From Catellatospora sp. IY07-71 (lineage in GTDB: Bacteria > Actinomycetota > Actinomycetes > Mycobacteriales > Micromonosporaceae), in contig NZ_AP023360.1 in the NCBI RefSeq assembly GCF_018326265.1, forward strand, positions 6,879,001-6,943,000: DNA of 64,000 nucleotides, in the 5' to 3' direction. This document shows, in pieces, positions 1-64,000 of this stretch. Position 1 is the first letter of the stretch. Every line of letters starts with the position of its first letter. Position numbers and translations under genes: made by a program. Under the pieces are notes generated by a model. That model did no database searches. It was not told the DNA's origin and was given only the letters and a program-made list of their open reading frames with translations.

Positions 1-2
1 TC

Positions 3-1358
3 GACCGCCGGTGGGGTGCGACCATGGTGCTGACCGAGCCGGACGCCGGCTCCGACGTCGGCGCGGGCCGCACCCGGGCGCTGCCGCAGGCCGACGGCTC
101 CTGGCACATCGAGGGCGTCAAGCGGTTCATCACCTCGGGCGAGCACGACCTGAGCGAGAACATCATGCACTTCGTGCTGGCCCGGCCGGTGGACACGCCC
201 GGTGCGGGCGGGCCGGGCACCAAGGGTCTGTCCATGTTCCTGGTGCCGAAGTTCCACTTCGACCACACCACCGGCGAGCTGGGCGAGCGCAACGGCGTCT
301 ACGCCACCAACGTCGAGAAGAAGATGGGCCTCAAGGTCTCCAGCACCTGCGAGCTGACCTTCGGCCAGCACGGTGCCCCGGCGGTGGGCTGGCTGGTCGG
401 CGAGGTGCACGACGGCATCGCGCAGATGTTCAAGGTGATCGAGTCGGCGCGCATGCAGGTCGGCGTGAAGGCCATCGCGACGCTGTCGACGGGCTACCTC
501 AACGCGCTCGACTACGCCCGCCAGCGGGTGCAGGGCCCGGACCTGACCCAGGCCGCCGACAAGACCGCGCCGCGCGTCACCATCGACCGCCACCCCGACG
601 TGCGCCGCATCCTGATGCTGCAGAAGTCGTACGCCGAGGGCCTGCGCGCCGTCTACCTCTACACCGCCGGCTGGCTGGACCGCGACCACGCCCAGGGCTC
701 CAACGTCAACGACCTGCTGCTGCCGATCGTGAAGGGCGTCGGCTCGGAGCGCTCCTACGAGATGCTGGCACTGTCCCTGCAGACCCTCGGCGGCTCGGGC
801 TACCTGCAGGACTACCCGATGGAGCAGTACATCCGGGACACGAAGATCGACACCCTGTACGAGGGCACCACCGCGATCCAGGGCCTGGACTTCTTCTTCC
901 GCAAGATCGCCCGGGACCGCCGGGTGGCGCTGGACCTGCTGCTCGGCGAGATGACCGACTTCTGCGACGCCACCGAATCGAACGCCGACCTGAAGCTGGA
1001 GTGCGAGTCGCTGCGCGAGGGCATCGACGACGTGCGCGACATGGTCGACACGATGCTCGGCTGGCTGAAGGACTCCGGCGGCGACCCGAGCGAGGTCTAC
1101 AAGATCGGGCAGAACTCGACCCGGCTGCTGATGAGCGTCGGCGACCTGCTCATCGGCTGGCTGCTGACCCGCCAGGCGGCGGTGGCCCTCGACGCGCTGG
1201 CCGGGTCGCCCTCCGCCGACGACACCGGCTTCTACCAGGGCAAGCTCGCCGTGGCGCGGTTCTTCGCGCGTACCGTGCTGCCGGAGCTGACCGCCCGGCG
1301 ACGGGTGCTGCAGCAGACCGACAACGCCCTGATGGAGATCCCCGATGGGGCGTTCTAG
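3..1358 (+). CDS. Acyl-CoA dehydrogenase, 5' end outside window
   Basis: FAD-dependent alpha,beta-dehydrogenation of an acyl-CoA thioester. The reading frame is open from base 3 and the family motif [11 protein letters not shown] at the left edge normally lies well inside the protein, so the ATG at 24 is an internal Met and about 150 residues are missing; 451 residues are visible. The segment [12 protein letters not shown] (about visible residue 285) carries the Glu expected as catalytic base, followed by the long C-terminal helical extension seen in the roughly 600-residue FadE5-like branch. The stop overlaps the start of the following TetR gene by 14 bases, so the two are probably co-transcribed. 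Substrate chain length cannot be told from sequence. Confidence 0.93.
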
Positions 1359-1941
1359 GACGGTCGCGGGGGCGGCCGGGGTGCGCGAGCGCGTCCTGGC
1401 CGCCGCCACCGAGCTGTTCGCCGAGCAGGGGTATGCCGCGACGTCGGTGCAGCAGGTCGTCGACCGCGCCGGCGTCACCAAGGGCGGCCTCTACCACTAC
1501 TTCGGCGCCAAGGAGGACCTGCTCATCGAGATGTACCGGGCGGTCTTCGGCGAACGGCTGGCCGCGCTGGACCGCATCATCGGGCAGGGCCGCGATCCGG
1601 AGTGGACGCTGCGCGCGATCATCGACGACATCGTGGTCGGCACCGCGGCCATGATCAAGGAGTCGGCGGCCGTCTCCCGCGAGCTGGCCGCCATGGACAG
1701 CGAGCGCACGCAGCGCCTACAGGCCGACTGGCGCCGCTACCAGGAGACGGTGCGCGGCCTGATCCGGGACGCGCAGGAGGCCGGGGTCTTCGCCGCCGTC
1801 GCCTCCCCGGAGATCGTCTCCTGGTCCATCTTCGGGGTGACCAACTCCCTGCACACCTGGTACCGCCCCGACGGGCCCAAGGCCGCCGCGGCGATCGCCA
1901 AGGAACTCGCCGACCTGGTCCTCACCGGGCTGCGCCGCTGA
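1345..1941 (+). CDS. TetR family transcriptional regulator
   Basis: A 198-residue one-component repressor. The N-terminal helix-turn-helix lies at about residues 17-57 ([20 protein letters not shown], then the typical [13 protein letters not shown]). The rest is the helical ligand-binding and dimerisation domain. The ATG lies inside the last codons of the acyl-CoA dehydrogenase gene (14-base overlap), implying co-translation, and fatty acyl-CoA genes are common targets of such regulators. I infer that it senses an acyl-CoA or related lipid and controls its own operon; no operator is visible because the promoter lies left of the window. Confidence 0.93.
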
Positions 1942-1948
1942 CCCGCCG

Positions 1949-2500
1949 TCAGCCGTGCACACACCGGCCGTCGACGAGGCGGATGTGGGTCTCCACGTGA
2001 CCCCCTTCGGCGAGCGGCGTCTCCGCCAGGACCCGGCGCACGTCCGCGGCGCCGACGCCCAGCCCGTCGAGCACCCGGCGGCCGCCTGCGGTGCCGTGCT
2101 CGGCCAGGGCCAGCAGCAGGTCACCGGACCGGATGAGACGGTCGCCGTCGGCGGGCGCCTGCCTCGCCAGCACTCCCACGAGCGCCCGCACCGCCGGGTC
2201 CAGCTGCATCGCCACCCGCCGGATGAGCCAGCCCCGGCCGCACGCGCGCCGCACCTCGGCGTCCAGCACCTCGACCGTCAGCCCGAGCGAGGCGAGCGCC
2301 CGCGCGCTGGTCGTCTCCGGGCAGCCGGCCAGGCCGAGCAGCAGGTGCTCGGTGCGGGTGGCGGAACGGCCGTACGCGCCGGCCTGCATCATGCCCACCA
2401 GGCAGGCGACGCGCGCACCGGGGCTGAGCCGGGGCACGGCCAGGCCGGGCCCGCTCCTGCGCAGCGCGACGGCGCCCGTTCCTTCGGCTCCGGAGATCAT
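1949..2500 (-). CDS. Clp N-terminal domain protein without ATPase domain
   Basis: Predicted protein of about 183 residues. It contains two Clp-N-type helical repeats (around LSPGARVACLVGMMQAGAYG with RTEHLLLGLAG, then LDPAVRALVGVLARQAP with RSGDLLLALAEHG). These bind substrates or adaptors in ClpA/ClpC. There is no AAA+ module or Walker motif, so it cannot unfold proteins itself; family members of this kind are taken to be adaptor or regulatory proteins, but the role here is unknown. The start is uncertain: an in-frame TTG at 2578 would add 26 residues with little family character, so I chose the ATG at 2500. It ends 8 bases from the convergent TetR stop. Confidence 0.75.
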   Translation of the reverse strand: MISGAEGTGAVALRRSGPGLAVPRLSPGARVACLVGMMQAGAYGRSATRTEHLLLGLAGCPETTSARALASLGLTVEVLDAEVRRACGRGWLIRRVAMQLDPAVRALVGVLARQAPADGDRLIRSGDLLLALAEHGTAGGRRVLDGLGVGAADVRRVLAETPLAEGGHVETHIRLVDGRCVHG

Positions 2501-2625
2501 GCCCGGCACCGTGCCACGTCCGCATCGCGCTCGCCATGGCCGAACCGCCGCCTCGATCTCCACCGTCCGGTGGATCAACGGTTTCTCGATGGCGTCCGGT
2601 CAGGTCGCGATGGGAACATGCCGCC

Positions 2626-3018
2626 ATGACGTCCCCCGAGAACCCGGCTGCGCGCCCCCGGCGGCGGCCCGCCCGGCCCGGCACTCACGGCGTGCCGCTG
2701 CCCGACATCGAGTGGATCACTCTCGCCGTGTACGACAACGTGACCGGCTGTCCGCGTCCGGTTGAGGCCGTGCTGGCCTGACTGCGGGAGCGCGGCATCG
2801 ACTGGATGCCCTTCGGCGATCACCAGCTCCGGGTGGACCTGATATGCGGCCGTGACGAACACGGTCGGCCCCACGGTGCGCTGCGGGTGTGCGTGCCCGG
2901 CGAGCTGCTCCGCCCGCTCGGGCTGCACCCCGAACAGCCCACCTCCCGCATCGTCGGCCCGTCACCCCCTGCCTGGTGGCACGCGGCGGGCGAGCGGTAC
3001 GCCAGACTGCGGCGGTGA
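2626..3018 (+). pseudogene. Small hypothetical gene interrupted by an in-frame TGA
   Basis: Two open stretches in the same frame, 2626-2778 and 2782-3018, are separated only by TGA at 2779-2781. Read through, they give about 130 residues with one continuous composition: DIEWITLAVYDNVTGCPRPV before the stop, then LRERGIDWMPFGDHQLRVDL after it. The stop sits where Trp (TGG) would fit. The start is the ATG at 2626. I do not recognise the family. Either a recent nonsense mutation inactivated the gene or there is a base-call error; a selenocysteine reading is unlikely because no redox motif or SECIS-like context is apparent. Confidence 0.6.
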
Positions 3019-3105
3019 CCGCTGAGGTGACCCGGGTCGCGTGCCGGAATACCGCGCCGGGCGGCCCGGTTCACGCTGTCGACGATCAACGAGGAAGAGG
3101 CAGGG

Positions 3106-4146
3106 ATGTCCGCACCACTGGAGTTCGCGCTCGACACGTTCGGCGACGTCACCGTCGGCAGCGACGGCGACAAGGTCTCGTACGCGCAGGTCATCCGCAA
3201 TGTGGTGGAGGAGGCTGTGCTCGCCGACAGCCTCGGCGTCGACGCGTTCGGCATCGGCGAGCACCACCGGCAGGACTTCGCCGTCACCGCGCCGGAGATC
3301 GTGCTGGCCGCCATCGCGTCGCGCACCGAGCGGATCAAGCTCAGCACCGCGGTGACCGTGCTCAGCTCCGACGACCCGGTGCGCGTCTTCGAACGCTTCG
3401 CCACCCTGGACGCCGTGTCCCGCGGCCGGGCCGAGATCATCCTCGGCCGGGGCTCGTTCACCGAGTCGTTCCCGCTGTTCGGGTACGACCTCGGCCAGTA
3501 CAACGAGCTGTTCGAGGAGAAGCTCGACCTGCTCGCCCAGCTGCTGGAGGAGGGACCCGTCACCTGGCAGGGGCAGTTGCGGCCGGGGCAGCTCACGGAC
3601 CAGCACGTCTACCCGAAGACGGAGTCCGGCCGGATCCGGACCTGGATCGGTGTCGGCGGCAGTCCCGAGTCGGTGATCCGGGCCGCCGCGTACCGGATGC
3701 CGCTGATGCTGGCCATCATCGGCGGGCAGCCGGGACGGTTCGCGCCGTACGTCGACCTCTACCACCGCGCCCTGGCGGAGCTGAAGGCCGAGACGCTGCC
3801 GGTCGGCGTGCACTCCCCCGGGCACATCGCCGAGACCGACGAGCAGGCCCGCGAGGAGCTGTGGCCGCACTACCGGACGATGATCGACCGGATCGGGCGC
3901 GAGCGCGGCTGGCCGCCCACCAACCGGTCCCGCTTCGACGGCGAGGCCGACCAGGGCTCGCTGTACGTCGGCTCGCCGGAGACCGTCGCCCAGAAGATCG
4001 CGAACACGGTGCGCAGCCTCGGCGTGCAGCGGTTCGAGCTGAAGTACAGCGCCGGCACCCTGCCCCACGAGAAGCTGATGAACTCGATCCGTTTCTACGG
4101 CGAGCAGGTCGTGCCCCGCGTACGGGAGCTGCTCGCCGCGGGCTGA
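3106..4146 (+). CDS. LLM-class flavin-dependent oxidoreductase
   Basis: A 346-residue member of the bacterial luciferase-like monooxygenase family, a TIM barrel that uses reduced FMN/F420 to oxidise a small organic substrate. The diagnostic segments are GVDAFGIGEHHRQDFAV (about residues 45-61), the strand RIKLSTAVTVLSSDDPVRVF and SRGRAEIILGRGSFTESFPLFG. It resembles the single-component YhbW-like group rather than true luciferases. A purine-rich ribosome site precedes the ATG. The gene stands alone and ends in a strong hairpin at 4154-4190. The substrate and the choice of FMN or F420 cannot be decided here. Confidence 0.9.
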   Translation: MSAPLEFALDTFGDVTVGSDGDKVSYAQVIRNVVEEAVLADSLGVDAFGIGEHHRQDFAVTAPEIVLAAIASRTERIKLSTAVTVLSSDDPVRVFERFATLDAVSRGRAEIILGRGSFTESFPLFGYDLGQYNELFEEKLDLLAQLLEEGPVTWQGQLRPGQLTDQHVYPKTESGRIRTWIGVGGSPESVIRAAAYRMPLMLAIIGGQPGRFAPYVDLYHRALAELKAETLPVGVHSPGHIAETDEQAREELWPHYRTMIDRIGRERGWPPTNRSRFDGEADQGSLYVGSPETVAQKIANTVRSLGVQRFELKYSAGTLPHEKLMNSIRFYGEQVVPRVRELLAAG

Positions 4147-4153
4147 CCGCACG

Positions 4154-4190
4154 GGCCGAAGCTCCGTTCCTGAAGAACGGAGCTTCGGCC
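4154..4190. terminator. Bidirectional hairpin terminator between convergent genes
   Basis: A perfect 16-base inverted repeat (GGCCGAAGCTCCGTTC and its complement) with a 5-base loop at 4170-4174. It lies 8 bases after the LLM oxidoreductase stop and 14 bases before the end of the convergent secreted-protein gene. There is no U-tract, as is usual for actinomycete hairpin terminators, and it can serve both strands. Confidence 0.85.
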
Positions 4191-4203
4191 GACCGCGCGG
4201 GGG

Positions 4204-4677
4204 TCAGACGTGGATGTCGCGGATGCCGCTGCTCTCCCAGGCCGTCCAGGAGCCCTGGACGCCGTTGCTGGTCACCCGGAAGCGCACCTGCTGGTACATC
4301 TCCGACCACTGGTCCATGCCGCCGTCGTTGTCCGGCAGCACACCGGTGATCGTCCACGTCCAGCCGGAGGTCGTGTTGAACGTCCGGGTCGTGCTGCTGG
4401 TGCCGATCAGGTCGTCGGCGCCGTTGAGCCCGGAGTCGGCCTCCCAGCGCCGCATCTCCAGCTCGATGGTGCGCCCGGCGCTGCAGTCCACCTCGACGTC
4501 GTAGTCGATCCACTTCTCGCCGCCACCGGTGAAGGTGCCGTTGTGGATCGGCCGGACCGGGTCGACGGTGCAGCCGTCCCTGCTGGTCGCGGCGCTGGCC
4601 GGCAGGGCCAGTCCGAGCGGCAGCACCAGGGCCGCGGCGAGCACCAACGCCCGCACGGCCGCCTTCGATCGGTTCAT
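4204..4677 (-). CDS. Small secreted protein, function unknown
   Basis: A 157-residue protein with a clear Sec signal peptide: MNRSKAAVRALVLAAALVLP followed by a small-residue end with likely cleavage at ASA-AT (about residue 30). The mature part of about 127 residues is rich in Trp, Thr and Asp and looks like an all-beta domain, with two Cys (DGCTVDP and VDCSAG) that could form a disulfide. I do not recognise the family. A Shine-Dalgarno-like GAGGAG lies just upstream of the ATG. It is monocistronic and convergent with the flavoprotein gene. Confidence 0.8.
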   Translation of the reverse strand: MNRSKAAVRALVLAAALVLPLGLALPASAATSRDGCTVDPVRPIHNGTFTGGGEKWIDYDVEVDCSAGRTIELEMRRWEADSGLNGADDLIGTSSTTRTFNTTSGWTWTITGVLPDNDGGMDQWSEMYQQVRFRVTSNGVQGSWTAWESSGIRDIHV

Positions 4678-4775
4678 GACTTCGCTCCTCGGTTACCCGC
4701 GCCGCCCTCTGCGGCGCTGGTGACACCATGCGGATCGACCGTCATGCCGTCGTCATGGTCGCGTCAGGGTGCTGC

Positions 4776-4991
4776 TCACCGGCGCAGGCGCAGCAGGATG
4801 TCGCCCGGCCGCACGGTGATCACCCGGCCGGTCTCGGGGCCGGAGGTGAGCAGGACCTCCATGGAGTCCTCCGCGTCACCGGCGGCGACGATGCGGCCCA
4901 CCGAGTCGGGGTGGCGGGCCAGCGCCACGTGGTCGCCGACGAAGACCTCTTCGCCGCTGGAGACTTTCCATCGAGCCGGGCTGCCGTTCAT
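4776..4991 (-). CDS. Small beta-rich hypothetical protein
   Basis: A 71-residue protein starting at the ATG at 4991 (MNGSPARWKV). The frame is open further upstream, but that part is Arg-rich and not protein-like. The core (EEVFVGDHVALARHPDSVGR through TVRPGDILLRLRR) reads like a compact SH3/KOW-type barrel; this is an impression from residue pattern, not a confident assignment. It is divergent from the GntR regulator at 5249, and the intergenic region contains a nested inverted repeat, so it may be a target of that regulator. Confidence 0.55.
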   Translation of the reverse strand: MNGSPARWKVSSGEEVFVGDHVALARHPDSVGRIVAAGDAEDSMEVLLTSGPETGRVITVRPGDILLRLRR

Positions 4992-5151
4992 GGCCGCCTG
5001 CCTGGTGGTCGATCGTTTCGCCCGCACACGCGCCCTCCCCAGGGTGAGGACGTGGCGGCTGACGAACACCCGCACCGGCGGCCGCCATGTCCGATCCAGA
5101 CCAGTGGCCGTGCGGTCGCTCAGGACGCTGATGACCGTCCGACCACGACTC

Positions 5152-5201
5152 AAAGTTAGGGCACCAACTATTGCGGCGCAACAAACCTAGTGCCCTAACC
5201 T
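5152..5201. promoter_or_regulatory. Nested inverted repeat overlapping divergent promoters
   Basis: GTTAGGGCAC at 5155-5164 and its exact complement GTGCCCTAAC at 5190-5199 flank a smaller palindrome, TTGCGGCGCAA, at 5171-5181. The central palindrome supplies -35-like hexamers on both strands. On the minus strand, TTGCGC is 17 bases from TAACTT (5153-5158); on the plus strand, TTGCGG is 19 bases from TAACCT (5196-5201). The outer arms cover both -10 boxes, so a dimeric regulator bound there would block both genes. The neighbouring GntR protein is the obvious candidate. Confidence 0.6.
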
Positions 5202-5248
5202 GATGAGTGATCTACTGGTAGGCGGAGAACGGAAGGACCTTTCACGTC

Positions 5249-6001
5249 ATGCCTGCCGACCTGCCCGCGTACCTGCAGATCGCGGCCGAACTGCGCGGCC
5301 GCATCGTCGCGGGAGAGCTGGCACCCGGCGCGAAGCTGCCCAGCGAGAGCCGGCTGATGACCCGGTTCGGGGTCTCGAACACGGTCACCAAGCGCGCCAT
5401 CGCCGTACTGAAGGCCGAGGGCCTCGTCGAGGGCAGGCACGGCTCCGGCGTGTACGTCCGCCGCGTGCGCCGCCTCGTCCGCGACTCGCAGGGCCGGGAC
5501 CAGCGCCGCCGCGGCGGCTCTACCTCGCCGTTCGCGCGGGACGTCACCTCCTCCGGGCAGCGGCCCGGCTGGGAGCACGAATCGGCCGAGGTCGGCTGCC
5601 CCGACGCGATCGCGGCCCGGCTCGGCGTCGAGCCCGGCGACCCGGTGCTGCGCACCCGCTACCGCTACCTTGCCGACGGCAGCCCGATCCAGCTCGCGAC
5701 GAGCTACGAGCCGCTGGCCATCACCCGGGGCACCCCGGTGGAGCTGCCCGAGGACGGCGCCGCGGTGGGCGTCGTGGCCCGCATGGACGCGATCGGCGTA
5801 CGCATCGACGAGTGCGTCGAGGAGGTCATCGCCCGCGCGGCGCACCCCGACGAGATCGAACGCCTGCACCTGCCCTCGGCCGGCGCCCTGATGATGGTCG
5901 TCCAGCGCACGTACCACGCCGCCGGCCGTCCGGTCGAGACCGCCGACATCGTCATGGCCGCCGACCGCTACCAGCTCCGCTACCGCTGGCCCGTCGAGTA
6001 G
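5249..6001 (+). CDS. GntR family regulator, UTRA (HutC) type
   Basis: A 250-residue regulator. The N-terminal winged helix covers about residues 5-72 (YLQIAAELRGRIVAGELAPG, LPSESRLMTRFGVSN, GLVEGRHGSGVYV). An Arg-rich linker follows, then a C-terminal UTRA effector domain of about residues 105-248 (LGVEPGDPVLRTRYRYLADG, PIQLATSYEPLAI). UTRA domains bind small ligands such as sugars, histidine derivatives or, in actinomycete plasmid systems, unknown cues. A ribosome site GGAAGG precedes the ATG. The nested inverted repeat at 5152-5201 is its probable operator, giving autoregulation and control of the divergent small gene. Confidence 0.92.
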   Translation: MPADLPAYLQIAAELRGRIVAGELAPGAKLPSESRLMTRFGVSNTVTKRAIAVLKAEGLVEGRHGSGVYVRRVRRLVRDSQGRDQRRRGGSTSPFARDVTSSGQRPGWEHESAEVGCPDAIAARLGVEPGDPVLRTRYRYLADGSPIQLATSYEPLAITRGTPVELPEDGAAVGVVARMDAIGVRIDECVEEVIARAAHPDEIERLHLPSAGALMMVVQRTYHAAGRPVETADIVMAADRYQLRYRWPVE

Positions 6002-6016
6002 CCGCCCGCGCAGGAG

Positions 6017-6084
6017 GCAAGATCGGCGTCTCGTGTCAGAACATGAGGTCTGAGCACAGGTTTCGACACGAACTCGCGATCAAC
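6017..6084 (+). repeat. Dispersed hairpin repeat, copy 1
   Basis: A 68-base element downstream of the GntR stop whose sequence recurs, inverted, at 15804-15871. The shared parts are the ends (GCAAGATCG and CGCGATC) and the core ACAGGTTTCGACAC with an imperfect complementary arm TCGTGTCAGAAC. It folds into one long stem-loop. It encodes nothing obvious and looks like a REP- or MITE-like intergenic element. Confidence 0.7.
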
Positions 6085-6122
6085 CCCACGGCCGATGGAT
6101 CGGACGGCGCCGGGGACCTAGC

Positions 6123-6554
6123 GTGCCGGGTGTGAACCTGCTGGAGATGCGGGCCGTGGTGCCCGGGTTGCGGACCTTCGCCGACGGGATCGATCCGGCG
6201 ACCGGGGCGACGGTGCACACCACCGTCTACACGGGACACGTCGTGCTCGTCCACAACACGGGGTTCCGGGGCATGATCCGCCTCACCGACCTGCAGGAGG
6301 TGTCGTTCTTCGTGCCGGACAGCGCGCCCTACCCGCAGCCGCCGGACGCGCTCGGCATCGAGCTGAGCGTGCGGCACTTCCGCAGCTCGGGCAACGTCAG
6401 CGCGGTGCACATCGGGGCCCGTGACGAGCGGGTCGCGGTGGTGCCGGACCCGCGCGGCGGCGAGCACCAGTGGCTGCAGGTCACGTTCCACACCCCGGTC
6501 TACTCCCATGAGCTCGTCGAGCTGAACTACCGGGTCACCGTCCAGAACCGGTGA
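6123..6554 (+). CDS. Hypothetical protein, possibly beta-sandwich
   Basis: A 143-residue protein starting at GTG 6123 (a second GTG lies three codons on). There is no signal peptide or membrane segment. The pattern of alternating hydrophobics (TVHTTVYTGHVVLVHNTG, LSVRHFRSSGNVSAVHIGAR, HQWLQVTFHTPVYSHELVEL) suggests an all-beta fold. I do not recognise the family. It stands between the GntR gene and the ArsR-like regulator on the same strand, separated from the former by a hairpin repeat, so co-transcription is doubtful. Confidence 0.55.
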   Translation: MPGVNLLEMRAVVPGLRTFADGIDPATGATVHTTVYTGHVVLVHNTGFRGMIRLTDLQEVSFFVPDSAPYPQPPDALGIELSVRHFRSSGNVSAVHIGARDERVAVVPDPRGGEHQWLQVTFHTPVYSHELVELNYRVTVQNR

Positions 6555-6674
6555 CGCCGGTCACGGCATACAACCTGATGAATGCTTGAGGAGTCTTATT
6601 GACGAGGCGCCGCTCCGCGTAGCAGCCTGCCCAGGGCGACTCGGCACCGGACAGGCGGGATGGGTGGAACAGGC

Positions 6675-7679
6675 ATGTTCCGTATTCACTTCACACAGCG
6701 CGACGTCAGCGCCGTCCGCATCCTCGCCGAGCCCTCTCCCCTGTGGGAGATCACGCTGAGCTGCCACATGCTGGCCAAGCGCAATGAGGACCCGCTGCTG
6801 GCCGGCTGGCACCGCACCGCCCGGGGCACCCTCCAGCAGGGACTGCCGCTGCGCGACAGCGTGGACCTGTTCATCCATCTCAACTGGGCCCACGGCGACT
6901 TCCCCGACCTGCTCACCCCCGGCCCCGCCGGCGCCGGCGTCGACGACGGCCTCGAGGTCGTCGCCCGCACCCCCACCCGGCAGCTCACCCAGGAGGTGAG
7001 CACCGTCGCCCGGCAGCGCGGCAACCTGATGACCGCCGCCCGCGACCTCGCCGCCGGGCGCGCCGACGCCATGGGCCAGCTGGTCACCGGCATGCGCGAC
7101 TACTTCGAGGCGGTCATCCGCCCGCAGTGGCCGGCCGTCACCGCGTCGTTCGGCGCGGACCTCGACATGCGCACCCGCTGCATGGCGACGGGCGGGGTCG
7201 CCGCCATGCTGAACGGGCTGCACCCGTCGGTGCGGTTCGACGGCAGCGTGCTGACCATCACCGACTACCCCGGCGAACGCGACCTGTTCCTGGAGGGCCG
7301 CGGCATGGTCCTCGTGCCGTCGTTCTTCAAGCGCCGCTCCCGGCCGCTGACGCTGATCGACCCGCAGCTGCCGCCGGTGCTGGTGTATCCGGTCGACCGG
7401 TCTCCGGGGATGCTCGCCGCGCGGCAGACCGAGGCGCTGTCCGCGCTGCTCGGGCGCAGCCGCGCCGCGATCCTGGAGCTGTGCGCGGCGGGCGGCTCGA
7501 CGACCTCCATCGCCGCGCAGCTGAGCCAGTCGCCGAGCACCATCAGCGAGCACCTCAGCGTGCTGCGCAACGCCGGGCTGGTGGCCAGCGACCGGCGCGG
7601 CAACGCCATGCTGCACCGGCTGCGGCCGCTCGGCACCGCAATGCTGGAGGGCCAGGCCCCGAGCGGGACCGCGGGCTGA
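6675..7679 (+). CDS. ArsR-like winged-helix regulator with long N-terminal domain
   Basis: A 334-residue protein starting at MFRIHF; an in-frame ATG at 6660 would add five residues. The C-terminal 85 residues are an ArsR-type winged helix (SRAAILELCAAGGSTTSIAA, LSQSPSTISEHLSVLRNAGL, RRGNAMLHRL). The N-terminal part of about 240 residues (from DVSAVRILAEPSPLWEITLS) matches an actinomycete-restricted regulator layout, which I recall being annotated DUF5937. No Cys/His metal-binding cluster is visible, so metal sensing is unlikely. It is monocistronic and convergent with the TetR gene, whose stop lies 5 bases away. Confidence 0.85.
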   Translation: MFRIHFTQRDVSAVRILAEPSPLWEITLSCHMLAKRNEDPLLAGWHRTARGTLQQGLPLRDSVDLFIHLNWAHGDFPDLLTPGPAGAGVDDGLEVVARTPTRQLTQEVSTVARQRGNLMTAARDLAAGRADAMGQLVTGMRDYFEAVIRPQWPAVTASFGADLDMRTRCMATGGVAAMLNGLHPSVRFDGSVLTITDYPGERDLFLEGRGMVLVPSFFKRRSRPLTLIDPQLPPVLVYPVDRSPGMLAARQTEALSALLGRSRAAILELCAAGGSTTSIAAQLSQSPSTISEHLSVLRNAGLVASDRRGNAMLHRLRPLGTAMLEGQAPSGTAG

Positions 7680-7683
7680 GGCG

Positions 7684-8316
7684 TCAGCGGGCCTGGACCA
7701 TACGCACGGCGAGGTCGGCGTACAGCGCTCCGATGTCCTCGGGCGCGCGGCGGCCGGAGGTGCGATACCAGCGGGCCACGTCCACGGTCAGCGACAGCAG
7801 CGCCAGGCCGGTCCCCGGGATGTCGGGCACGTCGAACACGCCCTCCTGCACCCCGTGCTCCAGAGTCGCGCGCACCACCAGGTCCATCTCGTGCCGCAGC
7901 GCGGTGATCTCGGTCAGGTGGGCCGGCTCCAGGTGGTTCAGCTCGTACGAGATCACCCGCGCCGGTGTGTGGAACAGCGCGTGCCAGGCGGCGAACTCCC
8001 CGATCACGTCGCGCAGCTGCGTCACCGGGTCACCGCTGCGCGCCGCCGCCGCGCGCAGCGCGACCAGCGAGTGCCGGTGCCCGATCAGGCAGATCCGGTA
8101 GAGCAGCTCCTCCTTGGACCGGTAGTGCACGTACACCCCGGCCGGGCTCATCCCCACCCGGTTGGCGATGTCACGGGTGGTCGTGGCGTGATACCCGCGC
8201 TCGCCGAACGCCTGCACGGCGGCGATGAGCAGCCGCCGGGCGGGCGCGGGGGTGACGTCGTGCCACGCGCGCTCCAGCATCTCGACCTCGTCGAGGTCGG
8301 CGGCGGTGGTGTCCAT
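7684..8316 (-). CDS. TetR family regulator of the divergent MaoC operon
   Basis: A 210-residue TetR-type repressor. The HTH lies at about residues 22-68 (ARRLLIAAVQAFGERGYHAT, TRDIANRVGMSPAGVYVHYR, SKEELLYRI). A helical ligand domain follows. I chose the ATG at 8316; upstream in-frame sequence is non-protein-like and covers the promoter. It is divergent from the MaoC/quinone-oxidoreductase operon, and a 20-base near-palindrome with AAGCGCTT centre lies between them. That operator style is shared with TetR regulators of fatty-acid and sterol catabolism such as KstR2. The acyl-CoA-type genes it faces suggest an acyl-CoA ligand. Confidence 0.9.
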   Translation of the reverse strand: MDTTAADLDEVEMLERAWHDVTPAPARRLLIAAVQAFGERGYHATTTRDIANRVGMSPAGVYVHYRSKEELLYRICLIGHRHSLVALRAAAARSGDPVTQLRDVIGEFAAWHALFHTPARVISYELNHLEPAHLTEITALRHEMDLVVRATLEHGVQEGVFDVPDIPGTGLALLSLTVDVARWYRTSGRRAPEDIGALYADLAVRMVQAR

Positions 8317-8344
8317 GTGTGCCTCCAGGGGGCGCGGGGAAGCG

Positions 8345-8391
8345 TTGACAGCACCCTTCCATACCGGCATCCTAAGCAAGCGCTTACTTAG
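8345..8391 (+). promoter_or_regulatory. Promoter with TetR operator for the MaoC operon
   Basis: A consensus -35 TTGACA at 8345-8350 is followed after 17 bases by a weak -10 (CATCCT, 8368-8373). The operator CTAAGCAAGCGCTTACTTAG at 8372-8391 is an imperfect palindrome centred on AGCGCT and covers the expected transcription start. Repressor bound here would block transcription toward the MaoC gene at 8425 and lies 56 bases upstream of the TetR start, so autoregulation is also possible. Confidence 0.7.
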
Positions 8392-8424
8392 TTCGCCAGC
8401 CTTCACCGCGGAAGGAAACAGATC

Positions 8425-8874
8425 ATGAGCTTCGCCTCCCTGGACGAGGTGCGCGCCGCCGCCGGGACCGTGGTCAGCACCAGCGACTGGCTGGAGATAG
8501 ACCAGAAGCGCGTCGACATGTTCGCCGAGGCCACCGGCGACCTGCAGTGGATCCACACGGATCCGGCGCGCGCCGCGCAGGGCCCGTTCGGCACCACCAT
8601 CGCGCACGGCTACCTGACCCTGTCGCTGATTCCGCTGCTGGCCGGCGACGCGCTGCGGGTGCCGGGCGTGACCATGGGCGTCAACTACGGCACGAACAAG
8701 GTCCGCTTTCCCGCCCCGGTGCCGGTCGGCTCGCGGGTGCGGGCCGTGGTCAAGCTGCTCTCGGTCGAGGACGTGACCGGCGGCGTGCAGCTCACCTCGC
8801 AGGTGACCATCGAGCGCGAGGGCGGCGACAAGCCGGTCTGCGTCGCCGAGACCGTCTCCCGGATGTACGTCTGA
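8425..8874 (+). CDS. MaoC family dehydratase / enoyl-CoA hydratase
   Basis: A 149-residue single hot-dog-fold protein. It has the hydratase signature: MFAEATGDLQWIHTDPARA holds the Asp and His of the active site, followed by GTTIAHGYLTLSLIP. MaoC enzymes hydrate (R)-specific enoyl-CoA intermediates. A good ribosome site (GGAA) precedes the ATG. The TGA stop shares one base with the next ATG (TGATG), so it is translationally coupled to the quinone oxidoreductase gene. It is first gene of a five-gene operon likely repressed by the divergent TetR protein. Confidence 0.92.
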   Translation: MSFASLDEVRAAAGTVVSTSDWLEIDQKRVDMFAEATGDLQWIHTDPARAAQGPFGTTIAHGYLTLSLIPLLAGDALRVPGVTMGVNYGTNKVRFPAPVPVGSRVRAVVKLLSVEDVTGGVQLTSQVTIEREGGDKPVCVAETVSRMYV

Positions 8875-9869
8875 TGGCCGCGACGATGCGCGCTTGGCAG
8901 GCGACCGCGCACGGCGAGCCGCGCGACGTGATGCGCCTGGGCGACGTCGAGATTCCCGAGCCGGGCCCCGACCAGCTGCTGGTACGCGTCCGCGCGACCG
9001 CGCTGAACTTCCCCGACGTGCTGCTGTGCCGGGGGCAGTACCAGGCGCGCCCGCCGCTGCCGTTCACGCCGGGAGTCGAGCTGTGCGGCGACGTCGTGTC
9101 GTTCGGGGCGGTCGTGAAGGGCTTCGGCGAGGGCGACCGGATCATCGGCACGACCTCGCTGCCGCACGGCGGCCTGGCCGAGTACGCGCTGGTCGACGCG
9201 CCGGACGCGTTCCTGGCACCGACCGCGCTGGACGACGTGCACGCGGCCGCCATGCACATCGCGTACCAGACGGGCTGGTTCTCGCTGCATCGCCGCGCGA
9301 ATCTGCAGCCGGGCGAGACGCTGCTGGTGCACGCGGCGGCGGGCGGGGTCGGCAGCGCCGCGATCCAGCTGGGCAAGGCCGCGGGGGCGCACGTCATCGC
9401 GGTGACCGGCGGCGCGGAGAAGGCCGCGGTGGCCGCGAAGCTCGGCGCTGACCTGGTCATCGACCGCCGCGAGCAGGACTTCGTGGCAGCGGTGAAGGCG
9501 GCGACGGGCGGCCGCGGCGCGGACGTGATCTTCGACCCGGTGGGCGGCGACGCGTACGCGGGCTCGGCCAAGTGCGTCGCCTTCGAGGGCCGCATCCTGG
9601 TCGTCGGCTTCGCCGGGGGCACGGTCCCGAGCCCCGGCCTCAACCACGCGCTGGTCAAGAACTACTCGATCGTCGGCGTGCACTGGGGCCTGTACCGGCA
9701 GCTCGACCCGGCGCTGGTCACCGAGGCGCACGGGCGGCTGTGCGAGCTGGCCGCCGAGCGGGTGGTGCAGCCGCTGATCGGCGGCGTGCTCGACCTCGGC
9801 GAGGCCGCCGAGGGCCTGACCCGGCTCGGCGCGGGCGAGACCGTCGGACGCCTGGTGGTGCGGCCGTGA
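8874..9869 (+). CDS. NADPH:quinone oxidoreductase-type MDR enzyme
   Basis: A 331-residue zinc-independent medium-chain reductase. The N-terminal GroES-like domain (ALNFPDVLLCRGQYQARPPL, PGVELCGDVVSFG) is followed by a Rossmann domain with the NADPH motif AAAGGVGSAAIQLGKAAGA (about residues 148-166). The set of Cys ligands for structural zinc is absent, as in QorA/acryloyl-CoA-reductase-like members. It may reduce an enoyl-CoA or quinone; genomic company with MaoC and acyl-CoA dehydrogenase favours an enoyl-CoA-type substrate. The start ATG overlaps the MaoC stop by one base. A 46-base perfect palindrome follows 40 bases after the stop. Confidence 0.9.
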   Translation: MAATMRAWQATAHGEPRDVMRLGDVEIPEPGPDQLLVRVRATALNFPDVLLCRGQYQARPPLPFTPGVELCGDVVSFGAVVKGFGEGDRIIGTTSLPHGGLAEYALVDAPDAFLAPTALDDVHAAAMHIAYQTGWFSLHRRANLQPGETLLVHAAAGGVGSAAIQLGKAAGAHVIAVTGGAEKAAVAAKLGADLVIDRREQDFVAAVKAATGGRGADVIFDPVGGDAYAGSAKCVAFEGRILVVGFAGGTVPSPGLNHALVKNYSIVGVHWGLYRQLDPALVTEAHGRLCELAAERVVQPLIGGVLDLGEAAEGLTRLGAGETVGRLVVRP

Positions 9870-9909
9870 ACGGGCGCGCGTCGAGCTGTGGGCAGGGTGT
9901 GCTGTCGGC

Positions 9910-9955
9910 GGCCCACAACTTCTGGGATGTAGCTACATCCCAGAAGTTGTGGGCC
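9910..9955. repeat. 46-base perfect palindrome, dispersed element copy 1
   Basis: Two fully complementary 23-base arms meet at TAGCTA with no loop. The unit CTACATCCCAGAAGTTGTGG recurs twice, in tandem, at 30634-30675 between ureB and ureC. Here it sits between two genes of an operon, where it would form a strong hairpin in the mRNA. It may be a mobile palindromic element or an RNA processing site. Confidence 0.85.
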
Positions 9956-10020
9956 GAACCGGAGAACAGGCCAGGTGGCCACGCCGCCAGGAGCGAAGCC
10001 GAGCACGGCGAGGTGACGGC

Positions 10021-11046
10021 ATGACGGATCCGAAGGGCCTCGATCTGGCCGCGCTGCGGGCGTTCCTGGACCGGGCGCGGCCGGGGCTGGTCGCGGGTGA
10101 GCTGAGCGGGGAACTGATCCCGGGCGGCAAGTCCAACCTGACCTACCGCGTCGGCGACGGCGCGCAGCGCTGGGTGGTGCGCCGCCCGCCGCTGGGCCAC
10201 GTGCTGTCCACCGCCCACGACATGTCCCGGGAGTACCGGGTGATCTCCGCGCTGGGCGGCACCCGGGTGCCGGTGCCGCGCACGGTCGCGCTGTGCGACG
10301 ACACCGAGGTGATCGGCGCGCCGTTCTACGTGATGGAGCACGTGGACGGGACGGTGTGGCGGACCGCCGAGCAGACCGCGACGCTGGGCGCGGAGCGGGT
10401 GACCTCGCTGTCGCTGGCGCTGATGGACGTGCTGGCCGACCTGCACTCCGTGGACCCCGCCGCGGTGGGGCTGGCCGACTTCGGCAAGCCGGAGGGCTAC
10501 CTGGCCCGGCAGCTGCGCCGGTGGAGCACCCAGCTGCAGCACTCGCACAACCGGGAGCTGCCCGGTCTGCGGGAACTGCACGACGACCTGGCGGCGCGGA
10601 TGCCCGCGCAGGCGGCGCAGGCGTCGATCCTGCACGGCGACTACCGGCTGGACAACTGCATCGTCGGGCCGGGCGACCAGCTCCGGGCGGTGCTCGACTG
10701 GGAGATGGCCACCATCGGCGATCCGCTGGCCGACCTGGGCCTGTTCCTCTGCTACTGGCGCATGTGGACCGAGCCGGTGATGGACGGCCTGTTCGGTACG
10801 CCGCCGCCGCCGGGCATCTTCCCGTCCGCCGCGCAGATGTCGGCCCGGTACGCCGCCCGGCGCGGCACGGACCTGTCCGAGCTGCCGTGGTACGTCGCGT
10901 TCGCGCACTTCAAGCTCGTCGGGATCCTCGAAGGGATCCACTACCGCTATCTCGCCGGGCAGACCGTCGGCGAGGGCTTCGACCGGGTCGGCGCCATGGT
11001 GCCGCGCCTGATCACCCTCGGCCGCGGCATCCTCCAGGAGGCATGA
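10021..11046 (+). CDS. APH-like phosphotransferase (ACAD10-type kinase)
   Basis: A 341-residue protein kinase-like fold of the aminoglycoside phosphotransferase family. The catalytic loop is SILHGDYRLDNCIV (about residues 202-215; Asp and Asn) and the metal-binding segment is LDWEMATIGDPLADLG. In bacteria and in eukaryotic ACAD10/11 such kinases are paired with acyl-CoA dehydrogenases and phosphorylate hydroxyacyl groups so that they can be eliminated. The next gene is indeed an acyl-CoA dehydrogenase. The pair therefore suggests 4-hydroxy acid or similar hydroxyacyl-CoA catabolism. I chose the ATG at 10021; the open frame upstream runs into the palindrome. Confidence 0.9.
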   Translation: MTDPKGLDLAALRAFLDRARPGLVAGELSGELIPGGKSNLTYRVGDGAQRWVVRRPPLGHVLSTAHDMSREYRVISALGGTRVPVPRTVALCDDTEVIGAPFYVMEHVDGTVWRTAEQTATLGAERVTSLSLALMDVLADLHSVDPAAVGLADFGKPEGYLARQLRRWSTQLQHSHNRELPGLRELHDDLAARMPAQAAQASILHGDYRLDNCIVGPGDQLRAVLDWEMATIGDPLADLGLFLCYWRMWTEPVMDGLFGTPPPPGIFPSAAQMSARYAARRGTDLSELPWYVAFAHFKLVGILEGIHYRYLAGQTVGEGFDRVGAMVPRLITLGRGILQEA

Positions 11047-11049
11047 GAC

Positions 11050-12261
11050 ATGGACTTCTCGTACGACGAGCGCACCGAGCAGCTGCGTGCGGAGCTGCTC
11101 GACTTCATGGAGCAGCACGTGTATCCGGCTGAGGCGGTCGCCGAGCACCAGCTCCGCGAGATCGCGCCGTGGACCACACCGCCGGTGATGGAGGAGCTGA
11201 AGACCGAGGCCCGCAAGCGCGGCCTGTGGAACCTGTTCCTGCCGAACAATCCGCTCGGCGCGGGGCTCACGAATCTGCAGTACGCGCCGCTGGCCGAGAT
11301 CAGCGGGCGCAGCGGGCACCTGGCGCCCGAGGCGATGAACTGTGCCGCCCCGGACACCGGCAACATGGAGGTGCTCTCCATGTTCGGCACCGCCGAGCAG
11401 CAGGAGCGCTGGCTCAAGCCGCTGCTGGCGGGCGAGATCCGGTCGGCGTTCTGCATGACCGAGCCGGAGGTCGCCTCCTCCGACGCCACCAACATCACCA
11501 CCCGGATCGAGCGCGACGGCGACCACTACGTGATCAACGGGCGCAAGTGGTGGTCGTCGGGGGCGATGAACCCGCGCTGCGAGATCTTCATCGTGATGGG
11601 CAAGACCGACCCGTCCGCCGAGCGGCACCGGCAGCAGAGCCAGATCCTGGTGCCCCGGAACACGCCCGGCGTGGAGATCCACCGCGGCATGCACGTGTTC
11701 GGCTACGACGACGGCTGGCACGGCGGCCACGCCGAGATCACCTTCACCGACGTTCGGGTGCCCGTCACGAACCTGATCGCGGGTGAGGGCGAGGGGTTCG
11801 CCATCGCGCAGGCGCGGCTCGGGCCGGGGCGCATCCACCACTGCATGCGGCTGATCGGGATGGCGGAGCGGGCGCTGGAGCTGATGTGCCGGCGTGCGCA
11901 GGATCGCGTCGCGTTCGGGCGTACCCTGGCCAGCCAGGGTGTGGTCGGCGAGTGGATCGCCGAGGCGCGGGTGCGCATCGAGCAGGCCCGGCTGCTGGTG
12001 CTGAAGACCGCGTGGCTGATGGACACCGTCGGCAACAAGGGTGCGCACACCGAGATCCAGGCCATCAAGATCGTGGTGCCGGAGATGGCGGGATGGGTGC
12101 TCGACAAGGCGATCCAGCTGCACGGCGCGGGCGGCGTCAGCCAGGACTTCCCGCTGGCGCACATGTGGGCGTCCGCGCGTACGCTGCGACTGGCCGACGG
12201 GCCGGACGAGGTGCACAAGGCCTCGCTGGCCAAGCGTGAGCTGCGCAAGTACGGGAGCTGA
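11050..12261 (+). CDS. Acyl-CoA dehydrogenase, ACAD10/11-like
   Basis: A 403-residue full-length acyl-CoA dehydrogenase. Seen in order: an N-terminal helical domain, the FAD/substrate motif [15 protein letters not shown] (about residues 136-150), the beta-domain ([20 protein letters not shown]), and the C-terminal segment [20 protein letters not shown] with [17 protein letters not shown]. The WWSSGA and GPDEVH segments are typical of the ACAD10/11 branch, which acts together with an APH-like kinase, encoded immediately upstream (3 bases apart). A role in hydroxyacyl-CoA breakdown is therefore likely. Confidence 0.94.
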
Positions 12262-12263
12262 GC

Positions 12264-13172
12264 ATGAAGAGCGCGTACGCCGACCTCGGCGGCAGGGTGC
12301 ATCACGTCGACTTCGGCGGCGCGCCGGACGGCCCGCCCGTGGTGCTCGTGCACGGGCTGGGCGGCTCCCACCTGAACTGGACGCGGCTCGCGCCGCTGCT
12401 GACGCCGTACGCCCGGGTCAGCGCCCTGGACCTGGCCGGTTTCGGCCGCACCGGGGCGCAGGCCGGGCCCACCACGGTGTCCGCGAATGCCGTGCTGCTG
12501 CGGCGCTACCTGACCGAGGTGGTCGGCGAGCCGGCTGTGCTGGTCGGCAACTCGATGGGCGGCATGGTCTCCACGTTGGCCGCCGCGTCTGCGCCGGAGC
12601 TGGTCAAGGGCTTGGCACTGGTGGATCCGAGCATTCCGCTGGCACCCGGGGCGAAGATCGACCCGCAGGTGCGGCTGCGGTTCGCCGTGAACCTGATCCC
12701 CGGCCTCGCCGGATGGGTGCTGCGGCGGCGCATCGCGACCCTGCCGGCCCGGCAGCGCGTCGCGGAGACCCTCGACATGACCTGCGCCGACCGGTCGCGG
12801 GTGCCCGAGGAGGTCATCGCGGCAGCCGTCGCGCTCGATGAGGAGATGACCCGCGACCACCCGGCCCGCGCGGCGTCCTACCTCGAGGCAAGCCGGTCGC
12901 TGCTGCGGCTGCTGGCCCGGCCGACCGCGTACTGGCGGGCGATGGAGTCGCTGCCGATGCCCGTCCTGCTCGTGCACGGCGTGCACGACCGGTTGGTCGG
13001 CATCGCGCAGGCCCGTGCCGCCGCCGCCCGGCTACCGCACTGGACGTACGTAGAGCTTGACTCGGGCCACGTGCCGCAGCTCGAACATCCCCTTGAGCTG
13101 TCCGAACATCTCCTGAGCTGGACGGCGTCGAGCCTCAGGTCGCCCACCGAACGCCATCACCTGGGGACCTGA
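12264..13172 (+). CDS. Alpha/beta hydrolase
   Basis: A 302-residue alpha/beta-hydrolase. The oxyanion HG motif is in VLVHGLGGSHLNW (about residues 28-40), the nucleophile elbow is GNSMGG (Ser about 95), the acid is in LLVHGVHDRLVG, and the catalytic His is in LDSGHVPQLEHP. It follows the acyl-CoA dehydrogenase by two bases and is the last gene of the TetR-controlled operon. It could hydrolyse a thioester or ester intermediate; the substrate is not predictable. Confidence 0.92.
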   Translation: MKSAYADLGGRVHHVDFGGAPDGPPVVLVHGLGGSHLNWTRLAPLLTPYARVSALDLAGFGRTGAQAGPTTVSANAVLLRRYLTEVVGEPAVLVGNSMGGMVSTLAAASAPELVKGLALVDPSIPLAPGAKIDPQVRLRFAVNLIPGLAGWVLRRRIATLPARQRVAETLDMTCADRSRVPEEVIAAAVALDEEMTRDHPARAASYLEASRSLLRLLARPTAYWRAMESLPMPVLLVHGVHDRLVGIAQARAAAARLPHWTYVELDSGHVPQLEHPLELSEHLLSWTASSLRSPTERHHLGT

Positions 13173-13227
13173 GGCAGCTGCACCACACCCGTCCACGTGA
13201 GCGTAGGTCCGAGTTCGGCGATTTGGA

Positions 13228-13737
13228 TCACTGCTGATCAGGGACCGGGAGAGGCCGTCGGCGCCTGCCCCTGCCCCGTCGTAACAGCAGCACCAGGCAG
13301 CCGATCAGGCCGAACATGCCGGCGGCCAGTTCCGCCGTGGTGGCCAGATAGGCGCTGCCGCCCGCGGTGTAGACGCCGTAGGACAGACCGGTGTCCAGGG
13401 CGCGGATGCGGCTGCCGGCCTGGTACGCCCCCGCGGGCGCGTCGTAGAGGCGGACCCCGTGCAGCATGCGGGAGCCGTCGTCGGACACCCACTCACCGCC
13501 GCCGAAGCAGTCGGCCCCGGCGCAGCGCGTCACGGTGAACACCCCGGCCGTGCCCGAGTTCCGGTGCGCGCGCCAGGACGGCCGGAGGTGCTGCGCGCCC
13601 TCGACGGTCATGGCGAGCAGCAGCACAGGCAGGACCAGCCAGGCGAAGGCCGCATGGGCGCGCCGCCGCCGGGCCAGCCGCCGGTACGGCAGGGCCGGCG
13701 TCGCAGGACGCACCCGCTCGTCGCTGTCCTCCCGCAT
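13228..13737 (-). CDS. Two-TM membrane protein, function unknown
   Basis: A 169-residue protein starting at the ATG at 13737, with a GGAGGG ribosome site just upstream. After an Arg-rich cytoplasmic N terminus there is a membrane segment (FAWLVLPVLLLAMTVEGA, about residues 30-48), an extracytoplasmic loop of about 90 residues with a Cys pair (TRCAGADCFGGGEWV), and a second membrane segment (AGMFGLIGCLVLLL) followed by an Arg-rich tail. I do not recognise the family. It is convergent with the hydrolase operon. Confidence 0.7.
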   Translation of the reverse strand: MREDSDERVRPATPALPYRRLARRRRAHAAFAWLVLPVLLLAMTVEGAQHLRPSWRAHRNSGTAGVFTVTRCAGADCFGGGEWVSDDGSRMLHGVRLYDAPAGAYQAGSRIRALDTGLSYGVYTAGGSAYLATTAELAAGMFGLIGCLVLLLRRGRGRRRRPLPVPDQQ

Positions 13738-13916
13738 GGTCCCTCCAGTCCGGGTGCGATCGATCCGTCCATCACCGACAGAAGACACCCGCCGGGGTGC
13801 CATCGGCAAGGGAGTAACGCGAACCGTCCGGCGCGCTCGCGCCGCTCCTGGAGTTCGATGGAACCAGCTTGACGTGGGCCGCCGCCGCGACTCGCCTGCT
13901 GCGCCGCGACTGAGGA

Positions 13917-14936
13917 CTACGCGGCGGCGGCCGGCACCGGGCCCGCCGTCGTCTTGCGGCCGGAGTCGGGCAGCGAGCGGTAGATCTTGTTCATGCCCCC
14001 GAGCATGCCCTCCAGGCGGGGCAGCGCGGCGTACACCGGGTCACGGCGCAGGATCGCGTCGACCTGCCGCAGCCGCCACATCGGCGTACGCGGGAACAGG
14101 TGGTGCACCAGGTGGAAGCCCTCGCCGTCCTTCTCGCCGAGCACGAAGCGGGTGGCCAGGCCGTACACGCGGTTCCAGGACATGTAGATGTCGACGCGCG
14201 GCGCGGACTCGATCAGCGGGAAGTGCTCCATCAGCTCGGCGACGGCGCCGATCCACACCTGCGTGGTGACCAGGGGCACGAACCAGAGCAGCAGCAGCCA
14301 GGCCCACCAGCCGCCGAGCACCGCCCACGCCACCACCGCGGCGAGCAGGGCGACGCGCAGCCAGCGCTCTCCCCCGCGCTCACCGCTCGCCACGATCCGG
14401 TGGCGCAGCAGGTAGAGGACGTACGAGGCGGTCGCCCGCGGGCTGATCGCGGTACGCAGGTAACGCCGCAGCGCGGCCCGGCCGAGGTTCTCGCCGCACA
14501 GCCCGTTGTCCCGGTACTGCCGGTAGTCGGGGTCGCGTTCCGGGTCGCCGAGCCGGCCGTGGTGCTCGCCGAGGTGCGAGGCGCGGTAGCCGGTGTAGCT
14601 CTGCAGCACCGGGTAGCCGCCGAGCAGCGCGCCGAGCAGGCTGCCGGTGCGGTGGTGGGCCATGAACGCACGGTGCACGGCCATGTGCAGCACCCCGGCC
14701 AGCGCCCGCTGGCGCCCGCCGATGAAGAACACCGCGACGAGGTAGACGGGGATCGCCGCCCACAGCGCGGCGTGCTCGTACGCGAGCACCGCCGCCGCGC
14801 ACCAGGCCGCGATCCACGCCCAGTGTTCGATGATCTCGAGTGGCCCGTGCCAGTTGTCCAGACGCGACGCGGCCTGAACCTCGGCGAGGATCTCCGGCGA
14901 GAACCGGTGTCGATCAGCGCGGTCAGCTCTGGACAC
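13917..14936 (-). CDS. Membrane fatty acid desaturase family protein
   Basis: A 339-residue integral membrane di-iron enzyme. The three histidine clusters of the desaturase/hydroxylase family are present: HMAVHRAFMAHHR, SHLGEHHGRLGD and EGFHLVHHLFPRTP. Several membrane segments lie between them (for example AAVVAWAVLGGWWAWLLLLW). It introduces a double bond or hydroxyl into an acyl chain or related substrate. The start is GTG at 14936, since a strong GGGAGGG ribosome site lies 7 bases upstream; the frame is open further upstream but not protein-like. It is monocistronic. A second, different desaturase family gene lies at 62739. Confidence 0.9.
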   Translation of the reverse strand: MSRADRADRHRFSPEILAEVQAASRLDNWHGPLEIIEHWAWIAAWCAAAVLAYEHAALWAAIPVYLVAVFFIGGRQRALAGVLHMAVHRAFMAHHRTGSLLGALLGGYPVLQSYTGYRASHLGEHHGRLGDPERDPDYRQYRDNGLCGENLGRAALRRYLRTAISPRATASYVLYLLRHRIVASGERGGERWLRVALLAAVVAWAVLGGWWAWLLLLWFVPLVTTQVWIGAVAELMEHFPLIESAPRVDIYMSWNRVYGLATRFVLGEKDGEGFHLVHHLFPRTPMWRLRQVDAILRRDPVYAALPRLEGMLGGMNKIYRSLPDSGRKTTAGPVPAAAA

Positions 14937-15133
14937 AGTCGATCCCTCCCGTGGTGAAACCTGCACGCGATCCCTTCCCACCAGGGCGGCGTACGGAGGC
15001 ACCCATGAAGCAATCGTCACCCGGATCCCGGATCGCCCCGTCCCGCCTGGCTGCTGATGGATACGGTGTCGACCACCGATGCCCCCGGGGTCGACCCCTG
15101 TCCTATCAGGGTGAATCGATTGTATCGTCTCAC

Positions 15134-15149
15134 GACACTCATATGTGTC
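15134..15149. promoter_or_regulatory. Possible operator upstream of desaturase gene
   Basis: GACACTCATATGTGTC has 5-base complementary ends in an unusually AT-rich patch about 200 bases upstream of the desaturase start. The symmetry is imperfect in the centre. It might bind a regulator; the distance and short arms keep this tentative. Confidence 0.3.
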
Positions 15150-15206
15150 AAGCGATCCGACCCCCGGCTGAATCCACATTGGCGGGTCGCCACCCGCACC
15201 GGCACG

Positions 15207-15749
15207 TCAGGCGTCCTCCCAGTCCAGCCGGCCGTCGGTGACGATCCGGCGGCGGTTCATCAGGCGGGAGCCGTACCGCATCGCCTCGTACGTCTTCGAC
15301 AGCAGGTCGCCCAGGTCCGGCCAGGTCTTCGGCGGGCCGCCGTGATCGTCGCCGGACGACACGGTCACCTCGGCCCGGTCGTCGTCCTCGGAGTGGTCGA
15401 CGACCAGGCAGTTGCCCTTGCCGTCGGCCGCGACGGGCAGCCACCGGCGCTTCCAGGTGCGCCACAGGCGGTCCTGGTCGGCGGCGAGGCGGGCCCGCGC
15501 GAGCGCGATCATGGCGTCCGTGCCCAGGAAGGCGTAGCCCGGGGCCAGGCAGAGCGGCGGGCGGAACCGGCCTGCCCCGTTGTGCCAGCGCAGCAGCGCC
15601 TCCACGTCCGGCAGCAGGTCGGCGCCCAGGTGCGCGCGCACCGCGGCGAGGTCCGCGCCGGTCGCGGGCGGAGCCAGGTCGCGATGGGTGAGGGGCGCGT
15701 TTTCGGCGAGCCAGCCGTCGATCGCCGCGAGGGTGGAGGAGAACGGCAT
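15207..15749 (-). CDS. SMI1/KNR4-type protein
   Basis: A 180-residue soluble protein that reads like the SMI1/KNR4 (SUKH) family. The pattern includes an N-terminal helix (LAAIDGWLAENAP), LPDVEALLRWHNGAGRF, PGYAFLGTDAMIALARAR, an acidic VVDHSEDDD stretch and a terminal strand-helix region. In bacteria SUKH proteins often serve as immunity proteins to polymorphic toxins, but no toxin gene is adjacent, so the role is open. I chose the ATG at 15749; other in-frame starts lie a few codons up. A hairpin repeat lies just upstream at 15804-15871. Confidence 0.75.
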   Translation of the reverse strand: MPFSSTLAAIDGWLAENAPLTHRDLAPPATGADLAAVRAHLGADLLPDVEALLRWHNGAGRFRPPLCLAPGYAFLGTDAMIALARARLAADQDRLWRTWKRRWLPVAADGKGNCLVVDHSEDDDRAEVTVSSGDDHGGPPKTWPDLGDLLSKTYEAMRYGSRLMNRRRIVTDGRLDWEDA

Positions 15750-15803
15750 GGCGCATTCAAGCACCCACCTCGCGGACCCCGCGCGGCGGTCCCGCGTCGA
15801 GAT

Positions 15804-15871
15804 GATGATCGCGGCCCTGTGTCGAAACCTGTGGCCAGAGCCCAGGTCTCGACACAGGACAGCGATCTTGC
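15804..15871 (-). repeat. Dispersed hairpin repeat, copy 2
   Basis: The reverse complement aligns over all 68 bases with 6017-6084. Here the stem is nearly perfect: on the minus strand CTGTGTCGAGACCTG pairs with CAGGTTTCGACACAG across a short loop, and the outer GATCG/CGATC ends also pair. It lies between the divergent or tandem small genes at 15749 and 15896 and codes for nothing apparent. Confidence 0.7.
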
Positions 15872-15895
15872 AACGCCACGGCGGGACGAAGCGAC

Positions 15896-16477
15896 TCAGG
15901 GCGCCGGGGTGGGCACCGCGGCGGGCGGCTCGCAGATCCGCACCTCGGTCATGCCGTGGATGGATTCCTTCGGCACCAGGGTGCGGGCCTTGGCGGTGAT
16001 CCGGTTCTCGGCCTGGCCGGGGTCGGGCTCGACGGTGATGTAGCCGTCCGGCGTCAGCGACACCTGCCCGCAGATGATGCCGTGGTCGTAGGTGACCTGC
16101 ATCAGGTTCGACGGCGCCGGGGCGAGCCAGCCGGTGAGCACGGCCACGCCGAGCACGGCGAGCCCGGCGGCGGCCTGGACCCGCACGCCGGCGGGCGGCC
16201 CGGCGGCCGGCCCGACGGGGGCGAGCAGGGCACGGACCAGCAACGTGAACGCCACGGCCAGCAGGATCGCGACCACGGTCTGGACGGACCAGTGCAGTCC
16301 GGCGAGGTCCTGCGGTCCGCGGAGGATGAGGGCGGCGGCGAGCACGGCGGTCAGCACACCGAGGCCTTTTCGCCTGGCTCCGGCGTTGCGGGCGGCGAGC
16401 CGCGGGTCGGGCGCGGCCTCCTGCGGCGGGGCGGTGTCCGCGGCACCGGCCGTGCCGGGCGCTGTCGTCTCGGTCAT
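15896..16477 (-). CDS. Membrane protein with C-terminal extracytoplasmic domain
   Basis: A 193-residue protein. A low-complexity Ala/Pro/Thr N terminus (about 35 residues) precedes three hydrophobic segments (GVLTAVLAAALIL, TVVAILLAVAFTLLVRALL, AGLAVLGVAVLTGWL). The C-terminal 75 residues (TYDHGIICGQVSLTPDGYIT to EVRICEPP) are hydrophilic and contain two Cys. I do not recognise the family. The gene appears monocistronic, with about 150 bases to its downstream-strand neighbour. Confidence 0.65.
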   Translation of the reverse strand: MTETTAPGTAGAADTAPPQEAAPDPRLAARNAGARRKGLGVLTAVLAAALILRGPQDLAGLHWSVQTVVAILLAVAFTLLVRALLAPVGPAAGPPAGVRVQAAAGLAVLGVAVLTGWLAPAPSNLMQVTYDHGIICGQVSLTPDGYITVEPDPGQAENRITAKARTLVPKESIHGMTEVRICEPPAAVPTPAP

Positions 16478-16631
16478 GGGTCAACCTCGGTCTCGGTGGG
16501 GGCACGCGCCGCCGGGCAGCAACGCGCAGCGATGAGCGTAGATCAATGGGCGCGCTCCCATCCAGGGCCCGGGGTGGCGTACGCCAGCCCGCGGTGGCTG
16601 CAGCCGTGACAGCGCACCTGCTCGCCGGCGG

Positions 16632-17174
16632 TCAGATGATCTCGGCGAGCAGGTACAGCTCGTCCCGCTCGCCCGAGCGGTGCACGGCGGCCGCCACCTC
16701 GACGAGCGTGGCCCGTGCCATGACGTTGCCGAAGGTGCGGACCGGCAGGGTGGGGTCCTGCGGCCAGCCGAAGCCCGCGACCGTCCTCGGGTCGAACGGC
16801 AGGCCCGCCCGAACGCCGGCGTCGCCGTACAAGCCGTTGAGCAGGAGGAACAGGTTCACGCAGGACGCGTCGCCGATGAGGTGCAGGTAGAACGAGTCGG
16901 CCTCCCACTGGGCGTGCCGGTAGTAGCGCACCGACGGCTGGGCGCACTCCGGCAGCTGCAGGTGGTATCGCTCGAGCGTGCCGGGCAGGTCCTGGGTCTG
17001 GCTGCCCGGGTAGGCGCGCGGGTCGTACGGCTCGGTGGTGCGGGACAGGGCGAACCACGATCCGAGCAGGAGCACGGCGCTGACGGCCAGCGCGATCCTC
17101 AGCCGGCGGGGTCCGCGCCGCCCGGCGCCGCCGTCCGCGGGCACCGGCGCCGCCTCGGTCGCCACGTCCAGCAC
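16632..17174 (-). CDS. Single-TM hypothetical protein
   Basis: A 180-residue protein starting at GTG 17174. An Arg-rich segment and one membrane anchor (LRIALAVSAVLLLGSWFAL, about residues 25-43) precede an extracytoplasmic domain of about 135 residues containing two Cys (PECAQPSVRYYRHAQWEADS and GDASCVNLFLLLNGLYG). The layout suggests a membrane-tethered exported protein. I do not recognise the family. It lies on the same strand as the membrane protein at 15896, but with a 154-base gap. Confidence 0.65.
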   Translation of the reverse strand: MLDVATEAAPVPADGGAGRRGPRRLRIALAVSAVLLLGSWFALSRTTEPYDPRAYPGSQTQDLPGTLERYHLQLPECAQPSVRYYRHAQWEADSFYLHLIGDASCVNLFLLLNGLYGDAGVRAGLPFDPRTVAGFGWPQDPTLPVRTFGNVMARATLVEVAAAVHRSGERDELYLLAEII

Positions 17175-17254
17175 ATGAGCCCCCGTTCTGATCTTGCGTC
17201 GACCCTACCGGCTGCGACGGGCGCGCGACCCTTGCCATGCCGGACGGGGCAGGG

Positions 17255-17551
17255 TCACCGCTGCAGGCGATGGCGGGTGAGCAGGACGCCGAGCCACGCC
17301 GAGCGGACCGCGCGGAACGCGGCGACCTGGTCCATGCCGCCGGGATACGCCCCGGCGGCCCGCAACCGGGCGGCGGCCAGCTGCAGCTCGCGTACAGCGG
17401 CGAGATAGGAGCGGCCGGTCCGGGTATGGGACCGCGCCGCCGACCGGGCACGCAGCCAGGTCACACGCACGTACGTCCGCTCACCGCTACGGAGCACCAT
17501 CCGGATCAACAAGCCCTCGCGTTCCCGCACAAAGGTCAAGATAGCGAGCAA
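17255..17551 (-). CDS. Small hypothetical protein, weak support
   Basis: A frame of up to 98 residues (a start at 17500, MVLRSGERTYVRVTWLRAR, would give 81). It is Arg- and Ala-rich, with amphipathic helical stretches (YLAAVRELQLAAARLRAAGA). There is no recognised family. It has no same-strand partner within 80 bases. A hairpin GCGCTACC...GGTAGCGC lies directly upstream (17557-17580). It could be a spurious high-GC frame. Confidence 0.35.
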   Translation of the reverse strand: MLAILTFVREREGLLIRMVLRSGERTYVRVTWLRARSAARSHTRTGRSYLAAVRELQLAAARLRAAGAYPGGMDQVAAFRAVRSAWLGVLLTRHRLQR

Positions 17552-17556
17552 AACCG

Positions 17557-17580
17557 GCGCTACCGCACATTTGGTAGCGC
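17557..17580. promoter_or_regulatory. Hairpin or operator-like inverted repeat
   Basis: Perfect 8-base arms GCGCTACC and GGTAGCGC with an 8-base AT-richer loop. It lies about 110 bases beyond the ABC permease stop and immediately upstream of the weak small gene at 17551. It may be a second terminator of the ABC operon or an operator for the small gene. Confidence 0.4.
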
Positions 17581-17655
17581 GAGCCGGGCTCGGATGCGCT
17601 TATCGGTCAACACTTCTCGGCCAAATAGGGCATACCGCCCTCCCCCGCCCGGACA

Positions 17656-17682
17656 GGGGCGGCGGTTGATCCCCGCCGCCCC
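17656..17682 (-). terminator. Terminator hairpin of the ABC-2 operon
   Basis: Perfect 10-base GC arms (GGGGCGGCGG and CCGCCGCCCC) with a 7-base loop, starting 6 bases after the permease stop on the minus strand. No U-tract, as is common in actinomycetes. Confidence 0.7.
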
Positions 17683-17688
17683 CTCGGC

Positions 17689-18780
17689 TCACCCCTGGGC
17701 GGCGTCCAGCTCCGCGAGCCGCCGTGCCTCCCGGTCCCGCCAGGCCGCGGCCAGCGAGGTGCGCCCGTTGGTGCGCAGCAGCGAGCCCTCGTAGATCCGG
17801 GCGCCCACGGCGACCATCAGCACCGCCGCGACGGCCAGCACGACCAGCGCCAGCGCGGGCTCCCAGGCGGCCGCGTCACCGTGGAACAGCCGCACCGGCA
17901 TCGCCGACGGCGCCGAGAACGGCACGTACGACAGGATCTTCATCGCCGTGGGGTCGTCGCCGAACATCATCACGCCGAAGAACGGCAGGATCACCGCCAG
18001 CTGCACCGGCATCGACACCGCGTTGATGTCCTCCTGCCGGTTGACCAGGGCGCCCACCCCCGCCCACAGCGCGGCCAGCATCACGAAGCCGACCACGAAG
18101 AACGGCAGGAACCAGCCGATCGCCGGGGTCAGCATGGTGACCAGCTCGTCGCCGGTGTCCGCGATCCGCATCCCGGCCAGCGCCACGACCGCGATCAGCG
18201 CGATCTGGCCCAGCGCCAGGATCGCCCCGGCCGCCACCTTGCCGATCAGCAGCACCCGCACCGGCACCGACGCGACCAGGATCTCCACCACCCTGGTCTG
18301 CTTCTCCTCGGTGACGCTCATCGCGATCTGCAGGCCGAAGGTGAGCGACGTGAAGAAGAAGATCACCGCGAAGAACAGCGGGACCAGGAACGACAGGACC
18401 GGGTCGACCCCGCTCGGGTCGAGCAGTTCGACGGCCGGCGCGGTGCTCAGCGCTCGCACCACGTCCTGCGGCGCGTCGGTCAGCGCGATCACCGTGCCGT
18501 CGCCCAGCACCGCCGCGTCGGCGCCGCCGTCGCGCACCAGCGCCCGCGCGGCCGCCTCGTCCGCGACCGGATGGATCTCGAAGTCCGCCGCGGTGAGGGC
18601 GGCGGGCGCGGTGCCGATCACCGCCACCGACGGGGGGCCGCCGGCCAGCAGCGGCGGCAGCGCCGTGCCGCCGACCGCGAACAGCAGGAAGAACAGCGTC
18701 CCGAGCAGGAACGCCTTGTCGCGCAGCTTCACCCGGATCTCGCGGGCGGCCACGATCCGGACGGCTTCGTACGTGTTCAT
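17689..18780 (-). CDS. ABC-2 type transporter permease (NatB-like)
   Basis: A 363-residue membrane component. One N-terminal membrane segment (AFLLGTLFFLLFAVGGTALP) is followed by a large extracytoplasmic domain (about residues 50-150), then five more segments (LSFLVPLFFAVIFFFTSLTF, GKVAAGAILALGQIALIAVV and others). The segment QIAMSVTEEKQTRVVEILVA is characteristic of NatB/ABC-2 exporters. The ATG overlaps the stop of the ATPase gene by four bases. Together they form an exporter of unknown substrate, perhaps sodium or a membrane-active compound, next to a two-component system that may control it. Confidence 0.9.
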   Translation of the reverse strand: MNTYEAVRIVAAREIRVKLRDKAFLLGTLFFLLFAVGGTALPPLLAGGPPSVAVIGTAPAALTAADFEIHPVADEAAARALVRDGGADAAVLGDGTVIALTDAPQDVVRALSTAPAVELLDPSGVDPVLSFLVPLFFAVIFFFTSLTFGLQIAMSVTEEKQTRVVEILVASVPVRVLLIGKVAAGAILALGQIALIAVVALAGMRIADTGDELVTMLTPAIGWFLPFFVVGFVMLAALWAGVGALVNRQEDINAVSMPVQLAVILPFFGVMMFGDDPTAMKILSYVPFSAPSAMPVRLFHGDAAAWEPALALVVLAVAAVLMVAVGARIYEGSLLRTNGRTSLAAAWRDREARRLAELDAAQG

Positions 18781-19670
18781 CGGGCGACCTCCCGGAAGAT
18801 CTCGGCAAGGGACGGGGTGACCGGGCCGAACGCGCGCACCGGCCCGCGGGACAGCGCCGCGGCCAGCACCCGCTGGTCGTCCGCGCCGGACGCCAGCTCG
18901 AACACGGCGTGCGCGCCGTCCAAGTCGATCAGCCGCACGCCCGGCTCGTCGCGCAGCCAGCCCGCGTCGCCGTCGACGGTCAGCGCGTACCGGGGCAGGG
19001 CGTGGCCGGCGCGCAGGCCCGCGCGGCTGCCCGCGGCCCGGATCCGCCCGCCCGCGATGATGACCAGGTCGTCGCAGAGCCGCTCCACCACGTCGAGCTG
19101 GTGGCTGGAGAACAGCACCGGCACCCCGCGCCTGGTCCGGTCGCGCAGCACGTCGACCACGGTGTCCACGGCGATCGGGTCGAGGCCCGAGAACGGCTCG
19201 TCCAGCACCAGGATCTCAGGGTCGTGGATCAGCGCCGCGGCGATCTGCGCCCGCTGCTGGTTGCCCAGCGAGAGCTGCTCCACCGGGTCGCCCGCCCGCT
19301 CGCCCAGGCTCAGCCGCTCGATCAGCTCCTCGGCGTTGCGGCGCACCGCGTCCCGGCCCAGGCCGTGCAGGCGGCCCAGGTAGTCGAGCTGGTCGCGGAC
19401 CGACATCTTCGGGTAGAGGCCGCGCTCCTCCGGCATGTAGCCGATGCGGCGGCGCACGGCGCGGGTCAGCCGGGCGCCCTGCCAGGTCACCTCGCCCGCG
19501 TCCGGGGCGAGCACGCCCATGATGATGCGCATCGAGGTGGTCTTGCCGGCGCCGTTGGCGCCGACGAAGCCGGTCATCCGCCCCGCGGTCACGTCGAAGG
19601 AGACCTCATGGAGCACCTGCCGGTCGCCGAAGCGGCGGCTGACCCCGTCGAGGCGAAGCACTTTCGTCAT
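18777..19670 (-). CDS. ABC transporter ATP-binding protein (NatA-like)
   Basis: A 297-residue ATPase subunit. Walker A is GANGAGKTTSM (about residues 37-47), the signature is LSLGNQQRAQIAAAL, Walker B is ILVLDEPFSGLDP, and the H-loop is in VLFSSHQLDVVERL. The C-terminal 80 residues form the DUF4162-like extension seen in ABC-2 exporters. It is coupled to the downstream permease by a four-base overlap. It lies 85 bases from the response-regulator gene on the same strand, so the four genes may form one operon. Confidence 0.94.
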   Translation of the reverse strand: MTKVLRLDGVSRRFGDRQVLHEVSFDVTAGRMTGFVGANGAGKTTSMRIIMGVLAPDAGEVTWQGARLTRAVRRRIGYMPEERGLYPKMSVRDQLDYLGRLHGLGRDAVRRNAEELIERLSLGERAGDPVEQLSLGNQQRAQIAAALIHDPEILVLDEPFSGLDPIAVDTVVDVLRDRTRRGVPVLFSSHQLDVVERLCDDLVIIAGGRIRAAGSRAGLRAGHALPRYALTVDGDAGWLRDEPGVRLIDLDGAHAVFELASGADDQRVLAAALSRGPVRAFGPVTPSLAEIFREVAR

Positions 19671-19754
19671 GGCACCGAAGGCTAGGCGACGCCGGGTGGG
19701 CCGCCGTCCGTCCCCGGATCGATCTTCGGGTCCGTCTCGCGGAGGACCCCGGGC

Positions 19755-20474
19755 TCAGCCTCCCGGGGTGACCACGCCGTGCTCGTACGCGTACACCACG
19801 GCCTGGGTGCGGTCGCGCAGCCGCAGCTTGGTGAGGACCCGGCTGACGTGCGTCTTCACCGTCGCCTCGCCGAGGAACAGCCGCGCGGCGATCTCGGCGT
19901 TGGTCGCCCCGCCCGCGAGCAGCACCAGCACCTCGTACTCGCGCGGGGTCAGCTCCTTGAGCTCGCCGCCGGTCGCGGGCGGCGCGGCGGCGGGCCGGGC
20001 GAACTTCGCGATGACCCGGCGGGTGATCTCCGGGGCGAGCAGCGCGTCGCCGCGGGCGAGCACCCGCACCGCCTCGACCAGCGCCTCCGGCGTGCCGTTC
20101 TTCAGCAGGAAGCCGCTGGCCCCGGCCTGCAGCGCGGCGAACAGGTAGTCGTCGCGGTCGAACGTGGTCAGGATCAGCACCGCCGGGCCCGCGCCGGACG
20201 CGGTGATGCGCCGGGTCGCCGCCAGCCCGTCCACCCCGGGCATCTCGACGTCCATCAGCACCACGTCGGGCGCGGTCTGGGCGGCCAGGGCCGCCGCCTG
20301 CTCGCCGTCGGCCGCCTCACCGACCACGACCAGGTCGTCCTCCGTCTCGAGGATGACCCGGAACCCGGTGCGCACCAGCCGGTGGTCGTCGGCCAGCAGG
20401 ATCCGGATCGGCCGGCCGTCCGCGCCGGGCTGCCCCGAAGCCGTCGCCGGGGCGTGGGCGTCCGGCGTGCTCAT
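19755..20474 (-). CDS. NarL/LuxR family response regulator
   Basis: A 239-residue response regulator. The receiver domain (about residues 22-140) has the acidic pair in ILLADDHRLVRTGFR, the phosphorylated Asp in DVVLMDVEMPG and the Lys in FLLKNGTPEALV. A C-terminal LuxR-type HTH (LTPREYEVLVLLAGGATNAE to VKTHVSRVLTKLRLRDR) binds DNA. Its ATG overlaps the histidine-kinase stop by four bases. It probably activates the adjacent ABC exporter operon. Confidence 0.95.
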   Translation of the reverse strand: MSTPDAHAPATASGQPGADGRPIRILLADDHRLVRTGFRVILETEDDLVVVGEAADGEQAAALAAQTAPDVVLMDVEMPGVDGLAATRRITASGAGPAVLILTTFDRDDYLFAALQAGASGFLLKNGTPEALVEAVRVLARGDALLAPEITRRVIAKFARPAAAPPATGGELKELTPREYEVLVLLAGGATNAEIAARLFLGEATVKTHVSRVLTKLRLRDRTQAVVYAYEHGVVTPGG

Positions 20475-21781
20475 GCCGCCGCCTCCGCCACGCCCGCCGC
20501 CGCCACCGAGGGCGCTCCCGACGCGGCTCCCGCCAGCGGGAACCGGGCGCGCACCCGGAAGCCGCCCTGCGGCCGCGGGCCGGCCTCCAGCGTGCCGTCG
20601 TGTGCGGCGACGCGTTCCCGCATGCCGATGAGGCCCAGCCCGCCGTCGCCGCGCACCGGGCCGCCGCGGCCGTCGTCGGTGGACTCCACCTCCAGCTCGT
20701 GCGCCAGGTAGCGCAGGCGCACGTCGAGGGTCGCCGCACCGGCGTGCTTCAGCGTGTTGGTGACCGACTCCTGCACGATCCGGTACACCGCCTGCGACAG
20801 CGAGTCGGGCAGCGGCACGGGGACGCCGAAGACGCCGTAGCGCACCGTCAGCCCGGCCTCGCGCGCCCCGGCCAGCAGGCTCTCCACCCGGTCGACGCCG
20901 ACCGTGGCAGGGGCCTCGTCGGTGCGGCCGCCGTGGCGCAGCAGCGCGAGCATGCGCCGCAGCTCGTCCACTGCCGCGCGGGCGCTCTGCTCGATCGCCT
21001 CCAGCGCGGTGCGCGCCCGCGCCGGGTCCTTGTCCATCACCCGGCGGCTGGCCGCGGCCTGCACGCCCATCACGGACACGTGGTGGGCGACCACGTCGTG
21101 CAGCTCCCGGGCGATGCGCAGCCGCTCGCCCATCACGGCCCGCTCGCCGGCCTCGTCACGGGAGCGGCGCAGCTGTTCGGCCTGCACCTCCAGCTGGTGC
21201 TGGCGGCGGGCGGCGACCCAGGCGGTCTCACCGAAGAAGTACGCGAACCCCAGGGCCAGGGTGTTCAGCAGCACGGCGCTGACGATCGCGGCGAGCAGCG
21301 GCGGCATCGGCCCGCGGGCCCCCTCGAACGCGTCCGCCGGGATGTCGTCCAGCGACGTCAGGACCGAGAACAGCAGCCACGAGATCATCGCGGTGATGAT
21401 GCCCAGCCGCACCTGCCGGGAGCGCCGGTGGTCGCGGCCCCACGCGCCGGCCGTGTAGAGCACGCAGAACAGCGCGCCCGCGGCGAGCTGCTGCTCAGGC
21501 TGGGCGCGGACCTGCGCGCCGATGAACGCGACCGCCACCACGAGCGCGATGGTGAGCGGCAGGCGGCGGCGCAGCGCCAGCGGCGCGGTCACCGCGACGG
21601 TCCAGCACACCTGCTCCGGCAGGCTGGGCGGCGGGCCGAAGTCGATCCCGGCGCTGTTGGCCAGGGTGAGGTTGAACAGGGCCAGCGCCGTGACCGCCAC
21701 CGCCACGAACACGTCGGCCCGCCGCTGCTCCACGGTGGGACCCGGCCGCGCCCAGCCGTCGTCGCCGCTCCCCAGGGTCAT
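20471..21781 (-). CDS. Sensor histidine kinase, HisKA_3 (NarX/DesK-like)
   Basis: A 436-residue membrane kinase. About five membrane segments occupy the first 190 residues with little extracytoplasmic loop, suggesting a membrane-perturbation sensor. A dimerisation/phosphoacceptor helix carries RLRIARELHDVVAHHVSVMG (phosphorylated His in ELHD), and the HATPase domain has ESVTNTLKHAG and GGLGLIGMRERV. It is the cognate partner of the coupled response regulator. Actinomycete systems of this arrangement beside an ABC-2 transporter commonly answer cell-envelope stress; that link is inference here. Confidence 0.94.
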   Translation of the reverse strand: MTLGSGDDGWARPGPTVEQRRADVFVAVAVTALALFNLTLANSAGIDFGPPPSLPEQVCWTVAVTAPLALRRRLPLTIALVVAVAFIGAQVRAQPEQQLAAGALFCVLYTAGAWGRDHRRSRQVRLGIITAMISWLLFSVLTSLDDIPADAFEGARGPMPPLLAAIVSAVLLNTLALGFAYFFGETAWVAARRQHQLEVQAEQLRRSRDEAGERAVMGERLRIARELHDVVAHHVSVMGVQAAASRRVMDKDPARARTALEAIEQSARAAVDELRRMLALLRHGGRTDEAPATVGVDRVESLLAGAREAGLTVRYGVFGVPVPLPDSLSQAVYRIVQESVTNTLKHAGAATLDVRLRYLAHELEVESTDDGRGGPVRGDGGLGLIGMRERVAAHDGTLEAGPRPQGGFRVRARFPLAGAASGAPSVAAAGVAEAAA

Positions 21782-21886
21782 GCCGCGACGATTTCACAAT
21801 CCCGGGCCGGTACGCCAACGCGGCTGCGCCGGTCGGCGCGCATCGTGTTGAATACGTGGATCCCCTCCCGCGCCCCAGGAGCCGCC

Positions 21887-22321
21887 ATGCCTCGCACCGT
21901 CGTGCCGCCCGTCCGGTTCCGCAACTCCGGCACCAGCAGCGGCGTCGGCGGCGACGGACTGCCCGAACGGCTGGTCAAGTACGTGCCCGCGGAGACGCTG
22001 GCGTTCTTCGTGCCGCTGGCCGCGGTGATCGGGCCGGACCGGCGGCCGCTGCTGATCGCGCTGCTCTGCGTCGGCCTGGTGGGCACCATCGGTTACCTGT
22101 GGCTGGCCGGGCAGCAGACGGCCCCCGACGAGCGGCCGCTGCCGCACTTCTACGTGCTGGCGGCGGTCGCCTACCTGTGCTGGGCGCCGGCCACCAGCCC
22201 GCACGCCGCCGCGCTGCTCGGGCTGGACCAGGTGGAGGCGGGGGTGGTGCTGACGCTCGCCGTGTTCCTGGTGCCGCTGGCCGACGAGCTGCTGGTCCGG
22301 CTACGCCGCCCGGCCCGCTGA
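21887..22321 (+). CDS. Small multi-TM membrane protein
   Basis: A 144-residue protein starting at the ATG at 21887, with AGGAG five bases before it. After about 30 polar residues (FRNSGTSSGVGGDGLPERLV) there are four hydrophobic segments (YVPAETLAFFVPLAAVIG, LLIALLCVGLVGTIGYLWLA, HFYVLAAVAYLCWAP, VVLTLAVFLVPLADELLV). I do not recognise the family. Its last 21 bases overlap the 3' end of the convergent CHAT-protease gene. Proximity raises the possibility of a functional link to the CHAT/PH pair, but the opposite strand argues for separate control. Confidence 0.75.
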   Translation: MPRTVVPPVRFRNSGTSSGVGGDGLPERLVKYVPAETLAFFVPLAAVIGPDRRPLLIALLCVGLVGTIGYLWLAGQQTAPDERPLPHFYVLAAVAYLCWAPATSPHAAALLGLDQVEAGVVLTLAVFLVPLADELLVRLRRPAR

Positions 22322-23575
22322 CGCGCGGTAGACGCCGGGGCGGGCGCGTTCCACCGTGAGCTGGGTGTCGCCGTACATGACGTAGAGCAGCCCGAGCGGG
22401 TTGCGGAAGTCGCGCAGCAGGTCCCGGCGGGCCCACACCACCGCCTCGCCGAGCGGCCGCCGCGCCTCCAGCAGCCGGCCGTAGAAGGCGGCGGCGAACC
22501 CGGCCGCCACCCCGTCGGGCACGTCGGTCTCGGTGCCGATGAACGCCCGGTGGCCGCGGTTGAGGAACCACCTCGGGAACGAGTACGCCGTCAGCGGGTT
22601 GGTGCGCGAGGAGGCGCACGCGTTGAGGATGATCACGGCGCGGTGCCCGCCGCTGTCGCCGTCGGCGAAGATGCGCTCGTAGTAACCCTCGCGCAGCTCG
22701 CCGAAGGTCAGCCGGCGCGCCTTGCCGTTGCGGGTGGACAGCGCGAGCACGTAGTCGTCGTCCAGCTCGGCGGTGGTGTCGCAGTGGCAGGCGAAGTGCT
22801 GGACCTGCACCGGCGGTGCCGTGCCCGCGGAGCCGTCGAGCGGGCTGCCGTCGTACAGGGCGCGCAGCAGCGCGTCGCGGACCTCGCCCTCGTCCTGCGC
22901 GACCGGCCACGGCCCGTCCACCCGTACGTGGCCGCCGAGCGACGCCAGGAACCGCTCCTCCTCCTGCGCGCTGGGCAGGCCGCGATGGCGCAGGAACTGC
23001 ACCGGCAGCGCCGGATCGTTGCGCAGCACCCGGTCGGCGGGGACCGGGGTCGGCACCACCCGGCGCACCACCGTGGCGAACCCCAGGAACCGTGACGCCG
23101 CCGCGGCCAGGTCGGCGTAGGTGCGCAGCTCGGGCAGCGGGCCGAAGTCGAACAGCGGCAGCAGTTCCAGCGGCAGCGTGTCGTCGTGGCAGTGCAGCTC
23201 CACCATCGGCAGCGGCGCGGTGTCGTCGCTCCAGTCGGCCGAGCGCCACCGCGGCCAGGCCGCCCGGAACGCCGACTCCAGCCGCAGGAACCGCTCGATG
23301 TCGTCCTGCACCAGCAGGGCCGTCAGCTCACGGCCCTTGTTCAGCAGGATGCGCAGCGCGCTCGCCGCCTGCTCGGTGCCGGCGTTGAGCCGGGCCGTGA
23401 GCGGCACCACCCGCTCCAGGTAGATGCCCGCCTTGCGGCGCACCTCCGCCAGCAGGCCGCGGTCGGGCAGCGGCAGGTGGACCGTCTGGCCGGTGCCCGG
23501 GAACTCGAAGCACACCTCGACCCCGATGCCGGCACGCGGCGAGCGGACCGAGACGGTCGCGATGACCTCGCTCAC
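22301..23575 (-). CDS. CHAT-domain (caspase-fold) protease
   Basis: A 424-residue protein. The N-terminal region of about 150 residues starts VSEVIATVSV and includes a helical stretch (NAGTEQAASALRILLNKGRE). The C-terminal half is a CHAT peptidase domain: the His motif QHFACHCD (catalytic His about 264) and the Cys motif VIILNACASSRTNP (Cys 320), followed by FIGTETDVPDGVAAGFAAAF. Both catalytic residues are present, so activity is likely. The start is GTG at 23575, overlapping the upstream gene's TGA (GTGA), so it is translated together with the membrane PH-domain protein. CHAT proteases act in peptide signalling, programmed cell death and defence. There is no signal peptide; it is cytoplasmic, presumably controlled by its membrane partner. 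Confidence 0.85.
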   Translation of the reverse strand: MSEVIATVSVRSPRAGIGVEVCFEFPGTGQTVHLPLPDRGLLAEVRRKAGIYLERVVPLTARLNAGTEQAASALRILLNKGRELTALLVQDDIERFLRLESAFRAAWPRWRSADWSDDTAPLPMVELHCHDDTLPLELLPLFDFGPLPELRTYADLAAAASRFLGFATVVRRVVPTPVPADRVLRNDPALPVQFLRHRGLPSAQEEERFLASLGGHVRVDGPWPVAQDEGEVRDALLRALYDGSPLDGSAGTAPPVQVQHFACHCDTTAELDDDYVLALSTRNGKARRLTFGELREGYYERIFADGDSGGHRAVIILNACASSRTNPLTAYSFPRWFLNRGHRAFIGTETDVPDGVAAGFAAAFYGRLLEARRPLGEAVVWARRDLLRDFRNPLGLLYVMYGDTQLTVERARPGVYRASAGRAA

Positions 23576-24681
23576 CCACGGTCCCGGCCGGGCGTCGGGT
23601 AGTCCGCGGTCAGCTCGATGCTCTGCAGCGTGCGGCGCTGCTGCGAGACCCGGATCCACAGCCACGGCGGCGGCCACAGCGGCGGCTGCCCCGGCCCGAG
23701 GGTGAACTCGATCCGGGCGCGTTCGGACTCCTGCACCCACACCGCCCTGGCCGCGTGCCGCAGCGCCGGGCGGTCGCTGTCGACCTCGACCTCGAACAGC
23801 ACGATGCTCTCGTCGACGCCGCCGGTCACCGCCAGCGGCTCGGCCAGCCGGGACGCCGGGCTCGGCGCGATCGTGACGATGAGGTCGTAGACGCGGTCCG
23901 GGTCGAGCAGCAGCCGCCGGTCGGGTGAGGCGGCGACCGGGTCGGCGCCGTCGTACACCTCGACGCTGACCCAGCCGTCGTAGTTCACCAGCGGCGCGCC
24001 CTCCAGCACCTCCCGCACGGCGTCGGAGACGTCGTCGCGGCCCAGCCGTGCCTCGACGGCGGCGGGTTCGTACAGCTCCTCGACGATGCGCAGGTAGAGC
24101 TCGTTGGGGTGGGGCAGGTCGACGACGCGGCGCATGCCACCGCGCCGGCTCGCGCCGTCGATGTGGAACGTCGCGTAGTTCAGCAGCCGGCCCAGCGGCG
24201 ACTGGAAGTAGCGCATGTCCGTGACGTGCATCAGCGGCAGCATCGAGACGCGCCGGTTGAACACCCCGCGCACCAGCATCAGCCGCTTGTTGGTGAGCAC
24301 GAACCGGCCGAGCCGCCAGTCCGCCGCCCGGAACGCCGCCAGCAGCAGCGCGCCCACGGCGATCACCGCGATGACGCGGCCGGTGTACTGCGGCTTGATG
24401 CGCTGCGCCGCGAGCGTGATCAGCAGGCCCGTGTACACGGACAGGATGAGCAGCGACTTGGCCAGGCTGATCGGGTGCCGCCGCCACTCCCCCCGGAAGC
24501 GCTCCGTCGGGAACAGATACCAGGCGACCATGTCGCTCGGCTCGTCCTCCAGCGGGAGCACGAACCGGGACTGGTCCGTGGCGAACAGGCCGGCCAGTTC
24601 GTCCTCGGTCAGCGGCTCACCCGGCTCGAGCTCACCACCGGGCCGCGCGCCGTCCTCCGGCTCGATCTCACGCGGGCTCAT
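23572..24681 (-). CDS. Membrane protein with bacterial PH domain, partner of CHAT protease
   Basis: A 369-residue protein with three parts. An acidic cytoplasmic N terminus of about 65 residues precedes two membrane helices (ISLAKSLLILSVYTGLLITL and VIAVIAVGALLLAAFRAADW). A bPH_2-type pleckstrin-like domain follows (FVLTNKRLMLVRGVFNRRVS to SPLGRLLNYATFHID, about residues 118-180). The C-terminal half of about 160 residues is beta-rich (DGWVSVEVYDGADPVAA to WLWIRVSQQRRTLQSIEL). The start is the ATG at 24681. Its stop overlaps the CHAT gene start by four bases. I infer a membrane sensor or anchor that recruits or gates the protease; no described system of this exact pair is known to me. Confidence 0.8.
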   Translation of the reverse strand: MSPREIEPEDGARPGGELEPGEPLTEDELAGLFATDQSRFVLPLEDEPSDMVAWYLFPTERFRGEWRRHPISLAKSLLILSVYTGLLITLAAQRIKPQYTGRVIAVIAVGALLLAAFRAADWRLGRFVLTNKRLMLVRGVFNRRVSMLPLMHVTDMRYFQSPLGRLLNYATFHIDGASRRGGMRRVVDLPHPNELYLRIVEELYEPAAVEARLGRDDVSDAVREVLEGAPLVNYDGWVSVEVYDGADPVAASPDRRLLLDPDRVYDLIVTIAPSPASRLAEPLAVTGGVDESIVLFEVEVDSDRPALRHAARAVWVQESERARIEFTLGPGQPPLWPPPWLWIRVSQQRRTLQSIELTADYPTPGRDRG

Positions 24682-24784
24682 GCCGCACCGGCCGGGGCGA
24701 GGGGAGCAGCGGCTGCCGACATGCGGCCATGCTACGGAAGACCGCACCGGCCGGTCGATCAGCCGTCGGTTCAGGACGCCGCTC

Positions 24785-24813
24785 TTGACACCACGATGGA
24801 CGGTCAAGATACT
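24785..24813 (+). promoter_or_regulatory. Consensus sigma-70-type promoter upstream of urt
   Basis: TTGACA at 24785-24790, a 17-base spacer, then GATACT at 24808-24813. Perfect -35 and good -10 by actinomycete standards; transcription would start near 24820. Confidence 0.7.
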
Positions 24814-24819
24814 TCGTGG

Positions 24820-24933
24820 GTGAAGGATCCCCGCGACGCGGGGGCTCCCACGCCATATCCCGAATAGCTGCAAGCCGACGCCTCCGACCGCACACCATGC
24901 GGTCCACAAAGGCGTCGGCTATTGTTGTTTTTG
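24820..24933 (+). ncRNA. Candidate small RNA or leader with intrinsic terminator
   Basis: Starting at the predicted initiation point, the transcript would contain a first hairpin (24825-24848: GGA, CCCCGC, loop GAC, GCGGGG, TCC) and a second two-tier hairpin. The outer arms AGCCGACGCCT (24873-24883) and AGGCGTCGGCT (24910-24920) enclose an inner stem GACCGCA (24886-24892) with TGCGGTC (24898-24904). ATTGTTGTTTTT follows immediately, a U-rich tail rare in such GC-rich DNA. The about 114-base unit looks like a self-contained small RNA, or an attenuated leader of urtA, which starts 304 bases further on. I found no match to motifs I know (ykkC guanidine riboswitches, 6C RNA). Confidence 0.5.
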
Positions 24934-25236
24934 CAGGTCATCGACGATATTTCACAACCATGGATACGCCATGTCAACGGCGATGAAACAACGCCGTAAT
25001 GGCGATCGACGAACCTTTCAGTGCCTGGCATTCAGGCGGTCGCCTCAGGGCCGGCACAACCGGCCGAGACGCCCGCTGCGCGCTGCCGGCACACGCATCG
25101 GATCGCCTGTCACGCACCGCCCCGGGCCGGCCCGCCCGACCGCCGAGACGCCGACGTCTTGTCGCCCGTCGTGCCTCCCATCGCGGTGCCTTCCACCGTT
25201 GACTCGTGCCCCGCCGACGCAGGGAGATACCCCACC

Positions 25237-26481
25237 ATGCTCAGATTGCACCGCCGCGGCCTCATGGCCGGCAGCGTCGCGCTCGCCGCCGCACTGGCGC
25301 TCAGCGCCTGCGGCGCCAAGACCGGCGAGAACGAAACCGCCGGCGGCGTCACCGCCGACACCTCGGGCGACACCGTCAAGGTGGGCCTGCTCAACTCGCT
25401 GTCGGGCACCATGGCCATCAGCGAGGTCACCGTACGCGACGCGATCCTGCTGGCCGTCGAGGAGATCAACGCCGCGGGGGGCGTGCTCGGCAAGAAGATC
25501 GAGCCCATCAGCGAGGACGGGGCCTCGGACTGGCCCACGTTCGCCGAGAAGGCCGAGAAACTGATCAAAGTGGACCGGGTGGCGGCCGTGTTCGGCTGCT
25601 GGACCTCGGCCAGCCGCAAGGCCGTGAAGCCGGTCTTCGAGGAGAACAAGGCGCTGCTGTTCTACCCGGTGCAGTACGAGGGCCTGGAGCAGTCGCCGTA
25701 CATCTTCTACACCGGCGCCACCACCAACCAGCAGATCGTGCCCGGCCTGGACTACCTCAAGGCGCAGGGCAAGAAGTCGGTCTACCTGGTCGGCAGCGAC
25801 TACGTGTTCCCGCGTACCGCAAACAAGATCATTAAGGCGTACGCCGAGGCCAACGGCCTGAAGGTGCTCGGTGAGGACTACGCGCCGCTGGGCAGCACCG
25901 AGTTCGGCACGATCGTGAACAAGGTGAAGACGGCCAAGGCCGACGCGGTGTTCAACACCCTCAACGGCGACAGCAACGTGGCCTTCTTCAAGGAGTACAA
26001 GTCCGCGGGCCTGACCGCGGCGGCGATGCCGGTCGTGTCGGTGTCGATCGCCGAGGAGGAGGTCAAGAGCATCGGCACGCAGTACCTCGCCGGCCAGCTC
26101 ACGGCGTGGAACTACTACCAGACCACCACCGGCCCGGCCAACGACAAGTTCGTCAAGGCGTACAAGGCCAAGTACGGCGCGGACAAGCCGACCAGCGACC
26201 CGATGGAGGCCGCGTACACCGCGGTCTACCTGTGGAAGGCCATGGTCGAGAAGGCGGGCAGCTTCGACGTCGAGAAGGTCAAGGGCGCCTCCGACGGCGT
26301 CACCTTCGAGGCGCCCGAGGGCCTGGTCACCGTGGACGGCGCGACGCAGCACATCCACAAGACCGCGCGCATCGGCAAGATCGGCGACGACGGCCTGATC
26401 ACCGAGGTGTGGAACTCCGGCAGCCCGGTCAAGCCGGACCCGTACCTCAAGGGCTACCCCTGGGCGACCGGCCTGTCCTGA
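25237..26481 (+). CDS. urtA: Urea ABC transporter substrate-binding lipoprotein
   Basis: A 414-residue lipoprotein. The signal [20 protein letters not shown] ends in the lipobox LSAC, so the mature protein is lipid-anchored outside the membrane. It is a type 1 periplasmic-binding fold of the amide/urea group: [60 protein letters not shown] and [12 protein letters not shown] are typical of UrtA/FmdD. I chose the ATG at 25237 because it has the lipobox signal and AGGGAG 10 bases upstream; earlier in-frame starts lack protein character. It is followed by permeases, ATPases and urease, which settles the substrate as urea. Confidence 0.95.
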
Positions 26482-26491
26482 CCCACCTGAG

Positions 26492-26522
26492 GCGGTGGAG
26501 CGGCTCGGTGCCGCTCCACCGC
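26492..26522 (+). promoter_or_regulatory. Intercistronic hairpin between urtA and urtB
   Basis: Perfect 13-base arms (GCGGTGGAGCGGC and its complement) with a 5-base loop, 11 bases after the urtA stop. Such hairpins often protect the binding-protein mRNA or terminate partially, so that binding protein exceeds permease. Confidence 0.7.
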
Positions 26523-26551
26523 TCCGTCCCGTATCCGAGGTGTCCCCTGCC

Positions 26552-27439
26552 ATGACAGTGATAGTCGGCCAGCTGTTCACCGGCGTCAGCATCGGCGCGG
26601 TGCTGCTGCTCATCGCGCTCGGCCTGGCCCTGACCTTCGGCCAGATGAACGTCATCAACATGGCGCACGGCGAGTTCATCATGGCCGGCGCCTACACCAC
26701 GTACGTGCTCCAGCAGGCGATCACCGACGCGGGAGTCTCGCTGCTGGTCGCGATCCCGATCGCGTTCGCGGTCGCCGGGGGGATGGGCGTGCTGCTGGAG
26801 TGGGCGCTCATCCGCCGCCTCTACACCCGCCCGCTGGACACGCTGCTGGTCACCTGGGGCGTCTCGCTGATGCTGCAGCAGCTCGCCCGGGACATCTTCG
26901 GCGCGCCCAACGTGCAGACCAAGGCGCCGGACATCCTCACCGAGAGCACCTCGCTGGGCGGCGACGTCAGCATCGCCAACAGCCGCCTGTTCATCCTGGG
27001 GCTGGTCGTGCTCGCCGTCGTGGCGCTGACCGCCGCGCTGAAGCTCACGCCGCTGGGCAGGCGGATCCGGGCCGTGGTGCAGAACCGCGACCTGGCCGCC
27101 GTGTCCGGCATCCCCACCGGGCGCGTGGACCGGCTGACCTTCTTCATCGGATCCGGCCTGGCCGGGGTCGCCGGGGTGGCGCTGACGCTGCTCGGCCCGA
27201 TCGGCCCGACCATGGGCACCAATATCATCATCGACGCCTTCCTCGTCGTCGTGGTCGGCGGCATCGGGCAGCTCAAGGGCAGCGTGATCGTGGCGTTCAC
27301 GCTCGGCATGCTGCAGGCGATGGTCGAGTACCTGACCACGCTCAGCGTCGCCAAGGTGATCGTGTTCATCGCGATCGTGGCGTTCCTGCAGTGGCGCCCG
27401 CAGGGCCTGTTCACGCTGCGTACCAGGAGCCTGGCATGA
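26552..27439 (+). CDS. urtB: Urea ABC transporter permease UrtB
   Basis: A 295-residue LivH-type permease with about eight membrane segments (GQLFTGVSIGAVLLLIALGL, NVINMAHGEFIMAGAYTTYV, GTNIIIDAFLVVVVGGIGQL). The motif LTFGQMNVINMAHGE is diagnostic for branched-chain amino acid/urea permeases. The start is the ATG at 26552. The stop overlaps the urtC ATG by four bases. It forms the membrane channel with UrtC. Confidence 0.95.
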   Translation: MTVIVGQLFTGVSIGAVLLLIALGLALTFGQMNVINMAHGEFIMAGAYTTYVLQQAITDAGVSLLVAIPIAFAVAGGMGVLLEWALIRRLYTRPLDTLLVTWGVSLMLQQLARDIFGAPNVQTKAPDILTESTSLGGDVSIANSRLFILGLVVLAVVALTAALKLTPLGRRIRAVVQNRDLAAVSGIPTGRVDRLTFFIGSGLAGVAGVALTLLGPIGPTMGTNIIIDAFLVVVVGGIGQLKGSVIVAFTLGMLQAMVEYLTTLSVAKVIVFIAIVAFLQWRPQGLFTLRTRSLA

Positions 27440-28545
27440 AAGCTCTGACCGACATGAACCCCCGGCTGCGGGCCTGGCTCGGCTTCGGGCTCGGCGCGCT
27501 CGTGCTGTTCGCCGCCGCGCCCGCGCTGCTCAGCGACTTCCGGCTCAGCCTGCTGGCCAAGTACCTCTGCTTCGCCATCGTCGCCGTCGGCATCGGCCTG
27601 GCCTGGGGCCGTGGCGGCCTGCTGACCCTCGGGCAGGGCGTGTTCTTCGGCCTCGGCGGCTACGCCATGGCCATGCACCTCAAGCTCGCCGACGCCGGGC
27701 CGGGCAACATGCCCGACTTCATGGAGCTGTACGGGCAGCTCGACGAGCTCCCGGCGTGGTGGGCCCCGTTCGCGAACCCGGCGTTCGCGCTGGCCGCGAC
27801 GGTGCTGCTGCCCATGCTGGTCGCCTTCGGGCTCGGCACGCTGGTGTTCCGGCGGCGGGTGCGCGGGGCGTACTTCGCCATCCTCAGCCAGGCCCTGGCC
27901 GCCGCCATGGTCATCCTGCTCATCGGGCAGCAGGGCACCACCGGCGGCACCAACGGGCTCACCGACATCGACGGCTTCTTCGGCTACGACCTCGACGACC
28001 CGGTCAACCAGCGCATGGTCTACTTCATCATCGCCGCCGTCCTGCTCGGGCTGCTCGCGCTCACCCGCCAGCTGATGCGCTCCCGCTACGGCGAACTGCT
28101 GGTCGCGGTGCGCGACTCCGAGGAGCGGGTGCGCTTCCTCGGCTACAACCCGGCCAACGTCAAGCTCGTCGCGTACGTCGTCGCCGCGGGGATGGCGGGC
28201 CTGGCCGGGGCGCTGTTCGTGCCCGCGGTCGGCATCATCTCCCCCGCCCTGATCGGCATCGTGCCGTCGATCGAGTTCGTCATCGGGGTGGCCGTCGGCG
28301 GCCGGGCGGCGCTGCTCGGGCCGGTGCTCGGCGCGGTCGCCGTGGCCTGGGCCAAGACGGCGCTGTCCGAACGTTTCCCTGGCACCTGGACCTACCTCCA
28401 GGGCGCCATGTTCGTGCTGGTCGTGGCGTTCCTGCCGGGTGGTCTCGCGTCGCTGTGGGGCATGGTGCGGCGGCGACGCGAGACCACGCCCGCACCCGCG
28501 CCGGTGACCGGTGACCAGGCACTGATCAAGGAGGTGGCCGTATGA
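27436..28545 (+). CDS. urtC: Urea ABC transporter permease UrtC
   Basis: A 369-residue LivM-type permease with about nine membrane segments. KYLCFAIVAVGIGLAWGRGG, LLTLGQGVFFGLGGYAMAMH and VRDSEERVRFLGYNPANVKL are typical of UrtC. The central loop GTTGGTNGLTDIDGFFGYDL is also characteristic of the urea branch. It overlaps urtB upstream and urtD downstream by four bases each, indicating coupled translation. Confidence 0.95.
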   Translation: MKALTDMNPRLRAWLGFGLGALVLFAAAPALLSDFRLSLLAKYLCFAIVAVGIGLAWGRGGLLTLGQGVFFGLGGYAMAMHLKLADAGPGNMPDFMELYGQLDELPAWWAPFANPAFALAATVLLPMLVAFGLGTLVFRRRVRGAYFAILSQALAAAMVILLIGQQGTTGGTNGLTDIDGFFGYDLDDPVNQRMVYFIIAAVLLGLLALTRQLMRSRYGELLVAVRDSEERVRFLGYNPANVKLVAYVVAAGMAGLAGALFVPAVGIISPALIGIVPSIEFVIGVAVGGRAALLGPVLGAVAVAWAKTALSERFPGTWTYLQGAMFVLVVAFLPGGLASLWGMVRRRRETTPAPAPVTGDQALIKEVAV

Positions 28546-29303
28546 CCGCGGGCGGTCTGACCATTCGCGGGCTGCGGGTGGCGTTCGACGGGTTCGTCGC
28601 GGTGGACGGCGTGGACCTCGACGTCGCACCGGGCGACATCCGGTTCCTCATCGGCCCGAACGGGGCCGGCAAGACGACGCTGGTCGACGCGGTGACCGGG
28701 TTGGTCAAGGCGAGCGGGTCGGTGCGCTTCGGCGAGACCGAGCTGCTCGGCCGGGACGTGCACCGCATCGCCCGGCTGGGCGTGGGCCGCACCTTCCAGA
28801 CGGCGGCGCTGTTCGAGGAGCTGACCGTGCTGCAGAACCTCGACATCGCGGCGGGCGCGGGCCGCGGCCCGTGGACGATGCTGCGCAGCCGCCGGGCGGT
28901 GCCCGACGACGTCGCGTACGCGCTGGAGGCGATCGGGCTGACCGGCCGCCGCGACGCGCTCGCGGGCACCCTCGCGCACGGCCAGAAGCAGTGGCTGGAG
29001 ATCGGCATGCTGCTGGTGCAGAACGCCCGGCTGCTGCTGCTCGACGAGCCGGTCGCCGGGATGAGCCACGAGGAGCGCGAGGCCACCGGCGAGCTGCTCG
29101 GCAAGATCGCCGCCGACCGCACCGTGGTCGTCATCGAGCACGACATGGACTTCCTGCGCCGCTTCGCCCGCACCGTCACCGTGCTGCACGCCGGGAGGGT
29201 GCTCAGCGAGGGCACCGTCGCCCAGGTGCAGGCCGATCCGAAGGTCCAGGAGGTCTACCTCGGCCACGCGGCCGAGTCCGAGGCCCAGGAGGTGCAGGCG
29301 TGA
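28542..29303 (+). CDS. urtD: Urea ABC transporter ATP-binding protein UrtD
   Basis: A 253-residue LivG-type ATPase. Walker A is LIGPNGAGKTTLVDAV (about residues 36-51). The signature segment appears as TLAHGQKQWLEIGMLL, the degenerate LAHGQKQ form that typifies UrtD. Walker B is LLLLDEPVAGMSHEE and the H-loop is VVIEHDMDFLRRFA. It overlaps urtC by four bases and urtE by one. It powers urea import with UrtE. Confidence 0.95.
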   Translation: MTAGGLTIRGLRVAFDGFVAVDGVDLDVAPGDIRFLIGPNGAGKTTLVDAVTGLVKASGSVRFGETELLGRDVHRIARLGVGRTFQTAALFEELTVLQNLDIAAGAGRGPWTMLRSRRAVPDDVAYALEAIGLTGRRDALAGTLAHGQKQWLEIGMLLVQNARLLLLDEPVAGMSHEEREATGELLGKIAADRTVVVIEHDMDFLRRFARTVTVLHAGRVLSEGTVAQVQADPKVQEVYLGHAAESEAQEVQA

Positions 29304-29995
29304 TGCTGCGCATCGAGAAGGTGCACGCCGGGTACGGGCGCAGCACCGTGCTGCACGGCGTGGACGTGACCGTCGACGACGGCTCCGTCACCGCCGTGCT
29401 CGGCCACAACGGCGCGGGCAAGTCCACCCTGCTGCGCGCCGCGATCGGCCTGCTCCGGCCCCGGCAGGGGATGGTCCTGTTCGGCGGCGAGGACGTCACG
29501 AAGCTCGCCCCGCACGAGCGGGTGGCGCGCGGCATGGCGTACGTGCCGCAGGGCCAGCAGTGCTTCCCGCACCTGACCACGCTGGAGAACCTGCAGCTGG
29601 TCGCGGACGGCCGCCGGGGCGGCAAGGAGGCGCTCGCGAGCGCGCTCGACCTGTTCCCGGCGCTGACCGGGCTGCTGCGCCGCCGCGCCGGGCTGTTGTC
29701 CGGCGGGCAGCGCCAGCAGCTGGCCATCGCCCGCGCGCTGATCACCCGGCCCAAGCTGCTGCTGCTCGACGAGCCGACCGAGGGCATCCAGCCCAACGTG
29801 GTCGCCGAGATCGAGCAGGCGGTGCTGTCCCTGGCCGGGCGCGACGGCCTGTCCGTGCTGCTCGTGGAGCAGCATCTCGGCTTCGCGCTGCGCGCGGCGC
29901 ACCGCTACCACGTGCTCGAATCCGGCAGAGTGACCTCGTCGGGGGCGGGCGGCACCGCCGCCGAACCCGCCGTACGCGCGGCCCTCACGGTGTAA
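29303..29995 (+). CDS. urtE: Urea ABC transporter ATP-binding protein UrtE
   Basis: A 230-residue LivF-type ATPase: Walker A GHNGAGKSTLLRA, signature LLSGGQRQQLAIARAL, Walker B LLLLDEPTEGIQP, H-loop LLVEQHLGFALRAAH. The start is taken as the ATG at 29303 (TGATG junction with urtD); the GTG one codon earlier is an alternative. Twelve bases separate it from ureA, so transporter and urease are probably one transcript. Confidence 0.95.
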   Translation: MLRIEKVHAGYGRSTVLHGVDVTVDDGSVTAVLGHNGAGKSTLLRAAIGLLRPRQGMVLFGGEDVTKLAPHERVARGMAYVPQGQQCFPHLTTLENLQLVADGRRGGKEALASALDLFPALTGLLRRRAGLLSGGQRQQLAIARALITRPKLLLLDEPTEGIQPNVVAEIEQAVLSLAGRDGLSVLLVEQHLGFALRAAHRYHVLESGRVTSSGAGGTAAEPAVRAALTV

Positions 29996-30007
29996 GAAGG
30001 ACGGTCC

Positions 30008-30310
30008 ATGTTCCTCACCCAGCATGAGCAGGAACGTCTGCTCATCCATGTGGCGGCCGACGTCGCCGAGCGGCGCCGCGCCCGCGGCCTGCTGCTCAAC
30101 CACCCCGAGTCGGTCGCGATCATCACCCGTTTCCTGCTGGAGGGCGCCCGCGACGGGCGGACCGTCGTGGACCTGATGGACGCGGGCTGCCAGGTGCTGA
30201 CCCGCGCGGACGTGCTGCCCGGCGTCCCCGAGATGGTGAAGGAGGTGCAGGTGGAGGCGACGTTCCCGGACGGCACCAAGCTGGTGACGGTGCACCACCC
30301 GATCCGGTGA
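30008..30310 (+). CDS. ureA: Urease subunit gamma
   Basis: A 100-residue urease gamma subunit with the full family pattern: [50 protein letters not shown] and [20 protein letters not shown]. It packs with UreB and UreC in the nickel enzyme that hydrolyses urea to ammonia and carbamate. The stop TGA overlaps the ureB GTG start (GTGA). Confidence 0.97.
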
Positions 30311-30612
30311 TCCCCGGTGAGATCCTCTTCGGGGACGGCCCCGTCGAGATCAACGTGTCCCGGCCGACCACCACGCTGACCGTGGTCAACACCGCCGACC
30401 GGCCGGTGCAGGTCGGCTCGCACTACCACTTCGCCGAGGCCAACCCCGGCCTGTCCTTCGATCGCGCCGCAGCCTGGGGCCTGCGCCTGGCCGTCCCGGC
30501 CGGGACCGCCGTGCGCTTCGAGCCCGGTGTCACCCGCGAGGTCGAGCTGGTGCCGCTCGGCGGCCTGCGGGTCGTGCCTGGCCTACGCGGCGAGTGCGGA
30601 GGCGAGCTGTGA
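30307..30612 (+). CDS. ureB: Urease subunit beta
   Basis: A 101-residue urease beta subunit starting at GTG 30307 ([20 protein letters not shown]). The conserved [20 protein letters not shown] and [20 protein letters not shown] are intact. It is coupled to ureA by a four-base overlap. A 145-base gap with tandem repeat units separates it from ureC, unusual in an otherwise overlapping operon. Confidence 0.97.
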
Positions 30613-30633
30613 CCGGCGACCGCGCGCGGCGGA

Positions 30634-30675
30634 GTACATCCCAGAAGTTGTACCTACATCCCAGAAGTTGTGGCC
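30634..30675 (+). repeat. Tandem repeat units of the dispersed palindromic element
   Basis: Two head-to-tail copies of TACATCCCAGAAGTTGT, at 30635-30651 and 30655-30671, the second extended by GGCC. The same unit forms the 46-base palindrome at 9910-9955. Here the copies are direct rather than inverted. They lie between ureB and ureC. Confidence 0.85.
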
Positions 30676-30757
30676 CGCGGCGGCAACACCTGGGTTGCCA
30701 CCGCGACACGAGGGTCGCCCCTTCCGGCATGGCCGAGTGCGAGAGGACCGAGGCGCT

Positions 30758-32464
30758 GTGACGATCCTGGTCAGCCGGGAGCGCTACGCGGCGCTCTACG
30801 GCCCCACCACCGGCGACCGCATCCGGCTCGCCGACACCAACCTGCTCATCGAGGTCGAGGCCGACCACTGCGCGGGCGGCGACGAGGCCGTCTTCGGCGG
30901 CGGCAAGGTCATCCGCGAGTCGATGGGCCAGTCCCGGGCCACCCGTGCGCAGGGCGCCCTGGACACCGTCATCACCGGGGCGGTGATCCTGGACCACTGG
31001 GGCATCGTCAAGGCCGACATCGGCCTGCGCGACGGCAGGATCGTCGCGATCGGACGCGCCGGCAACCCGGACACCATGCCCGGCGTACACCCGGAACTGG
31101 TCATCGGGCCCGCCACGGAGGTGATCGCCGGCAACGGGAAGATCGTCACCGCGGGGGCGGTCGACACGCACGTGCACTTCATCTGCCCCGACCTGGTGCA
31201 CGAGGCCCTCGCGAACGGCGTGACCACGCTGGTCGGCGGCGGCACCGGCCCGGCCGAGGGCACCAAGGCCACCACGGTCACCGCCAACGCGTGGCACCTG
31301 GCCCGGATGCACGAGGCGCTGGACACGTTCCCGGTCAACGTGCTGCTGCTCGGCAAGGGCAACACGGTGTCCGAGGAGGCCATGTGGGAGCAGCTGCGGG
31401 CCGGGGCGGGCGGGTTCAAGCTGCACGAGGACTGGGGCACCACGCCCGCCGCGATCGACGCCTGCCTGCGTGTCGCCGACGCGTCCGGGGTGCAGGTGTC
31501 CATCCACACCGACACCCTGAACGAGGCCGGGTTCGTGCAGGACACCCTGGCCGCGATCAACGGCCGGGCGATCCACTCGTACCACACCGAGGGCGCCGGG
31601 GGCGGGCACGCGCCCGACATCATCACCGTGGCGAGCCTGCCCCACATCCTGCCGTCGTCGACCAACCCGACCCGGCCGTACACCCGCAACACCCTCGCCG
31701 AGCACCTCGACATGCTGATGGTGTGCCACCACCTGAACGCGGCCGTGCCCGAGGACCTGGCGTTCGCGGAGAGCCGCATCCGGCCCTCCACCATGGCCGC
31801 CGAGGACCTGCTGCACGACCTCGGCGCGATCTCGATCATCGGGTCCGACTCGCAGGCCATGGGGCGCATCGGCGAGATCGTGCTGCGCACCTGGCAGACC
31901 GCGCACGTGATGAAGGACCGGGTCGGCGCGCTGCCCGGCGACGGGGCCGCCGACAACCACCGCGCCAAGCGGTACGTCGCGAAGTACACCATCTGCGCGG
32001 CCATGGCCAACGGGCTGGAGGGCGAAATCGGCTCGGTCGAGCCCGGCAAGCTCGCCGACCTGGTGCTGTGGGACCCGGCGTTCTTCGGCGTACGGCCGCA
32101 CCTGGTGGTCAAGGGCGGCATGATCGCGTACGCGCAGATGGGCGACGCGAACGCGTCCATCCCCACCCCGCAGCCCATGCTGCCCCGCCCGATGTTCGGC
32201 GCGTACGGCGTCGCCGCCGCGCACACCTCGCTCGCCTTCGTCGCGCCCGCCACGATCGAGGCCGGGCTGGAGCTGGACATCAGGCGGCGGATGGTGCCGG
32301 TCGGGGACGTGCGCTCGCGCGGCAAGGCCGACCTGCCGCACAACGGCGCCATGCCGCACATCGAGGTCGACCCGGACACGTTCACCGTCCGGATCGACGG
32401 CGAGGTCGTCGACCCCGACCCGCCGACCGTCCTGCCCATGGCCCAGCGGTACTTCCTGTTCTGA
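30758..32464 (+). CDS. ureC: Urease subunit alpha (catalytic)
   Basis: A 568-residue catalytic subunit of normal length. Nickel ligands and active-site residues are visible: [10 protein letters not shown] (two His), the Lys to be carbamylated in [36 protein letters not shown], the flap Cys-His in [20 protein letters not shown] and the Asp in [11 protein letters not shown]. The start is GTG at 30758 with GAGAGG upstream; frame upstream of this contains the repeat and is not urease-like. The stop shares a base with the ureF ATG. Confidence 0.97.
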
Positions 32465-33171
32465 TGCACTCGACCGCGTACCTGCTGCTGGCCGACGGGC
32501 GCTTCCCGTCCGGCGGCCACGCGCACTCCAGCGGCCTGGAGGCGGCCGTCGCGGCCGGCCGGGTCACCGACCTGGCCGGCCTGGAGTCCTTCCTGCGCGG
32601 CCGCCTGTCCTACGCCGCCCCTGTAGCCGCCGCCTTCACCGCCACCACCCACCTCACCGCTTCGCGGTTAGGAAGGGCACCTTCTACATCGGAATCCGAT
32701 AACAAGGTGCCCTTCCTTTCTCTTGATGCGGAGCTGGAGGCGCGGACGGTGTCGCCGGCGCTGCGGCTGGCGTCGCGGCGGCAGGGGCGGGCGCTGCTGC
32801 GGGCCGGGCGGCTGACATGGCCGTCGGAGCTGTACGCGTACCTGCCGAAGCATCCGGACGGGCCGCATCAGCCGCTGGCGCTGGGCGTCACCACGGCTGC
32901 AGCGGGACTGTCCACCGAGGAGTCCGCGCACGTCGCCGCGTACGGGGTGGTCACCGGGCCGGCCAGTGCCGCCGTGCGGCTGCTCGGGCTCGACCCGTAC
33001 CAGGTGCAGCACCTGCTCGCCCGCCTCGCGGGCGCCTGCGACGAGATCGCCGCGAGCGCGGCGGCCGTCGCCCACAAGTCCCCGGAGGAGCTGCCGGCCC
33101 ACGCGGCGCCGCTGGCCGACATCTCCGCCGAGATCCACGCCACCTGGGAGGTGCGTCTCTTTGCTAGCTGA
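32464..33171 (+). CDS. ureF: Urease accessory protein UreF with in-frame palindrome insertion
   Basis: A 235-residue GTPase-regulating accessory protein needed for nickel insertion. Family segments: [70 protein letters not shown] and WEVRLFAS. At about residues 66-87 the sequence [20 protein letters not shown] is not UreF-like; it is encoded by a 48-base palindromic element (32670-32717) whose insertion keeps the frame. It falls in a loop between helices, so function may survive. The protein ends 8 codons into the ureG overlap. Confidence 0.9.
32670..32717. repeat. Palindromic element inserted within ureF
   Basis: Outer arms AGGAAGGGCACCTT (32670-32683) and AAGGTGCCCTTCCT (32704-32717) are perfectly complementary. 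The loop holds an inner palindrome ATCGGAATCCGAT (32688-32700). It looks like a short non-autonomous intergenic element of the type I recall being abundant in Micromonospora-like genomes; here it is inside a coding region. Target duplication is not obvious. Confidence 0.85.
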
Positions 33172-33871
33172 TCACGACGAGTCCGTTCCCCACACCCACC
33201 CCGAGCCGGGCGTCGACCCGCACCCGCCACTGCCGCAGCTGGACCGGGCGGTGCGCATCGGCATCGGCGGCCCCGTCGGCTCCGGCAAGACCGCCCTGGT
33301 CGCCGCCCTGTGCCGGGCGCTGGCCGACGAGCTGCGGCTCGCGGTGGTGACCAACGACATCTACACCACCGAGGACGCCGACTTCCTCAAGCGCGCGGGC
33401 GTGCTCGACCCGGCCCGCATCCGCGCCGTCGAGACCGGCTGCTGCCCGCACACCGCGATTCGTGACGACATCTCCGCCAACCTCGACGCGGTCGAGGAGC
33501 TGGAGGAGGCGTTCGGGCCGCTCGACCTGGTGCTCGTCGAGAGCGGCGGCGACAACCTCACCGCCACGTTCAGCAAGGGCCTGGTCGACCAGCAGATCTT
33601 CGTGGTGGACGTGTCCGGCGGCGACAAGGTGCCGCGCAAGGGCGGACCCGGTGTCACCACAGCCGACCTGCTCGTCATCAACAAGACCGACCTCGCCCCG
33701 CTGGTCGGCGCCGACCTGGGCGTGATGGACCGCGATGCCCGCGCCCGCCGCGGCGAGCTCCCGACCATCTTCCAGTCGATCGCCGAGGACCCGCACGCGA
33801 GCCAGGTCGCCGCCTGGGTGCGCCACGTCGTCGCGCACTCGCGCGGCCACGAGCACGCCGGGGCTCACTGA
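33161..33871 (+). CDS. ureG: Urease accessory GTPase UreG
   Basis: A 236-residue SIMIBI-class GTPase that drives nickel delivery. P-loop [18 protein letters not shown] (about residues 28-45), then [15 protein letters not shown], the metal-binding [24 protein letters not shown] and INKTDLAP. No ATG or GTG fits; the TTG at 33161 is preceded by GGGAGG at a suitable distance and overlaps ureF by 11 bases. The His-rich N terminus ([13 protein letters not shown]) may store nickel, which could matter because ureE is missing. Confidence 0.95.
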
Positions 33872-34587
33872 TGCGCGCGCTGGCCAGGATCGTCGCCGAG
33901 GCCGACGGCCGCAGTGGCACCCGGCTGGCGCGCCTGCGCGGCGAACCGCCCCTGCAGCTGCGGCACACGCCGGACGGCTCGGGGGCGGCGACGGTGCACC
34001 TCATCGGCAGCGCGGCCGGTCCGCTGGGCGGCGACGACCTGCGGATCGAGATCGAGGTGGGGGCGGGGGCGGTGCTGTGTGTGCGTACCGTCGCCGCGTC
34101 CATCGCCCTGCCCGGCCGGGACGGGGCGCGCTCGCGGGTCTCGATCACCGCGGACGTCGCCGCCGGAGGCGAGCTGCGCTGGCTTCCCGAGCAGCTCGTC
34201 GCTGCGGCGGGCTGCCACCATCTGGCGGTGTCCACCGTGGAGCTGGCCGAGGGTGCGCGGCTGCTGTGGCGGGAGGAGCTGATCTGCGGCCGCCACGGCG
34301 AGCAGCCCGGCAACGCCGTGATCAGCACGTCGGTCGGCTACGGCGGCGCTCCCCTGCTGCGGCAGTCGCTGTCGGTCGGGCCGGACACCCCGGGGTGGGA
34401 TGGTCCGGCCGTTCTCGGCGCTGCCCGTGCCACCGGCAGCCTGCTCCACGTCGACCCGACCCTCGCCTCGGCCGGGCCTCAGGTGCTCGGGCCCTCCGCG
34501 GTGCGGATGCCGCTGACCGGTCCGGCGTCGCTGGTGAGCGCCACGGCCGCCGACGCGCACAGCCTGCGGGGCTACCTCGAGCCCTGA
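33871..34587 (+). CDS. ureD: Urease accessory protein UreD (UreH)
   Basis: A 238-residue accessory protein that scaffolds the UreF-UreG complex on apo-urease. Family signals: TVHLIGSAAGPLGGDDLRIE, RWLPEQLVAAAGCHHLAVST and LLWREELICGRHGEQPG. It shares one base with ureG (TGATG). As in other actinomycetes it is shorter than proteobacterial UreD. It ends the urt-ure operon; no nickel transporter and no ureE follow. Confidence 0.93.
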   Translation: MRALARIVAEADGRSGTRLARLRGEPPLQLRHTPDGSGAATVHLIGSAAGPLGGDDLRIEIEVGAGAVLCVRTVAASIALPGRDGARSRVSITADVAAGGELRWLPEQLVAAAGCHHLAVSTVELAEGARLLWREELICGRHGEQPGNAVISTSVGYGGAPLLRQSLSVGPDTPGWDGPAVLGAARATGSLLHVDPTLASAGPQVLGPSAVRMPLTGPASLVSATAADAHSLRGYLEP

Positions 34588-34787
34588 CCGGAGCCGCGGC
34601 GCCTCCGCGCCCTGGCCGGCTCGCACCCGGCGGCACCGGCCCAAACCGATTGCGTACGAGGTCCCGGCCGGTCAGGCTGGACGATCCCGTCGGGGACTGG
34701 CCCGAGGACCTCCGCGCGGCGCTGGCTGGATAAGGCGAGCCGCTGCCCGAGGCGGGACCGCGATGACGTAGCGCACCGCTGCCGCCG

Positions 34788-35981
34788 TCAGGCAGACGGC
34801 ACCGGTGCCGCCGGGATCTGCGGCGGTGTCCAGCCCGCATGTGCGGCCATGGACCGCAGCGCGACCTTCGACGGCGTGAGCCGCATGATCGCGTTGCGCA
34901 GCCCTTCGGCAATCGGATTGTCGAGCTGCTGGCCGAACCGGGCGGTCTGCAGGGCGGCACGGGCGATGCCCTGCGTGCGGGGCCGCCGCTGCCGGTCGTA
35001 TTCGGACAGCGCCGCCACCACGTCGCCCGCCGGGTCGCACAGCGCGGCGAGCACCACCGCGTCCTCGATGGCCTGGTTGGCGCCCTGCCCGAGGTTGGGC
35101 ACCATCGCGTGCGCGGCGTCGCCGAGCAGCGCCACGGCACCGTGGTGGTAGGACGGCGGCGGCGTGCCGAGGTGGTGGATGTCGGACCTGATGACCGCCT
35201 CGGGCGCGGTGGCGGCCATGAGCGCGGAGACGGGCTCGTGCCAGCCGGCGAAGCGCGCCCGCACCGCCGACAGCTCGTCGGGCTCCGGGTAGCGATGCCC
35301 GGCCGGGGCGCTGACGGCTCCGTACCAGTACACCCGGCCGTCGCCGAGCGGCACGATGCCGAACTCGGTGCCCCGGCCCCAGGTGATCGCGGTGGTGAGC
35401 GGCCCGTGCCACGGTTCGCGGGTCACGCCGCGCCAGGCGGTGGTCCCGGAGTACACCGGTGCGGGCAGGTCGCACCACAGCTGGGCGCGTACCCGGCTGT
35501 TGATGCCGTCGGCGGCGACGACCAGGTCGGGCGTGCAGACGACGGAGCCGTCGGCGGTGCGGTAGTGCACGCGCGGCACCGGCTCGGGCACCACCTCGAC
35601 GACCTCGGCGCCGGTGACGACCACGCCGGCGGGCAGCTCGGCCAGCAGGATCCGGTGCAGCACGGCCCGGTGTACGCCGACGGCCGACGTGCCGAGCAGG
35701 CGTAGCATCGCCTCGCCGTCGACCCGGGAGACCCAGCGCCCGGCCGGGGTGCGGATGCCGCCGGAGGTGTCCCCGCGCCCGGCCTGTTGCACGGCCTGGC
35801 CGACGCCGAGCGCGTCGAGACCCCGCAGGCCGTTGGCCATGAGCGTCAGCCCGGCTCCCACCTCGGTGAATGCGGCGGCGCGTTCGAGCACGGTGACATC
35901 CCAGCCGCGGCGGCGCAGCCCGATGGCCGCGCACAGCCCGCCGATGCCCGCACCGATGACCACGGCTTTCCGCTCGTTCAT
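34788..35981 (-). CDS. FAD-dependent aromatic-type monooxygenase
   Basis: A 397-residue class A flavoprotein monooxygenase. The dinucleotide motif VVIGAGIGGLCAAIGLRRRG opens the protein, the second motif DLVVAADGINSRVR lies at about residues 152-165, and the GD motif ALLGDAAHAMVPNLGQGANQ at about 283-302. Such enzymes hydroxylate aromatic or similar substrates using NAD(P)H and oxygen. It is divergent from a TetR regulator gene with two operator-like repeats between them. The substrate is unknown; no pathway partners adjoin. Confidence 0.92.
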   Translation of the reverse strand: MNERKAVVIGAGIGGLCAAIGLRRRGWDVTVLERAAAFTEVGAGLTLMANGLRGLDALGVGQAVQQAGRGDTSGGIRTPAGRWVSRVDGEAMLRLLGTSAVGVHRAVLHRILLAELPAGVVVTGAEVVEVVPEPVPRVHYRTADGSVVCTPDLVVAADGINSRVRAQLWCDLPAPVYSGTTAWRGVTREPWHGPLTTAITWGRGTEFGIVPLGDGRVYWYGAVSAPAGHRYPEPDELSAVRARFAGWHEPVSALMAATAPEAVIRSDIHHLGTPPPSYHHGAVALLGDAAHAMVPNLGQGANQAIEDAVVLAALCDPAGDVVAALSEYDRQRRPRTQGIARAALQTARFGQQLDNPIAEGLRNAIMRLTPSKVALRSMAAHAGWTPPQIPAAPVPSA

Positions 35982-35995
35982 CCCGCCACCTCGTT

Positions 35996-36035
35996 CTTCT
36001 ACACCTGTAGAAGAGCCATACTACATCCGTAGAAG
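35996..36035. promoter_or_regulatory. Tandem TetR operators between monooxygenase and regulator genes
   Basis: CTTCTACACCTGTAGAAG at 35996-36013 is a perfect 7-base inverted repeat with a 4-base centre. A second site at 36018-36035 repeats it (CTACATCCGTAGAAG, outer left arm degenerate). Centres are 22 bases apart, two helical turns, so two dimers could bind the same face. The second site ends next to the regulator's ribosome site AAGGAGG. Confidence 0.75.
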
Positions 36036-36044
36036 GAGGTCCGC

Positions 36045-36659
36045 TTGTCCCGGTACGCCGTCATCACCGACGCCGCCATCGAGCTGGTCGCCGAACTCGG
36101 CATGCGCGGGCTGACCCACCGCGCCGTCGACGCCCGTGCGGGCCTGCCGCCCGGCACCACCTCGGCGTACTACCGCACGCGTAAGGCGCTGATCGAGGCA
36201 CTCGTGCACCGCATCGCCGACCTCGACAGCGCCGACCTGGAACGCAACGCGCTGCCCGCCGACGCCGCCCCGGCGCTGCCGGCCGTGCTCGGCCCGGCGG
36301 AGCTGGACCAGCTCGCGGTGCAGGTCGCGGTGGTGATGGACGGGTGGCTGACCACGGGCCGGACGCGCACCCTGGCCCGCTACGCGGCGCTGCTGGAGGC
36401 GACCCACCACCCCGAGCTGCGCACCATCCTGGCGTACGGCAACGCGTCGCGTACCCAGGCCCGCGCGCTGCTCGCCGCGGCGGGCGCCGACGACCCCGAG
36501 CAGGCCGGCCCGCAGTTCGTGGCCTGTGTCGACGGGCTGCTGTTCGACCGCCTGATCGGCGCCGGCGCGCTCGGCGCTCCGCCGCCGGGCACCGCCGAGA
36601 ACCGGGCCGACCTCGCCGCCGCGCTGCGCACCCTGCTCCGCGCGTTCACTGGGAAGTGA
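36045..36659 (+). CDS. TetR family regulator of the monooxygenase
   Basis: A 204-residue TetR-type protein starting at TTG 36045, chosen because AGAAGGAGG ends 6 bases upstream and the sequence (LSRYAVITDAAIELVAELGM) begins directly with the HTH helix 1. The HTH continues GLTHRAVDARAGLPPGTTSAYY. The ligand domain is hydrophobic and helical. It is divergent from the flavin monooxygenase gene and separated by tandem operators, so it very likely represses both. It ends at a strong bidirectional terminator. Confidence 0.92.
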   Translation: MSRYAVITDAAIELVAELGMRGLTHRAVDARAGLPPGTTSAYYRTRKALIEALVHRIADLDSADLERNALPADAAPALPAVLGPAELDQLAVQVAVVMDGWLTTGRTRTLARYAALLEATHHPELRTILAYGNASRTQARALLAAAGADDPEQAGPQFVACVDGLLFDRLIGAGALGAPPPGTAENRADLAAALRTLLRAFTGK

Positions 36660-36676
36660 CCTCGCCCCCAACGGCG

Positions 36677-36709
36677 CGTGGCGCCCACCGTCAGACGGTG
36701 GGCGCCACG
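36677..36709. terminator. Bidirectional terminator hairpin
   Basis: Perfect 16-base arms (CGTGGCGCCCACCGTC and its complement) around a single central base, so the real loop is about TCAGA. It lies between the convergent TetR and LamG genes, 18 and 49 bases from their stops. Confidence 0.85.
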
Positions 36710-36757
36710 GCACTCGGCCTGGGCGTCAGCTCGGTGCGTACGCCTACCGGCCGATCG

Positions 36758-39700
36758 TCACAGCGGACCGCCCGCCGTCCGGTACAGCCGCCCGACCATG
36801 TCCGCGGTGAGCACGCCCTGGAAGACCCGCGCCTCGTCGATGGAACCGTCGAACAGGTAGGACACTCCGCCACGGGAGCCGAGGAACATGCCGCCGGTGC
36901 CGTTCCAGGTGACGATGTCGCTGCGCTCGCCCTGCAGCACCCCGTTGACGTAGAAGCGCAGCCGGGTCGCATTGGCGTCGTACACCGCGACGAGGTGCGT
37001 CCACGTGTCCATCGTGGCGGTCGACAGGGAGTAGACGGGCAGCCAGGTCGGGGTGTCGGACTGTGCACTCGTGATCGACACCGCCCACTTGCCGGACGGC
37101 CAGTCGTAGATCACCGCGAACGGTGGCGCATAGCCGGGGTCGCCCATCTGCGTGAGCACGGCCTTGTCCGCGCCCGGCGTGGCCACCTTGGCCCACACCG
37201 ACACGCTGTACGACTGGTCGGTGCGCAGGACCGGCCGGCCGCCGGTGCCCAGCGAGAGGGTCAGCGGCGCTGACGTGTCCCAGTTGAGGTGGGCCGCGCC
37301 TGGGTCCTCGTTGTCGGCGGTCACCGGGTGCCCGGATCCCCACCACAGCGGATCGTCGGCCGGCGGGTAGCCGATCCCCTGCGCGTCGTCGTCGACATAA
37401 CCCTGCAGGTCGTACGGGGTGGTGCCGACCGGCTTGCCGACGGTGTCCGTCAGCGCCATGTCGAGGTCCCAGGAGGCGACCTCCGCCGCCGCCAGCGCGC
37501 CGATCTCCCGCGGATCGAGCGTCCGCTGCCAGATCGCGACCTCGTCGAGATCGCCGCTCCAGTTGGCACCGAGCGCCAGGTATCTGGTGGCGGCGAACGG
37601 AATGACACCGGTCTTGGTGCCCTCCAGCGTCCCGTTCACGTAGAGCGAACTGGTGCGGGTGGCGGCGTCGTACATGCCGACCAGGTGCGTCCACACCCCT
37701 GCCTTCGGGATGGTGGTGGAGTACACGCTCTTGTAGGTCGCCGCCGTGGTGCCGTCGTGGTCCGGGATCTGGAACGCCCAGTCGTTGGCTCCCGAGGTGA
37801 CGTGGTGCTGCAGGTAGAACGCGCCGCGGTTGCTGCCCCGCTGGTCGAGGACGGTCTTGTTGCTGGTCCCGCCCAGGTTCAGGTTCGCGATCCGCACCCA
37901 CGCCGAGACGGCGAAGCTACGGGTCGTGTCGATCACCGCGCCCGTGTACTTTGCATAACCGCTCGAGCTGCCGTCGAAGGTCCAGGCGCTGCCGAAGTCG
38001 CCGTACCCCTGCGCCTGTTTCGTCATTACCGCACTGGTTTCCAGCGGGAACCCGCCGGTCTGGTCGACGAGGGCCGAGGCTCCGGATGCCTCGTTCATCT
38101 TCCAGTGCGCGACGGCGGCCGGTGCGGAGGTGACGTTGGTGAGGTAGAGCTTGTTCCTGGCCGACCAGCGGCCGATCGCGTCGGCCATCTCGACGGTGAT
38201 GGCCCACTGCCCGCCCATGTTGATCGAAGCCAGCGTGCCCGAGCCGTCGCCGTTGTCGAACGGCGGGGCCAGCTCCACGTCCACCGACGCGCCGGGCGTC
38301 GGGGTGGTGACCTCGACCCAGTTGGTCGTCGTGCCGCGGTAGGAGTACTTGTAGCGGTACTTGCTGATGTCGGTCTCGCCGTTGGCCGCGAAGCGGAACG
38401 TGCTCGACACGCCCGGCCCGCCACCGGTGCCGTTCTCCGGGTAGACCTTCGTCGAGGTGCCCGGCACCGTGTCCAGCGCGGTCACCACCGGTGCGACCGC
38501 GGGGCTGCCGTTGTCGACGTAGAACTCGCAGATCGCCGACCAGGCCCCCTCGTGCTCCTGATCCCAGCCCTTCACCTGGAAGTAGTAGGTGTGGAACTCC
38601 TGGAGCGTGAAACCGGACGGCAGCGACGCGGTCGCGGTCTGCGCCCCGCCGCTCTTGGGCTGGGTGACCGCCGGGCTGGTCACCGTCGGCGTGGCCGGCA
38701 GCGCGGTGCCGAGTTCAGCGACGAAGAACCGGGCGTTGAGGCTGACCGCCTCGTTGACCGAGTCCGGGTCGGAGACGGCGGCCGTCAGCTGGATCGGGGT
38801 GACGGTGCTGGCGATCGTCGGGCGCGAGGAACCGGTCGCGCAGGTCTTGCCGCCGATCGTCAGGCTCGTCGGGGCAGCCGGGGGCCGGTTGTAGTTCAGC
38901 GACACGTACGGGTCGTTGGCCGCCTCCATCGAGTCGAACTTCTTCCAGCTGTCCTGGCTCGCCGTGCTCTTCGCCGCGATCTCGATGTTCGCCGTGGTGC
39001 TGCTGGTGTCGTTGAAGGTGGTCTGGAACGTCTCGGCGACGTTCTGGGTCACCCAGCCCTCGCCACAGGAGGAGCTGTAGCCCTTGGTCAGCGACGACTC
39101 GCTGTTGAGGTTGCGCCGGGTCGGCGGGTTGGTCCACCGCACGGTGCTGCCCACGTAGTCGGTCCGCCAGGCCTGCCACGTGTTCGCCCGGCAGGAGAAC
39201 GAGTGGAAGTTCCAGAGGTACAGCGTCGCAGAGATGACCTTGGCGCCGCGGTAGGTCGCCATGCCGTGGTACGACAGGTGCGATCGCGCGTAGTAACCCT
39301 TACCGGCCTCGACCACATAGCCGAGCTTGAGCTGCGTCGCCGCCGACTGGTCGGAGGTGTACGAGTTCTGGGTGAAGGTGTCGAACTCCGACTTCTCGGT
39401 GACCGCCGGGTCGATCGTGACCGGATACACGGTCTTCGGATCGTTGAGGAACGCCGCGTCCGGCACGACCCGCATCGACTGCCCGGAAGTGGCTCCGCCG
39501 ACCGCGCTGCGGCGTGCCGACGGCTTCTCCACCGTCACCGCCACCTTCGCCTGCGCGACCGGGTCACCCGAGGCCGCCGACACGCGCGCGTCCCACATCT
39601 GCGCCGCCGGAGCCCAGGCGACCACCGCGTTCGACTTGTCACGCAGCTTCACCGCGCCCTCGCCGGTGTGCTCCGCCGTGAGCCCCTCCGCACGCCACGG

Positions 39701-40303
39701 CATCCGCACCTGCGCCACCCGCGACGCGGCACCCCGGTTCTTCACCACAAGGAAGTACTCGAACCCGAGCCGGGTCGACTCGACGACCAGGTCCACACCC
39801 GGCATCGCCTCGGCATAGGTCGCCTTCGTCCCCGACAGCGACGGCTCCGGCAGCGCACCCTCCCAGCCCACCGCGATCTCATGCCCCTTCGACACGAACC
39901 GCGCCAGATCCCGCGAACCAGTACCCTTGCCAGCCAGCACCAGCCCACGCGGGTGCGCCTTCGGCGCGATCGAACCGTCCGGCCGCCGGTACAGGTTCAG
40001 ATCGACATCGACCCAGTCACCCTTGGCGTTGCGGAACCGCGTCGGACCACCATGGATCTCCGCCGTGAACGAACCATCCGGATTCGCCACCACCGACTGC
40101 GACTCGGTCACCGACTCCGCCACCGTCACCGGCACCCCACGCGCCTTCGCCAGCTCCGACGCCCGCGACTCCGGCGACAACACCACCTCCGCCGCGGCCG
40201 CCGACACCGGCACCCCCAGCACACCCAACAACAGCAGACCGGCCGTGACCGCACCGGTCAACCGGGCACGGGGCCGCCCAAGGCCCCACCGTCTCCGCGA
40301 CAT
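36758..40303 (-). CDS. Large secreted protein with DNRLRE and two LamG domains
   Basis: An 1181-residue exported protein. Signal peptide: MSRRRWGLGRPRARLTGAVT then LLLLGVLGVPVSAAAA (cleavage near residue 38). An N-terminal beta region follows (FRNAKGDWVDVDLNLYRR), then a DNRLRE-like module at about residues 306-467 (SHLSYHGMATYRGAKVISAT to DPYVSLNYN), Ig/fibronectin-like segments to about 720, and two LamG/concanavalin-like domains at about 730-922 (VAHWKMNEASGASALVDQTG) and 1010-1170 (SYSVSVWAKVATPG, DGSIDEARVFQGVL). No catalytic domain or cell-wall anchor is seen; it probably binds carbohydrate or surfaces, and related proteins can carry RHS or toxin tails, absent here. Start ATG 40303 has GAGAGG seven bases upstream. 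Confidence 0.88.
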   Translation of the reverse strand: MSRRRWGLGRPRARLTGAVTAGLLLLGVLGVPVSAAAAEVVLSPESRASELAKARGVPVTVAESVTESQSVVANPDGSFTAEIHGGPTRFRNAKGDWVDVDLNLYRRPDGSIAPKAHPRGLVLAGKGTGSRDLARFVSKGHEIAVGWEGALPEPSLSGTKATYAEAMPGVDLVVESTRLGFEYFLVVKNRGAASRVAQVRMPWRAEGLTAEHTGEGAVKLRDKSNAVVAWAPAAQMWDARVSAASGDPVAQAKVAVTVEKPSARRSAVGGATSGQSMRVVPDAAFLNDPKTVYPVTIDPAVTEKSEFDTFTQNSYTSDQSAATQLKLGYVVEAGKGYYARSHLSYHGMATYRGAKVISATLYLWNFHSFSCRANTWQAWRTDYVGSTVRWTNPPTRRNLNSESSLTKGYSSSCGEGWVTQNVAETFQTTFNDTSSTTANIEIAAKSTASQDSWKKFDSMEAANDPYVSLNYNRPPAAPTSLTIGGKTCATGSSRPTIASTVTPIQLTAAVSDPDSVNEAVSLNARFFVAELGTALPATPTVTSPAVTQPKSGGAQTATASLPSGFTLQEFHTYYFQVKGWDQEHEGAWSAICEFYVDNGSPAVAPVVTALDTVPGTSTKVYPENGTGGGPGVSSTFRFAANGETDISKYRYKYSYRGTTTNWVEVTTPTPGASVDVELAPPFDNGDGSGTLASINMGGQWAITVEMADAIGRWSARNKLYLTNVTSAPAAVAHWKMNEASGASALVDQTGGFPLETSAVMTKQAQGYGDFGSAWTFDGSSSGYAKYTGAVIDTTRSFAVSAWVRIANLNLGGTSNKTVLDQRGSNRGAFYLQHHVTSGANDWAFQIPDHDGTTAATYKSVYSTTIPKAGVWTHLVGMYDAATRTSSLYVNGTLEGTKTGVIPFAATRYLALGANWSGDLDEVAIWQRTLDPREIGALAAAEVASWDLDMALTDTVGKPVGTTPYDLQGYVDDDAQGIGYPPADDPLWWGSGHPVTADNEDPGAAHLNWDTSAPLTLSLGTGGRPVLRTDQSYSVSVWAKVATPGADKAVLTQMGDPGYAPPFAVIYDWPSGKWAVSITSAQSDTPTWLPVYSLSTATMDTWTHLVAVYDANATRLRFYVNGVLQGERSDIVTWNGTGGMFLGSRGGVSYLFDGSIDEARVFQGVLTADMVGRLYRTAGGPL

Positions 40304-40560
40304 TGCCATCCTCTCGACGACGTTTCGGAGCGGCACGCTAACGCAGAGGCATAGAATTCGCTGTCCCCGACGAAGGCCCACAGGGAGAGCAGGGCCGCCA
40401 CCCATCGAGATGAGCTGATGCGGCCCGGCTGGCACGAGGATTGATTACTCTTCGTGAACCCACGCGGAGCCAGGCGGTGAGTGCGGGCCGCTCTATGACA
40501 TGGGTCACATGTCCGGAAGGCCGTCGCGGCACAGCACCCTGCGGGGACGCGGACGCCAGG

Positions 40561-41010
40561 TCAGGCGGTCACCGGGCGGCGCGACAGCGCTTCCGTCAAC
40601 GCGCCCAGCAGCTCACCCAACTGCTCGCGTTCGGACACGGGCATCGGCAGCTCGCCGATGCTGACCGCGACCCGGGCCGCGATCCGGTCGTGCAGCTGCC
40701 GCCCGCGGGGGCTGAGGTAGGCCCGGATGCGCCGGCGGTCCAGCGGATCGACCCGCCGGTACACCAGGGTCTGCTCCACCAGCTGGTCGATGACCTTGGT
40801 CAGCGTGCCCGGAGGCAGGAACGTGCCGTCGGCGACCTCGGTCATCGGCCGCCCGCCCTCGGCGGCCAGCAGCGACAGCACCCGCCACGCCTCGGCCGAG
40901 CAGTCCTCGGCGCGCAGGATCGCCGACAGGCGCCGCTGCACGAGGCGTTCGGCCTGGGTCAGCAGCTGGAACAGATCGGGACGCGGACCGGTGGGCGCTG
41001 CGGCGGACAA
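40561..41010 (-). CDS. MarR family transcriptional regulator
   Basis: A 149-residue winged-helix regulator. DLFQLLTQAERLVQRRLSAI, the recognition region MTEVADGTFLPPGTLTKVID and the wing RVDPLDRRRIRAYLSPRGRQ are classic MarR. It is divergent from the amide-binding-like protein gene at 41111 with 100 bases between, so it may control that gene. Ligand unknown. Confidence 0.92.
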   Translation of the reverse strand: MSAAAPTGPRPDLFQLLTQAERLVQRRLSAILRAEDCSAEAWRVLSLLAAEGGRPMTEVADGTFLPPGTLTKVIDQLVEQTLVYRRVDPLDRRRIRAYLSPRGRQLHDRIAARVAVSIGELPMPVSEREQLGELLGALTEALSRRPVTA

Positions 41011-41110
41011 TGATCCTCCTTGGCCTGGTGGACGTGATCGATGTTACCGATCGGCCACACCTTCGGGAACCGTCTGGAGATCATGCGCGGCCCACGGGAA
41101 CATGTGGGCC

Positions 41111-42229
41111 ATGCCCGTCCCGCCGCCGCGGTTGCCAGGCCTGGTCGTCCCCGGACAGCCCGGCCGCGCTGTCGGCACCCGGGGCGAGACGCTGCACGTC
41201 GCGCTGGTGTTCCCGATGCAGGGTCCGGCCGGGATCTTCGGGCCCACCTGCGAGCTGTGCGCGCAGCTCGCGGTGGAGGAGGTCAACCGGGGCGGCGGGG
41301 TGCTCGGCCGGGAGCTGAGCCTGGTGCCGGTGGACGGCGGCGCGCCGCCGGAGCGGGTCGCCGCGGAGGTGGAGAAGCTGGTCGAGCTGGGTGTGGTGCA
41401 CGGGGTGACCGGCTGGCACATCTCGTCGGTGCGGCAGGCGCTCGCGCCGCGGGTCGCGCACCGGGTCCCGTACGTGTACACGGCGCTCTACGAGGGCGGC
41501 GAGCGCACCGAGGGGGTGTACCTGACCAGCGAGACGCCGGACGAGCAGCTGCTGCCGGCGATGCGGCTGCTGGCCGGGGAGCACCGGGTGCGGCGCTGGT
41601 TCATCGTCGGCAACGACTACGTGTGGCCGCGGCGCACGGCGGCGGCGGCGATGCGGTATGCCGTGGAGTCGGGCTCGCGGGTGTGCGGGCAGGCGTTCCT
41701 GCCGCTGGGCGTGCACGGCTTCGGTGACGTGCTGCGCCGCATCGAGCGCAGCGAGGCCGACGCGGTGCTGATGCTGCTGGTGGGCAACGACGCGGTGCGG
41801 TTCAACCGGGCGTTCGCGGCGCGCGGGCTGGACCACCGGTGCCTGCGGCTGAGCACGCTGATGGACGAGAACATGCTGATGGCCAGCGGCGCGCACGCCA
41901 CCCGCGGCCTGTTCAGCACCGCGGGTTTCTTCGCGACCCTGGTGACGCCGGAGAACCTCGACTTCCACGGGCAGTACGCGGCGCGGTTCGGGTTCGACGC
42001 GCCGCAGCCGGGCAGCCTCGGCGAGTCCTGTTACGAGGGCGTGCTGCTGCTGGCGGCGCTGATCAACCGGGCGCGGACCCTGGACGTACGCGCCATCGGG
42101 TCCGGTGCGGACGAGGTCACCTACGAGGGGCCGCGGGGCGCGATCGCGATGCGCCGCAGGCACGCCCGGCAGCGCATCTACCTCGCCGAGGCGGACCGCC
42201 TCGACTTCAACGTGCTCACCCAGCTGTGA
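41111..42229 (+). CDS. Amide/urea-binding-like protein without signal peptide (AmiC-like)
   Basis: A 372-residue type 1 periplasmic-binding fold. VALVFPMQGPAGIFGPTCEL, VEEVNRGGGVLGRELSLVPV, VHGVTGWHISSVRQALAPRV and FIVGNDYVWPRRTAAAAMRY are close in pattern to UrtA and to AmiC. There is no signal peptide or lipobox (it starts MPVPPPRLPGLVVPGQPG; an ATG at 41102 adds three residues), so it should be cytosolic, like AmiC, which senses amides for amidase control. No AmiR-type antiterminator is next to it; a MarR gene is divergent. I infer a cytosolic amide or urea sensor. Its stop overlaps the convergent methyltransferase gene by 14 bases. Confidence 0.8.
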   Translation: MPVPPPRLPGLVVPGQPGRAVGTRGETLHVALVFPMQGPAGIFGPTCELCAQLAVEEVNRGGGVLGRELSLVPVDGGAPPERVAAEVEKLVELGVVHGVTGWHISSVRQALAPRVAHRVPYVYTALYEGGERTEGVYLTSETPDEQLLPAMRLLAGEHRVRRWFIVGNDYVWPRRTAAAAMRYAVESGSRVCGQAFLPLGVHGFGDVLRRIERSEADAVLMLLVGNDAVRFNRAFAARGLDHRCLRLSTLMDENMLMASGAHATRGLFSTAGFFATLVTPENLDFHGQYAARFGFDAPQPGSLGESCYEGVLLLAALINRARTLDVRAIGSGADEVTYEGPRGAIAMRRRHARQRIYLAEADRLDFNVLTQL

Positions 42230-43013
42230 CGGGCGCGCTCGCGATCAGGTGGAACAGCCGCGCGGTCAGCGGGAACGGCATCCGGTCCGACAGCGCGATC
42301 TCCAGCCGCTCCAGCTCGGCGAAGAACGACGCGTCGTATTTGCGCTCGTCGTCGGGGATGTAGTCGCACACCGAGCGGATGCCGTAGTGGCCGAGCACGC
42401 CCGCGCCGAGGCTGCGCAGCACGGCCGACACCTCTTCGGCGGTGCGCGGGTAGACGGGCGTGTTGAAGGTGTGGGTGTACCGTTCGGCGGCGTCGAGCGT
42501 CTCGTACGCGGCGGTCAGGTCCATGTCGCGGATCGCGGCCCGCATCGTCTCGGAGTGGGCGTTGCCGGCGATGATGCTGACCAGGCCGCCCTCGTCCAGC
42601 GGCGCCATGACGGTGCTCAGCGTGGACTCCACGTCGGACACGTACGGCAGCAGGTTGTGGCACAGCACCAGGTCGTATGCGTGCGGCTCGACCACGTCGC
42701 CGAGTTTGGCCACATCCGACTCGATCACGGTGACGCGGTGCGCGACGCCGGTGGACTCGGCCAGCGAGCGCGCCGACAGCAGCATCTGCGGCGAGTAGTC
42801 CACCAGGGTCACCTGGTGGCCCGCGGCGGCGTAGCGGACGGCCTCCACGCCGTTGCCGCCGGCCACGTCGAGGATGCGCAGCCGGCGCCCGTCGAGGTGG
42901 CGGGCGATGTTGTGTTCGGCCAGCGTGTAGCGCAACCTGCCCCAGGGCGCGTCCTGCCACTGCCGCCAGGCGGACACCTTGTCGTCGAACACGTCGCGGG
43001 TCACGTCGCTCAT
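42216..43013 (-). CDS. SAM-dependent methyltransferase
   Basis: A 265-residue class I methyltransferase. Motif I is LDVAGGNGVEAVRYAAAG (about residues 48-65), followed by VTLVDYSPQMLLSARSLAES and the motif IV region YDLVLCHNLLPYV. The pattern resembles the CmoA/SmtA group, often annotated as tRNA or small-molecule methyltransferases. The substrate is undetermined. It precedes the mycofactocin operon divergently, in the place often taken by mftR, but has no regulator features. Confidence 0.88.
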   Translation of the reverse strand: MSDVTRDVFDDKVSAWRQWQDAPWGRLRYTLAEHNIARHLDGRRLRILDVAGGNGVEAVRYAAAGHQVTLVDYSPQMLLSARSLAESTGVAHRVTVIESDVAKLGDVVEPHAYDLVLCHNLLPYVSDVESTLSTVMAPLDEGGLVSIIAGNAHSETMRAAIRDMDLTAAYETLDAAERYTHTFNTPVYPRTAEEVSAVLRSLGAGVLGHYGIRSVCDYIPDDERKYDASFFAELERLEIALSDRMPFPLTARLFHLIASAPVTAG

Positions 43014-43065
43014 GCGTCCGACCGTAACGGAGGTTCAGCCGCCGGGCACTCCGTAACACGCGGTT

Positions 43066-43088
43066 CCTTCGTAAGGCGACGACGAAGG
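43066..43088. promoter_or_regulatory. Inverted repeat upstream of mftA
   Basis: CCTTCGT (43066-43072) and ACGAAGG (43082-43088) with a 9-base spacer, between the divergent methyltransferase start and mftA. It could be an operator or a hairpin in the mft leader. With no mftR gene nearby, the regulator would have to be encoded elsewhere. Confidence 0.35.
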
Positions 43089-43280
43089 TCCCCATCCGAC
43101 GCAGCGCATCTGAATGATCACCGAGCCGGTGCCCTTTCCTGTGGCACCGTATGCCGTTAGTGTCGACGTCGGCCGTGGCAGCAGACATCGATCTATCGTC
43201 GAGGGCAGCGCCGCGCGCCGCGACTCAGCGAGATTCGCCCAGGTGGATGGCGAAGTTCGCCCGAGCATGGGGAGGAAATG

Positions 43281-43403
43281 ATGGACGAGCAGACCGTGGT
43301 CGCAGACCCGTCCGCCGCCGAGCCGATTGCGGCCGAGGATCTCGTCGAGGCCGACGACCTGATCGAAGAGGTCTCCATCGACGGCATGTGCGGCGTGTAC
43401 TGA
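43281..43403 (+). CDS. mftA: Mycofactocin precursor peptide
   Basis: A 40-residue peptide with an acidic leader (EDLVEADDLIEEVS) and the invariant C terminus IDGMCGVY. In characterised systems the last Val-Tyr is decarboxylated and cross-linked by MftC, then cut out by MftE to make the redox cofactor core. The start is the second of two adjacent ATGs; GGGGAGG lies 5-11 bases upstream. It is followed within 22 bases by mftB. The whole mft operon is intact and in standard order. Confidence 0.97.
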   Translation: MDEQTVVADPSAAEPIAAEDLVEADDLIEEVSIDGMCGVY

Positions 43404-43425
43404 GCCTCGGCTCGGCCGCCACGCC

Positions 43426-43716
43426 ATGCCTACCGCACCGGCTTTCGATCTGGACCGCGCCTGGGATCTGCACCCGCAGGTCTCGGTGCGGCCGGAGCCC
43501 TTCGGCGCGCTGCTGTACCACTTCGGCACCCGGCGCCTGTCCTTCCTGAAGGACCGTGGGCTGGTCGCCGTCGTCCAGGCGCTCGCGACCGCGCCCACCG
43601 CGCGCGCCGCCTGCCAGGCCGTCGGCGCGAGCGCCGACGACGTTCCCCGGTACGCGCGGGCGCTGACGGTGCTCGCCCGCTCCTCCATGCTGATCGAAAG
43701 GCGACCGGCCCCATGA
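43426..43716 (+). CDS. mftB: Mycofactocin peptide chaperone
   Basis: A 96-residue RiPP recognition element protein. The sequence WDLHPQVSVRPEPFGALLYH followed by GTRRLSFLKDRGLVAVVQAL is the family hallmark. It binds the MftA leader and presents it to MftC. The stop overlaps the mftC ATG (ATGA). Confidence 0.95.
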   Translation: MPTAPAFDLDRAWDLHPQVSVRPEPFGALLYHFGTRRLSFLKDRGLVAVVQALATAPTARAACQAVGASADDVPRYARALTVLARSSMLIERRPAP

Positions 43717-44897
43717 CGGCGCAGACCGAACGTCTGGTGGATCTCTTCGAACACGGCCTCGACGCCCCGATCTGCCTGACCTGGGAGCTGACGTACGCCT
43801 GCAACCTGTCCTGCACGCACTGTCTGTCCAGCTCGGGGCGGCGTGACCCGCGGGAGCTGAGCACTGCGGAGGCGAAGGCCGTCATCGACGAACTGGAGGC
43901 CATGCAGGTCTTCTACGTCAACATCGGCGGCGGCGAGCCGACCGTGCGCCCCGACTTCTGGGAGCTGCTCGACTACGCGACCGCCCACCACGTCGGCGTG
44001 AAGTTCTCGACCAACGGGGTGCGGATCGACACCGAGGCAGCCCGGCGGCTGGCCGCCGATGACTACGTCGACGTGCAGATCTCGCTGGACGGCGCGACCG
44101 CGGAGGTCAACGACGCGGTCCGCGGGCCCGGCTCCTACGACACGGCCCTGCGCGCCATGGCCCACCTGGCCGACGCCGGCATGCGCGACTTCAAGCTGTC
44201 GGTGGTGTGCACCCGGCACAACATCCCGCAGCTGGACACGTTCCGGGAGATCGCCGACCGGTACGGCGCCCAGCTGCGGCTGACCCGGCTGCGCCCCTCC
44301 GGCCGCGGCGCCGACGTCTGGGACGAGCTGCACCCGCTGCCGCGCCAGCAGCGCGAGCTGTACGACTGGCTGGTGGCCCACGGCGACAATGTGCTGACCG
44401 GCGACTCGTTCTTCCACCTGTCGGCGTTCGGGAGCGCGCTGCCGGGGCTCAACCTGTGCGGCGCGGGACGGGTGGTGTGCCTGATCGACCCGGTCGGCGA
44501 CGTGTACGCCTGCCCGTTCGCCATCCACGACGAGTTCCTCGCCGGCAACGTGCGCGGCGAGGGTGGTTTCGCCGAGGTCTGGCGCCGGTCACCGCTGTTC
44601 CTCGGGCTGCGCCGGCCGCAGCAGGGCGGGGCGTGCAGCTCCTGCGCGTTCTTCGACACCTGCAAGGGCGGCTGCATGGCCGCCAAGTTCTTCACCGGCC
44701 TGCCGCTGGACGGGCCGGATCCCGAGTGCGTCCAGGGCTACGGCGAGTCGCTGCTCGCGAGCCGGGGCGAGGTCCCCAGGCCGTCCGGCGACCACTCGCA
44801 CCGCACCGCTCCCCCGCGCCCGGTGCCGGTCCGCATCGCCCGGCCGCCGGTCAGCGCGTGCGAGGAGTCGCCGCTGGCCGGCGTGCAGGTGCGCTGA
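43713..44897 (+). CDS. mftC: Mycofactocin radical SAM maturase
   Basis: A 394-residue radical SAM/SPASM enzyme. The cluster motif CNLSCTHC lies at about residues 30-37, GGGEPTVRPDFWELL follows, and the SPASM region has LCGAGRVVCLIDPVGDVYAC and CSSCAFFDTCKGGC. It decarboxylates the MftA C-terminal Tyr and forms the C-C link to Val. Relative to the family a Pro/Arg-rich tail of about 45 residues at the C terminus is extra. It overlaps mftB by four bases and mftD by three. Confidence 0.97.
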   Translation: MTAQTERLVDLFEHGLDAPICLTWELTYACNLSCTHCLSSSGRRDPRELSTAEAKAVIDELEAMQVFYVNIGGGEPTVRPDFWELLDYATAHHVGVKFSTNGVRIDTEAARRLAADDYVDVQISLDGATAEVNDAVRGPGSYDTALRAMAHLADAGMRDFKLSVVCTRHNIPQLDTFREIADRYGAQLRLTRLRPSGRGADVWDELHPLPRQQRELYDWLVAHGDNVLTGDSFFHLSAFGSALPGLNLCGAGRVVCLIDPVGDVYACPFAIHDEFLAGNVRGEGGFAEVWRRSPLFLGLRRPQQGGACSSCAFFDTCKGGCMAAKFFTGLPLDGPDPECVQGYGESLLASRGEVPRPSGDHSHRTAPPRPVPVRIARPPVSACEESPLAGVQVR

Positions 44898-46081
44898 TGT
44901 TCGGCAACCCGTGGTTCGAGACGGTCGCCGAGGCCCAGCGCCGGGCGAGCAAGCGCCTGCCGTACGCGGTGTACGGCGCGCTGCTGGCCGGTTCCGAGCG
45001 CGGCGCCACCGTCGCCGACAACGTCGGCGCGTTCGCCGAGCTGGGCTTCGCGCCCCGGGTGGCGGGCCACCACGCCGTCCGCGAGCTGAGCACGACGGTG
45101 CTCGGGATGCCGACGGCGATGCCGGTCCTGATCTCGCCGACCGGGGTGCAGGCCGTGCATCCCGACGCCGAGGTGGCGGTGGCCCGCGCCGCGGCCGGCC
45201 ACAATGTGATCATGGGCTTGAGCTCGTTCGCGTCCAAGGACGTGGAGGAGGTCGTCGCGGCCAATCCGAACACCGCGTTCCAGCTCTACTGGAGCGGCGA
45301 CCGCGACACGATCCTGCAGCGCATGGAGCGGGCGCGGGCCGCCGGCTGCCGGGCGCTCATCCTGACGCTCGACTGGTCGTTCTCCCACGGCCGCGACTGG
45401 GGCAGCCCCACGATCCCGGACCGGATCGACCTCAGGACCATGCTGAGGATGGCCCCTGACGTGCTGCCGCACCCGCGCTGGCTGTGGCGGTTCGTGCGCG
45501 CGGGCCGGCTGCCCGACCTGACCACCCCGAACATGCGGCAGGCGGGCGGCGGCGTCCCGACCTTCTTCGGCGCGTACGGCGAATGGATGCACACACCCCC
45601 GCCGAGCTGGGTTGACATCGGCTGGCTGGCGAAGGAGTGGGGCGGGCCGTTCCTGCTCAAGGGCGTCGGGCGGGTCGACGACGCCCGGCGCGCGGTCGAC
45701 GCGGGCGTCACCGCGCTGTCCGTGTCCAACCACGGCGGCAACAACCTCGACACCACCCCGGCGACGATCCGGCTGCTGCCCGCGATCGCCGAGGCCGTCG
45801 GCGACCAGATCGAGGTGCTGCTCGACGGCGGGGTCCGGCGCGGCGGCGACGTGGCCAAGGCCCTGGCGCTCGGCGCGCGGGCCGTGCTGATCGGGCGGGC
45901 CTACCTGTGGGGCCTGGCCGCGAACGGGCAGGCCGGCGTCGCGAACGTCCTCGACATCATGCGCGGCGGCCTCGACTCGGCGGTGCTGGGCCTGGGCCAC
46001 GCCTCGGTCGGCGAGCTGGGTCCCGACGACCTGGTGATCCCGGACGGCTTCACGCGTACGGCGGGGGCGGCGGCGCGGTGA
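44897..46081 (+). CDS. mftD: Mycofactocin FMN dehydrogenase MftD
   Basis: A 394-residue FMN-dependent alpha-hydroxy-acid dehydrogenase family member. PVLISPTGVQAVHPDAEVAV, FQLYWSGDRDTILQRMERAR, ALSVSNHGGNNLDTTPATIR (active-site His) and VLLDGGVRRGGDVAKALALG are seen. It oxidises the excised dipeptide-like core to premycofactocin. The start ATG overlaps the mftC stop, and mftE begins within its last codon. Confidence 0.96.
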   Translation: MFGNPWFETVAEAQRRASKRLPYAVYGALLAGSERGATVADNVGAFAELGFAPRVAGHHAVRELSTTVLGMPTAMPVLISPTGVQAVHPDAEVAVARAAAGHNVIMGLSSFASKDVEEVVAANPNTAFQLYWSGDRDTILQRMERARAAGCRALILTLDWSFSHGRDWGSPTIPDRIDLRTMLRMAPDVLPHPRWLWRFVRAGRLPDLTTPNMRQAGGGVPTFFGAYGEWMHTPPPSWVDIGWLAKEWGGPFLLKGVGRVDDARRAVDAGVTALSVSNHGGNNLDTTPATIRLLPAIAEAVGDQIEVLLDGGVRRGGDVAKALALGARAVLIGRAYLWGLAANGQAGVANVLDIMRGGLDSAVLGLGHASVGELGPDDLVIPDGFTRTAGAAAR

Positions 46082-46776
46082 CCGCCTGGCTGAACCGGGC
46101 CGTGTGGCCCGAGGTGCCCGCGGCCGGTGCACTCGTGCTGGTGCCGGTCGGGTCCACCGAGCAGCATGGACCGCACCTGCCGCTCACCACCGACACCGTC
46201 ATCGCCCGCGCCGTCGCCGAGCGGGTCGCGGCCCGCCTGCCGGGGCAGGCCCTGGTCGCGCCCGCGATCGCCTTCGGCGACAGCGGCGAGCACGCGGGCT
46301 TCCCGGGCACGATCTCCATCGGGCACGAGGCGCTGCGGCTGGTGCTCATCGAGACGATGCGCTCGCTGGCGCTGTGGGCCGGGCGGGCGGTCTTCGTCAA
46401 CGGTCACGGCGGCAACACCCGCACCCTGGACGACGCGGTCGCGACCCTGCGGGCGGAGGGCCATCACGTCGCCTGGACACCCTGCGTGTTCCCCGGCGAC
46501 GCGCACGCCGGCCGGTCCGAGACCTCGGTGATGCTGCACCTCGCCCCCGGTGAGGTCCGCCTCGCGGACGCGGCCGCCGGTGACACCCGCCCGCTCGCCG
46601 CGCTGATGCCGCAGCTGGTCCGGAGCGGGGTCCGGTCCGTCGCCCCGAACGGCGTGCTGGGCGACCCCGCCGGCGCCGGGGAGCGGGAGGGCCGTGCCCT
46701 GCTCGACGCGCTGGTCGACGACACGGTCCGCCGGGTCACGGCCTTCACGCCCGACCACCGTGGGCGCCTCGGATGA
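46078..46776 (+). CDS. mftE: Mycofactocin peptidase MftE (creatininase family)
   Basis: A 232-residue creatininase-like metallopeptidase starting at GTG 46078, overlapping the mftD stop (GTGA). VLVPVGSTEQHGPHLPLTTD, AIAFGDSGEHAGFPGTISIG and VFVNGHGGNTRTLDDAVATL carry the metal ligands. It cleaves the modified C-terminal residues off MftA. The stop overlaps the mftF ATG. Confidence 0.96.
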   Translation: MTAWLNRAVWPEVPAAGALVLVPVGSTEQHGPHLPLTTDTVIARAVAERVAARLPGQALVAPAIAFGDSGEHAGFPGTISIGHEALRLVLIETMRSLALWAGRAVFVNGHGGNTRTLDDAVATLRAEGHHVAWTPCVFPGDAHAGRSETSVMLHLAPGEVRLADAAAGDTRPLAALMPQLVRSGVRSVAPNGVLGDPAGAGEREGRALLDALVDDTVRRVTAFTPDHRGRLG

Positions 46777-48233
46777 CCCTGCCCGTGGGATTCGCCGTCG
46801 TCCTCGACGCCCGGACCCGCTTCGTCGACGGCGGCCGTGCCCTGCTCGGCGGGGCGCCCACCACCCACCTGGTGCGGCTGACGCCGCGGGCCCGGAGGCT
46901 GTTCGACGGCCGTACGCTGCGGGTGCGCGACGCGGCGAGCGCCGCGCTCGCCGACCGGCTGCTCGAACTCTCGATCGCGCACCCCGGCGTCGACGAGATC
47001 CCGCCGCACCCGGACCCCCGCTGCACCTACGTCATCCCGGTGCACGACCGGCCGCGGCAGCTCGACCGGCTGCTGGCCGGCATCGGGCCGGGCAACGAGG
47101 TCATCGTCGTGGACGACGCCTCCACCGGCCCGGCGGCGATCGCGGCGGTCGCCGAGCGGCACGGCGCGCGGCTGGTCGCCCTGCCGCGCAACCTCGGCCC
47201 GGCCGGGGCCCGTAACGCCGGTCTGCGGCTGGTGCGCACGCCGTTCGTCGCGTTCGTGGACTCCGACATCGTGCTCGCCGACGACACGGTGCCGACGCTG
47301 CTCAAGCATTTCCACGATCCGCGTACGGCCGTGGCGGTCCCCCGCATCACCGGGCTGCGTACGGCGACCTCGGAAACGTGGATCGGGCGCTACGAGAACA
47401 CCCGCGGCTCGCTGGACCTGGGCGCGCGGCCCGCGTCCGTGCAGCCCGGCTCGTACGTGTCCTGGGTCTCCACCGCCTGCCTCGTCGCGCGGGTCAGCGC
47501 GATCGGCGACGGGTTCGACGAGAGCATGCGGGTCGGCGAGGACGTCGACTTCGGGTGGCGGGCGGTCGCCGCGGGCTGGCGCGTGCGGTTCGAGCCGTCG
47601 GTCGCCGCGGCGCACGAACACCGTGCCCGGTTCGGGGACTGGTTCGTGCGCAAGGTGCAGTACGGCACCGGGGCGCATCCGCTGGCCGTACGGCATCCCC
47701 GGGCGGTCGCCCCGGCGATCATGGCGCCGTGGAGCGCCGCGCTGGCCGTCGCCGTGCTCGCGCAGCGGCGCTGGTCGGTGCCCGCGGCGGCGGCGATCTG
47801 CGCGGTGACCGCGGCCCGGATCTCCCGCAGGCTCGACGTCGAGGGAGCGGCCGGGCTCGGCGTGCGGCTCACCGCCGGCGGCGTGGTCGGCACCCTGCTG
47901 CAGACCGGCGGCCTCATCACCCGGCACTGGTGGCCGGTCACCGCCGTCGGCTGCCTCTTCTCGCGGCGGGTACGCCGCGCGGCCGCGGTCGCGGCGGTGG
48001 CCGATGTCCTGCTGGAGTACGCGAACAGCCGGGTCGACCTGGACCTTCCCCGCTACTGGCTCGGCCACCGGCTCGACGACGTCGCCTACGGCAGCGGGGT
48101 GTGGCTGTCGGCCATCCGGGGGCGGTCGGCCGCGTCCCTGCTGCCGCAGCTGCGGAGGCCGTCCACCAGCCGCCGCAGCGGGCGGCGGAATGGGGCGGTC
48201 AGCCGAGGCCCAGCGCCGGGAGGCACTCCTTGA
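46773..48233 (+). CDS. mftF: Mycofactocin glycosyltransferase
   Basis: A 486-residue GT2 enzyme. CTYVIPVHDRPRQLDRLLAG, EVIVVDDASTG, LGPAGARNAGL, the DxD-like FVDSDIVL and the WVSTACLVARVSAIGDGFDE/GEDVDFGWR segments are typical. Hydrophobic helices in the C-terminal third fit membrane association. It adds the oligoglucose tail to premycofactocin. It ends the mft operon; the 3' end overlaps the convergent acetyltransferase gene by 35 bases. mftG and mftR are absent. Confidence 0.95.
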   Translation: MTLPVGFAVVLDARTRFVDGGRALLGGAPTTHLVRLTPRARRLFDGRTLRVRDAASAALADRLLELSIAHPGVDEIPPHPDPRCTYVIPVHDRPRQLDRLLAGIGPGNEVIVVDDASTGPAAIAAVAERHGARLVALPRNLGPAGARNAGLRLVRTPFVAFVDSDIVLADDTVPTLLKHFHDPRTAVAVPRITGLRTATSETWIGRYENTRGSLDLGARPASVQPGSYVSWVSTACLVARVSAIGDGFDESMRVGEDVDFGWRAVAAGWRVRFEPSVAAAHEHRARFGDWFVRKVQYGTGAHPLAVRHPRAVAPAIMAPWSAALAVAVLAQRRWSVPAAAAICAVTAARISRRLDVEGAAGLGVRLTAGGVVGTLLQTGGLITRHWWPVTAVGCLFSRRVRRAAAVAAVADVLLEYANSRVDLDLPRYWLGHRLDDVAYGSGVWLSAIRGRSAASLLPQLRRPSTSRRSGRRNGAVSRGPAPGGTP

Positions 48234-48843
48234 CGCCGGTCAGCTCGATGTCGTCGCGCCGGACCTGCTCCCAGGCGTCCCGGGTCAGCACCCAGCGCTG
48301 GATCTGCGCGACCTCGCCGCGGCGGGTGTCCCAGGTGGTGCCGTTCTTCACGTAACCCAGCGCCTGCGAAACCTTGTTGGAAGCGTGATTGTCGGTGAAC
48401 GCGTCGCTTTCGGCCTCGCGTGCGTTCAGCCCGGCGAACGCCAGATGCAGCACGGCCGCGCGCATCTCCCGGCCGATCCCGCTCCCGCGCCGGCCCGGCG
48501 CCAGCCAGGAGAAGGTGGAGACCGTCCCGAACCTCTTGAAGTCGACGCCGCGCAGGTCCTGCATGCCGATCGGCTCACCGTCCAGCAGCACGACGAAGTA
48601 CAGCCGCCAGAAGCTCTCCTCCACGCGGGCACGCCCCGCCCAGATGGCCCGCAGCCACCGCCACTCGCGGTCGGGACTGTCCGCGTAAAGCGACATCGGA
48701 TCGTCGAACGGCCAGGGCGCGACATCGGCGACACCGGCGCGGACGATCGGCACCAGCCGCTCCAGCAGCTCATCCGTGGCCGCGGCCAGCGTCAGCCGCG
48801 GCGTGCGCACCTCAAGGTTCAGCGGAGGGTACGTGTGGATCAC
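48199..48843 (-). CDS. GNAT family N-acetyltransferase (RimJ/RimL-like)
   Basis: A 214-residue acetyltransferase. The start is VRTPRLTLAAATDELLERL in style, the acetyl-CoA loop is LAPGRRGSGIGREMRAAVLH (about residues 112-131) and SNKVSQALGYVKNG is the typical C-terminal motif. Substrate unknown. It is convergent with mftF, overlapping it by 35 bases, and 52 bases from the next same-strand gene's stop. Confidence 0.92.
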   Translation of the reverse strand: MIHTYPPLNLEVRTPRLTLAAATDELLERLVPIVRAGVADVAPWPFDDPMSLYADSPDREWRWLRAIWAGRARVEESFWRLYFVVLLDGEPIGMQDLRGVDFKRFGTVSTFSWLAPGRRGSGIGREMRAAVLHLAFAGLNAREAESDAFTDNHASNKVSQALGYVKNGTTWDTRRGEVAQIQRWVLTRDAWEQVRRDDIELTGVKECLPALGLG

Positions 48844-48895
48844 ACGTGAACCGTATGCGGACCGGACGCCGTCCGCAACCGACGCTCCATTCGGC

Positions 48896-50719
48896 TCAGT
48901 GAATCGTCCGGGTGACCGGCACCCTGGTGGCGGTGAAGGAGACCGTCATCCCGCTCACCCATACCGCCCACACGATCTGCAGATCGCTGCGGCCTTTCCC
49001 GGGTGTCTCCAGCAGGATGTCGGGCAACCCGGCGAGGGTGCACCCAGCGGTGAAAGCGGAGAGGACCTCCTCCGTCAGCCGATCGTGGAGCACGACCACC
49101 AGCTGGCCAGCGCGATCCTGCCACTCGGGCGCGGCGCGTACGGTCAGCCGCGGCCGCATCGAGGCTCCCGGCTCGTACGTGCCGCTGACCGAGATCGACA
49201 GCTCCGGACCCGACTGCGCCGACTCGCGGATCGGGCCGCACTGCCAGCACTTGCCGGCGATGCGCTGCCACTGCTCCAGTTCGGGGTCGCTGTACCGGAA
49301 GACGCCGAGCTCCGACCCGCAGCGCGGGCAGGAGCCCTCGACGCCGTGGCTGTCCAGCCGGTGGAATGCGTGCAGGGCAAGGTACATGTCGTTTCCCGGG
49401 ACCAGGCCCGCCGCCGCGGCGAACGCCTCGTCCCAGCGCCCGACCGCCTTGTCCAGCCGCGACATGAGGCGGCCGGGATCCTGCCAGATCCGGTGGTCGA
49501 CGTTCTCGTGGAGCAGCTCGACCGCGCTCCAGGCGGCATCCTCTACCTGCTCGCGGGCGCGGTCGAGCGCGTCCAGCGCGTCCTCCAGCTCATCGTTCAT
49601 CGACCTGTCGCTGACCTTCAGCAGCACCCGTCGGATGCGGTCGGCTCTCCGGCTGTGGCCGAGCGCCTCCCGGCACCTGTCGAGCAGCGGCGCGGCAAAG
49701 TCGCGGCAGTCCGTGGCGACGTCGGCGGGCGTGTCCCCGGCCGCCGGTGTGCTGGGCGCGAAGCGCAGCGCCGGATCGCCGACCAGCGCGATGCCGTAGC
49801 CGGTGGGAATCTGGTGGCCCTGGTTGAGCCGCTGGACGGCGGCACCGAGACTCAGCCCTTCGGCCAGCGAGCGCGCACACAGCCCCACGGCGTCGAAGCG
49901 GGGGTCGAGGTCGCCGACCATCGCGATCACCCCGACCGGCCAGCCGCTCAGCGCACCGGCGCAGAGGCTGTTGGTGGACGAGAACTCGTTCGTCGCGGCG
50001 TCGAACGTCATGCAGCCCATCAGGGCGACGACGGCGGCCCGCAGCGACGCCGCCGGAACGGCGGTGCGCAGGTACTGCGTCATACACCGGCAGACGCCCT
50101 GGTCCGGGTCGCAGCCGTCGGCCAGTGGCCGTCCGGCGGAGTGCTCCGGCCCGGTGGCGCCGCAGATGAGATGCGAGCCGAGGCCCATGTGGCCCAGGTC
50201 GGAGTGGCCGACGATGCCCAGCATCCGCCAGGGCGAGGCCAGGACCGAGCTCAGCCGCTCGGGGCGGGCGGCGGCGAGGTCGTCGGTCTTCCCGCAGAAT
50301 CCACCGATCGAATCGATGACGGCGTCGTCACCCGGCAGGATGCGGGTGTGCGCGAGCCGGAGCTTCGACGCCTGGAACTCCGCGTCCGCAGCGTCCTCGA
50401 CGAGCACCAGTCCGAACGGGATCCCCGACCGCAGCGACGAAGCCACCCATTTGCGGGCCAGCTCCGCCGAGAATCCGTGCCGCCATGCGAACAGCAGCAC
50501 CGAGGAGGGCGTGCATTCGTCCGGCAGCCGGCAATCCGAGGCGAGCACGCGCACCACCGGGCGGCCGAGGTCGTCGCCCAGCTGCCGGGCGGTCTCCAGC
50601 AGAGCCTCGTCCGCGCAGGCGATGACGTCGTTCGACAGATCCGGCGCGGATGCATCCGGCCGCAGCGGCAGACTCTGATACGCGTCGATGATGTCGGAAG
50701 GCGCGGGAACGTCTGACAT
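48896..50719 (-). CDS. Caspase-fold protease-like protein with zinc ribbon
   Basis: A 607-residue protein. The region of about residues 90-310 reads as a caspase-fold peptidase of the gingipain (C25)/CHAT kind: a His motif in LGIVGHSDLGHMGLGSHL (His 172), a Cys in ALMGCMTF (Cys 236) and the closing GYGIALVGDPALRFAP, common at the end of C25 domains. A helical part follows (DALDRAREQVEDAAWSAVEL), then a zinc ribbon CPRCG...CWQCG at about residues 463-495 and a beta-rich C terminus of about 110 residues. No signal peptide, so cytoplasmic. Activity is plausible but unproven. It lies between the mft and NRPS genes, divergent from the latter. Start ATG 50719. Confidence 0.65.
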   Translation of the reverse strand: MSDVPAPSDIIDAYQSLPLRPDASAPDLSNDVIACADEALLETARQLGDDLGRPVVRVLASDCRLPDECTPSSVLLFAWRHGFSAELARKWVASSLRSGIPFGLVLVEDAADAEFQASKLRLAHTRILPGDDAVIDSIGGFCGKTDDLAAARPERLSSVLASPWRMLGIVGHSDLGHMGLGSHLICGATGPEHSAGRPLADGCDPDQGVCRCMTQYLRTAVPAASLRAAVVALMGCMTFDAATNEFSSTNSLCAGALSGWPVGVIAMVGDLDPRFDAVGLCARSLAEGLSLGAAVQRLNQGHQIPTGYGIALVGDPALRFAPSTPAAGDTPADVATDCRDFAAPLLDRCREALGHSRRADRIRRVLLKVSDRSMNDELEDALDALDRAREQVEDAAWSAVELLHENVDHRIWQDPGRLMSRLDKAVGRWDEAFAAAAGLVPGNDMYLALHAFHRLDSHGVEGSCPRCGSELGVFRYSDPELEQWQRIAGKCWQCGPIRESAQSGPELSISVSGTYEPGASMRPRLTVRAAPEWQDRAGQLVVVLHDRLTEEVLSAFTAGCTLAGLPDILLETPGKGRSDLQIVWAVWVSGMTVSFTATRVPVTRTIH

Positions 50720-51047
50720 GGATTCCAATCCTCACCCGGCAGCACGTGGTCGAAGCCGGGCCTACTGTATAGCCAAGCAGCGCGGGCGGTCGGCGCACCC
50801 GTTGCGGCCTGACGGTTTGCCGTCCAGCCGGGAAAATCAACACGACCACCGGCGCGTTGCCGAGCGTGATTGTTGCTTTGTTTCACTGAGAGTAATCGAT
50901 GACTCGGGTGTCCAATGAGTCTCGATCTTAGGTGGGTCAGCATGTAGGTTGTTCCCCGTGGCCACGCGCAGCGGAGCGCGGCGGAACCGTGCGCCTGCGC
51001 GTCGGTGAGCTGCACTTGACCATCGAGCCAATGGGGGGACCGACGCC
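50720..51047. other. 328-base divergent promoter region before the NRPS cluster
   Basis: No protein-like frame. An AT-richer stretch at about 50866-50960 (TTGTTGCTTTGTTTC and following) probably holds the promoter of the amidinotransferase/NRPS operon, but I could not settle on a -35/-10 pair. A GGGGGGA ribosome site lies just before the ATG at 51048. Confidence 0.5.
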
Positions 51048-52136
51048 ATGCGTGATTCCGATGTCGCGACCGAGGTGCACTGCCCTGTTTCTTGTCACAA
51101 CGAATGGGATCCGCTCGAAGAAGTGATCGTCGGCATCGTCGACAACGCCCACTTCCCGCCGTGGCATGTCGCCGTCGGCGCGCCGCTGTCGGCCGCGCAG
51201 CGCGAGGTCTTCCAGCAGCGGGCCGGGCAGCCGTTCCCGGCCGACCAGGTGGCCGCCGCACGCGACGAGCTGGACCAGTTCGTGGACATCCTCGAGCGCG
51301 AGGGCGTCACGGTGCGCCGGCCGGAGCCGCGCGATCACTCCGCCTCCTACGGCGGCCCCGGCTGGCAGAGCACGGGGCTGTACGACGCGATGCCGCGCGA
51401 CCTGCTGCTCGTCGTCGGCAACGACGTCATCGAGGCGCCGATGGCCTGGCGCTCGCGTCACCACTCGGCCTCGGCGTACCGGCCGCTGCTCAAGGAGTAT
51501 TTCCGGCAGGGGGCTCGCTGGACCTCGCCGCCGAAGCCCGAGCTGTCCGACGAGCTCTACCACGCGGACTGGACGGACCAGCCGGACGGTGAGCCGTTCC
51601 GTTCGGTCATCACGGAGTTCGAGCCGACCTTCGACGCCGCCGACTTCGTCCGTTGTGGACGCGACATCTTCGGCCAGCGCAGCCACGTCACGAACGGCAT
51701 GGGCATCGAGTGGCTGCGCCGCCACCTCGGCGACGAGTACCGCGTCCACGAGGTGGTGCTGAACGACGACCACCCGATGCACATCGACGCGAGCCTGATG
51801 CCGCTGGCCCCCGGCAAGCTGCTGATCCAGCCGGAGCGGGTGCCGCAGGTGCCCGACCTGTTCAAAGACTGGGAGGTGCGGGCCGCCCCCGCGCCGGTCA
51901 TCCCCGACGGCCACCCGCTCTACATGACCAGCAAGTGGATCAACATGAACGTGCTGATGATCGATGAGCAGCGCATGGTCGTCGAGGCGCAGGACGAGCC
52001 GATGATGCGGCTGGCCGAGAGCTGGGGCATCGCGCCGATCCCCTGCCCGTTCCGCAACTTCAACAGCTTCGGCGGTTCGTTCCACTGCGCGACGGTCGAC
52101 GTCCGCCGCCGCGGTGAGCTGCGCTCCTACCTGTGA
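51048..52136 (+). CDS. Amidinotransferase (arginine:glycine amidinotransferase-like)
   Basis: A 362-residue enzyme with the AGAT catalytic triad: Asp/Glu region TFDAADFVRCGRDIFGQRSH (about residues 196-215), His in LNDDHPMHIDASLMPL (about 243) and the nucleophile Cys in NSFGGSFHCATVDVRRRGE (Cys 347). It moves an amidino group from arginine to an amine, giving a guanidino product such as guanidinoacetate, as CyrA does in cylindrospermopsin biosynthesis. Its stop overlaps the NRPS start (GTGA), so it belongs to the biosynthetic operon. The acceptor amine is unknown. Confidence 0.92.
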   Translation: MRDSDVATEVHCPVSCHNEWDPLEEVIVGIVDNAHFPPWHVAVGAPLSAAQREVFQQRAGQPFPADQVAAARDELDQFVDILEREGVTVRRPEPRDHSASYGGPGWQSTGLYDAMPRDLLLVVGNDVIEAPMAWRSRHHSASAYRPLLKEYFRQGARWTSPPKPELSDELYHADWTDQPDGEPFRSVITEFEPTFDAADFVRCGRDIFGQRSHVTNGMGIEWLRRHLGDEYRVHEVVLNDDHPMHIDASLMPLAPGKLLIQPERVPQVPDLFKDWEVRAAPAPVIPDGHPLYMTSKWINMNVLMIDEQRMVVEAQDEPMMRLAESWGIAPIPCPFRNFNSFGGSFHCATVDVRRRGELRSYL

Positions 52137-55100
52137 ACCCGGATGTCGCGGCCCTCGCGCCCAGCATGGAGAGGCAGGACGACATGACCGAGCACCTGGT
52201 GCACCGCCTGATCGAGGCGCAGGCCGCCCGGACTCCGGACGCGGTCGCGGTCGCCTGGGACGGCGGCAGCCACACCTACCGCGAGCTCGACCAGCGGGCG
52301 GCGTTCCTGGCCGGGCTGCTGGCCGGGCACGGCGTGCGTCCTGAGCGCCTGGTCGGCGTGAGCATGGAGCCGTCACCGCTGCTCCTGGTGGCGATGCTGG
52401 CGATCTGGAAGGCCGGCGGGGCGTACGTGCCCATCGACTCGTCGCTGCCGCGCGACGTCGCCGAGGGCATGCTCACCGACGCCGGGGTCACCCTGCTCAT
52501 CGCCAACGGGCCCGTCGCGGTGGATCTCGCCGACGTGCGGACGATCGACCTCGACGGCCTCGACCTGTCGGGTCCCCCGGCGGTCACGCCCTCGGTCGAC
52601 ACGGTCCCGGCGAACCTCGCATACTGCGTGTTCACCTCGGGCTCGACCGGCAAGCCCAAGCTGGTCGCGGTCAACCACGCCAGCTTCGCCAACCACGGGC
52701 TGGCGCTGCGCGAGCAGCTGTCGCTGGGCCCGCAGGACAGGGTGCTGCAGTCCACGGCGATGGCCTTCGACGCCGCGCTGGAGGAGATCCTGCCGGGCTG
52801 GCTGGCCGGTGGCGCGGTGGTCATGCCGGCGAGCCGCAAGTTCACCAGCCAGGAGCTGACCGATCTCATCGAGCGGCTCTCGGTGACGATGGTGAGCCTG
52901 CCCAGCGCCTACTGGCACCTGTGGGTCGACGACCTCACGGCCGGCACGGTGCACCTGCCGCCGACGCTGCGCACGGTGTTCATCGGGGGCGACAAGATCC
53001 TCGTCGACAAGCTGGAGGCGTGGTATCGCGTCCCCGGCGCGGACCGGATCAACTGGGTGTCGGACTACGGGCCGACCGAGACCTCGATCAGTGTCGCGCT
53101 GCACCATCCCGCCCGCGACGGCATCGGCAGCTCCGACGGCTCCGGCTACGCCCTGGTGTCGCTCGGCCGGCCGTTCGCGCGGGCGGCGCTCTACATCCTC
53201 GACGAGGACCTGCGCCCGGTGCCCGAAGGTGACTCCGGCGACCTGTGGGTGGGCGGCCCGCCGGTGACGCGCGGCTACTACGGCGCTCCCGCGATGACCG
53301 CCGACCGCTTCCGTCCCGACCCGCAGGGCCCGCCCGGTGCGCGCATGTACCGCACCGGCGACCGGGCGGCCCGGGCGGCCGACGGCACGATCTCCTTCCT
53401 GGGCCGCTCCGACCGCCAGGTGAAGATCCGCGGCCAGCGGGTCGAGCTCGGGCAGGTGGAGAGCGCGCTGCACCAGCTCGACGGCGTGCAGGACGCCGTC
53501 GCGATCGTCGTCGACGACCCGCCCCGGGGTTCGTTCCTCGTCGCGTACGTCGAGGCCGGGCCCGACGTGTCGGAGGGCGAGCTCCGGGCGGGGCTCGCCG
53601 GGCGGCTGCCGGACGCGATGCTGCCGAAGACGATCGTGCTGCTGGAGAAGATCCCGCGCTCGCCGCTGAACGGCAAGGTGTCCCGCGCCGCGCTGCCGCC
53701 GGTGGCGCGTACGCGATCCGCGCGCGTCGAGGCCGCGGCGATGACGGCCCTCGAACGCGCCGTCGCGATGGTCGTCGCCGACGTGCTCGACGCTCCGGTG
53801 ACCGACCGCCACGAGGACTTCTTCACCATCGGCGGCGACTCGCTGCGGGGCATGCAGGTGCTGAGCCGGATCACCGAGGTGACGGGGGTGGCCCTGACGT
53901 TCGAGCAGCTGCGCGCGGCTCCCCATGTGGCCGGCCTCGCCGCGCTCGTGACGGAGCAGCGCGGCAGCGGCGCCGCCGGCCGGGCGATCGTGCCGGCGTC
54001 GGCCCGCGGCGAGTGGCAGCCCGCCTCGCGCGGGCAGCAGGCGTTGTGGTTTCTCGACCAGGTGCTCCGCGGCGAGCCTGTGTACTCGATTCCCGTCTGC
54101 TACCGGATCCGCGGACCGTTCGACGTCGCGCGCCTGGACGCCGCCCTGACCACCATCGTCGCCCGGCACGAGGCCCTGCGGACGGTGCTGGTGCGGCAGG
54201 GCGGAAAGGTCTCGCAGCACGTCCGGCCCGCCGGACCGGTCCGGACCGAGGTCGTCCGCGCGGACGGCTTCGCCGACGCCGCCGACCGCGCACAGCAGGC
54301 GGCTCGGGAGCCGTTCGTGCTGAGCGAGGGGCCCCTGCTGCGCTCAGCCGCCTTCCAGATCGCCGACGAAGAGTGGCTGTGGCTGCTCAACGTGCACCAC
54401 GCGGTGTTCGACGCCTGGTCGCTGGCCGTGCTCTGGCGTGAGCTGACGGTGCTCTACCAGGGCGGTTCGCTGCCGGACGGCACCGTGCAGTTCGCCGACT
54501 ACGTGCTGTGGCAGCAACGCTGGCTGCAGGAGGCGGAGGCGGCGAAGCAACGGTCCTACTGGCAGGGCAGGCTCGCCGACGCCCCGGCGCCGCTGCGGCT
54601 GGGCACGGCCCGCGCCGAGGGGGCCCGCGTGGGCACGGACGGCTTCGCGGTGCAGCTGCCGCCCGGGTTCCTGGACACCGCGGCCGTCGAGCGCGTGGCG
54701 CAGGGTTGCCGGTCGACCCCGTTCGCCGTCCTGCTCTCGGCCCTGTTGCTCACGCTGCGGCGGACGACCGGGGCGGACGACCTGGTCGTCGGCGTTCCGG
54801 TCGCCTGCCGCAACCGCCCGGGCAGCGAGCACATCATCGGCTATCTGGTGAACACGGTCGCGGTGCGCACCCGGCTGGCGGGCGGCATGACGTTCCGCGA
54901 GGTGGTCGCCGCCGCCGACGTGGCGACGGCCGAGGCGCTGACGCACCAGGAGCTGCCGTTCGCCGATGCGGTCGAAGGCGTCGCACGCAGCGCCCGGCCC
55001 GGTGAGAACCCGGTCTTCCAGGCGATGTTCGCGTTCCAGTCCACGCCGCTGGACGGCCTGGACGGCATCACGGGGCTCGACGTCGCCGAGCACTTCGTCC

Positions 55101-55309
55101 ACCCCGGCACGGCGCAGGCGGCGCTGCGGTGGACGGCCCGCCAGGAGCCGGCCGGCCTGGTCGGCGAGATCGAGTACGCCGCCGACCGCTTCGACCGCAC
55201 GTCCGCCGCGCACTGGCAGGCCGAGCTGGCGGCGACGCTGGACGCGGCGCTGAACGACCCTGACCTGCCGATCGACAAGATCGGCGGCCGAGGCGAGGGG
55301 ATGCTGTGA
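52133..55309 (+). CDS. Nonribosomal peptide synthetase, A-PCP-C
   Basis: A 1058-residue NRPS. The adenylation domain covers about residues 20-520 (A3 core FTSGSTGKPK, A5 YGPTETS, A7 YRTGDRA, A10 NGKVSR). A carrier domain has the phosphopantetheine site FFTIGGDSLRG (Ser 570). A condensation domain runs about 625-1050 with the intact active site HHAVFDAWS. Reading the specificity pocket by eye gives DAESFGDIS plus Lys. Glu at the third and Asp at the seventh position suggest a basic substrate (Lys- or Arg-like; I recall DAES for a bacitracin Lys module). The C domain comes last, so it must accept its second substrate from a separate carrier. Start GTG 52133. Confidence 0.95.
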   Translation: MNPDVAALAPSMERQDDMTEHLVHRLIEAQAARTPDAVAVAWDGGSHTYRELDQRAAFLAGLLAGHGVRPERLVGVSMEPSPLLLVAMLAIWKAGGAYVPIDSSLPRDVAEGMLTDAGVTLLIANGPVAVDLADVRTIDLDGLDLSGPPAVTPSVDTVPANLAYCVFTSGSTGKPKLVAVNHASFANHGLALREQLSLGPQDRVLQSTAMAFDAALEEILPGWLAGGAVVMPASRKFTSQELTDLIERLSVTMVSLPSAYWHLWVDDLTAGTVHLPPTLRTVFIGGDKILVDKLEAWYRVPGADRINWVSDYGPTETSISVALHHPARDGIGSSDGSGYALVSLGRPFARAALYILDEDLRPVPEGDSGDLWVGGPPVTRGYYGAPAMTADRFRPDPQGPPGARMYRTGDRAARAADGTISFLGRSDRQVKIRGQRVELGQVESALHQLDGVQDAVAIVVDDPPRGSFLVAYVEAGPDVSEGELRAGLAGRLPDAMLPKTIVLLEKIPRSPLNGKVSRAALPPVARTRSARVEAAAMTALERAVAMVVADVLDAPVTDRHEDFFTIGGDSLRGMQVLSRITEVTGVALTFEQLRAAPHVAGLAALVTEQRGSGAAGRAIVPASARGEWQPASRGQQALWFLDQVLRGEPVYSIPVCYRIRGPFDVARLDAALTTIVARHEALRTVLVRQGGKVSQHVRPAGPVRTEVVRADGFADAADRAQQAAREPFVLSEGPLLRSAAFQIADEEWLWLLNVHHAVFDAWSLAVLWRELTVLYQGGSLPDGTVQFADYVLWQQRWLQEAEAAKQRSYWQGRLADAPAPLRLGTARAEGARVGTDGFAVQLPPGFLDTAAVERVAQGCRSTPFAVLLSALLLTLRRTTGADDLVVGVPVACRNRPGSEHIIGYLVNTVAVRTRLAGGMTFREVVAAADVATAEALTHQELPFADAVEGVARSARPGENPVFQAMFAFQSTPLDGLDGITGLDVAEHFVHPGTAQAALRWTARQEPAGLVGEIEYAADRFDRTSAAHWQAELAATLDAALNDPDLPIDKIGGRGEGML

Positions 55310-56874
55310 GCGGCCCGATGTCATTGATCTCGCGGTTCGAGCGACAGGCCGGATCGACGCCGCACGCGGTCGCGCTCGACGACGACGGCCGGCTCACCAC
55401 CTACGCGCAGCTCGACCAGTGGTCGGACGCCGTCTGCGCCGACCTGCTGGCCGCGGGCGCCGTGCCGGGCGGTCTCGTCGGCATCCTGCTCCCGCGCGAT
55501 TCCCGCTGGATCGCCGCCATCCTCGGCGTGCTGAAGGCGGGCTGCGGTTACGTGCCCCTGGATCCGCTGTATCCGCAGGCGCGCCTGTCCATGGTGATGG
55601 AGGACGCGGGGCTGACGCTGATCCTCGGCGACGCGCCGGGGATCGATCCGGGATCGAGCCGGCGGCGCGTGGACATGCCGAGCGCGGGCGCCCGCAGGCG
55701 GCCGGCGTCCCGCCCGCCGCTGGACCTCGCCTCACCCGCATACGTCATCTACACGTCGGGTTCGAGCGGCCGGCCGAAGGGCGTCCCGATGCAGCATCGC
55801 CAGGTGCTCGGGCTCATGGACGCCGTGGAAGCACGCATGCGCTTCACGCCCACCGACGTGTGGTCGCTGTTCCACTCGTTCGCCTTCGACTTCTCGGTGT
55901 TCGAGATGTGGGGTCCCCTGCTCACCGGTGCCCGCATCGTCACCGTCCCGCAGACCGCGCGGCTGGACCCGGCGCGCTTCGTCGAGTTCCTCCGGGGCAC
56001 GGGGGTCACCGTGCTGAGCATGGTGCCGACGGTCTTCCGGCACCTCGTCGCGTCGGGTGCCGGGCCGCAGGACGAGCTGGCGGTGCAGCAGGTCGTCTTC
56101 GCGGGGGAGGCGGTCGACCCCGGCTGCGTCTCGGGATGGCTGTCGGCGCTGCCGGCCGGGAAGCGACCGGCAGCCCTGAACATGTACGGGATCACCGAGG
56201 GGACGGTGCACTCGACGCTGCGGGAGATGACCGCCGTCGACTTCACGAGGACCGAGCCCGGCACGTTGATCGGCACGCCGCTGGCGCACTCCCGGATGCG
56301 GCTCGTGGACCAGGACCTGCGGCCGGTCGAGAAGGGCGAACCCGGCGAGATCCTGCTGGACGGGGTGGGCGTGACCGACGGCTACCTCGGCCGCCCGGAG
56401 CTCAACCGGGAGCGCTTCGTCGACCTGCCGTCGGCCGACGGGTCGACGGCACGCTGCTTCCGCACCGGCGACCTCGCCAGCTGGGACGAGGACACGGGCA
56501 GCTACGTATACCACGGACGCATCGACGACCAGGTGAAGGTGAACGGCCACCGCATCGAACTCGGCGAGGTGGAGGCGTCGCTGCGGGCCTGTCCGGGCGT
56601 GTTCGACGCCGCCGTCGCGCTGCACAGCCCCCCGGGCGCCGCGCCCAGCCTCCTCGCCAACGTCATCGCCGAGGCGCCCACGGCAGGCGCCGCGGCTCCG
56701 GAGGACCCCGCCGCGTCGAGCCGCACGGTCCGGGACATCAGGAAGGCTCTGGCGACGAGGCTTCCCCGCTACATGATCCCGCAGCACATCCAGCTGGTGC
56801 CGAGCCTGCCGCGCACGGAGTCGGGCAAGATCAGCCGGAAGGGACTCGTGCCGCCCGCGTCCGGGGTGAGCTAG
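55306..56874 (+). CDS. Free-standing adenylation domain
   Basis: A 522-residue amino acid adenylation enzyme with all core motifs (IYTSGSSGRPKGVP, SFAFDFSVFEMWGPL, NMYGITEGTVH, FRTGDLA, NGHRIELGEVE, ESGKISRKGL). There is no carrier domain, so it must load a separate one, probably the protein at 58730. The pocket read by eye is DFFSVAMVH plus Lys, nearest to the Thr-type code DFWNIGMVHK with changes at four positions. A Thr-like or modified hydroxy/amino acid is a guess. It overlaps the NRPS gene by four bases. Confidence 0.93.
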   Translation: MSGPMSLISRFERQAGSTPHAVALDDDGRLTTYAQLDQWSDAVCADLLAAGAVPGGLVGILLPRDSRWIAAILGVLKAGCGYVPLDPLYPQARLSMVMEDAGLTLILGDAPGIDPGSSRRRVDMPSAGARRRPASRPPLDLASPAYVIYTSGSSGRPKGVPMQHRQVLGLMDAVEARMRFTPTDVWSLFHSFAFDFSVFEMWGPLLTGARIVTVPQTARLDPARFVEFLRGTGVTVLSMVPTVFRHLVASGAGPQDELAVQQVVFAGEAVDPGCVSGWLSALPAGKRPAALNMYGITEGTVHSTLREMTAVDFTRTEPGTLIGTPLAHSRMRLVDQDLRPVEKGEPGEILLDGVGVTDGYLGRPELNRERFVDLPSADGSTARCFRTGDLASWDEDTGSYVYHGRIDDQVKVNGHRIELGEVEASLRACPGVFDAAVALHSPPGAAPSLLANVIAEAPTAGAAAPEDPAASSRTVRDIRKALATRLPRYMIPQHIQLVPSLPRTESGKISRKGLVPPASGVS

Positions 56875-56966
56875 CAGCCTCCACCTTGGACGCGGTTGCC
56901 GCCATAGAACGATGTCGGTACGTTCGAACAAACGCCCAGATCCACATCCCAACGTCGGGGGAGCTT

Positions 56967-57785
56967 GTGTCACGTCTCGAAGGCAAGGTCGCTTTCATCA
57001 CCGGGATCGGTCGCGGACAGGGCCGCAGCCATGCCGTCCGGCTGGCCGAGGAGGGTGCGGACATCATCGGGGTCGACATCTGCCGTGACTTCGACTCCGC
57101 GCCCTATCCGATGTCGTCGAAGGAGGACCTCGCCGAAACGGTGCGGCAGGTCGAGGCGCTGGGCCGGCGGGTGGTCGCCCGGGTCGCCGACGTGCGGGAC
57201 GCGGTGGGGCTGCGCAGCGCCGTGGAGGAGGGCGTCGACCAGCTCGGCCGCCTGGACTTCGCCGTCGCCAACGCCGGCATCAGCACCGCCCAGTTCCGGA
57301 TGACCACGCTGGAGGAGGACATCCAGGCGTGGAACGACGTCATCGACGTCAACCTGACCGGCGTGTGGAACACCGCGCAGGCGGCCATCCCCTACATCCT
57401 CGCCGGCGGGCGCGGCGGCTCGATCATCCTCATCGGCTCGACGGCGGGTCTGCGCGGCGCGGGCGCGGGCCCGTACACCGCGGCCAAGCACGGGGTCGTC
57501 GGCATCATGCGCGGCCTGGCCAACGAACTCGCCGAGGACAACATCCGAGTGAACGTCGTGCACCCGACCGCGGTCAACACCATGATGGCGGTCAACCCTG
57601 GCATGCAGGCGTTCCTGGCCTCGCAGGTCGCCAACGGCATCCACTCGCGCAACGCGATGCCGGTCGAGCTGCTGGAGCCGGCCGACATCAGCGCCACGGT
57701 CGCGTTCCTGTGTTCCGACGAGTCCCGTTACATCACCGGCACGAACGTCCCGGTCGACGCGGGGTTCGTGAACCGCGTCGACTGA
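56967..57785 (+). CDS. Mycofactocin-coupled short-chain dehydrogenase
   Basis: A 272-residue SDR. TGIGRGQGRSHAVRLAEEGA is the nucleotide motif, followed by the long insertion VDICRDFDSAPYPMSSKEDL, which marks the mycofactocin-coupled SDR subfamily (tightly bound NAD recycled by mycofactocin instead of exchanged). NAGIS, the catalytic Ser in ILIGSTAG and YTAAKHG (Tyr, Lys) are intact. It oxidises an alcohol or reduces a carbonyl. The start is GTG 56967 with GGGGGA upstream; a 92-base gap with possible own promoter separates it from the A-domain gene. A complete mft operon lies 9 kb upstream, consistent with cofactor supply. Confidence 0.9.
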   Translation: MSRLEGKVAFITGIGRGQGRSHAVRLAEEGADIIGVDICRDFDSAPYPMSSKEDLAETVRQVEALGRRVVARVADVRDAVGLRSAVEEGVDQLGRLDFAVANAGISTAQFRMTTLEEDIQAWNDVIDVNLTGVWNTAQAAIPYILAGGRGGSIILIGSTAGLRGAGAGPYTAAKHGVVGIMRGLANELAEDNIRVNVVHPTAVNTMMAVNPGMQAFLASQVANGIHSRNAMPVELLEPADISATVAFLCSDESRYITGTNVPVDAGFVNRVD

Positions 57786-57796
57786 CGGCGACCCGG

Positions 57797-58555
57797 TCAG
57801 CCGGCCGTGGCTCCACCCGGCCGGCTGCCGGCGCCCGCCACGATCTCCAGGACCGGGGCCGGGTTCTCGAACGGGAAGAAGTGGCCGCCGGGCACCACGT
57901 GCTCGGCCGTCCCGGCGTCCGTCCACAGCGCCCAGGTGTCGCCGTGGAACTCCGCCGCCGGGTCGTCGACACCGGCGATGGTGATGATCGGAATGTCGAG
58001 GCGGTCGGCGGCCGTCGGCGGCTCGGCCCGGCGGCAGGAATCGGCCAGCGCCATGTCGGCTCGCAGGCACGGCAGGAACAGCTCGATCGCCTCGGCACTC
58101 AGCACGTCGGCCGGGGTGCCGCCGAAGTCGCGCAACGCGTCGAGCAGGGTCTCGTCGTCGGCCTCGGCGAGCCCGGAGTCGAAGACGAGGTGCGGTGCCG
58201 CCGAACCGGCGGCGACGAACAGGCTCAGCGGCCGGGAACGCCGCCGCAGCCGCAAGGCCACCTCACGGCCCAGCAACGCTCCCGCGCTGTGCCCGAAGAT
58301 GATGTACGGGCGTTCGGCATACTCGTCGATTGCGGCGGCGATCTCGTCGGCCAGTGGCTCGACCGACGACACCGCGGGCTCGGTGTAGCGGCTCTCCCGT
58401 CCGGGAGTGTGGATCGCGACCAGCTCGAGCCCGGAGGGCCGGAACGGAAGCCACCGCCGGAACAACGACGGGCCGGAGCCCGACGGCGGGAAGGCGAACA
58501 CGAGCAAACCGGTTGTCGGCCCCGAGATCACCCGAAGCAGTCGATCGGTTGACAA
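57797..58555 (-). CDS. Type II thioesterase
   Basis: A 252-residue alpha/beta-hydrolase thioesterase of the SrfAD/GrsT type. LLVFAFPPSGSGPSLFRRWL carries the N-terminal signature, the nucleophile is in IIFGHSAGALLG (Ser about 90), with Asp in IAGVDDPAAEF and His in VPGGHFFPFE. It removes misloaded groups from carrier proteins, or here could release the product since no type I thioesterase is seen. The start is TTG 58555 with GAGGGGAG upstream. It is convergent with the SDR and divergent from the carrier-protein gene. Confidence 0.93.
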   Translation of the reverse strand: MSTDRLLRVISGPTTGLLVFAFPPSGSGPSLFRRWLPFRPSGLELVAIHTPGRESRYTEPAVSSVEPLADEIAAAIDEYAERPYIIFGHSAGALLGREVALRLRRRSRPLSLFVAAGSAAPHLVFDSGLAEADDETLLDALRDFGGTPADVLSAEAIELFLPCLRADMALADSCRRAEPPTAADRLDIPIITIAGVDDPAAEFHGDTWALWTDAGTAEHVVPGGHFFPFENPAPVLEIVAGAGSRPGGATAG

Positions 58556-58729
58556 CTCGCCTACACTCCCCTCATGCCGGCGGATCGAGCCGGTGCCAGC
58601 CTATCCGGCAGCGGCAGGCGCCGCCCACCAGTGGTGCCGGCCATACGCAGTCCGAACGCGTGGCTCGGGACGCCCGTGGCCGGCCGTCGGGCGTCGCCGG
58701 TGGACACGACATACGGGAGGATGCCGTCC

Positions 58730-58975
58730 ATGCTGCTGCAGGAGCAGAAGGTCTCGCAGGTCTGGGCCAAGGTGATCGGGATCGACGCATCCGAAGTGGA
58801 CGTCGACACGAACTTCTTCGACCTCGGCGGGACCTCGCTGATGCTGGTCGAGCTGGTCGACGAGCTGAACACGGCGCTGGGCATCGAAACCGACATCCTC
58901 ACGTTGCTGGAGTTCCCGACGATCGAAGACTTCGTGTCTCAGTGGAACGCTCGGCATTCCGGTGCCGCCTCATAG
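58730..58975 (+). CDS. Free-standing carrier protein (PCP/ACP)
   Basis: An 81-residue carrier protein. QVWAKVIGIDASEVDVDTNF leads to the attachment motif FFDLGGTSLMLVELVDEL (Ser in GGTSL), then IETDILTLLEFPTIEDF. It fits a peptidyl carrier of type II architecture. The start is the ATG at 58730, nine bases after GGGAGG; the frame is open about 50 codons further upstream without protein character. It is the obvious acceptor carrier for the lone A domain and partner of the terminal C domain. It overlaps the stop of the convergent ABC exporter gene by six bases. Confidence 0.92.
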   Translation: MLLQEQKVSQVWAKVIGIDASEVDVDTNFFDLGGTSLMLVELVDELNTALGIETDILTLLEFPTIEDFVSQWNARHSGAAS

Positions 58976-60736
58976 CCAGCTGGACCACAGCCGGGCGTAG
59001 GCGCCGTCCTGTTCCAGCAGCTCCACATGGGAGCCGACCTCGACGATCCGGCCGTCGTCCATGACGGCGATCCGGTCCGCGTCGTGGGCCGTGTGCAGGC
59101 GGTGCGCGATCGCGATGACGGTCCGGCCCTCGAGCACGGTCGCGAGCGCCCGTTCGAGGTGCCGGGCCGAGCCGGGATCCATCTGCGAGGTCGCCTCGTC
59201 GAGGATCAGCACCGGCGGGTCGGCGAGGAGCAGCCTGGCGAGGGCGATCTGCTGTGCCTGCGCATCCGTGAGCTCCTCTCCGCCGGCACCCACCGCCGTG
59301 TCCAGCTGCTCGGGCAGGCCGGCGACCCAGTCGTCGGCGCCGACCGCCTTCAGCGCGCTCCACACCGCGCCGTCGTCGGCTCCGGGCTGCGGGTCCCGCG
59401 CCGCGCGCGAGGCCGACAGCTCCAGGTTCTCCCGCAGTGAGCCCCCGAAGACGTACTGCTCCTGGGTCACCAGCACCACGTGCTTGCGCAGCTCGTGCGG
59501 CGAGATCTCGTGCAGCGGCGTCCCGGAGACGTCGACGCTGCCCACGCGCGGACGGTAGACACCCGACAGCAGCCGGGCGAGCGTCGACTTGCCGCTGCCG
59601 GTCTGGCCGACGATGGCGAGCCGCTCGCCGGGCCGCACCGCCAGGTCGATGCCGTGCAACACGTCCGGTCCGTTCTCGTAGGCGAACCGGACGGCGCGCA
59701 CGGACAGGTCCCCCGCCGGGACGGCACCGCGCTCCGGCAGGTCCCGCTCGGCCTTCGTGTCCGAGACGCCGAGGATGCGGGCCAGCGAGGCCCGGCCCAT
59801 CTGGAGCGTCCCGCCCCAGTCGAGCAGGGTCTCCAGCGGGATCATCATCTGCAGGATGTACACCGTGGCCGCGGTGACCTGGCCCAGGTTGAGCCAGCCC
59901 TGGGTGTAGGCGTATCCGCCGAGCAGCAGGGCGGGGGTCAGCGGCAGGACGAACAGGAACTCCTGGACCGCGTACAGGACCGACCGCACCCGCAGCCTCT
60001 TGTCGACCGCCTCGTACCACGCCTGAGCGTCGTGCTCGGCACGCCGCACCCGCTCGGCTTCCAGACCGAACGCCTCGACCGTGGCCGCGCCCTGGATCGT
60101 CGCCGTCAGGCCCTCGGTGATGCCGGCGGAGGCTTCGGCCTCGCGCAGGAAGGCGGTGTAGGCACGGGCCAGATACCAGCGCGTGGCCAGCACCAGCGGC
60201 GGCACGATGATCAGGACCGCGAGCGACAGCAGCCACGACACCAGCAGCAGCGCGCCGACGCTGAGCACCAGCCACACCAGCGCCTCGGTGACCTGGGGCA
60301 CCGCCAGCTGCGCCGCGCGGCGCAGCTTGTCCACGTCCCCCGAGGCGCGGGTGACCAGATCACCTTCGTCGGACCGCTCCACCACCTCCTGCGGAAGCGC
60401 GAGCGTGTCGTCGACGAACTTCTCGCGGATCTCGGCCAGGACGATCGCGGCCAGGCGGCCGGCGGCACGGAACGCATTGCGGGCGAGCAGTCCCTGCAGC
60501 AGCAGGAAGCCGGTGAGCGCGCCCGCGATGGCGGTCACCGTGCCCACCGTCGCCGTGCCGTTCTGGATGCCCTCGACGATGTCGCCCAGCAGCCGGGGGC
60601 CGACCAGGCCGCAGGTCGCGGCCAGCGCGTACAGCAGCAGCACCCAGGCCAGTCCGCGCCGGTGGCGGCGGGCGGCAGCCGACAGGAAGCGGCGGACGGT
60701 CGTGCCGTCCGCGACGGGCAGCATGCGGGCGCTCAC
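58970..60736 (-). CDS. ABC exporter half-transporter with intact Walker motifs
   Basis: A 588-residue ABC exporter: six-helix membrane domain (about residues 20-310) fused to an ATPase. Walker A VGQTGSGKSTLARLL, Walker B VLILDEATSQMD and H-loop IAIAHRLHT are intact, but the signature is degenerate (ELTDAQAQQIALARL instead of LSGGQ). It pairs with the next gene, which has the opposite defects, to form a heterodimer with one working ATP site. It is coupled by a four-base overlap. It probably exports the cluster's product. Confidence 0.94.
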   Translation of the reverse strand: MSARMLPVADGTTVRRFLSAAARRHRRGLAWVLLLYALAATCGLVGPRLLGDIVEGIQNGTATVGTVTAIAGALTGFLLLQGLLARNAFRAAGRLAAIVLAEIREKFVDDTLALPQEVVERSDEGDLVTRASGDVDKLRRAAQLAVPQVTEALVWLVLSVGALLLVSWLLSLAVLIIVPPLVLATRWYLARAYTAFLREAEASAGITEGLTATIQGAATVEAFGLEAERVRRAEHDAQAWYEAVDKRLRVRSVLYAVQEFLFVLPLTPALLLGGYAYTQGWLNLGQVTAATVYILQMMIPLETLLDWGGTLQMGRASLARILGVSDTKAERDLPERGAVPAGDLSVRAVRFAYENGPDVLHGIDLAVRPGERLAIVGQTGSGKSTLARLLSGVYRPRVGSVDVSGTPLHEISPHELRKHVVLVTQEQYVFGGSLRENLELSASRAARDPQPGADDGAVWSALKAVGADDWVAGLPEQLDTAVGAGGEELTDAQAQQIALARLLLADPPVLILDEATSQMDPGSARHLERALATVLEGRTVIAIAHRLHTAHDADRIAVMDDGRIVEVGSHVELLEQDGAYARLWSSWL

Positions 60737-62481
60737 TGACCCACCACCGAAGCGTCGTCGCGCGTCATCAGCTGCCGATACTCGGGGTGGCCGGTCAGCA
60801 GTTCGTCGTGGGCCCCGGTCGCCACCACCCGGCCGTCGACGACGTAGGCGACCCGCTGCGCCCGCTGCAGCAGGAGCGGGCTGACCGTGAACACGACCGT
60901 GCTCGCCCGGTGCGAGGCCGACCGGTGTCGCTCGGCCAGGTTCGCCGCGATCGAGTGCTCGGTGTAGGCGTCGACGGCGTTCGTCGGCTCGACCAGCAAG
61001 GTGAAGTCCGCCTCCTTGGCGAGAAGTGCCCGGGCGAGTCGCAGGCGTTGCAGCTGACCACCCGAGAAGGTCCTGCCCCGCCCGGTCATCGGGGTGTCGA
61101 GGCCGTCGGGCAGCGCGTCGATGATGTCCGTCGCGTGGGCGACCCGCAGGGCGTCGGCGACCTCGTCCGGGCCGGTGGTTTCCGAGGGCGCGATCTCACG
61201 GCGCACGGTCCCGGCGAAGAACCGGTCGTTGTTGCGGGCCAGCAGGATCCGTGCGCGCACGTCCGAGATCGGCAGGGAGGACAACGGCCGGTCGCCGAGC
61301 ATGACCTCGCCGGAGTCCTCGAACCGGGCCAGCCGGCGGGCCAGCATCTCGGCATCCGCGGATTGCGCGCAGGCGACCGCCATCAGCGTCGACGGCGGCA
61401 CGTCCAATCCGGAGGCGCGGTCGACCAGGTGCGCCTCGTCCCGGTCCGCCGGGGCCGCGCCGCGGCTCGCCCGGTCCGGCACCGGCGTGTTCAGCAGCTT
61501 CGTCACCCGGCCGGCGGCTACCAGCGCCCGCGTCAGCTGGTTCGCGCCCTCCATGATGTCGTGCAGGGGCAGCGTGAGGAAGACGGCGAACGCGTAGAAC
61601 GCGACCATCTGGCCGATCGTCACCTGCTCGCTGAGCACGAATCGGGCCGCGGTGTAGGTGACGATCACGGAGATGACCCCGGGCATGAGGACGTCCGTCG
61701 CCGTGAAGTTCGCCTCGGCGCGCGCCACCTGGACGTCCGCCACGCGCAGGCTCGCCGAGTCGGCGTGGAAGGCCCTCGCGAACCGCCGCTCGCCGCCGAT
61801 GCCGCGGAGCACCCGCAGCCCGGAGGCGATGTCGACGGCCCGGCCCGCCAGGCGGCCCTGCTGGGTCCGGTATTCGTCCTGATACCGGTGGAGCGGGCGC
61901 AGCAGGAGGCCGCTGAGGCCGACGACGGCGGGAACGGTCACCAGCACCACCAGCCCGAGGGGCAGTGAGATCATGAGCATGATCACGGTGATCACGATGA
62001 CGGCGATGACCGAGCCCAGCACCCGCCCGACGTGACGCATCCCGCTGCCGATGGCCGTGACGTCCGAGGTGCAGGTCGCCGTCAGGTTGCCGGCGTCCGC
62101 CACCCGCGGCAGCGAGGCCCCGAGCTTGGTGATGTGCCGCGTCACCAGGTGCATGGTCATGGCGCCGGACGCGGTGCCGGTGAGCAGCTGCTGCCGGTAG
62201 AAGACGGTGCCCGCGACCGCTCGCACCAGGCCCAGCGCCAGGATGACGAGGGACCACAGGACCAGCTGGCCCCGGTCGCCCTGGGTGATGCCGCGATCCA
62301 CCGCCCATCCGATCGCGACCGGAATGAAGACCTGGCTCGTGTTCCAGATCCCGGAGGTCACGATCGCCCAGACCACCCCTGCCTTCTGGCGCGCGGCCAG
62401 CGCGAGGAGATACCCGGCCGCCGATCTATGATCCAGTCCCTCAGTGCCAATCACGGGGATCCGCTGCATCGGCGAAAGCAC
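60733..62481 (-). CDS. ABC exporter half-transporter with degenerate ATP site
   Basis: A 582-residue partner subunit with six membrane helices and an ATPase that keeps the signature FSGGQLQRLRLARALL but has lost the rest: Walker A is replaced by VACAQSADAEMLARR, Walker B reads FTLLVEPTNAVDA, and the switch His is gone (TVVFTVSPLLL). Its signature would complete the intact site formed by the partner's Walker motifs. The first gene of a two-gene minus-strand operon; start at 62481. It faces the desaturase gene across a 257-base divergent region. Confidence 0.93.
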   Translation of the reverse strand: MLSPMQRIPVIGTEGLDHRSAAGYLLALAARQKAGVVWAIVTSGIWNTSQVFIPVAIGWAVDRGITQGDRGQLVLWSLVILALGLVRAVAGTVFYRQQLLTGTASGAMTMHLVTRHITKLGASLPRVADAGNLTATCTSDVTAIGSGMRHVGRVLGSVIAVIVITVIMLMISLPLGLVVLVTVPAVVGLSGLLLRPLHRYQDEYRTQQGRLAGRAVDIASGLRVLRGIGGERRFARAFHADSASLRVADVQVARAEANFTATDVLMPGVISVIVTYTAARFVLSEQVTIGQMVAFYAFAVFLTLPLHDIMEGANQLTRALVAAGRVTKLLNTPVPDRASRGAAPADRDEAHLVDRASGLDVPPSTLMAVACAQSADAEMLARRLARFEDSGEVMLGDRPLSSLPISDVRARILLARNNDRFFAGTVRREIAPSETTGPDEVADALRVAHATDIIDALPDGLDTPMTGRGRTFSGGQLQRLRLARALLAKEADFTLLVEPTNAVDAYTEHSIAANLAERHRSASHRASTVVFTVSPLLLQRAQRVAYVVDGRVVATGAHDELLTGHPEYRQLMTRDDASVVGQ

Positions 62482-62738
62482 CTCTCGACGTTTCCAGGCG
62501 TTTGCATCTGCCTATCGCTCGGATTCGCATCTCGGTCGTCGCGACCTGCTCACCCGGGTGGTCCGGATGGTAGGCTACCCGAGATCAACCCGTTGGCACA
62601 GCACACAATGAACGCTCGGGTGATGCGACTTCAGCCCGCTGACAGGCATGCACGGGGTCGGGTGCCAACAGAACCCTACGAGGCCATTGTGGACAGTGGC
62701 GGCCTGGCGTTGCCGCGGGGGCAGACGGAGGACATCGG

Positions 62739-63704
62739 GTGAAGGTCTGGAAGAACACGCCGAAGGATGCGCTTCTCCTCGGGCTCAGCGTGGCGCAGTT
62801 CGGGATCACCGTGCTCACCGCGTTCGCGTGGCCCGGCGCTTCGGTTCCACTTCGGATCGCGTTCGGTGTGCTGCTCACCATGATGATGGCGTACAACATC
62901 ATCGTCGTGTCCCACCTCTTCACCCACGTGCCGTGGTTCGTCAGCGACCGGCTGAACGCCGCGGTGTCGACGCTGAACTCCGTCAACATCGGCCAGTCGG
63001 TGCAGGCGTACGAACTCACCCACGTGCGCAACCATCACCGATACAACAACGACCGGCAGGGCGCCGACGGCGAGACGCGCGACCGCTCGTCCACGTACCA
63101 GAAGGGCAAGGACGGCGAGCACCAGCCGCTGCTGCCCTACGCCGTGGGCGGTGCGCTCAGCTCCCTCGCCGACCGCGCCGCCGAGCTGGCCATGGTCACC
63201 CGCGGGTGGGCGGTGGGGTCCGCCGAGGAGAACCTGCAGCGCCTGGCCTCCCGCCAGCCCGACCGCAGGCGGCGCGAGCTGCGCCAGATCCAAGTCGATC
63301 GGGCCGCACACTGCCTGGCGCTGGTCGGCTTCGCGGTGATCTCCTGGCAGTGGACGCTGTTCTGCTACCTGCCGGGGTTCGCGTGCGCGCTGGTGCTGGT
63401 GAACGTGCAGAACTACTACCGGCACTACGGCGCGGACCCCGACTCCCGCCTGACCGACTCGGTCAGCCACTACGGCAGGCTGTACAACCGGCTGACCTTC
63501 AACGACGGCTACCACCAGGAGCACCACCTCAGCCCCGCCACCCACTGGTCGCAGATGCCGGAGGTCAACGCCCGGCACCGCGAGCGGCTCGCGGCCCAGC
63601 CCCGGATCGTGAGCCCGGTCCCGGCGATGTTCGGCTTCCTGGACCGCCGCCGGGCGCTGCTGCACCAGGGACAGCCCGCCGTCGGCCGGACGGCCGCGCG
63701 ATGA
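62739..63704 (+). CDS. Membrane di-iron desaturase/hydroxylase
   Basis: A 321-residue protein of the fatty acid desaturase family. Histidine clusters HLFTHVPWF, ELTHVRNHHRYNND and FNDGYHQEHHLSPATHW are present, with membrane segments (ALLLGLSVAQFGITVLTAFA, LRIAFGVLLTMMMAYNIIVV, CLALVGFAVISWQWTLF). It is not close to the desaturase at 13917. In this context it may desaturate or hydroxylate an amino acid or acyl building block rather than a lipid. GTG start at 62739 with GGAGG eight bases upstream. Its stop overlaps the aminotransferase ATG by four bases, so the two are coupled. Confidence 0.88.
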   Translation: MKVWKNTPKDALLLGLSVAQFGITVLTAFAWPGASVPLRIAFGVLLTMMMAYNIIVVSHLFTHVPWFVSDRLNAAVSTLNSVNIGQSVQAYELTHVRNHHRYNNDRQGADGETRDRSSTYQKGKDGEHQPLLPYAVGGALSSLADRAAELAMVTRGWAVGSAEENLQRLASRQPDRRRRELRQIQVDRAAHCLALVGFAVISWQWTLFCYLPGFACALVLVNVQNYYRHYGADPDSRLTDSVSHYGRLYNRLTFNDGYHQEHHLSPATHWSQMPEVNARHRERLAAQPRIVSPVPAMFGFLDRRRALLHQGQPAVGRTAAR

Positions 63705-64000
63705 TCCCCGAGCGCTGCAAGGTCGAGCAGTTCTTCGCCGAGTGGGACGCGGGTGTGGAGCACATCGCGTGCGCCTCGGACGTCGACGGGCTGTCGATGC
63801 AGGAGCTGCTGGAGTTCGCCGACCCCGAGGCGAGGGCGCTGTGGGCAGAGCTCGACCTCGGGTACACGGACACGCTCGGGCACCCGCTGCTGCGCGAGGC
63901 GATCGTGGAGCAGTACGCGCGCATGGCGGTCGGTGAGGTCACCGTCTGCGGTGGCGGCGCGGCCGAGGCGCTCTTCCTGCTCGCGCACGTGCTGCTGAAG
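63701..64000 (+). CDS. Class I/II PLP aminotransferase, 3' end outside window
   Basis: The first 100 residues of a fold-type I PLP enzyme: SMQELLEFADPEARALWAEL, LGYTDTLGHPLLREAIVEQY and VTVCGGGAAEALFLLAHVLL match the N-terminal domain up to the cofactor phosphate-binding turn. The catalytic Lys lies beyond the window. The pattern is compatible with aminotransferases and with cyclising relatives such as capreomycidine synthase (VioD), which makes a cyclic guanidino amino acid; this cannot be separated on the visible part. Coupled to the desaturase/hydroxylase by a four-base overlap. Confidence 0.85.
   Translation, partial: MIPERCKVEQFFAEWDAGVEHIACASDVDGLSMQELLEFADPEARALWAELDLGYTDTLGHPLLREAIVEQYARMAVGEVTVCGGGAAEALFLLAHVLLK

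Follow-up and report, generated by a model that had tools for sequence, protein, structure and literature searches.

What is known of mycofactocin comes from catabolism, chiefly from mycobacterial alcohol (ethanol) metabolism, and the locus considered here, from Catellatospora sp. IY07-71, raises the question of what the genes for this cofactor (mft) are doing beside the genes of an assembly line. An earlier note on this DNA supposed that the cofactor would serve an oxidation step in a secondary metabolite. Coordinates refer to the window, i.e. the whole stretch of 64,000 nucleotides that was analysed (positions 6,879,001 to 6,943,000 of contig NZ_AP023360.1), unless genome positions are stated.

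The mft operon and the NRPS-PKS genes

The six genes mftA-F all exceed the cut-offs of their NCBIfam equivalogs and keep their order on the forward strand from 43278 to 48233, so that the operon is as complete as had been claimed. It comprises mftA for the precursor (43278..43403; 41 aa with the C-terminus IDGMCGVY; TIGR03969, 44.7 bits vs. a cut-off of 25), mftB for the chaperone (43426..43716; TIGR03967, 109.2 vs. 33 bits), mftC for the radical SAM maturase (43713..44897; TIGR03962, 650.2 vs. 265 bits), mftD for the pre-mycofactocin synthase (44897..46081, with its ATG at 44897; TIGR03966, 670.5 vs. 470.85 bits), mftE for a creatininase-type peptidase (46078..46776; TIGR03964, 305.5 vs. 172 bits) and mftF for the glycosyltransferase (46773..48233; TIGR03965, 396.3 vs. 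280 bits), the predicted product being mycofactocin. As in the mycobacterial system, mftA-F are accompanied by a TIGR03971 SDR with an insertion at the NAD site; unlike in that system, neither mftR nor mftG was found in the operon and no MftG exceeds the cut-off in the whole genome (TIGR04542, best score 22.1 bits vs. 400). The re-oxidation partner MftG is not universal in mycofactocin systems, but its absence from the genome weighs against the reading favoured below, as the cofactor would lack this route of re-oxidation.

Two genes of opposite strand separate the mft operon from the NRPS operon, namely a GNAT acetyltransferase gene (48199..48843, reverse strand; PF13302, 48.4 bits), with 99.5-100% identity in the sister species G083, and the gene of a 610-aa protein (48896..50728, reverse strand) matching no Pfam or NCBIfam family, whose membership in the pathway is unsure. 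The NRPS operon then opens on the forward strand with an arginine:amine amidinotransferase of the AGAT family (51048..52136), which matches no Pfam or NCBIfam model but finds human AGAT by phmmer (E 8.7e-123), as well as SxtG and HsvA, and aligns over residues 10-362 to solved AGAT, i.e. with full-length similarity. It is followed by an NRPS with A-PCP-C organisation (52133..55309, forward; PF00501, PF00550, PF00668) and a free-standing adenylation (A) domain (55306..56874, forward; TIGR01733, 370.2 bits vs. a cut-off of 317.4). Among solved structures, this lone A domain matches the LgrA chains best and next 5n9w, a threonine enzyme; the pocket of the lone domain is presumably threonine-like, a code read by eye at the GrsA positions and given little weight. 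Shared words in the regions upstream of the mft and the NRPS genes do not rise above shuffled sequences.

Further along lie a thioesterase (57797..58555, reverse; PF00975, 119.6 bits), a free-standing PCP (58721..58975, forward; PF00550, 71.5 bits, plus carrier-protein matches), for which a longer frame is open from 58574, two ABC exporter halves (58970..60736 and 60733..62481, both reverse; PF00664 and PF00005 in each) and an enzyme of the FA-desaturase family (62739..63704, forward; PF00487, 110.3 bits). The gene of the latter overlaps that of a PLP enzyme starting at 63701, which by its scores is a relative of GntC and VioD rather than a member of either family (250.1 bits vs. a cut-off of 415 for GntC, 213.8 vs. 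390.9 for VioD). Such PLP enzymes are known among the L-enduracididine enzymes of guanitoxin (GntC) and in viomycin biosynthesis (VioD); GntB of the guanitoxin pathway is a desaturase-family enzyme. Further assembly-line proteins include a KS-AT-ACP-aminotransferase-C protein and more A and C proteins. The NRPS genes announced by the earlier note are thus present, but the set is not purely of that type: A, C and PCP domains occur with KS and AT domains in one locus (Pfam), making it a hybrid NRPS-PKS cluster, which extends to genome position 6,962,685, about 20 kb past the end of the window. Its product would be a hybrid nonribosomal peptide-polyketide, probably one containing a guanidine.

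Two dehydrogenases of the mycofactocin-coupled type

Located 92 bp 3' of the lone A gene and on the same strand, SDR1 (56967..57785, forward) reaches 363.9 bits in the TIGR03971 profile search (cut-off 300) and carries a 12-residue insertion, which confirms its earlier assignment as a mycofactocin-coupled dehydrogenase; the genome has 62 TIGR03971 matches, of which no other exceeds the cut-off, and the dN/dS of SDR1 is 0.039. A second enzyme of this kind, SDR2 (TIGR04504, 370.4 bits vs. 250), stands beyond the window at the far end of the cluster, behind a TauD-type dioxygenase. Both have the 12-residue insertion at the NAD site, which three other aligned SDRs of the genome lack, the Y and K of the Tyr-x-x-x-Lys motif being aligned in all eight SDR rows. 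As implied by the family model, SDR1 would hold a non-exchangeable NAD and need an external acceptor. Among the SDRs scanned, a third dehydrogenase of mycofactocin type did not appear: the six that follow SDR1 and SDR2 by score fit other families better, no protein exceeds the TIGR03989 cut-off and TIGR04266 has no match. In contrast to the many SDRs of mycobacteria, two were found here, both within the NRPS-PKS cluster.

These two enzymes could in principle act in the pathway with free NAD(P) or another acceptor, mft being there for something else. A TIGR03971 SDR goes together with mft in this genome, but across the family such SDRs are not confined to mft genomes, since four MftC-less ones (G094, G096, G160 and G205) encode one above the cut-off, which in G094 stands at a distance of about 14 kb from NRPS genes, and the MftC-less G059 has one at 298.2 bits (cut-off 300); family membership alone is therefore no proof of mycofactocin dependence. 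Against this stand the insertion shared by SDR1 and SDR2, which in crystal structures of relatives buries the NAD according to PMC5264612, and the presence of mft beside them with no other client found, so that two pathway SDRs independent of mycofactocin appear improbable.

A lineage-specific island and its counterparts

On the best explanation of the genome comparisons, a lineage-specific island of about 46 kb runs from genome position 6,922,278 to about 6,968,000; the window carries its left half, and the mft operon belongs to it, standing at one end. The left flank was compared in seven of the ten genus-mates and the right flank in three. Urease genes of the left flank occur in all seven, and in five the shared sequence runs up to a methyltransferase gene beside mftA (42216..43013, reverse; 91-94% identity), then diverges, which places the start of the segment between this gene and mftA and leaves the former outside as a boundary marker; the methyltransferase gene and its neighbours were not found in the 20 kb stretches of the other two, G089 and G090. 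The second gene after the methyltransferase in genus-mates has its ortholog 2 Mb away in this genome. On the right, a four-gene block recurs in two of the three genus-mates. The empty-site test gave no support for a simple insertion, the flanks not being adjacent in genus-mates (G084 has ureC at 8.45 Mb but the ligase of the right flank at 6.15 and 1.79 Mb); the breakpoint is sharp on the left only. The methyltransferase was also considered as a candidate MftM and dismissed, as the NCBIfam search matched 19 families without MftM among these; it also occurs in genus-mates lacking MftC. The Rfam model 5_ureB_sRNA has a match in ureC on its minus strand, which probably reflects conservation of the urease coding sequence and was discounted.

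The whole block is collinear in G083, flanks included, with 85-100% identity; there, the regulator-like gene is separated from the right flank by two extra genes. The adjacency of mft and NRPS genes is thus not unique to the strain, a uniqueness which the earlier note would have taken as a refutation. Among the neighbourhoods examined, which cover ten of the other 49 family genomes matched by the amidinotransferase, this one sister species alone shows it, and the ten further MftC loci known in the family lack it. Among the nine remaining amidinotransferase neighbourhoods, NRPS matches occur in eight (none in G108, an 11.5 kb contig) and a desaturase gene in four, neither mft nor SDR1 being found in any (a weak mftF match of 31% in G278); in G102 and G064 the A-PCP-C module is common at 53-54%. 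The guanidine part of the pathway therefore exists without mycofactocin.

The inverse reading, in which the NRPS-PKS genes would decorate mycofactocin itself, could draw on the occurrence of mft and the assembly line in one island with two exporter halves. An AGAT, a PKS, an aminotransferase and several A domains nevertheless imply that the scaffold is an independent one. The gene for glycosylation of the cofactor, mftF, exceeds its model cut-off, and the SDRs would be superfluous; this reading is very improbable.

MftC is rare, occurring in 12 of the 354 family genomes, and assembly-line genes stand no more than about 10 kb from mftC in four of these 12 vs. one of 40 loci outside the family (Fisher p 0.008), or in three of 11 vs. 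one of 40 with sisters merged (p 0.028), both p values being post hoc and the two groups having been screened by slightly different methods. The genus-mate G091 has mftA-F in two blocks with one PKS region between, and G067, from another genus, has mftA-B-C-E-F with an SDR and a PKS. Five of ten MftC-bearing plasmid records carry a type I PKS cluster, two of the five resembling one cluster; these are the Streptomyces linear plasmids of NBC_00557, SAT1, NBC_00334, S. yangpuensis CM253 and S. lavendulae BP39. A mycofactocin-coupled SDR adjoins the mft-PKS genes in G091, G067, NBC_00557, NBC_00334 and SAT1. As here, mft lies in all these cases beside or between assembly-line genes, but where the present locus has an NRPS-PKS with guanidine genes, the latter are modular type I PKS genes. 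Some genes of G091 and the annotated plasmids are read as beta-amino-acid (macrolactam-type) starter genes, and in the four annotated plasmid operons mftD, present here, is not annotated; these operons carry FAD-dependent or FadH/OYE and ETF genes. These other mft-PKS clusters, and likewise the shared lineage-specific segment, support the proposal that the genes of cofactor and pathway move jointly.

Outside the family, NRPS genes occur within about 10 kb of mft in one of 40 sampled loci and no KS was found near any of them. In an SDR scan of genome contigs, MftC lies in the stretch in 12 of the best 79 of at least 540 loci, and no condensation domain was found among these 79, which points to the rarity of the arrangement. 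One Frankia torreyi SDR locus has a KS (216 bits) at its margin, and L246 a weak one (94 bits). Rows L076, L077 and L078 were left out of the alignment.

In the MftC tree, this genome and G083 join four genus-g4 loci (99 SH-aLRT), apart from the genus-mate G091, although G091 and G067 form long branches of unsure placement. This suggests a separate recruitment of mft. The same grouping would also suit a neighbourhood without function, in which mft would support general alcohol oxidation as in mycobacteria and SDR1 and SDR2 would be ordinary hitch-hikers in a variable region: judged by eye, three of the g4 loci (G046, G060 and G018) have a catabolic appearance (P450 and dehydrogenase-like genes), mft and NRPS genes form separate operons, and the segment sits at a rearrangement breakpoint. 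However, the SDRs scanned revealed no other mycofactocin-type dehydrogenase for such a role, the share of this genome situated 10 kb or less from a multi-carrier cluster is 3% (from 43 of 45 carrier matches), and the post hoc enrichment of assembly-line genes near mftC in the family argues in the other direction, so that mere proximity is an unlikely explanation.

Mycofactocin as a probable assembly-line cofactor

Taken together, mft, assembly-line genes and two mycofactocin-coupled SDRs in one stretch suggest a cofactor for a natural product, not for alcohol catabolism, and it is likely that mft serves this NRPS-PKS pathway. SDR1 and SDR2 would hold their NAD permanently and oxidise hydroxyls of pathway intermediates to ketones, the hydride passing from their NAD to mycofactocin, which would in this way recycle the captive NAD and, as acceptor, pull a reversible alcohol oxidation forward; the potential given for premycofactocin in PMC11778925 is -255 mV. 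SDR1 would most readily oxidise the hydroxyl of whichever amino acid the lone A domain loads, and SDR2 the one set by the adjacent dioxygenase, two substrate assignments which are tentative and may well prove wrong in their exact form. PMC3023750 describes mft as never found without a nicotinoprotein client, a lone client tending to sit with the cofactor genes.

In aminocoumarin biosynthesis, NovJ/NovK oxidise carrier-bound beta-hydroxy amino acids with free NADP. The present locus resembles that system in that an SDR adjoins an adenylation/PCP pair, with a carrier-bound alcohol proposed to be turned into a ketone, and differs from it by the captive NAD and mycofactocin that the family model implies in place of free NADP.

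Beyond this cluster, mycofactocin is on balance probably a dedicated assembly-line cofactor in several lineages, where mft would have been recruited separately, i.e. by this NRPS-PKS, by a PKS family of two family genera and a Streptomyces plasmid, and by further plasmid PKS clusters. With captive-NAD SDRs driving alcohol to ketone, the ketone side would be reached where free NAD would not hold it. In the open literature, subscription journals being mostly outside the scope of the search, no use of mycofactocin in natural-product assembly was found, nor any report of the mft-PKS cases in G091, G067 and the Streptomyces plasmids; the mft loci of Saccharopolyspora are treated as cofactor clusters in PMC11162802.

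If the proposal is true, the presence of mft genes in a cluster would point to one particular redox step, heterologous expression would be expected to stall in the absence of mft, and simple gene deletion could show a purpose of the cofactor outside catabolism. It would also provide a search rule, by which NRPS or PKS genes are looked for within 10-20 kb of mft and which already flags named Streptomyces strains.

Mycofactocin genes and dehydrogenases in an assembly-line cluster

As read in the earlier note, the mycofactocin biosynthesis (mft) operon is complete: all six genes from mftA to mftF exceed their NCBIfam cut-offs and keep their order on the + strand (window 43278-48233), the C-terminus of MftA being IDGMCGVY. 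The same note's assignment of an SDR (SDR1, 56967-57785) to the mycofactocin type, insertion included, is borne out by a score of 363.9 bits against TIGR03971 (cut-off 300), the only one above cut-off among 62 matches in the single-contig 8.6 Mb genome, and by an alignment in which a 12-residue insertion at the NAD site is present in SDR1 and absent in three ordinary SDRs from this genome. In crystal structures of nine mycobacterial relatives, this insertion is described as burying the NAD (PMC5264612).

Between mft and SDR1 sits an operon comprising an amidinotransferase (51048-52136; phmmer to human AGAT, E 8.7e-123, Pfam and NCBIfam scans giving no match), an NRPS A-PCP-C protein (52133-55309, Pfam) and a lone A domain (55306-56874); consecutive genes of this operon overlap by 4 bases, and SDR1 starts 92 bases after the last. 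Downstream of SDR1, the window holds a thioesterase, a PCP, two ABC exporter halves and a desaturase-family gene. Past the window end, as read from stretches L009 and L152, come a GntC/VioD-like PLP enzyme (GntC and VioD model scores both below cut-off) and, from Pfam, two A-PCP proteins, a protein with A and C domains, a KS-AT-ACP-aminotransferase-C protein, a C protein, a methyltransferase and a TauD-type dioxygenase, besides two genes resembling the window's thioesterase and a 69-aa protein that looks by eye like MbtH. A second dehydrogenase, SDR2 (genome 6961864-6962685; TIGR04504, 370.4 bits, cut-off 250), lies directly behind the dioxygenase, and three further genes, the last encoding 1014 aa and by eye a regulator, lead to the common right flank. 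The AGAT, desaturase-family and GntC/VioD-like genes together suggest that a guanidine amino acid may be formed.

SDR1 and SDR2 are the only mycofactocin-type dehydrogenases found, the scan with all NCBIfam models covering 8 of the 62 SDR matches, since each of the six SDRs ranking next is better matched by another family and falls below the mycofactocin cut-offs, no TIGR03989 alcohol dehydrogenase passes in the genome (best 262.2 of 440 bits) and TIGR04266 has no match there. No MftG, the re-oxidation partner, passes either (best 22.1 vs 400 bits in the genome). According to PMC3023750, a client dehydrogenase of this kind accompanies mft wherever it occurs, and where there is just one, it tends to be encoded with the cofactor genes.

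Borders of the segment and the sister species

Collinearity with the sister species (G083) extends over all genes from mftA to SDR2 and into the flanks, at 85-100% identity, dN/dS between the two genomes being 0.039 for SDR1, 0.19 for SDR2, 0.18 for the A-PCP-C gene, 0.16-0.29 from mftC to mftF and 0.46 for the short mftA. The left flank, from the urease operon to a methyltransferase gene (42216-43013), is kept in 5 of 7 other genus-mates fetched, where this last gene is 91-94% identical and is followed by two different genes, the second having its ortholog at 4.94 Mb in the source genome; this comparison places the start of a lineage-specific segment between the methyltransferase gene and mftA. 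In 2 of 3 genus-mates fetched for the right flank, its genes are conserved at another place, and the region is rearranged, rather than a clean insertion, because the two flanks are not neighbours in relatives.

Within the left flank, a 1225-aa gene (36758-40435, - strand) matches TafC weakly and has no match in the sister's flank, nor any of at least 45% identity in the genus-mate stretches compared. An Rfam 5_ureB_sRNA match (30911-31206, - strand, 55.9 bits), antisense to ureC, probably reflects conservation of the urease coding sequence. The 610-aa protein encoded between mft and the NRPS operon (48896-50728, - strand), whose C-terminal third has two Cys-x2-Cys pairs, gave no Pfam or NCBIfam match; its dN against the sister is second only to that of mftA among the genes compared.

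Recurrence beside assembly lines, and evidence against

MftC occurs in 12 of 354 family genomes, 3 of 11 in the genus and 202 of 397 sampled from the order. Assembly-line genes lie within about 10 kb of mftC at 4 of the 12 family loci, or 3 of 11 with sisters merged (motif and blastp), and at 1 of 40 loci of other families (tblastn; picked among the matches listed for the order, 20 from f15 and f13, 20 from others). In the source genome, about 3% of positions are within 10 kb of a multi-carrier cluster and 6% of any carrier domain, so that the probability of at least 3/11 is 0.004 or 0.025, respectively, a post hoc value treating loci as independent.

Of the 354 family genomes, 50 have an amidinotransferase relative, and among ten neighbourhoods read besides that of the source genome, mft or SDR1 is present in the sister only. 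Loci in G102, G064, G245 and G209 (L042-L049), with AGAT and a desaturase-family gene beside larger NRPS genes and without mft, are a separate guanidine-peptide cluster family.

On one contig of a genus-mate (G091), mftA-B-C stand between PKS genes, with mftD, mftF, a TIGR04504 SDR and mftE at one side, besides a TIGR03971 SDR (347.3 bits) and a luciferase-like monooxygenase. A family member of genus g4 (G067) combines mftA-B-C-E-F, a TIGR03971 SDR (337.8 bits), a luciferase-like monooxygenase and PKS genes, mftD not being found in the stretches read; both share the SDR (61%), the monooxygenase (67%) and other accessory genes. In the MftC tree, the source and sister nest with four other g4 loci (99 SH-aLRT), not with G091 or G067, which are long branches of unsure placement. 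Type I PKS genes adjoin mft in 5 of 10 plasmid records with MftC, all Streptomyces, namely NBC_00557, SAT1, NBC_00334 (accessory set of G091 present, 51-72% identity), S. yangpuensis CM253 (modular PKS starting about 9 kb behind mftE) and S. lavendulae BP39 (unannotated record, PKS seen by tblastn); the CM253 and BP39 clusters look like one. The NBC_00080, NBC_00564, Tsukamurella, Mycolicibacterium and Thermomicrobium plasmids list no PKS/NRPS gene in the stretches read. On the Streptomyces linear plasmids (stretches L249, L250, L251, L252, L253, L257), where type I PKS genes adjoin mft or enclose it, mftD is not annotated and FAD-dependent or FadH/OYE and ETF genes stand instead. In another family of the order (G666, L112), an mft operon with a TIGR04504-like SDR 77% identical to SDR2 borders at its mftD end on an NRPS A gene, upstream of which lie genes that carry C and PCP motifs; this may be one more instance of mft beside an NRPS.

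As evidence against, strong SDR1 relatives are found in 10 family genomes including the source, 5 of them without an MftC match, and four of these five SDRs exceed the TIGR03971 cut-off, the fifth being slightly below, so that in this family TIGR03971 members are not confined to genomes with mycofactocin genes. In G094, a single-contig genome without MftC match, such an SDR (L075 / L261:14999-15832, L262; TIGR03971 401 bits) has NRPS genes about 14 kb off and, by eye, thioesterase-like and aminotransferase-like neighbours: an SDR of the mycofactocin type in natural-product surroundings, mycofactocin genes not being found. No condensation domain lies near 79 SDR loci (best 79 of 540), and no upstream word common to the mft and NRPS operons was found.

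A putative role for the cofactor in biosynthesis

The individual parts are known; for their combination, open-library searches gave no report joining mft, NRPS-PKS and SDR. The lone A domain, whose gene just precedes SDR1, has a pocket that by eye looks threonine-like, and SDR2 behind the dioxygenase gene may form a hydroxylate-then-oxidise pair. The potential of NAD is -320 mV. On the reading favoured here, SDR1 and SDR2 would keep NAD bound, oxidise hydroxyl groups on assembly-line intermediates and pass the hydride to mycofactocin. A value of -255 mV is given for premycofactocin in PMC11778925. Hydride transfer to mycofactocin would favour the ketone, where free NAD(P)H tends to drive the reaction back.
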